From positions 1-33,716 of IMG/VR virus record IMGVR_UViG_3300018080_008439: a DNA stretch of 33,716 nucleotides. One strand, given 5' to 3'. This DNA is from a virus. Every line of letters starts with the position of its first letter. Position 1 is the first letter of the stretch. Shown piece after piece: positions 1 to 33,716 of this stretch. The notes under the pieces were generated by a model that was not told the origin of the DNA, made no database searches, and saw only the letters and a program-made list of their open reading frames with translations. A program made the position numbers and the translations under genes.

Positions 1-540
1 ATATTCTCCTGGTTCTAAGATGTGTGTGCCATAAAAAGTTTTTCTAAAAATATCTATTACTAAAACTAATTCTGAATTTTTTTTCCTTCCATATTTTTCT
101 AGATCTGCATTATCTGACTTAATTATATATCCTAAATCACAATGTTTAAAAAAGTCAGGTAATATTAAAGACATTATTGGGGTTTGATAATAAGACCATT
201 TTAGATTCATTGGTAAAAATTTGGTTTCCTTATCAAATATCCCATTTGAGCCTTTCTTCTCTACTTCGACTACCATTACTTCTACGTTTTCCATTTGATC
301 ATTTCCTGAATTATCAATTTTAAGACGCATATAATAACAATCGCCCTTAGATTCTCCTGTTTGAGTATTTCTAAATATGGTTTTATGACAGTCTGGTGGT
401 TCTTTTTTTATGCTTAGTTCTAATTTTGGTTTTTTAAATAATCTTCTTATCCGATCTTGAAATAATCCTAAAATTCCTAAAATAAAAGCAACTATAATAG
501 CGATCCATCGGGGATCTTTAAACCAAACAGTTTCATTCAT
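1..540 (-). CDS. Membrane-anchored protein with Ig-like domain, 3' end cut off by window edge
   Basis: The reading frame starts at an ATG at 538-540 and stays open for 180 codons to the left edge, so the C-terminus is missing. The product begins MNETVWFKDPRW, followed by one hydrophobic segment (about residues 12-26, IAIIVAFILGILGLF). A short basic stretch (RIRRLFKKPK) then leads into a soluble beta-rich part with 'YYMRLKIDNSGND' and 'LEPGEY'. This layout (N-terminal membrane anchor, then a domain with a 'R-x-x-N-x-G' strand motif) is common in uncharacterised bacterial membrane proteins; I do not know a function. It is the last visible gene of the leftward train behind the repressor, 18 nt beyond the FxLYD-type gene. 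Confidence 0.75.
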   Translation of the reverse strand, partial: MNETVWFKDPRWIAIIVAFILGILGLFQDRIRRLFKKPKLELSIKKEPPDCHKTIFRNTQTGESKGDCYYMRLKIDNSGNDQMENVEVMVVEVEKKGSNGIFDKETKFLPMNLKWSYYQTPIMSLILPDFFKHCDLGYIIKSDNADLEKYGRKKNSELVLVIDIFRKTFYGTHILEPGEY

Positions 541-558
541 TTTTCCCCCTTATAATTA

Positions 559-921
559 TCAATAATCATTTTCCTCATCCCATGTTATTTCATAATCATA
601 AGTTGAAACTTGCGAGTAAGAAGCGGTTGTATAACATTCAAAGCTACTAGTTTGGCCAGGATCCAAATCAGTAGAATTCACAAAAGTGAAATCAGTATCA
701 ATAACACTCCCTCCGGAATCTTTCATGGTGAAGGTAATTTTTACAAATAAGGCTTTAGCATCTCCTTCGTTTTTTATTTCTCCAAGGAATTTTATATCAC
801 CGGAAAAATCTTCTTGAACTGTAAGGTCACCAACAAGGACACAGTTCGCTGTTCTGTTAATAACATCACAATTTATAATGCAGACAAAAATGATAATTAA
901 GATCAGACATGTTTTTTTCAT
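559..921 (-). CDS. Exported FxLYD-domain-like protein, probable lipoprotein
   Basis: The product has 120 residues. I chose the ATG at 921 because a GGGGAG ribosome site precedes it and the protein then begins with a clean signal sequence: MKKT, a hydrophobic run LILIIIFVCII, then Asn-Cys. A longer frame exists to 990 but adds an unlikely charged leader. Cys at about residue 18 could be a lipidation site, although the -1 residue is Asn, which is not the usual Gly/Ala/Ser. The mature part matches the pattern of FxLYD domains: 'FLGEIKNEGDAKALFVKITF' followed by 'LDPGQTSSF'. These small beta-sandwich domains occur in secreted or surface proteins of unknown role. In this leftward cargo cluster it is likely expressed in the lysogen. 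Confidence 0.72.
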   Translation of the reverse strand: MKKTCLILIIIFVCIINCDVINRTANCVLVGDLTVQEDFSGDIKFLGEIKNEGDAKALFVKITFTMKDSGGSVIDTDFTFVNSTDLDPGQTSSFECYTTASYSQVSTYDYEITWDEENDY

Positions 922-970
922 GATTTCTCCCCTTCCTGAGAATTTCTCATTTTTCCATCGTCCTATTTTA

Positions 971-1049
971 TGAGGCAAATTCCCGCTCACTGCTTAGCAC
1001 AGCGTCTTATGTTAACGGGGATCCGGGTTTACCGGGTCCCAGTGCCTCA
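971..1049. repeat. Imperfect long palindrome between two cargo genes
   Basis: Outer arms TGAGGCA (971-977) and TGCCTCA (1043-1049) are perfectly complementary. Inside lies a strong hairpin, GGGATCCGG (1018-1026), loop GTTTA, CCGGGTCCC (1032-1040), with one G:U pair in the plus-sense RNA, and a small TGC-TTA-GCA palindrome at 991-999. No T-run follows on either strand, so it is not an ordinary intrinsic terminator. The gap between the two cargo genes (922-1046) consists mostly of this element. It may be a mobile repeat that arrived with the cargo or a structured RNA; function unknown. Confidence 0.45.
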
Positions 1050-1481
1050 TTTTAGCTTCTTAAGGCGCTTTTTTACCCATTGATATTTATGAATAAAACT
1101 TTCTTTCATTTCATTTATTTTGTCTTTTAATGATCCCTCTTTTTTTACCGGTTCTACAGAATTATTTGCTCTGTTATAGATCCAATATGAATCAATTGTT
1201 TTTTGTTCAGTATCTTTTTCGATTACTGCAAAGTAACCTACTAGAAAGATATCCTTAGCTAGTTTGGAGCAACTCCAATCTTCATATCTCTCTGAGTTAG
1301 TATAATTTTGGATTATAGGATTGATAATGGCTTTGCCTAGTTCGCTTTTCTGAACAAATCTTCTTGCTTTATGTTCATCCGATTCAATAAATGATATATA
1401 AACTATTCTTCCTAATCCCCCTAGCGCTAAAACTACTAGGACGTATAATCCAACTCTTTTTATGGTTTTAATCCACTTCAT
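1047..1481 (-). CDS. Small membrane-anchored protein of unknown function
   Basis: The 144-residue product has a basic N-terminus (MKWIKTIKR) followed by one transmembrane segment (about residues 11-30, GLYVLVVLALGGLGRIVYIS). The rest is a soluble charged domain with 'YFAVIEKDTEQKTIDSYWIY' and a lysine-rich tail (KKRLKKLK). The positive-inside pattern suggests that the soluble part lies outside the inner membrane. I do not recognise the family. It sits 17 nt downstream of the methyltransferase gene, with a weak AGGGA ribosome site, and belongs to the same leftward cargo train. Its last codons overlap the right arm of the palindrome at 1043-1049. Confidence 0.65.
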   Translation of the reverse strand: MKWIKTIKRVGLYVLVVLALGGLGRIVYISFIESDEHKARRFVQKSELGKAIINPIIQNYTNSERYEDWSCSKLAKDIFLVGYFAVIEKDTEQKTIDSYWIYNRANNSVEPVKKEGSLKDKINEMKESFIHKYQWVKKRLKKLK

Positions 1482-1498
1482 GAGTCCCTATGCCTTTA

Positions 1499-3055
1499 TT
1501 AATCCATATCTAACTTTTTCTGTTCTCCTGGTTCATGGCGTTTTGCTTTTTTAAATGGGATAGGTGATTTTGGATAATCAATTTCTTTCCCATTTAACAA
1601 ATCGTCTATTGTTAATATTTGAATCTTAGGAAAATTCTTATTCCAATATTTAGAATGATAAAATCCGGATTGCACAGCTTCTTTTATCATTCCCCTGGTA
1701 GGCTTTTTTAAGGTAATAAATATTCCTATTTGAGCTTTTTCTCTTTCAATAACCCCTTTAAGATCCCTAATATATCCGGGATTAATATTTCCACTTTTTA
1801 CTTGGATTAGTATTTTTTTTGTCTTTCCACCTTTTGGTTCATCATGAAAATAAAGATATCCATCAATTCCTTTGTCCCCACCTTTTTTCTTTTCATCTTC
1901 TGCTGGACGTGCTCCAACTAAACTTAAAGCCCACCATTCGAATTGGTAACGGTCTTGTTTGGCTAAAGTCTCCGCTCCTCTTTTGTCTACAGGCTCTCCT
2001 ATAACTTCGTATTTTAATTGATCTCCAAAGGTATCCTTTAATCTATGTTTCATTAATGCTATAGCAAGATGGGTTACATCAATCCCTATCCATTTTCTCT
2101 TTAATTTTTCTGCGACTGTAATTGTAGTTCCGCAGCCACAGAAAGGATCAAGAACAAAATCTCCTTTATTACTGGATGCTTTAATTATCCGTTCTAATAA
2201 AGCCTCAGGTTTTTGAGTAGGGTAGCCAAGGCGCTCTTTTGCGACAGGATTTATCATATTTATATCTGTCCAAACATCATCAATTTGCTTATAACCTTTG
2301 CTTTCTTTTAAATATTGCTTATAAGAATATTTTGCTCCTTCTTTTGCTGGATAAATCAAGCGGTTTTCTCGCTTTAACCTATCTAAGGTTTTCTGTGAAT
2401 ATGTTTTTAAAAGTGTTTTTCTATAATATCCCCTTTCATCCTTCCACTTAAATCGCTTTAAGTATTTATTGCTATAAGGTTCTATTGGAGGATCCCACTT
2501 CCATTTTTCTCCTTTTGAATAGAAAAATATAATATCATGACATTTAGGAAGTTGTTTTGCTCGTGCTTTACTACTTCCTTTAAAGGGAGTTCTTTTCCAA
2601 ACAATCTCGTTTTTGAATAAAATAGGGCCGAAAACTGAATCCAAAAGCATCTTCAAATAATGACTAGAAGTAGGATCACAATGGAGATAGATCGATCCTG
2701 TGTCTTTTAAAACTCGACGTAGCTCAATAAGTCTGATAGCCATCATTACAAGATAAGCCATCATGTCATTGGAGCCTAAAAATTTCCTTAGTGCTATAAC
2801 AAGGTCAGCAACTTTTTTAGGTGACTTTTCGGTTATTTCTCTGTATGTTTCCTCTGCTTTTTGGTCCCAGTGCCAGGTATCTTCGAAGACTTTAATCTGA
2901 GCTGCGGAATCCGTTCCATTATGTTCTTTAAAAAGAATATTATAACTTTGATTGCTCTTGAATGGAGGATCTAGGTAAATTAAATCAATGCTTTCATCTG
3001 GGATATGTTGTCTTAATATTTCTAAATTGTCACCATAATATAAGGTGTTTTCCAT
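1499..3055 (-). CDS. DNA amino-methyltransferase fused to an Mrr-like PD-(D/E)xK nuclease domain
   Basis: The product has 518 residues. The N-terminal part (about 1-345) is a beta-class N4-cytosine/N6-adenine methyltransferase: catalytic motif IV DPPF (29-32) precedes the AdoMet motif I DPFCGCGTT (303-311), and a 'GYPTQKP' signature lies at 278-284. The C-terminal part (about 368-490) carries 'GIDG' (396-399) and 'ILIQVKSG' (415-422), the D...QxK arrangement of Mrr-type restriction nucleases. One chain therefore looks able to modify and possibly cut DNA, or to act as a methyltransferase with a nuclease-derived target-recognition domain. It is the largest gene of the leftward train behind the repressor. 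Its ATG overlaps the upstream stop as TAATG, suggesting coupled translation. The expected role is host or prophage defence by restriction-modification. The methyltransferase call is firm; the cutting activity is inferred. Confidence 0.9.
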   Translation of the reverse strand: MENTLYYGDNLEILRQHIPDESIDLIYLDPPFKSNQSYNILFKEHNGTDSAAQIKVFEDTWHWDQKAEETYREITEKSPKKVADLVIALRKFLGSNDMMAYLVMMAIRLIELRRVLKDTGSIYLHCDPTSSHYLKMLLDSVFGPILFKNEIVWKRTPFKGSSKARAKQLPKCHDIIFFYSKGEKWKWDPPIEPYSNKYLKRFKWKDERGYYRKTLLKTYSQKTLDRLKRENRLIYPAKEGAKYSYKQYLKESKGYKQIDDVWTDINMINPVAKERLGYPTQKPEALLERIIKASSNKGDFVLDPFCGCGTTITVAEKLKRKWIGIDVTHLAIALMKHRLKDTFGDQLKYEVIGEPVDKRGAETLAKQDRYQFEWWALSLVGARPAEDEKKKGGDKGIDGYLYFHDEPKGGKTKKILIQVKSGNINPGYIRDLKGVIEREKAQIGIFITLKKPTRGMIKEAVQSGFYHSKYWNKNFPKIQILTIDDLLNGKEIDYPKSPIPFKKAKRHEPGEQKKLDMD

Positions 3056-3216
3056 TAATGTTTCCTTTTCCTCTTCCTTTTCTCCGGCTTCACAACCGGC
3101 GGTGGATCCTCATCCTCATGCCAGGGAAAGTCTAGGGGCTCTTCATCTTCCAAGTCAAAATGGAAGACATGGGAAGCCCGGGGCTTTTTGCGTTCGGTTT
3201 TATTTGATTTTTTCAT
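3055..3216 (-). CDS. Small highly charged proline-rich protein, unknown
   Basis: A 53-residue frame starts at the ATG at 3216, which overlaps the upstream stop as ATGA. A longer version from 3240 (61 residues, GGAGA only 2 nt upstream) is also possible. The stop overlaps the methyltransferase start as TAATG. The product has a basic start (MKKSNKTERKK), an acidic middle (DLEDEEPLDF, HEDEDPPPVV) and a very basic end (KPEKRKRKRKH). No domain is recognised. The tight coupling on both sides supports a real gene, and it could modulate or pair with the methyltransferase, but this is inference only. Confidence 0.45.
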   Translation of the reverse strand: MKKSNKTERKKPRASHVFHFDLEDEEPLDFPWHEDEDPPPVVKPEKRKRKRKH

Positions 3217-3443
3217 TGAACATTTCTCAGGATTGGCCATTCTCCGAATGCAAAAATAAGAAATATAATTAGGTTTATGAAAGGGAATATCATTAGGATT
3301 CCAAGCAGCAAAGGATAGCTATAGCCAGCTTTTTTAAAAATAATTAACCATATTATTGCCCACAGAACAGCAATGGTTATTGATACCACTATGCCAACTA
3401 TGGAGAATAATAACCCTAAAAGCAATGAAGTTGTTTCATTCAT
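3213..3443 (-). CDS. Small membrane protein with two transmembrane segments
   Basis: The 76-residue product is very hydrophobic. Segment one is about residues 7-35 (LLGLLFSIVGIVVSITIAVLW and onward), then a short loop FKKAGYSYP, then segment two about 44-67 ending 'FAFGEWPI'. The 'FKKAGY ... P.INL ... FGEWP' pattern is seen in many small uncharacterised bacterial and prophage membrane proteins; no function is established. It lies 12 nt downstream of the repressor gene, with an AGAGAAG ribosome site, and overlaps the next gene by ATGA. Expression together with the repressor in the lysogen is likely. Confidence 0.65.
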   Translation of the reverse strand: MNETTSLLLGLLFSIVGIVVSITIAVLWAIIWLIIFKKAGYSYPLLLGILMIFPFINLIIFLIFAFGEWPILRNVQ

Positions 3444-3455
3444 TTTTACTTCTCT

Positions 3456-4223
3456 TTAAACCCCCATCAATTTCTTATTTTTTTTCTCTATCATTCTATT
3501 CAGGATCCAAATTACCCGGCCGCAGACTGGAGATATATCTTCTTCTTCATATTCCTTAAGATTTAAAACCATAGGAAAATCTTTGAGATCTTCAGACTTG
3601 CGGTCTTCTAGGTTTTTATTATCACCATCGATGATAAAAAAATGCCTGTCTATCTTAGTTAGTCGTTTGATAGTGACAGAATTTGATAAATCTTTTAAAA
3701 GAAAGGCGTATATTTCCCCTTCTTTAGGGATAACATCCATCCTATCAATCCAAATAATGGATCCATCATTAATAGTAGGTTTCATTGAGATCCCTTCTGT
3801 CTCAAAGGCGACTATTCTATCAGGATCGCTTTTATAACCTTTAGGCAAAAGTTTTTTAGATAGCGGAATATAATCTTTTGGTGGGAGCTCATTGATCTCA
3901 TGACCTGGTCCAAGACTAATTGTGTCTTCAAATAGTTTTATTCCTTCAAAATCTCCTTTAGGCTGATTAAACTCGAGTTTAGGTTTGGTTGATTTATAGG
4001 GGACAAGAGGTTTTTCAGATAATAATTCATAAGTCGAAATCCCTAAGGCTTTTGCGATATCAATTAATTTTGATATAGAAGTATTGGAAAATCCGTTTTC
4101 TATTTTATATATCGCTGACTGTCCTATATTAACTCGATTTGCCAATTCAGATTGGGAGAGTCCTTTTTGGGCCCGATAATGTCGAATCCTAGTCCCAACA
4201 TCTTTTAGATTCATTATATACAT
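3456..4223 (-). CDS. CI-like prophage repressor (XRE helix-turn-helix plus S24 peptidase-like domain)
   Basis: The 255-residue product joins an N-terminal XRE-type DNA-binding domain (about 8-65, with the helix-turn-helix near QSELANRVNIGQSAIYKIE) to a LexA/CI-type S24 domain (about 95-240). The catalytic serine is Ser146 in EGISMKPT and the likely lysine is Lys186 in VTIKRL. The usual Ala-Gly self-cleavage pair appears as Leu104-Gly105 (ISLGPG), so self-cleavage may be altered. The start at 4223 has GGGGAA 8 nt upstream; an ATG at 4214 (MNLKDVG) is an alternative. The gene is divergent from the Cro-like gene across a 111-bp control region with palindromic sites, as expected for an autoregulated lysogeny repressor, and it heads the leftward cargo train. 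Confidence 0.93.
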   Translation of the reverse strand: MYIMNLKDVGTRIRHYRAQKGLSQSELANRVNIGQSAIYKIENGFSNTSISKLIDIAKALGISTYELLSEKPLVPYKSTKPKLEFNQPKGDFEGIKLFEDTISLGPGHEINELPPKDYIPLSKKLLPKGYKSDPDRIVAFETEGISMKPTINDGSIIWIDRMDVIPKEGEIYAFLLKDLSNSVTIKRLTKIDRHFFIIDGDNKNLEDRKSEDLKDFPMVLNLKEYEEEDISPVCGRVIWILNRMIEKKNKKLMGV

Positions 4224-4227
4224 TAAT

Positions 4228-4248
4228 ATTATTCCCCAGAGGAATTAA
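4228..4248. promoter_or_regulatory. Operator-like palindrome next to the repressor start
   Basis: ATTATTCC-CCAGA-GGAATTAA: the same half-site and 5-nt centre as the palindrome at 4311-4331, with the inner ATTCC/GGAAT arms perfect. It lies just upstream of the repressor start. A weak leftward promoter could overlap it (TTGTTT at 4249-4254 read on the minus strand, 17 nt, TAATAT at 4226-4231); that promoter would give an almost leaderless message from the second ATG at 4214, as known for lambda PRM. The promoter reading is speculative. Confidence 0.5.
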
Positions 4249-4284
4249 AAACAACAAAAAAATACAATAAAATAAAGAAAAGTC

Positions 4285-4313
4285 TTGACAGGAATAATCC
4301 TATAGCTTATATT
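4285..4313 (+). promoter_or_regulatory. Rightward early promoter (sigma-70 type)
   Basis: A perfect -35 TTGACA (4285-4290) is followed by a 17-nt spacer and a -10 TATATT (4308-4313). The start of transcription would be near 4320, and AAGGAA at 4323-4327 serves the Cro-like gene at 4335. The -10 box overlaps the operator palindrome at 4311-4331, so repressor binding there should block it. Confidence 0.75.
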
Positions 4314-4331
4314 ATTCCTATAAGGAATAAT
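4291..4331. promoter_or_regulatory. Operator cluster over the early promoter
   Basis: A perfect 8-bp palindrome ATTATTCC (4311-4318), centre TATAA, GGAATAAT (4324-4331) covers the -10 box and start site. One more half-site GGAATAAT sits in the promoter spacer (4291-4298), two helical turns from 4311. The same motif recurs at 4228-4248. These are the likely binding sites of the repressor and of the Cro-like protein. Confidence 0.7.
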
Positions 4332-4334
4332 TAA

Positions 4335-4529
4335 ATGAACAAACAGACCGAAATTAATTCCCTTCGGGAAAAGCTGAAAGATTTTATGGGAGAAAAAGAT
4401 CTCACATTTGATGATATTGGAAAGCTCACAAATAGGTACCCACAAACTATTTGGAAATTCATAAATAAAAAAACAATCCCTCATGAAAGAACCCTATACA
4501 GAATTAAAAAACTTATAGGTGAATTATGA
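4335..4529 (+). CDS. Cro-like helix-turn-helix regulator
   Basis: The 64-residue product is the first gene of the rightward early operon, divergent from the CI-like repressor. It shows a small XRE-type fold: 'LTFDDIGKLTNRYPQTIWKFINKK' reads as the helix-turn-helix and 'HERTLYRIKKLIGEL' as the closing helix. By position and size it should be the Cro counterpart, competing for the ATTATTCC sites and turning down the repressor. A good promoter lies just upstream, and the AAGGAA ribosome site overlaps the operator. The stop overlaps the next start as ATGA. Confidence 0.8.
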   Translation: MNKQTEINSLREKLKDFMGEKDLTFDDIGKLTNRYPQTIWKFINKKTIPHERTLYRIKKLIGEL

Positions 4530-4717
4530 CTAAATACCACACTGTTAAGGAAGTCGCTGAAATTTTCTCTATTGCCCGGAGCAAAGTATATGAACTTATA
4601 TATTCCGGGGAAATAGGATTTCTCAAAATAGGGGGTACTTACCGGATTTCTGAAAATCATCTTGAAAATTACATAAAAAAGAACAGTCACAGAGCAAAAC
4701 CTAGGAGACCTTTTTAG
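4526..4717 (+). CDS. Excisionase-family DNA-binding protein
   Basis: The 63-residue product has the HTH_17/MerR-like excisionase fold: YHTVKEVAEIFSIARSKVYEL (about 4-24), then 'SGEIGFLKIGGTYRISENHLENYI' (wing and final helix), and a basic tail (HRAKPRRPF). Such proteins bend DNA at attachment sites or act as small regulators. No integrase is present in this window, so excision is assumed rather than shown; a second regulatory role in the immunity region is equally possible. Translation is coupled to the Cro-like gene by ATGA. Confidence 0.75.
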   Translation: MTKYHTVKEVAEIFSIARSKVYELIYSGEIGFLKIGGTYRISENHLENYIKKNSHRAKPRRPF

Positions 4718-4747
4718 CATCATATGACCAATATAAAGGACGATGAA

Positions 4748-5086
4748 ATGGCTGTCCATCTAAAAAGCGATAAGGGATTTACGTTCCAGAATCTTCTCTA
4801 CAGCAAGTTTATTCTTAAGCGTCATCATCGTGTCGAACCAGTGTCTGATTTGTTGAAGATACATAAGGATACCTTATACAGGAAAATCCGGGGGGATAGT
4901 GAGTTCCGGATTGATGAGCTGCCGGCATTACTCAATGCCACAAATGATATTGAATACATCAATTACCTTTTACGGGATACGAATTTTATTGCCATTCCAA
5001 AGCCAGACAAGCGTTTTGAGAAGATGCTATTTGAATTAGCCAAAAGCATGCTGGCGATTACAGGGAATGGCTTGGAGGAGGATTAA
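4748..5086 (+). CDS. CII-like phage regulatory protein
   Basis: From the ATG at 4748 the product has 112 residues. I prefer this start because AAAGGA lies 7 nt upstream; the ATG at 4724 has no close ribosome site. The pattern 'VEPVSDLLKIHKDTLYRKIRGDSEFRIDELPALLNATNDIEYINYLLRD' matches the phage regulatory CII family (P2-group type), a helix-turn-helix protein acting early in the lysis-lysogeny choice. It is third in the early operon, as expected for that role. Which promoter it controls is not visible. Confidence 0.72.
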   Translation: MAVHLKSDKGFTFQNLLYSKFILKRHHRVEPVSDLLKIHKDTLYRKIRGDSEFRIDELPALLNATNDIEYINYLLRDTNFIAIPKPDKRFEKMLFELAKSMLAITGNGLEED

Positions 5087-5133
5087 TGGAGAAAAAATAT
5101 CATTATTACAGAGGTAAAGGAGGAATAAGATGA
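5086..5133 (+). CDS. Possible 15-residue peptide, coupled on both sides
   Basis: An ATG overlaps the CII-like stop (TAATG) and has an excellent GGAGGAGG site upstream. The frame encodes MEKKYHYYRGKGGIR and its TGA overlaps the next start as ATGA. It may be a coupling peptide carrying translation into the next gene, or chance. The next gene has its own AAAGGAGG site inside this frame. Confidence 0.3.
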   Translation: MEKKYHYYRGKGGIR

Positions 5134-5312
5134 TCAACAAGGAGACTTTGGCAAAATTGTTAAAACTTAAATACTTCCCGGAATATCCCAAAAAAGAATG
5201 CAGAAAATTGGCAGAGCTGTTTATAAAGAGCGATTTTCCTATGAATGGGATAAAGACTTATGGTGAAGCATTTAAGTTTCTGGATTATGTACAAAGCATA
5301 AGGAGTAAGTAA
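5130..5312 (+). CDS. Small early protein, unknown
   Basis: The 60-residue product (MINKETLAKLLKLKYFPEYP...) follows an ideal AAAGGAGG ribosome site. It is helical and mildly basic with no recognised domain. Its position between the CII-like regulator and the recombination module is typical of small early accessory genes. The next gene starts 11 nt on. Confidence 0.6.
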   Translation: MINKETLAKLLKLKYFPEYPKKECRKLAELFIKSDFPMNGIKTYGEAFKFLDYVQSIRSK

Positions 5313-5323
5313 GGAGGGATTAA

Positions 5324-6229
5324 ATGAATGAAGAAAAATTAACCAATGGAGAAATTAAGGAAGACCATACGGAAACTAGAGACGAAATGCCGATGCTCAG
5401 CATTTCAAAAGAGATCGTTGATGTAGAAAGAGAGGTCCAGAAAGTAGAGAAGCAAATTGAGCTATTCAATAAGGTCAAAATTGTTTCTCTAAAACTCACC
5501 AAAGAAAAGGATTGGGTGTTTCAAGACGGGGATTCACCGTATCTTATGGATCGCGGAGCTGAAAACGTTGCCATCGCCTGGGGTATTAATATTCCCGGAA
5601 ACATTGAGCTGAAGATAGAGTGGCATGAAGATGAAAAAGGCCGATATTATGCTTTTGTGGCAAAAGGAAGCGCCTATTCAAAAAAACTGGATCGTTGGGT
5701 TTCTGATATTGGTGTATGTTCTCAGCGTGATAAATTCTTTGGAACCGTAGGCGGTAAACTAAAAGAGATCCATGATGTGGATATGGCCAATATTCGAAGA
5801 AAAGCAGTCACAAACCTTCATAGCCGGCTTATAAAGCGATGCGTGGGTTTGATGGGGGTTACCACAGAAGACCTTGTTGAAGCCGGACTCAATGTCAAAA
5901 AAATTCAGGGAATTGATTATAAGAAGAATAACCAAAAATCACGTTCCAGGCTCTCAGAAAAAGGAAAAGAAACACTCCAAAAATTAGGGGATATGCTTTT
6001 AATGATGGCGAATAACGATAAAAAGAGAGCAAAAGAGTTGCTGGTGAAATATTCATTATGGAAAGACAAAGAGGGGAAAGAGCATTACGCCGATTCACTC
6101 TCCAAGATGACAGAGAAATGGCTGAATACCACTTATGGAAAAGTCAAAAAAGAATTTGACCAAATCGGAAAAACTGAGGATGGGAAGCAGATAGATATGG
6201 ATGACAAAGAGGAGGAGAGCGGTGATTAA
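5324..6229 (+). CDS. Candidate phage recombination (DNA-annealing-like) protein
   Basis: The 301-residue product starts after AAGGAGG. It has an N-terminal coiled-coil part (about 25-55), a central conserved-looking part (about 65-195: DWVFQDGDSPYLMDRGAENV, then a beta-rich 'YYAFVAKGSAYSKKL', then 'DMANIRRKAVTNLHSRLIKRCVGLMG') and a charged tail. The 'IRRKA.TN....IKR..G' helix resembles proteins encoded next to phage PD-(D/E)xK nucleases. I infer a single-strand annealing or recombination partner because the next gene is a Cas4-like nuclease and the one after belongs to the same type of module; the sequence alone does not prove it. The stop overlaps the nuclease GTG start by 8 nt. Confidence 0.55.
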   Translation: MNEEKLTNGEIKEDHTETRDEMPMLSISKEIVDVEREVQKVEKQIELFNKVKIVSLKLTKEKDWVFQDGDSPYLMDRGAENVAIAWGINIPGNIELKIEWHEDEKGRYYAFVAKGSAYSKKLDRWVSDIGVCSQRDKFFGTVGGKLKEIHDVDMANIRRKAVTNLHSRLIKRCVGLMGVTTEDLVEAGLNVKKIQGIDYKKNNQKSRSRLSEKGKETLQKLGDMLLMMANNDKKRAKELLVKYSLWKDKEGKEHYADSLSKMTEKWLNTTYGKVKKEFDQIGKTEDGKQIDMDDKEEESGD

Positions 6230-7196
6230 TATCGTTGAAAAACTAGATCAAGAAACAGAAAAAAGGATTCAGCAATCACCAAGAAACTCTAATAGAAGCT
6301 CTGAGCTTGGGTGGTGGGAGGAATGCCCGCGTTATTTAGTATTGGTCAGGACAGATCCTGAAAAATTACCTCTTAATGATATAGCTCTCCAAAGGATATT
6401 TGATGAAGGCACAAGACAGGAAAAGCTTATTAGGCTAGAACTCGAAGAAGCCGGTTTTGAAGTCACAAACGTTCAGAGAGATGAAAAGTGGGCACATCTT
6501 AATATTTCTGGCCATATTGATGGCAAGATTCCGCTCAACGGAAAGACTCCAATCCTAGAAATAAAGAGTTGCTCTCCTAATGTATTTAGGACCATAAAAA
6601 AATACAAAGTAGCTGAAGACCTTAAAACTTCAAGATATTTCTGGATAAGACGTTATTACGCTCAAATGCAGGGTTATCATCTTTTGTTCAATGAGGAAGA
6701 AGGGATCATCCTTTTTAAAGATAAATCAACAGGACAAAAACATCAGATTGAATCCCATATTAATTATGACTACTGCGACAAGATGTGCTGGGTTATCGAA
6801 GAAGTGAATGACCGAGTAGAAAGAAATGATCCCTGGCCGGCAGAGACAAAAGAAGCCTGCAAGCGCTGTGGGTTTGCTCAAACGATTTGTTTTCCTGAAA
6901 AAGATTTTGGACCAGGATTTCAGATTTATTCCGATGACGAACTGGAAATCAAACTTAATCGGAGAGAAGAACTTAAGAAGGTAGCCAAAGAATATAAGGC
7001 CCTGGACAAAGAGCTCAAGAATGCTTTCAAAGGGGAAAACGCCATTGTTGGTGATTTTTTAATTGAGTCCACACCTTATGAAAGAAAATCTTACAAAGTG
7101 CCGAATGAGATAAAAGAGCAATATCTTGAAGTTAAGACTTATTACAGAGTAGATATCGAAAAATTAGGAGGGGGCAATGGAAGTACAACAGATTGA
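6222..7196 (+). CDS. Cas4/AddB-like PD-(D/E)xK exonuclease with predicted 4Fe-4S cluster
   Basis: I start this gene at the GTG at 6222, preceded by GGAGGAG; an ATG at 6201 lacks a ribosome site. The product has 324 residues. The nuclease core shows GHID (Asp100), ILEIKS (Glu113, Lys115) and YYAQMQGY (Gln150). One cysteine at 35 (ECPRY) and three near the C-terminal side of the core (CKRC at 213-216 and Cys223) reproduce the split four-cysteine iron-sulfur clasp of Cas4 and AddB nucleases. In phages such enzymes replace lambda exonuclease, resecting DNA ends for recombination with an annealing partner. The gene overlaps both neighbours, so the three genes likely act together. No cas genes are present, so this is not a CRISPR Cas4. 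Confidence 0.85.
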   Translation: MINIVEKLDQETEKRIQQSPRNSNRSSELGWWEECPRYLVLVRTDPEKLPLNDIALQRIFDEGTRQEKLIRLELEEAGFEVTNVQRDEKWAHLNISGHIDGKIPLNGKTPILEIKSCSPNVFRTIKKYKVAEDLKTSRYFWIRRYYAQMQGYHLLFNEEEGIILFKDKSTGQKHQIESHINYDYCDKMCWVIEEVNDRVERNDPWPAETKEACKRCGFAQTICFPEKDFGPGFQIYSDDELEIKLNRREELKKVAKEYKALDKELKNAFKGENAIVGDFLIESTPYERKSYKVPNEIKEQYLEVKTYYRVDIEKLGGGNGSTTD

Positions 7197-7854
7197 AACT
7201 ATAGAAAAAGATGCTTTGGCCTTACCGGACCAGGTCCAAACTTTAGGGCCAAAGGTTGAAGATGAGGCAACTCTCAATAGAGTCAATGATGCAAAGCTTT
7301 ATATCCGGAAGATTCGAGGCCGAATCAAAGATGTTTTCGAGCCTATGAAGAAGAAATCATACGCTGCTTATAAAGAGATCCTCAATAAATACAAAGAGGT
7401 TGAAGCTCCGGCCATAAAAGCTGAGAAGTATTGTGACGGGCTGCTTTCTGATTATTTTGCTGAACAGAGGCGTAAAAGAGAAGAGGCTGAAAGGAAAAGG
7501 CTTGAAGAAGAGCGGAAAAGGAAAGAAGAGGAAGAGAGAAGGCTTCAGGAGGCTATGGAAGCAGAGGAGAAAGGGGATAAAGAAAAAGCTGATAAGATCA
7601 TAAATGAGAGTGCTGAAGAAGAGAATAATTCAAAGCCAGAAGTCGAAATTCCTGAGAAGCCCAAACTAAACAACGTCCACACCCGCCTGGATTATGACTT
7701 TAAGATCGTGGATCCAGAATCTATCCCAAGACAGTATATGGTCCCGGATGAGAAGCTTATCCGTAGAGTGGTTAAGGCCAGTAAAGGGAAAATTGATATT
7801 CCTGGAATCAAAGTAATCAAAAAAGAAACAGTTGTGGCAAGAAGTACGTCATGA
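7177..7854 (+). CDS. Coiled-coil protein of the phage recombination module
   Basis: The 225-residue product starts at an ATG after GGAGGGGG, 20 nt inside the nuclease gene. Its first third is helical (KLYIRKIRGRIKDVFEPMKKKS), the middle (about 98-160) is a long charged coiled coil rich in E, K and R, and the end carries 'IPRQYMVPDEKLIRRVVKAS' followed by 'IDIPGIKV'. That C-terminal motif recurs in phage proteins encoded next to recombination nucleases and annealing proteins. It may be a scaffold or single-strand DNA-linked factor; the function is not established. Confidence 0.7.
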   Translation: MEVQQIETIEKDALALPDQVQTLGPKVEDEATLNRVNDAKLYIRKIRGRIKDVFEPMKKKSYAAYKEILNKYKEVEAPAIKAEKYCDGLLSDYFAEQRRKREEAERKRLEEERKRKEEEERRLQEAMEAEEKGDKEKADKIINESAEEENNSKPEVEIPEKPKLNNVHTRLDYDFKIVDPESIPRQYMVPDEKLIRRVVKASKGKIDIPGIKVIKKETVVARSTS

Positions 7855-7899
7855 GAAAAAGAATTTTCCTTTTCATTAATTCCTCCTTTTTCTCTTTTT

Positions 7900-7938
7900 G
7901 GGGAGCAGGTTTGGTGGGACTTGCTCCCCCCTTTTTTA
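7900..7938 (+). terminator. Intrinsic terminator after the recombination module
   Basis: GGGGAGCA (7900-7907) pairs perfectly with TGCTCCCC (7922-7929) across a 14-nt loop, followed by CC and a run of six T (7932-7937). It separates the regulatory/recombination genes from the replication genes, like a lambda tR-type early terminator. Read-through or antitermination would be needed for downstream expression unless another promoter exists. Confidence 0.8.
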
Positions 7939-7948
7939 GGAGTTTTAA

Positions 7949-8098
7949 ATGAATAAGCAATTAATTCTAAAAGATTATGGAAGTTTGATCATAAAGAAAA
8001 ATAGACAGAAACAGAGGCTTATTAAATGTCCTTTCTGTTATTCCATTGTTTTTCTTCAAAAGCATTGTCCTAATTGCGGGAGGGAGTTCAAAGGGTAA
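7949..8098 (+). CDS. Tiny zinc-ribbon protein
   Basis: The 49-residue frame starts at an ATG after TTTAGGAG and ends at TAA 8096-8098. The C-terminal half holds two CxxC knuckles, KCPFCYS and HCPNCGRE, 14 residues between pairs, the signature of a zinc ribbon. The N-terminal half is basic (KKNRQKQRL). It could bind nucleic acid or a host protein such as RNA polymerase; the sequence does not tell which. It stands directly after the terminator and 5 nt before the replication initiator. Confidence 0.7.
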   Translation: MNKQLILKDYGSLIIKKNRQKQRLIKCPFCYSIVFLQKHCPNCGREFKG

Positions 8099-8103
8099 AT
8101 AAA

Positions 8104-8820
8104 ATGGCTGAAGGACGGATGCTAAAAAAACAAATATCAATAAGCAAGAAATTGACTCTGTTAAAATCCGATTCAGCACGTCTTTTGTATACCTGGTTAA
8201 TTCCACATCTTGATGTTGAGGGAAGATTCTCTGCAGATCCTGCTGTTGTTAAAGGACAAATTGTTCCACGTCTAAAAATGACGAAAAAGAAAGTATGGGA
8301 ATATCTCCAGGATATGGCACAAAATGAACTTATTATATTATATGAAGATGATGGGGATTATTATCTTGAATTTACTGTTTTTGAGAAGCATCAAAATATA
8401 AGAAAAGATAGGGAAGCAGGCTCAAAAATACCACCACCTGATTTAGCAACCTGGACTTATCCAGGAGAACTCCAGGATGACTCCCGCATAAGTAAAGATA
8501 AGATAAGTAAAGATAAGATAAGTAAAGATAAGGTCGAAAAAACATCTCTCTATGGAAAGGAATTTGAGAAGCTATGGCAGCAGTGGCCACAAGAAGGACG
8601 CTTTAAAAAGAAATACTGTCGAATTAAATTTTATGCACTCTGCAAACAGGGAAAATTAGATCTATTCAAAAAAGTTACCTATGGATATTCGGAATATCTA
8701 GAAGCTCAATGCAAGAAAAAGAACTTTAATCAACAAGTAATGCACCTCTCCACCTGGCTTAATAATTGGGAAGAAGAAAGGGAACAATACGAAGATTTTA
8801 AATATGAACCGCCACTTTAG
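8104..8820 (+). CDS. Phage replication initiator / replisome organiser-like protein
   Basis: The 238-residue product starts MAEGRMLKKQ at 8104; the longer frame from 8074 overlaps the zinc-ribbon gene and has no better ribosome site. Residues about 1-110 form a winged-helix-like domain (SISKKLTLLKSDSARLLYTW, then KKKVWEYLQDMAQNELIILY, ending 'VFEKHQNIRKDR'), typical of phage replication initiators of the O/DnaD-type. A linker contains three copies of ISKDK (129-143). The C-terminal part (about 150-235) has 'KLWQQWPQEGRFKKKYCRIKF' and 'LSTWLNNWEEE', a DnaT/DnaD-like pattern. The role would be origin melting and host helicase loading. The linker DNA repeats may be the origin itself. Confidence 0.75.
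   Translation: MAEGRMLKKQISISKKLTLLKSDSARLLYTWLIPHLDVEGRFSADPAVVKGQIVPRLKMTKKKVWEYLQDMAQNELIILYEDDGDYYLEFTVFEKHQNIRKDREAGSKIPPPDLATWTYPGELQDDSRISKDKISKDKISKDKVEKTSLYGKEFEKLWQQWPQEGRFKKKYCRIKFYALCKQGKLDLFKKVTYGYSEYLEAQCKKKNFNQQVMHLSTWLNNWEEEREQYEDFKYEPPL
8488..8532 (+). repeat. Three tandem 15-bp repeats, candidate replication origin iterons
   Basis: ATAAGTAAAGATAAG occurs three times head to tail without gaps (8488, 8503, 8518), inside the replication initiator gene and in frame, encoding the repeated ISKDK linker. In lambda the origin iterons also lie inside the initiator gene O. The repeats are purine-rich on the plus strand and AT-rich. A pure protein-level explanation (repeated charged linker) remains possible. 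Confidence 0.55.
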
Positions 8821-8829
8821 GAGTGATCA

Positions 8830-8988
8830 ATGCAAGAAATCAAATATGAAGATGGAACTAAAACAAAGAAAACATTTAAGTCTTTTGAAGAAGCGATTGA
8901 GGATGCAAGACGAAAATCTAAAAGGAAGCCTATTAAGGAATTGAAAATTACAAAAATTATTCCATCAAGGAAAAGAAAAAGAAAATGA
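8830..8988 (+). CDS. Small basic protein, unknown
   Basis: The 52-residue frame follows TTTAGGAG 6 nt upstream. The product, MQEIKYEDGTKTKKTFKSFE..., ends in a very basic tail (PSRKRKRK). The 'Y.DGT...TFKSFEEAIEDARR' pattern suggests a small beta-alpha domain, possibly nucleic-acid binding. The stop overlaps the next start as ATGA. Confidence 0.6.
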   Translation: MQEIKYEDGTKTKKTFKSFEEAIEDARRKSKRKPIKELKITKIIPSRKRKRK

Positions 8989-9083
8989 CACTATCTAAAT
9001 TGTTATTTTGGGTTTTTACAGCACTATTTTTCATATCTGCAATAGGCGCGGTTATCTGTCTTATATGGAAAAAAATCGCTTAG
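8985..9083 (+). CDS. 32-residue single-span membrane peptide
   Basis: A short frame begins in the ATGA overlap with the previous stop and ends at TAG 9081-9083. The product MTLSKLLFWVFTALFFISAI... is almost entirely one transmembrane helix ending in WKKIA. No function is recognised. The ATGA coupling and the closely following GGGGGAGAG of the next gene support a genuine small gene. Confidence 0.5.
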   Translation: MTLSKLLFWVFTALFFISAIGAVICLIWKKIA

Positions 9084-9091
9084 GGGGAGAG

Positions 9092-9307
9092 ATGAAGAAA
9101 CAGAAGGAAATGATAGAGGAAATCCTTGATGAACTAGAAGATCTTGTCAATGAAGATGATGTTATCGAAGTGGTCCCGGAAGAATATGAGAATGAATTCG
9201 GCAAGCCGGCAGGCGTTTATTTTGAGACTTATCCGGGTGGTAAATTCAGGGAGATCATCGGGAATTATCTAAAAAAGAAACTAGGAAGAAACAATGACCA
9301 AAAATAA
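9092..9307 (+). CDS. Small acidic protein, unknown
   Basis: I start at the ATG at 9092, directly after GGGGGAGAG; the longer frame from 9008 overlaps the membrane peptide gene. The 71-residue product is acidic and helical in the first half (MIEEILDELEDLVNEDDVIE), then 'YFETYPGGKFREIIGNYLKKK'. No family is recognised. It overlaps the next start by 14 nt, in the run of tiny genes after the replication initiator. Confidence 0.6.
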   Translation: MKKQKEMIEEILDELEDLVNEDDVIEVVPEEYENEFGKPAGVYFETYPGGKFREIIGNYLKKKLGRNNDQK

Positions 9308-9584
9308 AGCTTTTACATTAATAGCTGTAACTTTCATTTTTACAGCAATCATTTTCTATATTTTGGGAGCTTGGCACTCAGACAAAGTGAATGATCAGGA
9401 GCTCAAAAAATTCATTGAACAAGACGAGATTGCGGACCAGGAAAGAGAAGATTATTTATGGAGGATTATCACAAGGTATATCCTTTTGACTGATCAGCAA
9501 GAGACCATAATACGAGCAATGAGACAAAAGGGATATGTGCCACCTAGAGATATGGACATTATGAGACCTTCAGGGGAGAAGTGA
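9294..9584 (+). CDS. Small membrane-anchored protein, unknown
   Basis: The 96-residue product begins MTKNKAFTLIAVTFIFTAII, a single N-terminal transmembrane segment (about 6-26), followed by an acidic helical part (QELKKFIEQDEIADQERED) and 'ILLTDQQETIIRAMRQKGYVPP'. The N-in anchor with a helical external part is common in phage membrane accessory proteins. No function is assigned. Ribosome site TAGGAAG; GTGA/TGA overlap at the end. Confidence 0.6.
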   Translation: MTKNKAFTLIAVTFIFTAIIFYILGAWHSDKVNDQELKKFIEQDEIADQEREDYLWRIITRYILLTDQQETIIRAMRQKGYVPPRDMDIMRPSGEK

Positions 9585-9589
9585 ATAAA

Positions 9590-9766
9590 ATGAAAAAGCA
9601 ATATCAGGGATTTTTAATTAAAGAGGCCTTGATAGTGAAGTTAAAAGAAGGGAGAGAGCATAGACCACTGGCTCATTATGATAAATACCTAGGGGTCATA
9701 AAGGCGAAAAATAGAGAAGAAGCGAGGATAAAATTTATAGAAAGGGCAGGGGGAAGTGATGAATAA
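9590..9766 (+). CDS. Small basic protein, unknown
   Basis: The product has 58 residues from the ATG at 9590 (GGGGAG 11 nt upstream); a GTG at 9581 is a possible start but lies only 2 nt after that ribosome site. The sequence MKKQYQGFLIKEALIVKLKE... 'YLGVIKAKNREEARIKFIER' suggests a beta-beta-alpha unit. No family is recognised. The stop overlaps the start of the radical-SAM-like gene. Confidence 0.5.
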   Translation: MKKQYQGFLIKEALIVKLKEGREHRPLAHYDKYLGVIKAKNREEARIKFIERAGGSDE

Positions 9767-10466
9767 AGCTAATAAGAGTATTGGCTGGACAGATTATACC
9801 TGGAATCCGATAAAGGGACTATGCCCTGTTGGATGTTGGTACTGCTATGCTAGGAAGATTTATAAGCGGTTTTGTTTGGATGAGCATATAAGATTTGATT
9901 GGTACGAAATAAGTGACAAATTTGAACGTATGAGGAAACCGGCCAAAATATTTGTGTGTAGTACATTCGAGCTTTTCCATCCTCTTACATTAAAAAAATT
10001 AACATCTCATAACATGAACATGCAAGGCAAAACCTGGCGTAATGCTATTTTTAAAATTATAGAAAAGAACCCACAACATACATTCCAAATCCTGACCAAG
10101 ATGCCAGAGAATATTGATAGGGAAATGCCTGATAATGTCTGGTTGGGCTGTACGGTTACAGGAGAACCAAGAGAGATGGACAGGAATAAACTTGATGTCT
10201 TCGGAAACTCCAAAGCAAGAGTCAAGTTTGTGTCCTATGAGCCAATTTTGGGATACGTTCCTTTTGAAACATCCGATAAATTAGACTGGATGATTTTAGG
10301 GAGACTAACTGGATATGGGAAAAGGTTTGACCATAGAGTTCATTTAAACATGGACTTCATTAAAGAAATAATAAAGAGCTTTCGTAAAGAAGGTACAAAA
10401 ATATTTATAAAAAACAACCTCAAGGAAATATGGGGTGAAAAATTAATACAGGAGTGGCCAGAGTAA
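9759..10466 (+). CDS. DUF5131 (phage Gp37/Gp68) family radical-SAM-like protein
   Basis: The product has 235 residues from the ATG at 9759, after GGGGGAAG. It opens with 'SIGWTDYTWNPIKGLCPVGC', and the cysteines Cys22, Cys26 and Cys29 form CX3CX2C followed by YCYA, the iron-sulfur motif of radical SAM enzymes. 'FQILTKMPENI', 'NVWLGCTVT' and 'FVSYEPILG' are further hallmarks of DUF5131/Gp37-Gp68. This family is widespread in phages and prophages; its substrate is not established. It lies between small replication-region genes and a RusA-like resolvase, so a role in nucleic-acid modification is an inference. Confidence 0.88.
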   Translation: MNKANKSIGWTDYTWNPIKGLCPVGCWYCYARKIYKRFCLDEHIRFDWYEISDKFERMRKPAKIFVCSTFELFHPLTLKKLTSHNMNMQGKTWRNAIFKIIEKNPQHTFQILTKMPENIDREMPDNVWLGCTVTGEPREMDRNKLDVFGNSKARVKFVSYEPILGYVPFETSDKLDWMILGRLTGYGKRFDHRVHLNMDFIKEIIKSFRKEGTKIFIKNNLKEIWGEKLIQEWPE

Positions 10467-10469
10467 AAA

Positions 10470-10802
10470 ATGAAACAAAGTATTCTCAATCTCTATCAGA
10501 AATACCATAGAGGAAAAGAGAATGCTATTACTCGAGAAGCTTTTTTACTGAGATACTCAGGTCAAATCCCGGAATTGACAGATAGAATATTCAGAAAAAT
10601 CTATAGTGAACTCCCCATCTGTACCTGTGAAAGGGGAGGGTATTGGCCGGTCCGGAAAAGCGAGATCCTGGAATACCGGGAATATCTAAAAAAGAAAGCG
10701 ATCCCATTATTTGAGCGATGGAAAAGGGTTAGTGAATCTCATATAGAGCTTATGAATGGGGAAATGGAACAGCAGGGTTTATTTGAGGGGAGGCTGTTTT
10801 GA
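10470..10802 (+). CDS. Winged-helix-like early protein, function unknown
   Basis: The 110-residue product reads 'YHRGKENAITREAFLLRYSG ... TDRIFRKIYSELPICTCERGGYWPVRKSEILEYREYLKKKAIPLFERWKRV' as several consecutive pieces. The order (helix, helix, 'YSELPI', a hairpin with GGYW, then 'EILEYREYL') is like a small winged-helix domain with a long final helix seen in phage early proteins. DNA binding is plausible but not shown. It begins 4 nt after the DUF5131 stop and overlaps the resolvase start by 4 nt. Confidence 0.6.
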   Translation: MKQSILNLYQKYHRGKENAITREAFLLRYSGQIPELTDRIFRKIYSELPICTCERGGYWPVRKSEILEYREYLKKKAIPLFERWKRVSESHIELMNGEMEQQGLFEGRLF

Positions 10803-11194
10803 GGATCCTATGCAAAATAGAATTATCGCGAACAACACCATCTCCTAATGAAATGCTCAGATGGCATTGGACCCAAAGACACAAACTTAAATTAGATTAT
10901 GGATGGTCGCTAGTTGCAGAAGGCGCTAGAGACAAGAAAAATCAAGCCAAAGATAAAGAAAAACGAAGAGTAGAGATCTATTCATATCGTAAACAGCTTC
11001 TTGACCCTGATAATCTTTATGGATCTGTGAAACTTCTCTTAGATGCCATGATAGATATGAAATTAATCTATGATGACAGCCTGGAATATTTGTCTTTATC
11101 CGTTTATCAGGAAATAGACAAGAAAAACCCCAGGACAGAGATAGTCATTTATGTCCTGGATGATGAAAAATTTAATAAGAAAGGAGGTTGTTAA
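10799..11194 (+). CDS. RusA-like Holliday junction resolvase
   Basis: The 131-residue product starts at a TTG with GGGGAGG 5 nt upstream. 'TTPSPNEMLRWHW' near the N-terminus and the acidic cluster 'LLDPDNLYGSVKLLLDAMID' (DPDN at 69-72, Asp82) followed by 'LIYDDSLEYL' (Asp92-93) match the RusA family, homodimeric resolvases that cut four-way junctions. Phages use them to debranch DNA before packaging or in recombination. The position at the end of the replication/recombination region fits. The start codon choice is the main uncertainty. Confidence 0.85.
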   Translation: MRILCKIELSRTTPSPNEMLRWHWTQRHKLKLDYGWSLVAEGARDKKNQAKDKEKRRVEIYSYRKQLLDPDNLYGSVKLLLDAMIDMKLIYDDSLEYLSLSVYQEIDKKNPRTEIVIYVLDDEKFNKKGGC

Positions 11195-11580
11195 TGAGAA
11201 AAAATAAAGTATTGGTTCTTTTTAGTGTGTTGTTTTTACTGGCGATTGCAACTCCAATATGGGCAGCATCTGTTGAAACCGGATTCGAATTCAATGAAAA
11301 AATTGTTGACGCAATTGTAAATCTTACAATCTTGGGTATTGGCTTAACAGCTGCAATTCAAGCCCTCAAGGAATGGTTGAAGATAGAAGATTGGAAAGCC
11401 ATCATTCTGTCTGTCCTTGTCTCTTATGGATTCACTGCTGCATATTTGCTAATGAACAATATATTCACCTGGGTTGCTCTTTTGGCTTATGGATTCCTGG
11501 TGACAGCTGAAGTCAATGGATTTTTCAAGTATGCCAAACTTATCGTAAACGCGCTTTCCGGAAAAAAAGAAGAAAGTTAA
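11194..11580 (+). CDS. Membrane protein with signal peptide and about three spans (holin candidate)
   Basis: The 128-residue product starts at the ATG at 11194, placed after AAGGAGG and overlapping the resolvase stop. It begins with a signal-like segment (MRKNKVLVLFSVLFLLAIAT, possible cleavage after IWA near 24). Three hydrophobic stretches follow, about 38-56, 69-87 and 91-107, then a basic tail ending KKEES. The small size, several spans and charged tail fit a holin or an uncharacterised phage membrane protein. It lies 2 kb upstream of the endolysin, so the holin call is only a possibility. Confidence 0.6.
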   Translation: MRKNKVLVLFSVLFLLAIATPIWAASVETGFEFNEKIVDAIVNLTILGIGLTAAIQALKEWLKIEDWKAIILSVLVSYGFTAAYLLMNNIFTWVALLAYGFLVTAEVNGFFKYAKLIVNALSGKKEES

Positions 11581-11629
11581 TCAATCAGGTCGAGTGGGTA
11601 AGCGGAGGGGAGATTAAAGAGGTGAAAAA

Positions 11630-11821
11630 ATGCATAAAATAATCATAGGATTTACAATATTAGCTGTGGCAATTGTTTATTTCACGCCTTCGATTATCGC
11701 TGTTATGAGCCATCGTAAAAACACTGGCGCTGTGATCATTATTAATGTTTTCTTAGGTTGGACGCTTATCGGCTGGGTAATAGCCTTTGCTATGGCAGTT
11801 TCAGGAGATAAGGAAACATGA
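11630..11821 (+). CDS. Superinfection immunity family membrane protein (T4 Imm-like)
   Basis: The 63-residue product has two transmembrane segments (about 4-25 and 33-57). The signature 'YFTPSIIAVMSHRKNTGAVI' followed by 'INVFLGWTLIGWVIAFAMAV' matches the superinfection immunity family, in which 'NxFLGWTxIGW' is the most conserved part. T4 Imm blocks DNA entry of related phages at the membrane. Here it would protect an infected or lysogenic cell, though many bacterial homologues have no tested role. It overlaps the next start as ATGA. Confidence 0.85.
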   Translation: MHKIIIGFTILAVAIVYFTPSIIAVMSHRKNTGAVIIINVFLGWTLIGWVIAFAMAVSGDKET

Positions 11822-12225
11822 CTAAAGAAAACATTGATATTTATCTTAATAAACCGGGAACAAAAGTGAAAAAATATAAATTTAAACAGTTTAAACCCAT
11901 AAGAAGAAAATTAAACGTGCCATGTATCACCATAACAGAAGCGGGTTTTTCTTTTAATCGGTTTTGTAAACCGTATTTTCAGAGGAAGCCATATACTTTG
12001 ATTTATTTAGACAATAATCAGAGTGCAATAGCTATTATGCCGATTCAAGAACAAGCTGAAGATGTATACAAAGTAAATTCCTATAATAAAACAAATCCTT
12101 TTGTTCCATGCGCTGGTTTTATAAGAAAGCACTTGAAGCCTTATTTGAATAAGGGTTCTTTTCGGATGATCCCCATATGGGATGATAAGAATAAGATGTT
12201 TATTCTGGATTTGAAAGGAAAGTAA
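11818..12225 (+). CDS. Unknown protein in AT-rich accessory segment
   Basis: The 135-residue product is basic and beta-rich, with 'VPCITITEAGFSFNRFCKPYF' (start LNVPC), 'YTLIYLDNNQSAIAIMPIQE' and 'FRMIPIWDDKNKMFILDL'. The strand pattern (ITIT..G.FSFNR, then YLD....IAI.P) recurs in small uncharacterised phage and plasmid proteins. No function is known. It is coupled to the immunity gene by ATGA and runs directly into the next gene. Codon use is strongly A/T at third positions compared with the structural genes. Confidence 0.55.
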   Translation: MTKENIDIYLNKPGTKVKKYKFKQFKPIRRKLNVPCITITEAGFSFNRFCKPYFQRKPYTLIYLDNNQSAIAIMPIQEQAEDVYKVNSYNKTNPFVPCAGFIRKHLKPYLNKGSFRMIPIWDDKNKMFILDLKGK

Positions 12226-13245
12226 ATGGCAAAAATATATGACAAATTAATGGTTTCTTTGAAAAACAAGAAATTGATAGATTTCATAAAAACTCCAAAC
12301 ATAATAAATGTTACAAATATTTTGCAATATTATTCTGATATATATATGGGGAAGAAGAATTTTGATTTAGAACAAAGCGTGCCTAGTTTGGCACCCCCAT
12401 TCGATGATTTTTTCATGGAAGGAAAAGTCCCAAAATTAGATATATTTACAAAACAAAAAAAAATGAGAGATGTCGTCAACCAAATTAATGCAGAGATTAT
12501 TAAAGGTTCAAAAAGAGGGGTGATGGTTTCAATGTCAATGCCAGCAAAAGAATGCGAGGGAGAGCTTATATATGAATTAAAAAAATGGGGATTAGATGTG
12601 AAATGGAACCTAATGATTTCATTCTTTAATTCAAACTATGAATACCCAATATGGCATCATAATATTTTATTAGACGAAAAAGGCAAGATAATAAATACAG
12701 GTAATTTGCTCCCTATTTTAGAAAACTTACAATTAGTTAATAGCGAACGGGTTGAAATAAGTTTTCCCTGGGGATATGATGCAATTTTTAGGGCTAATAA
12801 AAATATTCCTTATATGTATATTCCAGGAAAATTTTATGAACATTTTGATGAGGATTTATTGGATAGAGTAAATGAATTAATATCGGAAAATATATATCCA
12901 TTTTATTTGGCCATAGGATTTATGCATTGTAAAAATGTTATTTCAGAAGAGATAGTTCCGCCTAAGGGACTGTCTAAAAAATTCCAAAAAAAACATGGAA
13001 TTCCTTTGGTTAAATATAAAACATTAAAAATAAAACCTATGGGGAAAAGAAAAAAATACTCAGGAGAATCAAAATCAGATATAAAAAAGTCACTTCATAT
13101 TTGCAGGGGTCATTTTAAGAACTTTAATGAAAAACCATTATTTGGAAAAATCAAAGGAACTTTTTGGTGGTCAAGTTATATAAGAGGGGAAAAGAAAAAA
13201 GGGGTTGTTTTAAAGGACTATGAGATAGATAAGCCGAAAAAGTAA
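12226..13245 (+). CDS. Large protein of unknown function with C-terminal CRGHF..FWW..RG motif
   Basis: The 339-residue product starts at the codon after the previous stop, with GGAAAG upstream. The N-terminal half is helical with no known domain. The last 60 residues carry 'HICRGHFKNF', 'PLFGKIKGTFWWSSYIRGE' and 'VVLKDYEI', a pattern I have seen in uncharacterised mobile-element proteins, but with no function attached. Base composition is clearly more AT-rich than the flanking resolvase and endolysin genes, suggesting separate acquisition. It may be a phage-encoded accessory (moron) or defence-related protein; that is speculation. Confidence 0.65.
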   Translation: MAKIYDKLMVSLKNKKLIDFIKTPNIINVTNILQYYSDIYMGKKNFDLEQSVPSLAPPFDDFFMEGKVPKLDIFTKQKKMRDVVNQINAEIIKGSKRGVMVSMSMPAKECEGELIYELKKWGLDVKWNLMISFFNSNYEYPIWHHNILLDEKGKIINTGNLLPILENLQLVNSERVEISFPWGYDAIFRANKNIPYMYIPGKFYEHFDEDLLDRVNELISENIYPFYLAIGFMHCKNVISEEIVPPKGLSKKFQKKHGIPLVKYKTLKIKPMGKRKKYSGESKSDIKKSLHICRGHFKNFNEKPLFGKIKGTFWWSSYIRGEKKKGVVLKDYEIDKPKK

Positions 13246-13246
13246 A

Positions 13247-13540
13247 ATGACCGATTACACTGTCTATCAGAAGGTATGGAGAGCCAAACAAAGAGCCATC
13301 GAGCTTCTTAATTTAACAGGCTTCAGCACCAGTGTCCTGGACGGTCAGATTTTCCATATCGAAGCAACGAGAAAACACTCCCAGACGATAATAAAAATTC
13401 ATGTATCGCTGGGGAGACCGGATAAAGGGCTCATAGACAGAATAAAAAAAATAAACCTTCCGCAAAACTGCACGAAAGAGGTATGGTGCAAGTATCCGAA
13501 TGAGCAATATTTTAAGATCATCGCTTTAAACGGAAAATAA
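13247..13540 (+). CDS. Small protein of unknown function
   Basis: The 97-residue product begins MTDYTVYQKVWRAKQRAIEL and continues 'FHIEATRKHSQTIIKIHVSL ... LPQNCTKEVWCKYP'. The strand-rich middle with the EVW end resembles small nuclease-like or antirestriction-size folds, but no catalytic set can be named. It starts 1 nt after the preceding stop, with only a weak ribosome site, so expression probably depends on coupling. It is the last gene before the 127-bp gap. Confidence 0.6.
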   Translation: MTDYTVYQKVWRAKQRAIELLNLTGFSTSVLDGQIFHIEATRKHSQTIIKIHVSLGRPDKGLIDRIKKINLPQNCTKEVWCKYPNEQYFKIIALNGK

Positions 13541-13574
13541 AAACCTGTCAAGAAAATAATATCACAGATTTCTA

Positions 13575-13604
13575 GTAATAATATTACAGGTTCCTTGTAA
13601 TATT
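13575..13604. promoter_or_regulatory. Overlapping palindromes in the gap before the lysis genes
   Basis: GTAATA-A-TATTAC (13575-13587) is a perfect palindrome, and AATATTACA (13580-13588) pairs with TGTAATATT (13596-13604). Three GTAATA/TATTAC half-sites result. No T-run follows, so it is not a clear terminator. The 13541-13667 gap is the only sizeable one before the late genes, and a late-promoter activator or repressor could bind here. A TATATT box at 13651-13656 lacks a good -35. Confidence 0.5.
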
Positions 13605-13667
13605 CTTTCATGTTTCACGAATGTCATAAAGTCTAATTAAAACCCAGGCTTATATTAACAGTAGGTT

Positions 13668-14138
13668 ATGAAAAGCACCAATCTAGTTAAACAAGATTAT
13701 ATAAGAGCTGAGGCTGTAGACTACATAAAACACTGGCTCGGACTTCCTTATTTCTGGGCAGGAGATGACCCTATAGCTGGCTTTGACTGTTCGGGTCTCA
13801 TGATTGAGGTCCTTCAAGCTCATGGCCTTATCCCAAGAAATAAAGACTACTCAGCAGAAGGTCTAAGACGGAAATATGCAAAGTATTCTAGGGCTGAACC
13901 ATATGCTGGATGCTTAGTGCTTTTTATCCATCCTAAGAAACTAATAGCTTGGCATGTGGCAATGGCCGTAAGCAAGGACTTTATTATTCATGCCTCAGGA
14001 GGAGGCCGGGGTGTTAAATCTCTTAAAGAAGCCATTGAGCAAAATGCCTATATCAAGAAAGATTCTCTTATATCTGAGATAGAACGCCGATCTGAATACA
14101 AAGTCTTATACATAGATCCGTTTAGGAGTATTGAATGA
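13668..14138 (+). CDS. NlpC/P60 family endolysin
   Basis: The 156-residue product is a single NlpC/P60 peptidase domain. The catalytic cysteine is Cys41 in 'GLPYFWAGDDPIAGFDCSGL', the histidine is His96 in 'AWHVAMAV', and the third polar residue is probably His108 (IIHASGGG). Such enzymes cut peptide bonds in peptidoglycan stem peptides (gamma-D-Glu to diaminopimelate type). There is no signal peptide, so release would need a holin or an equivalent. It begins the rightward late region and is coupled to the next gene by ATGA. A tail-linked hydrolase role is less likely, given its place well before the head genes. Confidence 0.85.
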   Translation: MKSTNLVKQDYIRAEAVDYIKHWLGLPYFWAGDDPIAGFDCSGLMIEVLQAHGLIPRNKDYSAEGLRRKYAKYSRAEPYAGCLVLFIHPKKLIAWHVAMAVSKDFIIHASGGGRGVKSLKEAIEQNAYIKKDSLISEIERRSEYKVLYIDPFRSIE

Positions 14139-14329
14139 GTTTTGATTTAACCAAGATTCTTAAGCTTTTAGAGGAGGTTTTGGAGCTTGAGAAAGAAATA
14201 GAAAAAGAAATTTCAATGGGGACCGATGCAAGAAAAAGAAAAAAGCTTCACAAGGCTATTAAGAAGGCGCTTAAAACACAGAAGGACAGCGATCTTCAGC
14301 GTGTGCGTGATCTTATGTTTAAGTTATAG
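14135..14329 (+). CDS. Small coiled-coil protein in lysis cassette
   Basis: The 64-residue product is almost wholly helical and charged (LLEEVLELEKEIEKEISMGT, then KKLHKAIKKALKTQ). TAGGAG precedes the ATG, which overlaps the endolysin stop as ATGA. It has no membrane segment. Its last 104 nt are shared, in another frame, with the lipoprotein gene that starts at 14226. The function is unknown. Confidence 0.55.
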   Translation: MSFDLTKILKLLEEVLELEKEIEKEISMGTDARKRKKLHKAIKKALKTQKDSDLQRVRDLMFKL

Positions 14330-14513
14330 CGCATGCACTGCATACAATCCGGCCTTTTTTCCAGGCTATGACGTATTGAATCCAGGACCAGCAGTCAGAG
14401 AGAATCCCCTCCGTATAACAGATGATGGGAATTTTGTGGTAAACCAGGCTTTTTTGATGTGGGTTGAGGACCTTAAACTTGAGATCCAGCGCCTGAGAAA
14501 GGAGTGTCAATAA
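14226..14513 (+). CDS. Candidate outer-membrane lysis lipoprotein (o-spanin-like), overlapping gene
   Basis: The 95-residue frame starts inside the preceding gene in another frame, with GGGGA just upstream of the ATG. The N-terminus is basic (LLRRRLKHRR), followed by a hydrophobic run (AIFSVCVILCLSYSA) and Cys37, a plausible lipidation site. The mature part reads CTAYNPAFFPGYDVLNPGPA and ends in a helical segment 'MWVEDLKLEIQRLRKECQ'. A short lipoprotein encoded partly out of frame within its neighbour recalls Rz1 of lambda. Together with the next gene it may form a spanin pair that disrupts the outer membrane. The family itself is not certain, and the start could be a later GTG. Confidence 0.6.
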   Translation: MQEKEKSFTRLLRRRLKHRRTAIFSVCVILCLSYSACTAYNPAFFPGYDVLNPGPAVRENPLRITDDGNFVVNQAFLMWVEDLKLEIQRLRKECQ

Positions 14514-14803
14514 TGCAAGAAGCAGTAACCGGATGGGCGGCGGTTGGGATGGCAGCAGTGGCAAATATGGCTGTTTGGCTGAAAATTATATATGACAAGA
14601 AAAAAAATAATGGAAATGACAACAGCAATAATAGCAAAAAAGACCATTATCCCATCATTATGGAAAACCGGACCCGGAGCAAACTGAATAAACAGGCCAT
14701 AGATGCCATGTGCAAGACCATAAACGGGATGAAGGAAGAAAACAAAGAGGACCATAAAACCATATTTAACAAGCTGGATAAATTATTTGAGAAGGTGAAA
14801 TGA
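14513..14803 (+). CDS. Membrane-anchored coiled-coil protein (i-spanin-like or holin-like)
   Basis: The product has 96 residues from the ATG at 14513, 8 nt after AAGGAG; a GTG at 14504 is too close to that site. One hydrophobic segment (about 7-25, GWAAVGMAAVANMAVWLKII) is followed by a polar Asn/Lys linker and a helical tail (NGMKEENKEDHKTIFNKLDK). The N-terminal anchor plus coiled coil matches inner-membrane spanins of the Rz type. The start overlaps the lipoprotein stop as TAATG. A holin or XhlA-like role is an alternative. Confidence 0.55.
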   Translation: MQEAVTGWAAVGMAAVANMAVWLKIIYDKKKNNGNDNSNNSKKDHYPIIMENRTRSKLNKQAIDAMCKTINGMKEENKEDHKTIFNKLDKLFEKVK

Positions 14804-14982
14804 AAGCAATATTTCAGGCCTTGATAAAGAAATTTGAGGCCAAATCTCTAGTAAGTGGGGACAAAGGTTATCGAATGACTTTAGAGATCCAAGGCTTGGA
14901 TATTAAAACAGTGGATAAAATCAACCGGATACATAAACCGGATGCTTTTGTAAGTGTGGCTTTGGTGAGTAACGATGAGTAA
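14800..14982 (+). CDS. Small conserved-looking phage protein, unknown
   Basis: The 60-residue product begins MKAIFQALIKKFEAKSLVSG and continues 'DKGYRMTLEIQGLD'. The 'KSL.SGDKGYR..LE' motif is familiar from small proteins near terminase genes in siphophages, function unknown. It is coupled to both neighbours (ATGA at its start, 8-nt overlap at its end). Confidence 0.6.
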   Translation: MKAIFQALIKKFEAKSLVSGDKGYRMTLEIQGLDIKTVDKINRIHKPDAFVSVALVSNDE

Positions 14983-15304
14983 AAAAACCACTAAACAAAA
15001 GGAAAAAAACAGGATAAAGCGAAACGCTAAAGGTCAATTTGTGAAAGGCTATAAGCCACCGGGAAGGCCAAAGGGAGCTAAAGATAAAGTCGCCAGAACA
15101 GTAAAGGAAAATATTGAAGAAACATTTCAGAAGTTGGGAGGAGTTGAAGGCTTGGTTAAATGGGCGGAGAAAAGCAACCGAAATAGAGAGAAAGTTTATG
15201 ACTGGTACTTTTCAATGCTTCCTAAGAATGTGGATGCGAATGTAGCCGGAGATTTAGCTCTTACCATCAAGCGTACGATAAGCGACAAAAGGGAAGAAAA
15301 ATAA
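14975..15304 (+). CDS. Putative terminase small subunit
   Basis: The 109-residue product opens with a basic DUF5681-like segment 'NAKGQFVKGYKPPGRPKGAK' followed by a helical part 'EETFQKLGGVEGLVKWAEKS' and 'YDWYFSMLPKNVDANV'. The 'GRPKG' basic arm and 'W..S..PKN' helix occur in phage small terminases or terminase-adjacent DNA-binding proteins. It lies directly upstream of the large terminase, coupled by TAATG. The role would be recognising the packaging site. No gene name is given because the family match is partial. Confidence 0.7.
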   Translation: MSKKTTKQKEKNRIKRNAKGQFVKGYKPPGRPKGAKDKVARTVKENIEETFQKLGGVEGLVKWAEKSNRNREKVYDWYFSMLPKNVDANVAGDLALTIKRTISDKREEK

Positions 15305-16539
15305 TGCAAACTGCAACCCAGAACATAGAACTTCCCATTCAGTATCATTCCGGACAGCATGAATTTTTCTTTGATTCTCAAGAAAAGCTTAAAGTCATAT
15401 CTAAGGGTAGACGGTGGGGGCTAACCAGAGGTTATGCGAATAGAGCTATTGAATATCTGCTTGATGGGATATCTCCAGGACTTTGGGTAGATACTGTAAA
15501 CAGCAATATTGATCGGTATGTGGAGCGGTATTTTTATCCAGTATTAAATCTTATCCCGCAAAATTATTGGAAATGGCGGCAGCAGAGAAAAGAGCTTGAG
15601 ATATGCGGCCATAAATTAGATATCCGATCTGCAGATAGGCCTGAGCTCATAGAAGGCTTTGGATACAAGTTCATTATGCTGAATGAAGCCGGAATCATTC
15701 TAAGAAAATCTTACTTATATCACAATTCAATCCTCCCTATGATAGCTGATTATAACCCCGATGTTTATATAGGAGGGACGCCAAAGGGAAGGGGGCTGTT
15801 CCATGAGCTAGCTGTGCAGGCCAGCGATCCTGCCAATAAAGACCAGCAGTATTTTAAATATTCCACATACCAAAACCCTTTATTAACAAAGCGAGCCATT
15901 AAAAAGCTAAATGAGCAGATACCGGAATCCATACAAAAGCAGGAATTAGAGGGAGAATTTCTTGAAGATTCCTCAACTGTATTCAGGAACCTCAGGAAGT
16001 GTGCTGTATCTAAACCCAAAGAGCCAAAAGAAGGGCAGGTTTATTACATGGGAGTTGACCTGGCTAAGCATAAGGACTTTACAGTGATTGTGGTGCTGGA
16101 TGCAGAAGGGAACCAGGTTTTTATGGATAGATTCAATAAGCTGGATTGGAGTTTTCAAAGACAAAAGATTATCCAAGTCTGGCAGAAATATAACGAGGCC
16201 TATTGTTGGGTTGATGCAACTGGCGTTGGGGATCCAAATGTGGAGGAGCTCCAAAAAGAAATGTCTCAAGTTGAAGGCTATGTATTTACTAACGCAAGTA
16301 AAAAGCAGCTTATTCAAAGCCTCATGATGAGCCTGGAACAGGAAAACATAAAGATTTTATCTAAAAAATACGCACCTGAGCTATTTAATGAAATGCAGAT
16401 ATTTGAATATGAGATCACAGCTTCCGGGCTTCTTAGGTACAATGCGCCTGAAGGATCACACGATGACTGTGTGATCGCGCTGGCGCTGGCAAACTGGGGG
16501 CTTCAGAATCAAGTCGAAGCCGGCTTTATGATGGCTTAG
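15304..16539 (+). CDS. Terminase large subunit
   Basis: The 411-residue product has an ATPase part and a nuclease part. The Walker A region is 'ISKGRRWGLTRG' (32-43): Leu40 stands where most terminases have the lysine of GRRWGKT, and Lys34 may substitute. The Walker B position reads IMLNEAG (Asn127-Glu128). 'GGTPKGRG' (157-164) is the coupling motif. The RNase H-like nuclease shows Asp252 (MGVDLAKHKDFT), Asp304 (CWVDATGVGD) and Asp387-Asp388 (GSHDDCV). It pumps DNA into the prohead and cuts it. Although the core motifs vary, full length and the overall fit suggest an active enzyme of a deviant-Walker subgroup. Confidence 0.93.
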   Translation: MQTATQNIELPIQYHSGQHEFFFDSQEKLKVISKGRRWGLTRGYANRAIEYLLDGISPGLWVDTVNSNIDRYVERYFYPVLNLIPQNYWKWRQQRKELEICGHKLDIRSADRPELIEGFGYKFIMLNEAGIILRKSYLYHNSILPMIADYNPDVYIGGTPKGRGLFHELAVQASDPANKDQQYFKYSTYQNPLLTKRAIKKLNEQIPESIQKQELEGEFLEDSSTVFRNLRKCAVSKPKEPKEGQVYYMGVDLAKHKDFTVIVVLDAEGNQVFMDRFNKLDWSFQRQKIIQVWQKYNEAYCWVDATGVGDPNVEELQKEMSQVEGYVFTNASKKQLIQSLMMSLEQENIKILSKKYAPELFNEMQIFEYEITASGLLRYNAPEGSHDDCVIALALANWGLQNQVEAGFMMA

Positions 16540-16549
16540 GAGATCTAGC

Positions 16550-18655
16550 ATGGGACTATTTGATAACTTACTAAATAAGGCTGGATACAAAAAGATTGAA
16601 GAAAAAACTGCTGGATTTATGACAACAGAGATTGAGTCAGATTCCACTAAAGCTGTTGAATCTAATAAGAAGACGGATTTCAAAAACTTCATAGATGCTT
16701 TTAATCGGCTTCCCTGGCTTTTTGCTGGAGGGATTGCTTTGGCCAGAGCTGCTATAAAACCGAAGCTCAAGATGTATAAAGGCCAGGGGGAGGATAAAGA
16801 GGAAGTTATTGGCGAGGATCCTTTGCCTCTTCTAGTTCGGCCTAACCCCTTCCTCTCTTATGCTGAGTTAATCCAAGCCTCAGTTATAAATATCCTCATA
16901 AACGGTGAGCATTTCTGGAATTTAGCTGGGACAGCTGAGAATGATGTTATCTCACTTCAAAATCCGCCTGTTGAAATATGGTGGGTAAAACCAGAGCAGA
17001 TGGATGTAATATCACATCCTGAAAAATTTATAGCGCATTATAAGTTCACAAGCGCAACTGGCAAAACAAAAAATCTTGATGTATCAGAAATTATACATTT
17101 CAAAAGTGTAAATCCTGATTCATATTTTAGAGGCACTGGGGCCATGCCTGCTGGTGAAAACTCAGCTATCCTGGAATTCAATGCTGTCACTTACAATAAG
17201 AAATTCCTAGAAAATGACGGTACTCCTTCAGGCAATTATCACTTCCCGTCAAAGCCTTCCCCGAAGCAGCTTAAAGAATTTAAACAGTGGCAGGACGAAA
17301 GGCATAAAGGGGCCAAAAAGGCAGGTAAGTTCGGCATAACTTATGGTGGTATTGAGTATAGAGACATAGGCAAGACACCTAAAGATATGCAGTATGCTGA
17401 GCTTAAAAAGATGAACCGGGAGGAAACCCTTGCCACGCTGGGCGTTCCTCCTTCTATTGTGGGGCTTCTGGAGTATGCGAACTATTCAAATATGGAAGTC
17501 CAGCAGAAGAAGTTCTGGGAAGATACGGTTATCCCCATACTCAAAATTATTGAGGATAAACTGACCCTTCAACTGGCACCTCTGTTTAATGAGGAATATT
17601 ACTTTGAGTTTGATTATTCAAATATAGCAGCGCTTCAGGATGATCAGGGCAAGCTGGCCGATACTGCTGAGAAGTTGGTGAGAAACGGAATCATGTCTCC
17701 TGATGAGGCAGGACAGAGATTTTTTGGTGTGGATCCAATAGGCGGAGCTGCTGCCTTAAGATATTTGCCTATGAATTTAGTGCCGATTATTGGAGATGGG
17801 GAGGACCCTAAAAGTACCGGGAGTAAAACAATAGCTCTGCCTGGGAAAAAGAATGAAAATGACGAGCTTTCATATTGGGAAGATAAAACCCGGAAAAAGG
17901 TATTGTGGAAAAACTTTGTAAAGCGGGTTGAGTCTAAAGAAAAACCTTTTATTCCCATTGCTGAAAGGTATCAGTTGGAGCAAGGAGAGAGGATCATTAA
18001 GGTCCTTAAAAAATTTGATGACATAAAAAAGATAGATCCGCATGGGCTTATTGATGTGGATGATGAGGCAGAGAAATACAGAGATGCTTTAAAGGCTTGG
18101 TACTGGGAAACATTAAGACAGGCTGGAGACTCCGGGATGCTTAATTCTGAGGGCGTTCTTTATGACCTTGAATCCAGGCAGGATGAGGGATTTGAAATAA
18201 CACCTGAAATGGAAGAGGAACTTCAGGAAATGGTCTTTTATTCTGGCACTGAAGTTAATCAGACTCTAATAGCCCAGATAGATAGAACATTAAGAAGGGC
18301 AGAGGCTGAAGCCTGGACAGTTGAACAGTTCACTCAGGCTATAGATGCCCAGATACAGGATTTTAGCGTGTGGAGAGCCAGGCTTTGGGCAAGGACGGAG
18401 ACAGCTAAAACCGAAAACTGGGGACAGCATGAAGGATATAAACAGAGTGAATTTGTGGATAAAAGGATATGGCTGTCAGCTTTTGCATCCGATAGCCGGG
18501 ATGAACATATGGCTGCAGACGGACAAAAAAAGTTCCTGGAAGAACCGTTCGAAGTGGCCGGAGAGCTGTTGATGTATCCGGGAGATCCCAGCGCAAGTGC
18601 ATATAACATATGTAACTGTTTATGTACTACAGCGCCTGAAGTTATGAAAGTTTAA
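16550..18655 (+). CDS. Portal protein fused to Mu gpF-like head morphogenesis domain
   Basis: The 701-residue product follows TTAGGAG. Residues about 35-400 are an HK97-type portal ('FIDAFNRLPWLFAGGIALAR', 'PNPFLSYAELIQA', 'LATLGVPPSIVGLLEYANYS'). Residues about 560-701 match the Mu gpF/SPP1 gp7 minor head protein: 'WARTETAKTENWGQHEGYKQ', then 'RDEHMAADGQ', 'LLMYPGDPSAS' and the terminal 'NICNCLCTT' cysteine motif. The portal is the dodecameric ring for DNA passage and tail attachment; gpF-like proteins sit inside the head. The two are usually separate genes, here one reading frame. The unusual length is explained by this fusion. Confidence 0.9.
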   Translation: MGLFDNLLNKAGYKKIEEKTAGFMTTEIESDSTKAVESNKKTDFKNFIDAFNRLPWLFAGGIALARAAIKPKLKMYKGQGEDKEEVIGEDPLPLLVRPNPFLSYAELIQASVINILINGEHFWNLAGTAENDVISLQNPPVEIWWVKPEQMDVISHPEKFIAHYKFTSATGKTKNLDVSEIIHFKSVNPDSYFRGTGAMPAGENSAILEFNAVTYNKKFLENDGTPSGNYHFPSKPSPKQLKEFKQWQDERHKGAKKAGKFGITYGGIEYRDIGKTPKDMQYAELKKMNREETLATLGVPPSIVGLLEYANYSNMEVQQKKFWEDTVIPILKIIEDKLTLQLAPLFNEEYYFEFDYSNIAALQDDQGKLADTAEKLVRNGIMSPDEAGQRFFGVDPIGGAAALRYLPMNLVPIIGDGEDPKSTGSKTIALPGKKNENDELSYWEDKTRKKVLWKNFVKRVESKEKPFIPIAERYQLEQGERIIKVLKKFDDIKKIDPHGLIDVDDEAEKYRDALKAWYWETLRQAGDSGMLNSEGVLYDLESRQDEGFEITPEMEEELQEMVFYSGTEVNQTLIAQIDRTLRRAEAEAWTVEQFTQAIDAQIQDFSVWRARLWARTETAKTENWGQHEGYKQSEFVDKRIWLSAFASDSRDEHMAADGQKKFLEEPFEVAGELLMYPGDPSASAYNICNCLCTTAPEVMKV

Positions 18656-18668
18656 TGGAGGCATGAAA

Positions 18669-19457
18669 ATGGACAAGATAACAAAGACCTTGGAAAGCAC
18701 AGAAATCAAATCCATAGATGAGGAAACTCGAACCATATGGCATAAGATTTCTGTAGAGAATAAAGACTTGATGGGGGACATAGTCCGTATTGATGGCATA
18801 GATACCTCAAAGTTTAAAAAGAAGCCCGGCGTTATCTATGGCCATCGTTATTCCGGGATAGACCCTGTTCCTGTTATAGCAGAGAATGTGGGGTTCAAAA
18901 AGGAAGGGAAAGCTCTTTATGCCGGGACTAAATTCCTTGAAACAGATGGACTGTCACAGAAACTCAAGGACTTGGTTAATGACTTATGGATCCTGAATAA
19001 GAAAAAACTCATGGGATGGTCAATCGGATTTCAGCCCATAGAAACAGAGGAACTAAAAAATAAAGAAGGTGAATCAGAGGGGGGCATGGACTTTAAGAAG
19101 TCACTTCTTCTTGAATACTCCAATGTCATAATCCCGGCTAATCAGGATGCCATTAACGATGCTATTGAAGAAGGTGTTGTGTCTAAAGGACTAAAAACCA
19201 GCCTCAAGGACATACAAGATGAAGATGAGGTAATGGACAAGGAGATTGGGGAGATAGGCACAGATGATGATGAAATTCAGCTTCAGGAAACAGATCCGGT
19301 TGATGAACTTAAACCTGCCAAACCCAAAAAGGAAAGCACTCAGTCACAGGATGCTTTGTCATCCGATTTAATAAATGAGCTTCGAGAAATATTCGAGGCT
19401 TATAAATGCTTGCAAAGACAATTTAACAATTTCCTAAAACACTTTAAACGGAGGTAA
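18669..19457 (+). CDS. Prohead maturation protease, HK97 (S78) family
   Basis: The product has 262 residues from the ATG at 18669, with GGAGG 7 nt upstream (an ATG at 18663 lies 1 nt after it). The protease core (about 1-165) shows His59 in 'GVIYGHRYSG' and the catalytic Ser118 in 'LMGWSIGF', plus 'LLEYSNVIIPANQDA'. The tail (about 175-262) is acidic and then helical, possibly a scaffold segment. It removes the N-terminal delta/scaffold region of the capsid protein during prohead maturation. It is directly upstream of the capsid gene. Confidence 0.9.
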   Translation: MDKITKTLESTEIKSIDEETRTIWHKISVENKDLMGDIVRIDGIDTSKFKKKPGVIYGHRYSGIDPVPVIAENVGFKKEGKALYAGTKFLETDGLSQKLKDLVNDLWILNKKKLMGWSIGFQPIETEELKNKEGESEGGMDFKKSLLLEYSNVIIPANQDAINDAIEEGVVSKGLKTSLKDIQDEDEVMDKEIGEIGTDDDEIQLQETDPVDELKPAKPKKESTQSQDALSSDLINELREIFEAYKCLQRQFNNFLKHFKRR

Positions 19458-19461
19458 AAAT

Positions 19462-20829
19462 ATGGAACCGAAAGATAAAGACAAAAACAAAGACAAGAAT
19501 ACATCCAAAGATCAGGACATTAGAGATGATGTCAAAGGTCTTAAGGATGCCATTAAGGACCAGACAGAGCTTTTAGCTAAGCTAATCGCTGACCAGAAAG
19601 AAGATAAAAAAGAGGACCTCAAATCGAAAGACAGTAAAAAGGACAACAAAAAAGAACCGGTTCGAAGGCTTGAGTTGGTGGACAGCAGATCAAGAGATGT
19701 AAAAAACATCAAGCAGATTATGATCCTCCCTTCACGATATTTGAATGACCAGGAAAAAGAGCTGAGGGATTTTGCTGATGACATTTATATCATGGCCCAA
19801 GTTCTGGAAACGGATCCCCGGAATCTCAAGATGTGGCAGCGGTTTCAAGACTCTAGCTCTGCGCTTAAGAAAGCTATGGATACCGCAACCGCCGGAGAAG
19901 GTTCTGAATGGGTGCCTACCACTCTGAGCACAAATCTAATTGAGAGATACAGACTTATAGCCAGAGTACCGGCGCTGTTTGATGAGTTCCCCATGCCAGC
20001 TAATCCTTGGACACTGCCCACCAGTCTTGCTGATATGACTTTCTATTATATGCCTGAAAGCACAAGCGATGAACCAACCAAGACTCCTTCAACCAAACTG
20101 ACTACCGGCGACCTCACTATGACCGCCAAAAAGTTTAGGGCCAGAAGCATCTGGTCAGAGGAACTCAACGAGGAATCCATTATCGCTGTTCTTCCAAGAA
20201 TTAAAGAGAATATTGCCCGGTCAGCAGCCAGAGCTGTTGAAGATGCGATTATCAATGCCGATACCACAGCTACTCACCAGGATTCAGATGTGACCAACAG
20301 CAAGGACCACAGAAAAGTATGGAAGGGCCTAAGAAAGAATGCTATTGAGCAGAGCTACAGCGCTGATCTTTCCACATTCGATAAAGACACCACGCTGGCC
20401 AGAATCACAGCTATGGGGAAATATGGCATCAATGTAGATGACTTGGCCTGGATTGCCAGCACAGTATCTTATAACAAGCTAAGAGGATTGGCTGAACTGA
20501 GAACTGTTGATAAATACGGACCTAATGCCACTATTCTGACTGGTGAAGTTGGAAAACTTTATGGAATCCCTGTGATTGTGAGTGAGAAGCTGAGAAACGA
20601 TATGAACAATTCAGGTGTTTATGATGGAAGCACCACAGATAAGACAGGAATTTTGCTCGTCAATACCCGGATGTTTGCTCTTGGAAACAGAGGTGATTGG
20701 AGACTCACTGTTAAATTTGATGATGATGTTGACCAATACATTATGAACGTGCGGTTCAAAAAAGCCTTTATTCCACTTGATGATGTGAGCTCTGAACATA
20801 TCGTTGAGTATGGATACAAGATTAGCTAA
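19462..20829 (+). CDS. Major capsid protein, HK97 fold
   Basis: The 455-residue product starts after GGAGG. The first ~125 residues are lysine/aspartate-rich and coiled (DKDKNKDKNTSKDQD, then VKGLKDAIKDQTELLAKLIA), the expected scaffold (delta) domain removed by the upstream protease. The shell domain follows, with 'TATAGEGSEWVPTTLSTNLI', 'FRARSIWSEELNEESIIAVL', 'GIPVIVSEKL' and the late 'NRGDWRLTVKFDDDVDQYI'. No separate scaffolding gene is needed. It forms the icosahedral head. Confidence 0.93.
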   Translation: MEPKDKDKNKDKNTSKDQDIRDDVKGLKDAIKDQTELLAKLIADQKEDKKEDLKSKDSKKDNKKEPVRRLELVDSRSRDVKNIKQIMILPSRYLNDQEKELRDFADDIYIMAQVLETDPRNLKMWQRFQDSSSALKKAMDTATAGEGSEWVPTTLSTNLIERYRLIARVPALFDEFPMPANPWTLPTSLADMTFYYMPESTSDEPTKTPSTKLTTGDLTMTAKKFRARSIWSEELNEESIIAVLPRIKENIARSAARAVEDAIINADTTATHQDSDVTNSKDHRKVWKGLRKNAIEQSYSADLSTFDKDTTLARITAMGKYGINVDDLAWIASTVSYNKLRGLAELRTVDKYGPNATILTGEVGKLYGIPVIVSEKLRNDMNNSGVYDGSTTDKTGILLVNTRMFALGNRGDWRLTVKFDDDVDQYIMNVRFKKAFIPLDDVSSEHIVEYGYKIS

Positions 20830-20842
20830 AGGAGGCTAAAAA

Positions 20843-21238
20843 ATGGTTAGACCATATGTGAAAAAGTCAAAAGTATTCTTCATAGGGGATATAGTCCAGG
20901 ACCCGTCAGCCCTGGATATGATCCTGTGGGAGCTGGAAACTGACATCAAGATAGACAAGGTTCGATTTGGAGCTGACACAGATGCTGCTGCTCAGGACAC
21001 CAATTATAATCAATATAAAATCACTGATGGGACAAACACCATCGCATCACTTACCAATGGACCTGCAGCCAGTGGAGATGACTTCAGTGCCGGAGACTTC
21101 ACTGACAAGGATCCTGCTGCTGCTTATGCTGAACAGGATGCCGGGGCCAAGATCCATCTCACTTTTGCTAAAACCGGAACAGGTAGAGCTGTATCAGGTG
21201 TCACTATTCAGATCGATTATTACGAATATGGAGAGTAA
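20843..21238 (+). CDS. Putative head decoration or other capsid-associated protein
   Basis: The 131-residue product starts after AAAGGAGG, 13 nt beyond the capsid stop. It is small, acidic and beta-rich with 'VRFGADTDAAAQDTNYNQYK' and 'VSGVTIQIDYYEYGE'. Location directly after the capsid gene and before a terminator-like hairpin is typical of decoration (cement) proteins made in capsid-like amounts. No family is recognised, so the role is inferred from place and size. Confidence 0.6.
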   Translation: MVRPYVKKSKVFFIGDIVQDPSALDMILWELETDIKIDKVRFGADTDAAAQDTNYNQYKITDGTNTIASLTNGPAASGDDFSAGDFTDKDPAAAYAEQDAGAKIHLTFAKTGTGRAVSGVTIQIDYYEYGE

Positions 21239-21253
21239 TTGACATAGGGAGCT

Positions 21254-21285
21254 AAGGGGTGGGTGTGCAAGCCACCTGCCCTTTT
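21254..21285 (+). terminator. Terminator-like hairpin after the capsid/decoration genes
   Basis: AAGGGGTGG (21254-21262) pairs with CCAC and CCCTT (21272-21275 and 21279-21283) across a 9-nt loop with a 3-nt CTG bulge, followed directly by four T (21282-21285). It is a moderate intrinsic terminator and may lower expression of downstream connector and tail genes relative to capsid. Confidence 0.55.
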
Positions 21286-21309
21286 AACCTAAATAAAGGA
21301 AGGTGTGTT

Positions 21310-21546
21310 ATGAAGAAATTAAAGTTTAAAGGAGCTGTGACATTCCCTGCTTACAGAGGTAAGGGAGTTGTGTTCCATGACGGAGATACAAAAGAAGTAT
21401 CAGATGACGTGGCTGATTATCTGCTCAATGACTTCCCTGAGAATTTCACAGAGATAAAGCCTAAGAAAAAGAAAAGCAAAAAAAGGGAAGTCAAGTCTCC
21501 GCCTAAAGACAAGATGATGAAGAAATCTAAAACAAAATCTAAATAA
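21310..21546 (+). CDS. Small basic-tailed head-region protein, unknown
   Basis: The product has 78 residues from the ATG at 21310 (AAAGGAAGG upstream; the longer frame starts in the terminator). It shows 'GVVFHDGDTKEVSDDVADYL' (a small beta-alpha unit similar to short head-region proteins that end in a Lys-rich tail) and a strongly basic tail (KKKKSKKREVK onward). Possibly a connector or DNA-binding accessory; not recognised further. Confidence 0.55.
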   Translation: MKKLKFKGAVTFPAYRGKGVVFHDGDTKEVSDDVADYLLNDFPENFTEIKPKKKKSKKREVKSPPKDKMMKKSKTKSK

Positions 21547-21558
21547 AGGTGAAAATTA

Positions 21559-22377
21559 ATGTCTCTCGACGACAAAGCTCTTATAACTCTAGATAATTTT
21601 AAATCTATTATTGAAGAAAGCGGGAGTTCTCTGGATACGCTTTTCGAGATGCTGATAAATCATGTATCCGCTTTGATGCTCACAAAAATCGGCTGGAACA
21701 TAATCTATGATACTTATATTGATAAATATTTTGATGGCAACGGGGAGAGAGATTTCTATTTACCGGAACGTCAAATCATATCAATAGCGTCTCTTGAGGA
21801 AGATGAAGTAGCTTTGACAGAGGGAGAGGATGAAGACTTTGTGATATCAGATGATAGAGACTATCTGCATAGGGTCGATGGAGTCTGGAGTAAGGGTGTC
21901 AGGAATCTGAAGATCACATACAGTGCCGGATACAAAAGGAGAGATATTATTTATTTTGACTCAGGTTCAGAGGAGCCGGGGATCGGGGATACCCTGGTCG
22001 GAGCCTCATCTTCTGCTGAGGGTATTGTGTCAAGAGTAGTTCTTGAATCCGGAACCTGGGGTGATGGGGATGCAGCTGGAATGATAGAGTTCTCATCTAT
22101 AACCGGAACTTTCACAGACAATGAGAACGTGAATATTAATGAAGGAAGCTCAAACGTCATGACGGTCAATCATCCTGATTCAACGATCTGGCTGCCAAAA
22201 GATATACAGCTTGCCTGTGCTATGCAGGTTGAATACATAAGAAAAAAATTTAAAGGAAAACTCTTTGGAGAGACAAGCCGGAGTTATCCTGATGGCTCAA
22301 TATCTTATATGACTGTTTCTGATTTACTGCCTGAAGTTGAAAAGATTTGTGAGAGATATCAGAGGTATTACATATGA
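21559..22377 (+). CDS. Head-tail connector (gp6-like) with inserted beta domain
   Basis: The 272-residue product looks like the adaptor proteins that join portal and tail. N-terminal helices (LITLDNFKSIIEESGSSLD) and 'YSAGYK' (121-126) and the closing 'LPKDIQLACAMQVEYIRKKF' are the usual body. Between them about 78 residues (129-206) are inserted: 'YFDSGSEEPGIGDTLVGASS', 'ESGTWGDGDAAGMIEFSS' and 'GTFTDNENVNINEGSS', a Gly/Asp-rich beta module seen in other phage structural proteins. Removing it restores a normal-sized adaptor. It is the first gene of the connector group, coupled to the next by ATGA. Confidence 0.72.
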   Translation: MSLDDKALITLDNFKSIIEESGSSLDTLFEMLINHVSALMLTKIGWNIIYDTYIDKYFDGNGERDFYLPERQIISIASLEEDEVALTEGEDEDFVISDDRDYLHRVDGVWSKGVRNLKITYSAGYKRRDIIYFDSGSEEPGIGDTLVGASSSAEGIVSRVVLESGTWGDGDAAGMIEFSSITGTFTDNENVNINEGSSNVMTVNHPDSTIWLPKDIQLACAMQVEYIRKKFKGKLFGETSRSYPDGSISYMTVSDLLPEVEKICERYQRYYI

Positions 22378-22931
22378 GAAAAGTCAAGTACACAGTAGAT
22401 AAAGAGAGGGCAGAGAAAAAGACCAGGGCCCTAAAGGGCCTGGGCTTAGCAGCCAGGTATCAATTAGAGAATTGGGGATCAGGGACAAGAAAAACCATTA
22501 TCCGGAATATAAGTGGAGACATCTTAAAATCAGGCTCAGGAAAATTAAGACGGAGTATAAAGCATAAAGTCAAAGGCACTAAAGAAAAATCATATTTAGA
22601 AATAGGGAGTTGGGGGGTTATTTATGCCCGGATATTAGAACGCGGGGGTACGATAAGGCCGAAAAGAGTACAGTGGCTTACAATTCCCTTACCTGGAGTT
22701 AAGGGCAGGGCAAGGAATTTTAGAAACACCTTTTTTCTTAAATCCAAGAAAGGGAATCTTCTTTTGATGCAGAGAGAAATTAACAAAATCAAACCTTTGT
22801 TTGTTTTGAAAAAGAGAGTAGACATCCCGGCTTTTCAATGGTTGGAAACTTCTATTGATGAGAGGAGATTGGCTTTAAGGAAAATGATGAGTAAAAGTGA
22901 ATTGCTCAGAATAGCAGGGAGGTTGACATGA
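22374..22931 (+). CDS. Tail completion / head closure protein (HK97 gp10-like)
   Basis: The 185-residue basic product reads 'GLGLAARYQLENWGSGTRKT', then 'YLEIGSWGVIYARILERGGT' with 'IRPKRVQWLTIPLPG', the pattern of HK97 gp10-like neck proteins, where a 'YA...E.GG' strand is conserved. It overlaps both neighbours by 4 nt. It should join head and tail or finish the tail's upper end. The exact step (stopper or completion protein) cannot be told from sequence. Confidence 0.75.
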   Translation: MRKVKYTVDKERAEKKTRALKGLGLAARYQLENWGSGTRKTIIRNISGDILKSGSGKLRRSIKHKVKGTKEKSYLEIGSWGVIYARILERGGTIRPKRVQWLTIPLPGVKGRARNFRNTFFLKSKKGNLLLMQREINKIKPLFVLKKRVDIPAFQWLETSIDERRLALRKMMSKSELLRIAGRLT

Positions 22932-23404
22932 GTTCACCGGATAGTCCATTAAGGCTTCAAGTCGTAAACCGCTTTGTTGCTGTTTTGGAGGCAATAACAG
23001 CAGGAAGTAATTACTTCTATACGCCTTATGAGGTTGTGAAAAGGATTATCCTCCCGGAAGAAACGAATGGAACTCCTACTTATATGGTGATCCCAGAAGG
23101 CGGAGGCAATATCGAATTTGGTGGAACTGAGCTATATGATGAGACCCTCAGGATTGTCGTTCATGGAATCGTGGCTGATAACGTGGATATTGTGACCAGG
23201 ATGGAGAGGGCAATAAGAGATATCAGGAAAGCTATAAACGATGATTCAAAGTCCGGAACTCCAGGATCCTTGAGTGTCCTTTGTGTTCAAGTCCGGATAT
23301 TAGAGCCTCCTGAGACAGATGGAGGGGCTTTTTCAGTAATAGGCAAAGGCTATTTTGCGCAGCCCTTCGAGGTCACAATCTCCGGGGATTTTGGAGAATT
23401 ATAA
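22928..23404 (+). CDS. Putative tail terminator protein
   Basis: The 158-residue product follows GGGAGG. 'LRLQVVNRFVAVLEAITAGS', 'YMVIPEGGGNIEFG' and 'ETLRIVVHGIVADNVDIVTRMERAIRDI' (in consecutive pieces) resemble lambda gpU-type tail terminators, whose hexamer caps the finished tail. Its order (connector, completion, terminator, then tube) is the usual one. The match is from fold pattern and position only. Confidence 0.7.
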   Translation: MSSPDSPLRLQVVNRFVAVLEAITAGSNYFYTPYEVVKRIILPEETNGTPTYMVIPEGGGNIEFGGTELYDETLRIVVHGIVADNVDIVTRMERAIRDIRKAINDDSKSGTPGSLSVLCVQVRILEPPETDGGAFSVIGKGYFAQPFEVTISGDFGEL

Positions 23405-23593
23405 ATGATAAAGAAGTTTAGGCAATGGATCTTAAAGCGCCGGCTGAAACAGGCGGTCCGGGTTTTATTAAGAATAGATAGAAGCATGAAATCATTAGAG
23501 TGGCCCCGTTGGAAAAGAAAACAATTCTGGAAGGATTTTATAAAATCCCCAGAATTCAGAAAAAAATTCTTTTCAAATATTGGGAATATATAG
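23405..23593 (+). CDS. Small very basic protein between tail terminator and tube genes
   Basis: The 62-residue frame starts right after the terminator gene's stop, with GGAG 8 nt before the ATG. The product (MIKKFRQWILKRRLKQAVRVL, then PRWKRKQFWKDF) is rich in Arg, Lys and Trp. No family is recognised. It could be a helical accessory of the tail neck or a nucleic-acid-binding peptide. Its presence is supported by an open, well-placed frame only. Confidence 0.5.
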   Translation: MIKKFRQWILKRRLKQAVRVLLRIDRSMKSLEWPRWKRKQFWKDFIKSPEFRKKFFSNIGNI

Positions 23594-23609
23594 ATTTGGA
23601 GGTGCAAAC

Positions 23610-23792
23610 ATGAAAATTAAATGGCTTAAAGAAAGACAATACAGCCGATGGGGCTTGATTGAAACAGGAAAAATTATAGATACCAGCAGGAAGAAAATCC
23701 CAAAAGAAGTGGCAGAGAAATGGATTGATGAGGGATGGGCTTCTGAAGTTAAGCCTCAAAAAGTTAAAAAATCAAAAGACGGAGGTAAATAA
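23610..23792 (+). CDS. Small tail-region protein, unknown
   Basis: The product has 60 residues from the ATG at 23610 (TTTGGAGG 6-7 nt upstream; an earlier ATG at 23580 overlaps the previous gene). 'MKIKWLKERQYSRWGLIETG' and 'VAEKWIDEGWASEV' resemble short proteins that carry a 'A..WI..G.A' helix near tail tube genes. Its function is unknown. A basic tail (KVKKSKDGGK) ends it 2 nt before the tube gene. Confidence 0.55.
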   Translation: MKIKWLKERQYSRWGLIETGKIIDTSRKKIPKEVAEKWIDEGWASEVKPQKVKKSKDGGK

Positions 23793-23794
23793 AA

Positions 23795-24829
23795 ATGGGA
23801 GATATCGAAAAGAGACTCAATACGACAGCTTTCAAGAAAGCAAGTACCTGGGGAACTGAAGTTGACGTGGATGCAGCCGGTACCGGGATCCTTCCGCTCA
23901 ATCCAGGAGCCATAAAGCATGGGATAGTGGCGATAGAAGATAAAGCAGCCAGCGCATTTGAGCATGATCTGGATCAGGGCGATTTTGAAGCAGTAGATTT
24001 TGGCCTTGAATTTGACCTGCGTTATGAAGGTCTAGGCACATTGATTGCCATAATCATGGGGACTGCCGGAGCTCCTTCTCAACAGGAAGCAACTGATGCC
24101 TATCTGCATACACTTCAATTGGCCAATTCTATAGCTGGATTATTCGGGACATATGCCACTGAGAAAAAGGATAAAATCCACGTTGTTCCTTCAGTGAAGC
24201 CTTATAAGATAACCCTTGCTCCTGACAGCGGAAAGGTTAAAGCTACGATTAATTGCCTTGGAAACAAAGTCATTGATGATTCCTCTGTAATTACCGGGAT
24301 GACCAGTGTTACGGTTCCGGATCTTCATAATCGAACTCTAGCCAGACATGGTGTATTCAGAATGAATGCGCAAGATGGAGCTGCCCTTGGAAGCGGAGAT
24401 AAGATCAAGATTAAAGATTTCACCATTGAAATTGAACGTCGAAGTATGTCACAGCATTATGAATCAGAGAACCGTTCTATTATCGAACCCCTTGAGGAAG
24501 ATAAACCCTTAGTAAAAGTGACCCTAAATTTCAACCGGATGGATGATACCAATAAGGCTTATTTCAGCGATTGGAACTCTGAGAATGAAAAGAAAATGGA
24601 TATTGTGTTCACGGGTGCAGTTATTGAGGGAGCATACAGTTACTATCACAAACTACAGTTTCCAAGACTGAAGATTGAAGATGTGGATTATCCGGATGAT
24701 AACATCATTCCAGCCAGCATGGTATTAAGAGGGCTTCTTGCTGATGCAGCTCCTACCGGAATGGATGGAATCACCAAACCATTGCAGTGGGACATAATGA
24801 ACAAGAAAACCACTGATATGTTGGCATAA
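23795..24829 (+). CDS. Major tail tube protein
   Basis: The 344-residue product starts after GGAGG. 'FKKASTWGTEVDVDAAGTGI', 'FDLRYEGLGTLIAIIMGTAG', 'VKPYKITLAPDSGKVKAT' and 'ERRSMSQHYESENRSIIEPL' fit a siphophage tail tube protein, long enough to hold an extra beta domain. Repeats of it stack into the non-contractile tube. No sheath gene is present nearby, so the tail is siphovirus-like. It is followed by chaperones and tape measure, the universal order. Confidence 0.85.
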   Translation: MGDIEKRLNTTAFKKASTWGTEVDVDAAGTGILPLNPGAIKHGIVAIEDKAASAFEHDLDQGDFEAVDFGLEFDLRYEGLGTLIAIIMGTAGAPSQQEATDAYLHTLQLANSIAGLFGTYATEKKDKIHVVPSVKPYKITLAPDSGKVKATINCLGNKVIDDSSVITGMTSVTVPDLHNRTLARHGVFRMNAQDGAALGSGDKIKIKDFTIEIERRSMSQHYESENRSIIEPLEEDKPLVKVTLNFNRMDDTNKAYFSDWNSENEKKMDIVFTGAVIEGAYSYYHKLQFPRLKIEDVDYPDDNIIPASMVLRGLLADAAPTGMDGITKPLQWDIMNKKTTDMLA

Positions 24830-24842
24830 GGAGTGAGAGAAA

Positions 24843-25214
24843 GTGGCTGAACTTAAAAAGAAAATTCAACCGGTTTCTAATTGGGTGACCTTTAAGCTCA
24901 AGACAGATAAGCTCGAACCACCGGAAATCAAATTGAAACTGGCTCCTGTAAACCGTTACATCGAATCCACAACTATGGTCCAGAGAGCTGGCGCCACTAA
25001 ACGTATGACACAGGCTGTGGTAAATGCGATCCTTAATTCCATAGTGGACTGGGATATTACGGAGAATGGAGAGAAGATTGAGCTTACAGATGAGAACATC
25101 GCAGGGGTCATGATTCCTTTATTGGGTGAAGTAATCCAGGGCACCAAGAGAATGCTTCTAGGATTTAAGATTTTTGAATACATATCCAATGAGGAGAATT
25201 TCTTAAAAAATTAG
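24843..25214 (+). CDS. Tail assembly chaperone, G-like (zero-frame product)
   Basis: The 123-residue product starts at a GTG after AAGGAG. It is a helical, charged chaperone-like protein ('LAPVNRYIESTTMVQRAGAT', 'AILNSIVDWDITENGEKIEL') placed between tube and tape measure, the position of lambda gpG. It binds the tape measure protein during tail assembly. Its last codons hold a slippery A-AAA-AAT (25205-25211) immediately before the TAG, so a fraction of ribosomes should shift -1 and make the longer GT product. Confidence 0.85.
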   Translation: MAELKKKIQPVSNWVTFKLKTDKLEPPEIKLKLAPVNRYIESTTMVQRAGATKRMTQAVVNAILNSIVDWDITENGEKIELTDENIAGVMIPLLGEVIQGTKRMLLGFKIFEYISNEENFLKN

Positions 25215-25276
25215 AAACCTATCTATGCTATTACCGCGAGGTCCGCAACCTCCTTACAGCCGAGCATAGCCATAGG
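25205..25276 (+). promoter_or_regulatory. Programmed -1 frameshift signal (slippery site and stem-loop)
   Basis: The heptamer A AAA AAT lies at 25205-25211 in the zero frame, just before the TAG at 25212-25214. A 6-nt spacer leads to a strong stem: CCTAT (25218-25222) with ATAGG (25272-25276) and CTATGCT (25223-25229) with AGCATAG (25263-25269), a 2-nt bulge between. Inside is a second hairpin GAGGT (25238-25242) with ACCTC (25248-25252). Slippery site, spacing and stem match the requirements for -1 frameshifting. Confidence 0.9.
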
Positions 25277-25558
25277 AGATACATCGAAGGCTGTGAAAAT
25301 TGCGAGGTGAACCGGAGATGGGAAAAGATGAGTGAGTTTGAACAGTTCGTTCATAACTGGTATTTCGAGAACGTCAATCTTTTTACCCTTGAGACCGGGA
25401 TGCTTTCAGAGCTTATTCGAGAGCTGGATCTGCAGGGAATCACAAAAAGACTTTTCCTCCGGGCTTGTAATCTTATCTATCAGTTTCAGAAATCCATAGA
25501 AAAAGAAATGATTGAGAAGGAAATAGAAAAACAGAAAAGAGAGGCCAAGAATGGCTGA
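25211..25558 (+). CDS. Tail assembly chaperone T segment, made as GT by -1 frameshift
   Basis: This reading frame has no credible start of its own: the only in-frame GTG (25307) lacks a ribosome site, and open coding extends upstream to the slip site. After a -1 shift at 25205-25211 the zero-frame protein continues as 'KLETYLCYYREVRNLLTAEH' then 'RRYIEGCENCEVNRRWEKMS' and onward, giving a 238-residue fusion. This repeats the conserved gpG/gpGT arrangement of long-tailed phages. The T part (115 residues) is helical with 'FEQFVHNWYFENVNLFTLET' and a coiled tail. It is thought to recruit tube subunits to the tape measure. An independent 83-residue gene from 25307 is the alternative. Confidence 0.85.
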   Translation, partial: LETYLCYYREVRNLLTAEHSHRRYIEGCENCEVNRRWEKMSEFEQFVHNWYFENVNLFTLETGMLSELIRELDLQGITKRLFLRACNLIYQFQKSIEKEMIEKEIEKQKREAKNG

Positions 25559-27557
25559 CATACGCTATGTAATTACAGCTGATTCAAAGGGCGCGGTGAA
25601 GTCTGTCCAGAAATTGGATAAGCAGATTGATAAGATGCCTCAGACTGCCAAAAAGGCAGAATCAGGGATGAAGAATCTTTGGCTCCAGGTAGGAGCTGGG
25701 ATAGCTGCAGCTCAAGGTGTTATCAGGGGCCTTAAAGGTCTGATTCGGTTTATGGGCGATACAATTGACAAGGCCAAAGAACAGGAAAAAGCAGAGATAG
25801 CAATGGAAGCAGCTTTAAAAACTACAGGCAGAGAGATCACAAAAAACAGTGAACATTACAGGCGTTATGCCTCATCTATTCAGAAAGTCACTATGTTTGG
25901 GGATGAAGAGATACTTAAATCCCAGGCACTATTATTGCAGCTTACAGATTTAAGAAAAGATGGAATAGACAAGGCCACTGAAGCTGCTGTGGGGCTAGCC
26001 ACAGTCTATGACCAGGATTTATCCGCTGCCACTGTGCTGGTTGGTAAAGCCCTTGCCGGTAATTTTGGGGCCTTGAGCCGGTACGGGATCCAGGTTGATA
26101 AGAATTTATCTGCTTCTGAAAAACAGGTCTCATTATTAGAGCAGTTGGGTGTTATGTACGGCCGGGCCAAAGAAGAAACATTATCTTTTGCCGGGATTCA
26201 GAAGCAATTGACTAATCTCTGGGGAGATATGCAGGAACAGTTAGGGGAAGCTGTTACAGAGAGTAAAGAACTCAGGATGCAGATGTTTCTTTTTAAAGAA
26301 ACAATGCAAGCTATTGTTGATAGTGGGGTTATTTCTGATTTTGCTAAATCATTAGAAAATATTTCTAATTATGTTCCTATTTTAAAAATGCTCAAGGGAA
26401 GCATGGCTCTTATTAGTACAGAAATTATTGAAATGGCCATAGCAGAAAAAAATCTCCGGGAAGCCACAGATAATGCCATGCAATCTGTAGAAGGCCTGGC
26501 CGGATGGGCAAAAACATTAGGGTTGAATATAGATGGAATAGTTCCTTTTTTTGAAGATTTAGAAGGAGCGGAAGACGGTGCAGCAGGCAAAGGTGATAAG
26601 TTGGCTGGGACCATTTCTAAAATAAATACTGAAATAAAAAAACTCCCTACACCAATGGAGATTATGGAAGAGGCATTCGAAGATACTAATGACGTAATAG
26701 AGGAAGCTGAACTTCAATTTGAAGATTTTGGTGAGACAGGAGGAGATGTTATACAAGGCCTTCTGACTGATGTGGAAACAGTTAAGCCGGCTATGCAAGA
26801 ACATATGGCCCAACTTATTTCAAGCTGGACTTATCAATGGAAATTATTCAGTCAACAGGCAAAACAGGTCTGGTTCGAAATCGCTCAATGGGCTAATTAT
26901 GCTATCGGGAGCGTCAATGCCTCCTTTAACCAGATGCACACCAATGAAATGATCCGAATCGACAACGAACAAAAGAAAAGACAATCAGCTATTGATACCT
27001 GGTATGAACAGCAGAAGCAGGCCATTATGAACAACATAACAGATGAAACAGAGAGAGAAGCTGCTCTTGAAAAACTAGAGGAAGAAAGGCGTGCTAAAGA
27101 AGCAGCTCTGCAAGAACAAATGGAAGCTAAGAGAAAAGCAGCTAAAAGGGCGCAGGCGAAAAGAGATAAGGCTGTAGCTTTGATGCAGGCCATAGTCAAT
27201 ACAGCATCAGCAGTGGTAGAGGCTCTGCCGAATTTAATTCTGGCTGGTATTGTGGGGGCTATGGGAGCTGCGCAAATCGCATTAATCGCATCACAGCCAA
27301 TACCCCTGGCCAAAGGTGGAATCATAGATAGGCCGACTTTTCTTGCCGGTGAAGCAGGGAAAGAGGCTGTCATACCACTTGAGAGTTCTAGGGGGAAAGA
27401 CATCATAAGAGAAACTTTCAGGGAAACAAATAGGCCGATTTACATAACAGTTCAAAATAAAATTGATGAAAACTGGTTTCGGAAAAAGGTCACAAAGATT
27501 ATAGAGCAGGAAAGTAAACTAGGCCGGCTTAAAATTAATCCAAAGGCAGTGCATTAA
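25551..27557 (+). CDS. Tape measure protein
   Basis: The 668-residue product is largely helical, with hydrophobic stretches near 45-70 (VGAGIAAAQGVIRGLKGLI) and about 543-582, a coiled coil about 465-545 (EEERRAKEAALQEQMEAKRK), and the typical end 'PLAKGGIIDRPTFLAGEAGK' followed by EAVIPLE. The tape measure sets tail length and is ejected with the DNA. At the known rule of about 0.15 nm per residue the tail would be near 100 nm. There is no lytic domain. It overlaps the T segment by 8 nt with GAGG upstream. Confidence 0.9.
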   Translation: MADIRYVITADSKGAVKSVQKLDKQIDKMPQTAKKAESGMKNLWLQVGAGIAAAQGVIRGLKGLIRFMGDTIDKAKEQEKAEIAMEAALKTTGREITKNSEHYRRYASSIQKVTMFGDEEILKSQALLLQLTDLRKDGIDKATEAAVGLATVYDQDLSAATVLVGKALAGNFGALSRYGIQVDKNLSASEKQVSLLEQLGVMYGRAKEETLSFAGIQKQLTNLWGDMQEQLGEAVTESKELRMQMFLFKETMQAIVDSGVISDFAKSLENISNYVPILKMLKGSMALISTEIIEMAIAEKNLREATDNAMQSVEGLAGWAKTLGLNIDGIVPFFEDLEGAEDGAAGKGDKLAGTISKINTEIKKLPTPMEIMEEAFEDTNDVIEEAELQFEDFGETGGDVIQGLLTDVETVKPAMQEHMAQLISSWTYQWKLFSQQAKQVWFEIAQWANYAIGSVNASFNQMHTNEMIRIDNEQKKRQSAIDTWYEQQKQAIMNNITDETEREAALEKLEEERRAKEAALQEQMEAKRKAAKRAQAKRDKAVALMQAIVNTASAVVEALPNLILAGIVGAMGAAQIALIASQPIPLAKGGIIDRPTFLAGEAGKEAVIPLESSRGKDIIRETFRETNRPIYITVQNKIDENWFRKKVTKIIEQESKLGRLKINPKAVH

Positions 27558-28654
27558 TGGAAAAAACCCGTATTGTATATAAAAATTACTGGAGGGATGG
27601 TAATATATTCGATTATTCATCCCAGCATCCCCAGCATCCGGCCATAGACTCTCAACTGGATACATTATTGCAATTTTACAGGAGCCGATATGGAACAGGA
27701 TCCGGCAATGGGCTCTTTGTCATAGACTCAAGCAATAAGTATATTGATTTTGATGAGGGCGGTGCAGAAATGACTGCTGTCCTCACTGAAGGCACTTATA
27801 ATGGAAACTCCCTTGCAGCAGAGGTCCAAACCCAATTAAATGCACAGAGCGGTGGATTCACTGCTTCTTATTCGGAAACAGATGCAAGATTTACTATTTC
27901 AGACAGCGGTGCTTTTACCCTGCGGTGGAATACCGGAACAAACAGCGCGAACAGTGCTGGCTCCACTTTAGGTTTTGATGTATCTGCAGATGACAGTGGA
28001 TCCAGTTCTTATGAATCGGATTATAGACGGATCCATTATCCGGCTTGTTATGCTTCCAATAATTTAAGTGGAGCCTACAGCATAGATTTTATTGCCATCC
28101 TGAACCATAACATATCCAGTTCAGCAACCATCAAAGCCATAGGAGCTGATGATGAAGATTTCACAACCAATAAGGTTGAGGAAATTGTTACTTATAATGA
28201 GAATGATATATTTTATTTCTTTGATTCTGCTGAAACAAAACAGTACTGGAAAATAGAAATCCAGGATCCTGCCAATCCCAATTCTTATATCCAATATGGT
28301 CATATATTATTAGGGACTTACACAGAGTTAAATAAAGCTTATGGCAAGGACCATGAAGACGGTCCAGAAGATAGAAGTGAAGAAGAATACTCCAGTTCTC
28401 TTGTTCTTTATGGAGAGAAAAAAGAATCTTTACAGACCTGGACACTTCCATATATCGGGCTTAATGATGCTTCAAAAAGCTACATAAAAGATATGCTTGA
28501 GGAAGTAGGCAGGGTTAAATCTTGGATTATCTGTTTTGATTACACTAGCCCTAACAGTAATTCTTATTATGTGAGAAACGCAGAAATCATCAAGCCTCAA
28601 TATAAGCACGTAGACAATTGGAATTGGACTGCCAGTATTATTGAGGTGTTGTAG
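27557..28654 (+). CDS. Distal tail-like protein with inserted beta domain
   Basis: The 365-residue product starts in a TAATG overlap with the tape measure stop. It follows the tape measure, the place of distal tail proteins. About residues 53-156 are an extra domain ('FVIDSSNKYIDFDEGGAEMT', 'EGTYNGNSLAAEVQTQLNAQ', 'DARFTISDSGAFTLRWNTGT'), a module common in phage structural proteins. The rest holds 'SIDFIAILNHNISSSATIKA', 'YWKIEIQDPANPNSYIQYGH' and the last strands 'WNWTASIIEVL', which fit a jellyroll-like tail-tip protein. Probable role: the ring joining tail tube and tip. Confidence 0.7.
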   Translation: MEKTRIVYKNYWRDGNIFDYSSQHPQHPAIDSQLDTLLQFYRSRYGTGSGNGLFVIDSSNKYIDFDEGGAEMTAVLTEGTYNGNSLAAEVQTQLNAQSGGFTASYSETDARFTISDSGAFTLRWNTGTNSANSAGSTLGFDVSADDSGSSSYESDYRRIHYPACYASNNLSGAYSIDFIAILNHNISSSATIKAIGADDEDFTTNKVEEIVTYNENDIFYFFDSAETKQYWKIEIQDPANPNSYIQYGHILLGTYTELNKAYGKDHEDGPEDRSEEEYSSSLVLYGEKKESLQTWTLPYIGLNDASKSYIKDMLEEVGRVKSWIICFDYTSPNSNSYYVRNAEIIKPQYKHVDNWNWTASIIEVL

Positions 28655-31600
28655 ATGGCAATTCTTAACCCTCCAACTGGTTTATCTGTATCTGCGATTG
28701 TCGGCGGCTCCATGCAGCTTCTTTGGACCAACAATGATTCCTATTACAGTATCGAGATCTGGAGAGCCAAAGATTACAATTCAGGGTATTCTAAGATAGA
28801 TACAATCGGGGGAGGAAATGAGTCTTATATTGACTCTGGCCTTATAGATGGAACTAGATACTATTATTTTGTAAGAGCCTACATTAAAGGGGATTACGGG
28901 GATTCTAATTATGACTATGATACAACTGATCTCCCGGCTCCCAGCAATCTTAATGCCACTGTCCAGAATCCCAACAAAATAAAACTGACGTGGAACAATA
29001 ACAGTTCGGTTTACAGCTATATAAAGATTGAAAGAAAACAGACTTGTCCGGGAACCGGGAGCTGGAGCCAGATTAATAAAATATCGGGTGGCAGTACTGT
29101 ATATTATGATAATTCTGTAATAGATGGGAGAACCTATCAATACCGGGTAAGGGCTGAAAAGGATCCTCATGATGTTCATTCTAATTATTCGAATACAGAT
29201 TCAGGTACAACAGGGCTCAAGGCTCCCACCAATCTATCAGGCACGTCTGGGGGAGAGGGAACTTATGTAGATTTAGAGTGGTATGACAATTCACAGACAG
29301 AAAATGGTTATGAAATATATCGAAATGGAAGTAAGGTCCATACTACAGGAGCTAATGCCACATCATGGAGAGATACTGGAGTAAATCCTAAAACAACTTA
29401 TCATTATAAAGTCAGGGCTATTGGTCCATGTAATAACAGCGGTTATACTGATGAAATTGAAGTTTATACTGGAGCTCCTCCAAATGCCCCATCCAATCTC
29501 ACTGCAGAGGTGATTTCAAGCTCTCAAATCAATTTAGCCTGGCAGGACAATTCAGGAGATGAAACTGGTTTTAAAATTGAAGAAAAAGTTGGAGATGGCT
29601 CTTTCAGCCAAATCGATACGGTTGGAAAGAATGTAACATCATATCAAAGAACCGGACTTTCTCCTGGGACTCAATATACCTATCGGGTAAGAGCTTATAA
29701 CGCTTCCGGGAATTCAGGTTATTCGAATGAAGCCGGAGGGACAACACACAGCAATATAGAACCCCCAACAAATTTAGAAGCTACTCCGGTATCTGATACA
29801 GAGATAGAAATAACTTTTAAAGACAATTCTCTTGAAGAAGACAGCCATCATATTGAAAGAAAATTAACTGGAGGGAGTTATTCAGAGGTCAAAGTTTTGG
29901 AGCCTAATCGAACTTATTGGAAGGACAGCCTGAATCAAATTCTCAATGGCAGTTTTGAAAATTGGTCAAGTGGAGATAATTCTGATCCTGATTCTTGGAC
30001 TTCATGGTCAAGCGGTATGACTCATTCTATAGCGAAAGAATTCGATTATGTAAAATTGGGGAATTTTTCAGCTAAATTAACTAGAAATGGAGCTAATTGT
30101 GTTTTGAACCAAGATATTCATGAGGATGAAGGCATTTCATATTGGCAGGAAAAGACTGTTATGTTTCAATGCTGGGTTAAATGCAATACTGCATCTTCTG
30201 CAAGAATCTTGATTAATGATGGAGTTTTAAGCGTCTCTTCTGATTATCATAGCGGAAATAATAGCTGGGAACTCTTAACAGTTTCTAAAACTATTGATGC
30301 CAATGCAACTATGGTCAGAGTTGTTTGTCAAATAGTGAATAATGATGTATCTGCGTATTTTGATGGTGCATTATCTGTAGGTTCTGGAGATACATATTAT
30401 TATAGAGTCCGAGCAAAACAAGGAGCTAATTACTCAAATTACTCTAATGAAGCATCCGCGACAATTATCCAGGAACCCTCTGCTCCAACTAGCCTTCAGG
30501 CAACAGCAGAATCAGACGAAAAAATCAGGTTAAACTGGACAGGTGTGGATAAAGAAACTGGTTATAAGATAGAACAATCCAATGATCAAGGTTCAGACTG
30601 GTCAGAGATCGCAGTCATAGGAGCGGACATAGAAAATTTCCTTGTCACAGGGTTAAATCCAAACACAAGATATGATTTTAGGATTTGGGCTTATAATGCA
30701 GCTGGGAACTCTGGCTACAGCAATGAAGCTCATGCCACTACTAATGAGATTTACACAAGAACAGAATTTGAAAAGTTTATGCGGAACCCCAATGCTAAAC
30801 CTGTTTTTCTGGCTGAAATCAATCCCAAAATGCAGCTCACAGGATTAAGCCTGGTTAGCGGAAAGACCTATACCTATGAATATGAGATTACAGACAGGGG
30901 TATTGATATTGAGGCAGTCTATGAGAACGGAGTGGCTTATTCAGAAGTATCCTCTATCATATCAGTAGAAAATTCTGCCTCAACTTTCTATTGCGATTAT
31001 TATAACCGCAAGTTGTATATCCATACTTCGGATGGAACAGAACCGGATAATTTTTATCTAGAAGCCTCTTTCTTGCTCTATTTTTCGAGTTATCAGACGA
31101 AAACAGGAACTATTATTTATAATGGAAATTATTATTTTCCCTACCTTGATTTAGAAAATATCCCTGACATTTCTTCAGAAATCAAACGACTCTATGAAGG
31201 AAATATCAGTTTGTCATCCGGAAATTTGGTGGTAAGAAACGCCAGGCAGGGGGATGGAACTTTCTTTTTTGACAGAAAATTTGAAAAGTATATCTGGAGG
31301 AATCGGAAAGTTCGGCTGAAAGCCGGGAAGAAGGATTTCAATTATACGAATTTTCAAACAATTTACACAGGGTTAATTGAAGATGTTGTCTGTGAAGACA
31401 GGCAGATATCTTTTTCCTTGGTTGATATAAGAGAAGGGATCTGGAGGAATTTGCCGATTAATAAACTCTGGCAGAGCAATTATCCTGATTTACCGGATGA
31501 AGAACAAGGGGTGCCGATTCCAGTATTATTTGGCAGCATTCAAAATGCTCCTATGGTCTGCATAGATTCTGCCAATAAAAAATATAAATTTCATGATGGC

Positions 31601-32464
31601 AGGGTAAAAAGCGTTACAGAAGTAAGGGATAAAGATGGTAATGCTTTGACTGAAAATACAGATTATTATGTAGATCTGCAAAATGCAGTCATAACTTTCG
31701 ACCGGGATAATTATGCTATTGGGGATGATGATTTCTTTATTATTGACTTTGAAGGAATTCCGGATTCAGCAAATAATCTTATTCAGAATGGAGCTGAAGT
31801 ATTCAAATATATTTATAACACCTACCTAGAATTGGAAAATTCAGAACTGGATTTAGATTCTATTTATCAAACTAAATACGAAAAGGAAAAAAACCTCAAT
31901 ATATTCATGTATCTTCAGAAAAGCTCCAACACATATATCCGGGAAATAGAACACTCTCTTGAAGCATACTCTTTCCAAGATGAGGAAGGAAGGATCGGGC
32001 TCCGGACTTTTGGATCTACAGCTCCTTCAGATGCCAAATATATTGCGAATCATCAAATCTTTGATTACTCACAGGAAAAAAAGAAAAAAGATATCTTGTA
32101 TAAAGTCAATATATTCTATAACGAAAATCCCCAAAATCAATCCTGGGAGGTTAAATCTTTTTTCTCTAATCCCGTTAAATGGGGATTCCATATTTATGAA
32201 GATATTGATATCTATACCAGGCTTACTACTGAATCAGAAGTCGATACTCTTGGTGGAAATATTCTAGGTTTATTAAACAAGCCTACGATTAATTTTGCTG
32301 TCCATAATGTTCTGTATGGATGCAGTGCTGGGGATATAGTGCGATTAACCCGGAATCGATATTACAACAGCGATGGGTCAGCTTCAGAAAAACCTATAAG
32401 GATCCTTCAGATTGATAAAAGCTATTCATCTGGAAAAACAACTATTATGGCAGAGGAAGTCTAA
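28655..32464 (+). CDS. Giant tail-tip protein with six FN3 domains, a nested carbohydrate-binding-like module and hub region
   Basis: The 1269-residue product has six fibronectin type III-like units: about 5-92, 93-187, 188-273, 275-365, 368-605 and 606-697, each with 'PT/SNL.A', 'L.W.D/N' and 'Y.YRVRA' signatures. Unit five is split: after 'YWKDSLN' (421-427) a ~145-residue insert runs from 'QILNGSFENWSSGDNSDPDS' to 'NNDVSAYFDGALSV', then the final strands 'TYYYRVRAKQGANYSNYSNE' resume. The insert resembles a family 4/9-type carbohydrate-binding module. Residues about 700-1269 form a hub-like part ('AKPVFLAEINPKMQLTG', 'GCSAGDIVRLTRNRYYNSDG'). Placed after the distal tail gene, it probably binds the host surface and opens the tail. 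Confidence 0.8.
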   Translation: MAILNPPTGLSVSAIVGGSMQLLWTNNDSYYSIEIWRAKDYNSGYSKIDTIGGGNESYIDSGLIDGTRYYYFVRAYIKGDYGDSNYDYDTTDLPAPSNLNATVQNPNKIKLTWNNNSSVYSYIKIERKQTCPGTGSWSQINKISGGSTVYYDNSVIDGRTYQYRVRAEKDPHDVHSNYSNTDSGTTGLKAPTNLSGTSGGEGTYVDLEWYDNSQTENGYEIYRNGSKVHTTGANATSWRDTGVNPKTTYHYKVRAIGPCNNSGYTDEIEVYTGAPPNAPSNLTAEVISSSQINLAWQDNSGDETGFKIEEKVGDGSFSQIDTVGKNVTSYQRTGLSPGTQYTYRVRAYNASGNSGYSNEAGGTTHSNIEPPTNLEATPVSDTEIEITFKDNSLEEDSHHIERKLTGGSYSEVKVLEPNRTYWKDSLNQILNGSFENWSSGDNSDPDSWTSWSSGMTHSIAKEFDYVKLGNFSAKLTRNGANCVLNQDIHEDEGISYWQEKTVMFQCWVKCNTASSARILINDGVLSVSSDYHSGNNSWELLTVSKTIDANATMVRVVCQIVNNDVSAYFDGALSVGSGDTYYYRVRAKQGANYSNYSNEASATIIQEPSAPTSLQATAESDEKIRLNWTGVDKETGYKIEQSNDQGSDWSEIAVIGADIENFLVTGLNPNTRYDFRIWAYNAAGNSGYSNEAHATTNEIYTRTEFEKFMRNPNAKPVFLAEINPKMQLTGLSLVSGKTYTYEYEITDRGIDIEAVYENGVAYSEVSSIISVENSASTFYCDYYNRKLYIHTSDGTEPDNFYLEASFLLYFSSYQTKTGTIIYNGNYYFPYLDLENIPDISSEIKRLYEGNISLSSGNLVVRNARQGDGTFFFDRKFEKYIWRNRKVRLKAGKKDFNYTNFQTIYTGLIEDVVCEDRQISFSLVDIREGIWRNLPINKLWQSNYPDLPDEEQGVPIPVLFGSIQNAPMVCIDSANKKYKFHDGRVKSVTEVRDKDGNALTENTDYYVDLQNAVITFDRDNYAIGDDDFFIIDFEGIPDSANNLIQNGAEVFKYIYNTYLELENSELDLDSIYQTKYEKEKNLNIFMYLQKSSNTYIREIEHSLEAYSFQDEEGRIGLRTFGSTAPSDAKYIANHQIFDYSQEKKKKDILYKVNIFYNENPQNQSWEVKSFFSNPVKWGFHIYEDIDIYTRLTTESEVDTLGGNILGLLNKPTINFAVHNVLYGCSAGDIVRLTRNRYYNSDGSASEKPIRILQIDKSYSSGKTTIMAEEV

Positions 32465-33154
32465 ATGGGCAAAGAATTGGAATTTGTTACAAAAGCGGAA
32501 TTAAAAGCTGTTATTAGAATGCTTAGACATGAGATGTCTGGTAAATTTACTACGGGGGGCGGCACAGGCTCTGAGGCTATTGCTTTTGACGCAGCAAGCT
32601 GCACAAATGGCAATACAAACACCTTACAATGGAATCACACTTGTTCTGGTAATCATAGAATTCTAGTTGTTTTTGCTGGGTGCAATCCTGGTCAAGCTAC
32701 AATCAGTTCAGTTACTTATGGGGGACAAAATTTAACATATCTATGCCGGGGAGACGGAACATATCGAAGGCTTGAACTTTGGTATTTATTAGATCCTCCA
32801 ACTGGCGAGAATTCTATCACTATCAATTATTCTGCCTCTACTTATGTTGTAGGGGGAGCCATATCCTTTACAGGAGTTAGCGGTATTGACAATTGCAATG
32901 GAAATTATGAATCCAGTGTAACATCTCATTCACTTTCAATTACTGGAGTATCCGGTGATTATTGGGCTGTGGCTGCTGCAATGACTTGGGCTTATGACAT
33001 TACAGGTGGTACAGGACAAACTACAAGGTTCAATCTAACGGGCTCTCAGTATAGAACAAATGGGGCTACAGACCAAGATGGTTCTTTTTCATGGACAATC
33101 GGCACTGCTCAAACTTGGGGGTCAGTGGGTGCAAGATTAATTCCATTATCATGA
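32465..33154 (+). CDS. Tail fibre / receptor-binding-like protein
   Basis: The 229-residue product has a short helical N-terminus (ELKAVIRMLRHEMSGKF), a Gly-rich linker (TTGGGTGSEA) and a beta-sandwich: 'TNTLQWNHTCSGNHRILVVF', 'ISSVTYGGQNLTYLCRG', 'RRLELWYLLDPPTGENSITI', 'GGAISFTGVSGI'. This pattern is common at the ends of phage tail fibres and in bacterial surface proteins. It directly follows the tail-tip gene (AGAGGAAG site), so it probably forms a short fibre or its tip. The receptor is unknown. Confidence 0.75.
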   Translation: MGKELEFVTKAELKAVIRMLRHEMSGKFTTGGGTGSEAIAFDAASCTNGNTNTLQWNHTCSGNHRILVVFAGCNPGQATISSVTYGGQNLTYLCRGDGTYRRLELWYLLDPPTGENSITINYSASTYVVGGAISFTGVSGIDNCNGNYESSVTSHSLSITGVSGDYWAVAAAMTWAYDITGGTGQTTRFNLTGSQYRTNGATDQDGSFSWTIGTAQTWGSVGARLIPLS

Positions 33155-33161
33155 AGATAAA

Positions 33162-33716
33162 ATGAAAAAATATAATTTCAAAACCGGAGACATTATTGTT
33201 CTTTGGAGTGATCAATGGCTGTCGAAGTTGATAGCATTTTGCATCACTTCAGTATTCGGAGTGACAGATCCTCCCACTCACGTTGAAATCGCAGTAGATC
33301 ACAAGATAGACATTTCTGCCACAAAGTGGAAAGTCAAACTTGTAGAAAGAGAAAAAGTATTAAAAGAAGCGAATAAATTCATAGTGATAAGACACAAGAA
33401 GATGGACCAAAACAAGCGTAAAGCTTTGATTGAGATCTTACCTAATTATATAGGGAAAAAATATGATGTTTTTCTTTATATACTATGGATATTAAGGCTC
33501 GCGTTTGTTCTTAATCCTGTTATATTCTGGGTGTTATATCCATTCAGATCATGGATGAAACATAGAGAGAATCATTCTTATACCTGCTCAGAGCTCGTAA
33601 GCGCTGTTCTTAACGATATTGGAATAAAGACCGGAATGCAGCAGCACCGTAACGCATCACCTCATCATTTCAAGATGCTGGCCGAAGCTTCATCTGATTG
33701 GAAGGTTATTAAATGA
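33162..33716 (+). CDS. YiiX-like circularly permuted NlpC/P60 protein
   Basis: The 184-residue product is a permuted papain-like fold: 'TGDIIVLW' and 'DPPTHVEIAVD' (His40) come first, the catalytic cysteine (Cys142 in 'SYTCSELVSAVL') near the end, with an intervening hydrophobic segment (about 103-128, VFLYILWILRLAFVLNPVIF). This order is typical of the YiiX/YebB-LRAT-like group. It could cut peptidoglycan peptides or act on lipids. The location after the fibre gene suggests a tail-associated or second lytic function, but no anchor is proven. The frame ends exactly at the window edge (TGA), and the ribosome site is weak (ATGAAGAT). Confidence 0.75.
   Translation: MKKYNFKTGDIIVLWSDQWLSKLIAFCITSVFGVTDPPTHVEIAVDHKIDISATKWKVKLVEREKVLKEANKFIVIRHKKMDQNKRKALIEILPNYIGKKYDVFLYILWILRLAFVLNPVIFWVLYPFRSWMKHRENHSYTCSELVSAVLNDIGIKTGMQQHRNASPHHFKMLAEASSDWKVIK

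Follow-up and report, generated by a model that had tools for sequence, protein, structure and literature searches.

The window analyzed here, IMG/VR record IMGVR_UViG_3300018080_008439, is an AT-rich stretch of 33,716 nt in which two overlapping reading frames in a -1 relationship lie directly between a tail tube gene and a tape measure gene, the former assigned by synteny and relatives only. The putative major tail tube protein (positions 23795 to 24829, plus strand, as are all the features of this junction) has 344 aa and is 53 to 64% identical to syntenic proteins at six related loci; it gave no Pfam match, and its match to a PHROG tail protein was marginal (E value, 0.045). The first of the two frames, the zero frame (24843 to 25214), encodes a putative G-like tail assembly chaperone of 123 aa and begins with a GTG codon that is served by a strong Shine-Dalgarno (SD) sequence. 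The second is an open -1 frame (25211 to 25558) that would encode a T-like extension of 115 aa and is conserved from its first codon; its end overlaps the tape measure protein gene (25551 to 27557; PHROG tape measure match, E value 4e-12) by 8 nt. The same anatomy of zero frame and -1 frame, running from tail tube to tape measure, was found in the relatives.

The zero frame ends with ...GAG AAT TTC TTA AAA AAT TAG and therefore contains the slippery heptamer A_AAA_AAU (25205 to 25211), which is directly abutted by the zero-frame stop codon UAG (25212 to 25214). An SD-like AGGAG (25192 to 25196), an uncertain candidate for an upstream stimulator, lies 8 nt before the heptamer. On the other side, a 6-nt spacer (TAGAAA) leads to a stem whose 5' arm, CCUAUCUAUGCU (25218 to 25229), pairs with positions 25263 to 25269 and 25272 to 25276 of the 3' arm, AGCAUAG-CC-AUAGG (25263 to 25276); the resulting 12 bp are interrupted by a 2-nt bulge (25270 to 25271), and the loop holds an inner hairpin, GAGGU(CCGCA)ACCUC (25238 to 25252), that is specific to the window phage. 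A slip site and stem of this geometry had been proposed in a preliminary description of this DNA, and the minimum-energy fold was exactly the 12-bp bulged stem enclosing the inner hairpin. The same description had the -1 frame open to 25558 and a fusion product of 238 residues; we found the frame open from 25193 to 25558, and the two frames together predict that length (123 + 115).

The zero-frame product of the window had no chaperone match in PHROG or Pfam; however, the first frame of one relative matched PHROG 313, a tail assembly chaperone, with an E value of 0.028. Homologous first frames are present in the syntenic relatives. The AlphaFold model of the first frame (pLDDT, 81) showed weak similarity to tail assembly and tape-measure chaperones in Foldseek, with the HK97 structure 2OB9 at rank 5 among the PDB matches and no match below an E value of 0.001. 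The -1 extension was modeled as entirely helical (pLDDT, 94), and it had neither a sequence match nor a viral fold match. Between phages, the G and T frames share little sequence similarity (PMC5009743), so the absence of a match to known T domains is compatible with homology. In most members, a conserved H-x-H and C-x-x-C in the extension (25211 to 25306 in the window) suggest a metal site. Three loci (L101, L115, and L120) do not have this H-x-H ... C-x-x-C pattern, yet they have kept the RNA stem, with a loop that is 15 nt shorter.

The window contains 40 copies of AAAAAAT, compared to 36 expected; the heptamer alone means nothing statistically in this DNA. When a tight frame of 59 to 69 nt was folded, the stem was better than 199 of 200 shuffled sequences (z score, -2.8), and an arm-arm duplex as stable as that of the window was obtained in only 0.1% of 1000 synonymous recodings that kept the -1 protein. 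Folding of the 96-nt stretch proposed in the preliminary description also produced the expected structure, but with a z score of only -1.57, and 16 of the 200 shuffles were as good. It could be argued from the abundance of the heptamer in AT-rich DNA and from this weak 96-nt fold that coding produced both the heptamer and the stem by chance and that the -1 frame is an eroded or misassembled remnant. Since the 96-nt fold is weak and the heptamer is common in the window, the comparison with relatives had to decide the matter. The conservation in all close relatives, the covariation, and the recoding test reported below refute the argument from chance, to which we give practically no credence.

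Relatives were not reached directly, since neither chaperone frame, nor the tail tube, gave a match in viral contigs, genome contigs, or cultured phages when used as a single protein query. A search with the portal protein yielded two contigs, one of which contained a syntenic tail module, and profile searches built from a tail tube alignment returned further viral contigs, as well as two distant genome loci in Nitrospirota and Desulfobulbaceae assemblies. Among 50,697 cultured-phage records, there was no match to the tail tube or the chaperone frames, and the cultured phages with a related portal (about 26%) have a different tail module. Actinobacterial tail-tube matches (L012 to L019) were set aside as too remote. 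A -1-frame profile was also run against 395 + 396 genomes from the phyla of the two distant genome loci; the one weak match (L061) was judged to be due to chance. The detailed comparison of slip sites comprised 28 distinct loci, including the window. In several relatives (L005 and L006, around 4803 to 6510, and L038 to L052), tail-tube-like genes occur as a tandem pair, or the tail tube contains an inserted domain.

All 28 loci have the sequence [C/T/G]TA-AAA-AAY, that is, the heptamer A_AAA_AAY, followed immediately by a stop codon, which may be UAA, UAG, or UGA. The zero-frame C terminus at these loci is N-[FY]-[LV]-K-N or a near variant, and at the GC-rich loci CTA AAA is invariant though both codons are rare (A-ending Leu codons make up 2 to 12% of Leu codons in most of these loci, and AAA makes up about 14 to 40% of Lys codons). 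Three other relatives (L033, L035, and L036) carry T-TTT-TTC instead, with the stop codon 6 nt further on, and L091 has A-AAA-AAA followed by TAA. Given these substitutes, the heptamer is replaced in relatives only by other slippery heptamers. At the more remote junctions, the sequence is A AAA AAC (L010) or A AAA AAG TAA (L011). The distance from heptamer to stop was 0 nt in every A_AAA_AAY member found by homology, with the exception of the remote L010.

The slip site is also an A-run, and slippage of RNA polymerase on such runs, which is known in bacteria (PMC3711429), could deliver transcripts with an inserted or lost A. However, the run is exactly six A residues long in the 28 loci, below the length of >7 cited for transcriptional realignment (PMC3711429), and a stem placed 6 nt downstream would be superfluous for polymerase slippage, which also sits poorly with the T-TTT-TTC of L033, L035, and L036. 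We therefore regard it as a most improbable origin of the -1 product. At -9.4, the anti-SD duplex formed by the SD-like AGGAG of the window is stronger than any other at that phase in the G gene. Upstream anti-SD duplexes at or below -5 were found at 15 of the 28 loci, and the recoding test was not significant for individual loci. An upstream SD-like stimulator, attractive in the window, was rejected: roughly half of the loci have similar purine runs, which are largely explained by the P-E-N-F codons.

The -1 product could be aligned from its first residue across loci at which it is only about 27 to 43% identical to that of the window, and it has the conserved motif L-x-A-Y-L ... H-x-H-E-x-G-E ... 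C-x-N-C ... F-E ... W-Y. This conservation precedes any start codon. In 24 of the 27 loci assessed, including the window, there is no ATG, GTG, or TTG between the preceding stop codon and the slip site in the -1 frame, and the first possible start in the window's -1 frame is codon 33. Differences in the -1 frame were most frequent at third codon positions (0.51, versus 0.38 and 0.37 at the others). These comparisons show that the -1 frame codes for protein as soon as the slip site is passed. For the preliminary description, related phages with no open -1 frame at this position would have spoken against frameshifting; the frame is open in all close relatives with a contig that spans the junction.

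It had further been claimed that the downstream segment has no ribosome site of its own. That statement has to be withdrawn, since GGAG is found 10 nt before an ATG at 25328, codon 40 of the -1 frame, which would open an alternative, probably unused, internal frame (25328 to 25558). The anti-SD duplex at this ATG (-6.6 kcal/mol) is comparable to those of other genes in the window (-4.4 to -11.8 kcal/mol), and one could envisage two separate genes, the downstream protein arising from its own initiation, at ATG 25328 or GTG 25307, or from coupling. A distant relative adds to this argument: at L011 (9430 to 9580, from the Desulfobulbaceae assembly), the sequence AAAAAAGTAATGG comprises a slippery heptamer, a stop codon, and an overlapping -1-frame ATG, and for this reason both frameshifting and coupled re-initiation appear possible there. 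At the window, however, the 39 codons upstream of ATG 25328 are conserved as protein, and neither the position nor the strength of an internal start with an SD sequence is conserved between loci; at L041, the first 70 codons of the -1 frame have no start codon at all. Separate initiation also leaves the invariant heptamer and the stem unexplained, and we consider it very unlikely.

The stem provides a further line of evidence. In the relatives, the helix is formed by GCCTAYCTCG and CGAGRTAGGC, at the same distance from the heptamer as in the window. For this outer stem, 93.2% of the cells pair, and five pairs show double changes; none of 500 shuffles, which ignore relatedness, matched this pairing, and RNAalifold agreed. 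Sliding the partner by one to three columns reduced pairing to 33 to 50%. The compensatory changes include A-U to U-A at L005, L027, and L028 (Tyr to Phe with Val to Glu), C-G to G-C at L023 (synonymous Leu with Glu to Gln), and many exchanges of C-G and U-A. The chaperone protein tree has too little support for independent compensations to be counted formally, and because of this weakness few of them fall on supported branches.

In view of the weak tree and of covariation controls that ignore relatedness, the stem was tested a second time by recoding: the -1-frame protein of each locus was left unchanged while new codons were drawn according to the codon usage of that locus. The natural minimum free energy (MFE) was lower than the recoded mean at 27 of 27 loci (mean z score, -2.84), and the natural arm-arm duplex beat the recodings at P values of <0.05 at 25 of the 27 (mean z score, -3.5), with a P value of 0.001 for the window. 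In a third test, all viral contigs were searched for the heptamer, the stop codon, and the 5' arm, leaving the 3' arm out of the query. Ten loci not seen before were recovered. Five are clear chaperone junctions, with profile E values no higher than 6e-10, and in each of them the 3' arm is complementary at 10 of 10 positions; they fall into two groups by loop length, and the three loci with a loop shortened by 15 nt encode a -1 protein that has lost C-x-x-C. Complementarity was only 7 to 8 of 10 in four unrelated motif matches, and it was 8 of 10 at L099, possibly a more divergent junction. These tests show that the outer stem is under selection over and above the protein code.

The window's own copy is the odd member of this family. 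Its 3' arm is the only one of the 28 that lies outside the canonical columns; the 5' arm keeps CCUAUCU and pairs with an arm rebuilt a few bases upstream, in a helix extended to 12 bp. This departure from the canonical register counts against a frameshift signal at this locus. The signal had been described as unusually strong, but in energy the window has the weakest fold in the family (MFE of -18.0 kcal/mol, versus -22.9 to -42.5 kcal/mol in relatives). The nested two-hairpin element that had been put forward likewise fits only the window copy: in the 190 nt around the slip site, no other helix, inner hairpins and pseudoknot partners included, was paired at ≥80%, and the outer stem alone is conserved.

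Based on the invariant slip site, the covarying stem, the conservation of the -1 frame, the alternative heptamers, and the position of the junction, we conclude, with strong confidence, that the two chaperone frames are linked by a G/GT-type phage signal for programmed -1 ribosomal frameshifting, as the preliminary description had proposed. The layout is that of known -1 signals: an in-frame heptamer of the X_XXY_YYZ type, at which both tRNAs can re-pair in the -1 frame, and a stem whose 6-nt spacing lies within the 5 to 9 nt expected of a stimulatory structure. That ribosomes slip in the host, how often they do so, and which roles the chaperones have are what we infer from this arrangement. 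Most ribosomes would translate the short frame to the UAG at 25212 and release the 123-aa chaperone. While the heptamer sits in the ribosome, the stem 6 nt downstream would resist unwinding at the mRNA entry, and in a fraction of ribosomes the Lys and Asn tRNAs would re-pair one base back, assuming that AAU is decoded by the host tRNA-Asn. For Escherichia coli ribosomes, heptamers that end in AAU or AAC are less efficient than those that end in AAG. The slipped ribosomes would read ...F-L-K-N-L-E-T-Y-L... and produce a minority GT-like fusion of 238 aa. By analogy with lambda, the short form would coat the tape measure protein, the long form would also recruit the tail tube protein, and both would leave before the tail is finished.

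The -1 frameshift of lambda G/GT is conserved among long-tailed phages (Xu, Hendrix and Duda 2004, as cited in PMC5009743). Like lambda G/GT, the junction described here places a pair of chaperone frames after the tail tube gene and ahead of the tape measure gene, with a -1 slip shortly before the first frame ends and a second frame that overlaps the start of the tape measure gene, and the ratio of short to long product is presumably set by low-level frameshifting. Unlike lambda, in which the heptamer is GGGAAAG and lies 15 nt from the G stop, A_AAA_AAY lies 0 nt from the stop here, and a conserved outer stem begins 6 nt downstream. There was no detectable protein sequence similarity to the lambda proteins, and weak fold matches link the G domain and none the T domain. 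The junction is also reminiscent of dnaX: both have an A_AAA_AAN heptamer followed by a stem, and the upstream SD sequence of dnaX has a parallel in the window, where an SD-like AGGAG precedes the heptamer by 8 nt. However, the A_AAA_AAG shift of dnaX leads to a shorter product and the shift proposed here to a longer one, and the upstream SD sequence is not conserved beyond what coding explains.

The abutting stop codon sets these junctions apart from the published mean distances between heptamer and stop in phage chaperones, which are 26 and 36 nt (PMC10885494). A natural stop codon 3' of a slippery heptamer is found in RSV and BYDV, and in artificial HIV-1 constructs a stop intercodon lowered frameshifting, with release factors competing (PMC4373837). 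The direct apposition of stop and heptamer is shared with RSV and BYDV; however, those are eukaryotic viruses and the HIV-1 constructs are artificial, whereas the arrangement here is natural, bacterial, and conserved. The conserved stop may keep frameshifting at a low level or cause it to respond to termination. It is conceivable, although rather doubtful, that the stop is fixed after the heptamer and that part of the slippage takes place with the stop codon in the A site, in competition with the release factor. If so, the ratio of short to long chaperone would respond to the termination capacity of the host, and these phages would hold a natural bacterial stop-intercodon -1 frameshift. In any case, with their invariant abutting stop these junctions are a natural bacterial setting in which to ask whether -1 slippage can take place while a stop codon occupies the A site.

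The mechanism of frameshifting is known from other phages; what the comparison adds is a cassette conserved across a group of uncultured tailed phages. The whole cassette, and not merely the open frame, proves to be under selection in these phages, and paired codon changes across the stem tie the amino acid evolution of the chaperone to an RNA helix.

Several other features of the window and its relatives were observed. On the minus strand, an N6/N4 DNA methylase fused to an Mrr-type restriction endonuclease domain is encoded at 1499 to 3055, and a repressor with a helix-turn-helix and an S24 peptidase domain is encoded at 3456 to 4223; the latter suggests a temperate phage. A DUF5131 protein is encoded at 9756 to 10466. 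The window has one gene for the head protease and another for the major capsid protein (18663 to 20829), whereas in one relative (L002, 4746 to 6950) the two form a fused frame of 734 aa. A tail protein of 1,269 aa with several fibronectin type III domains is encoded at 28655 to 32464. In the protein encoded downstream of the tape measure gene (27557 to 28654), about 105 residues (54 to 155) are 46% identical (E value, 2e-28) to a domain, as in L043 (5330 to 6415), that is an insertion in the tail tube protein of many relatives; common to two different tail proteins of related phages, it is possibly a mobile surface domain.
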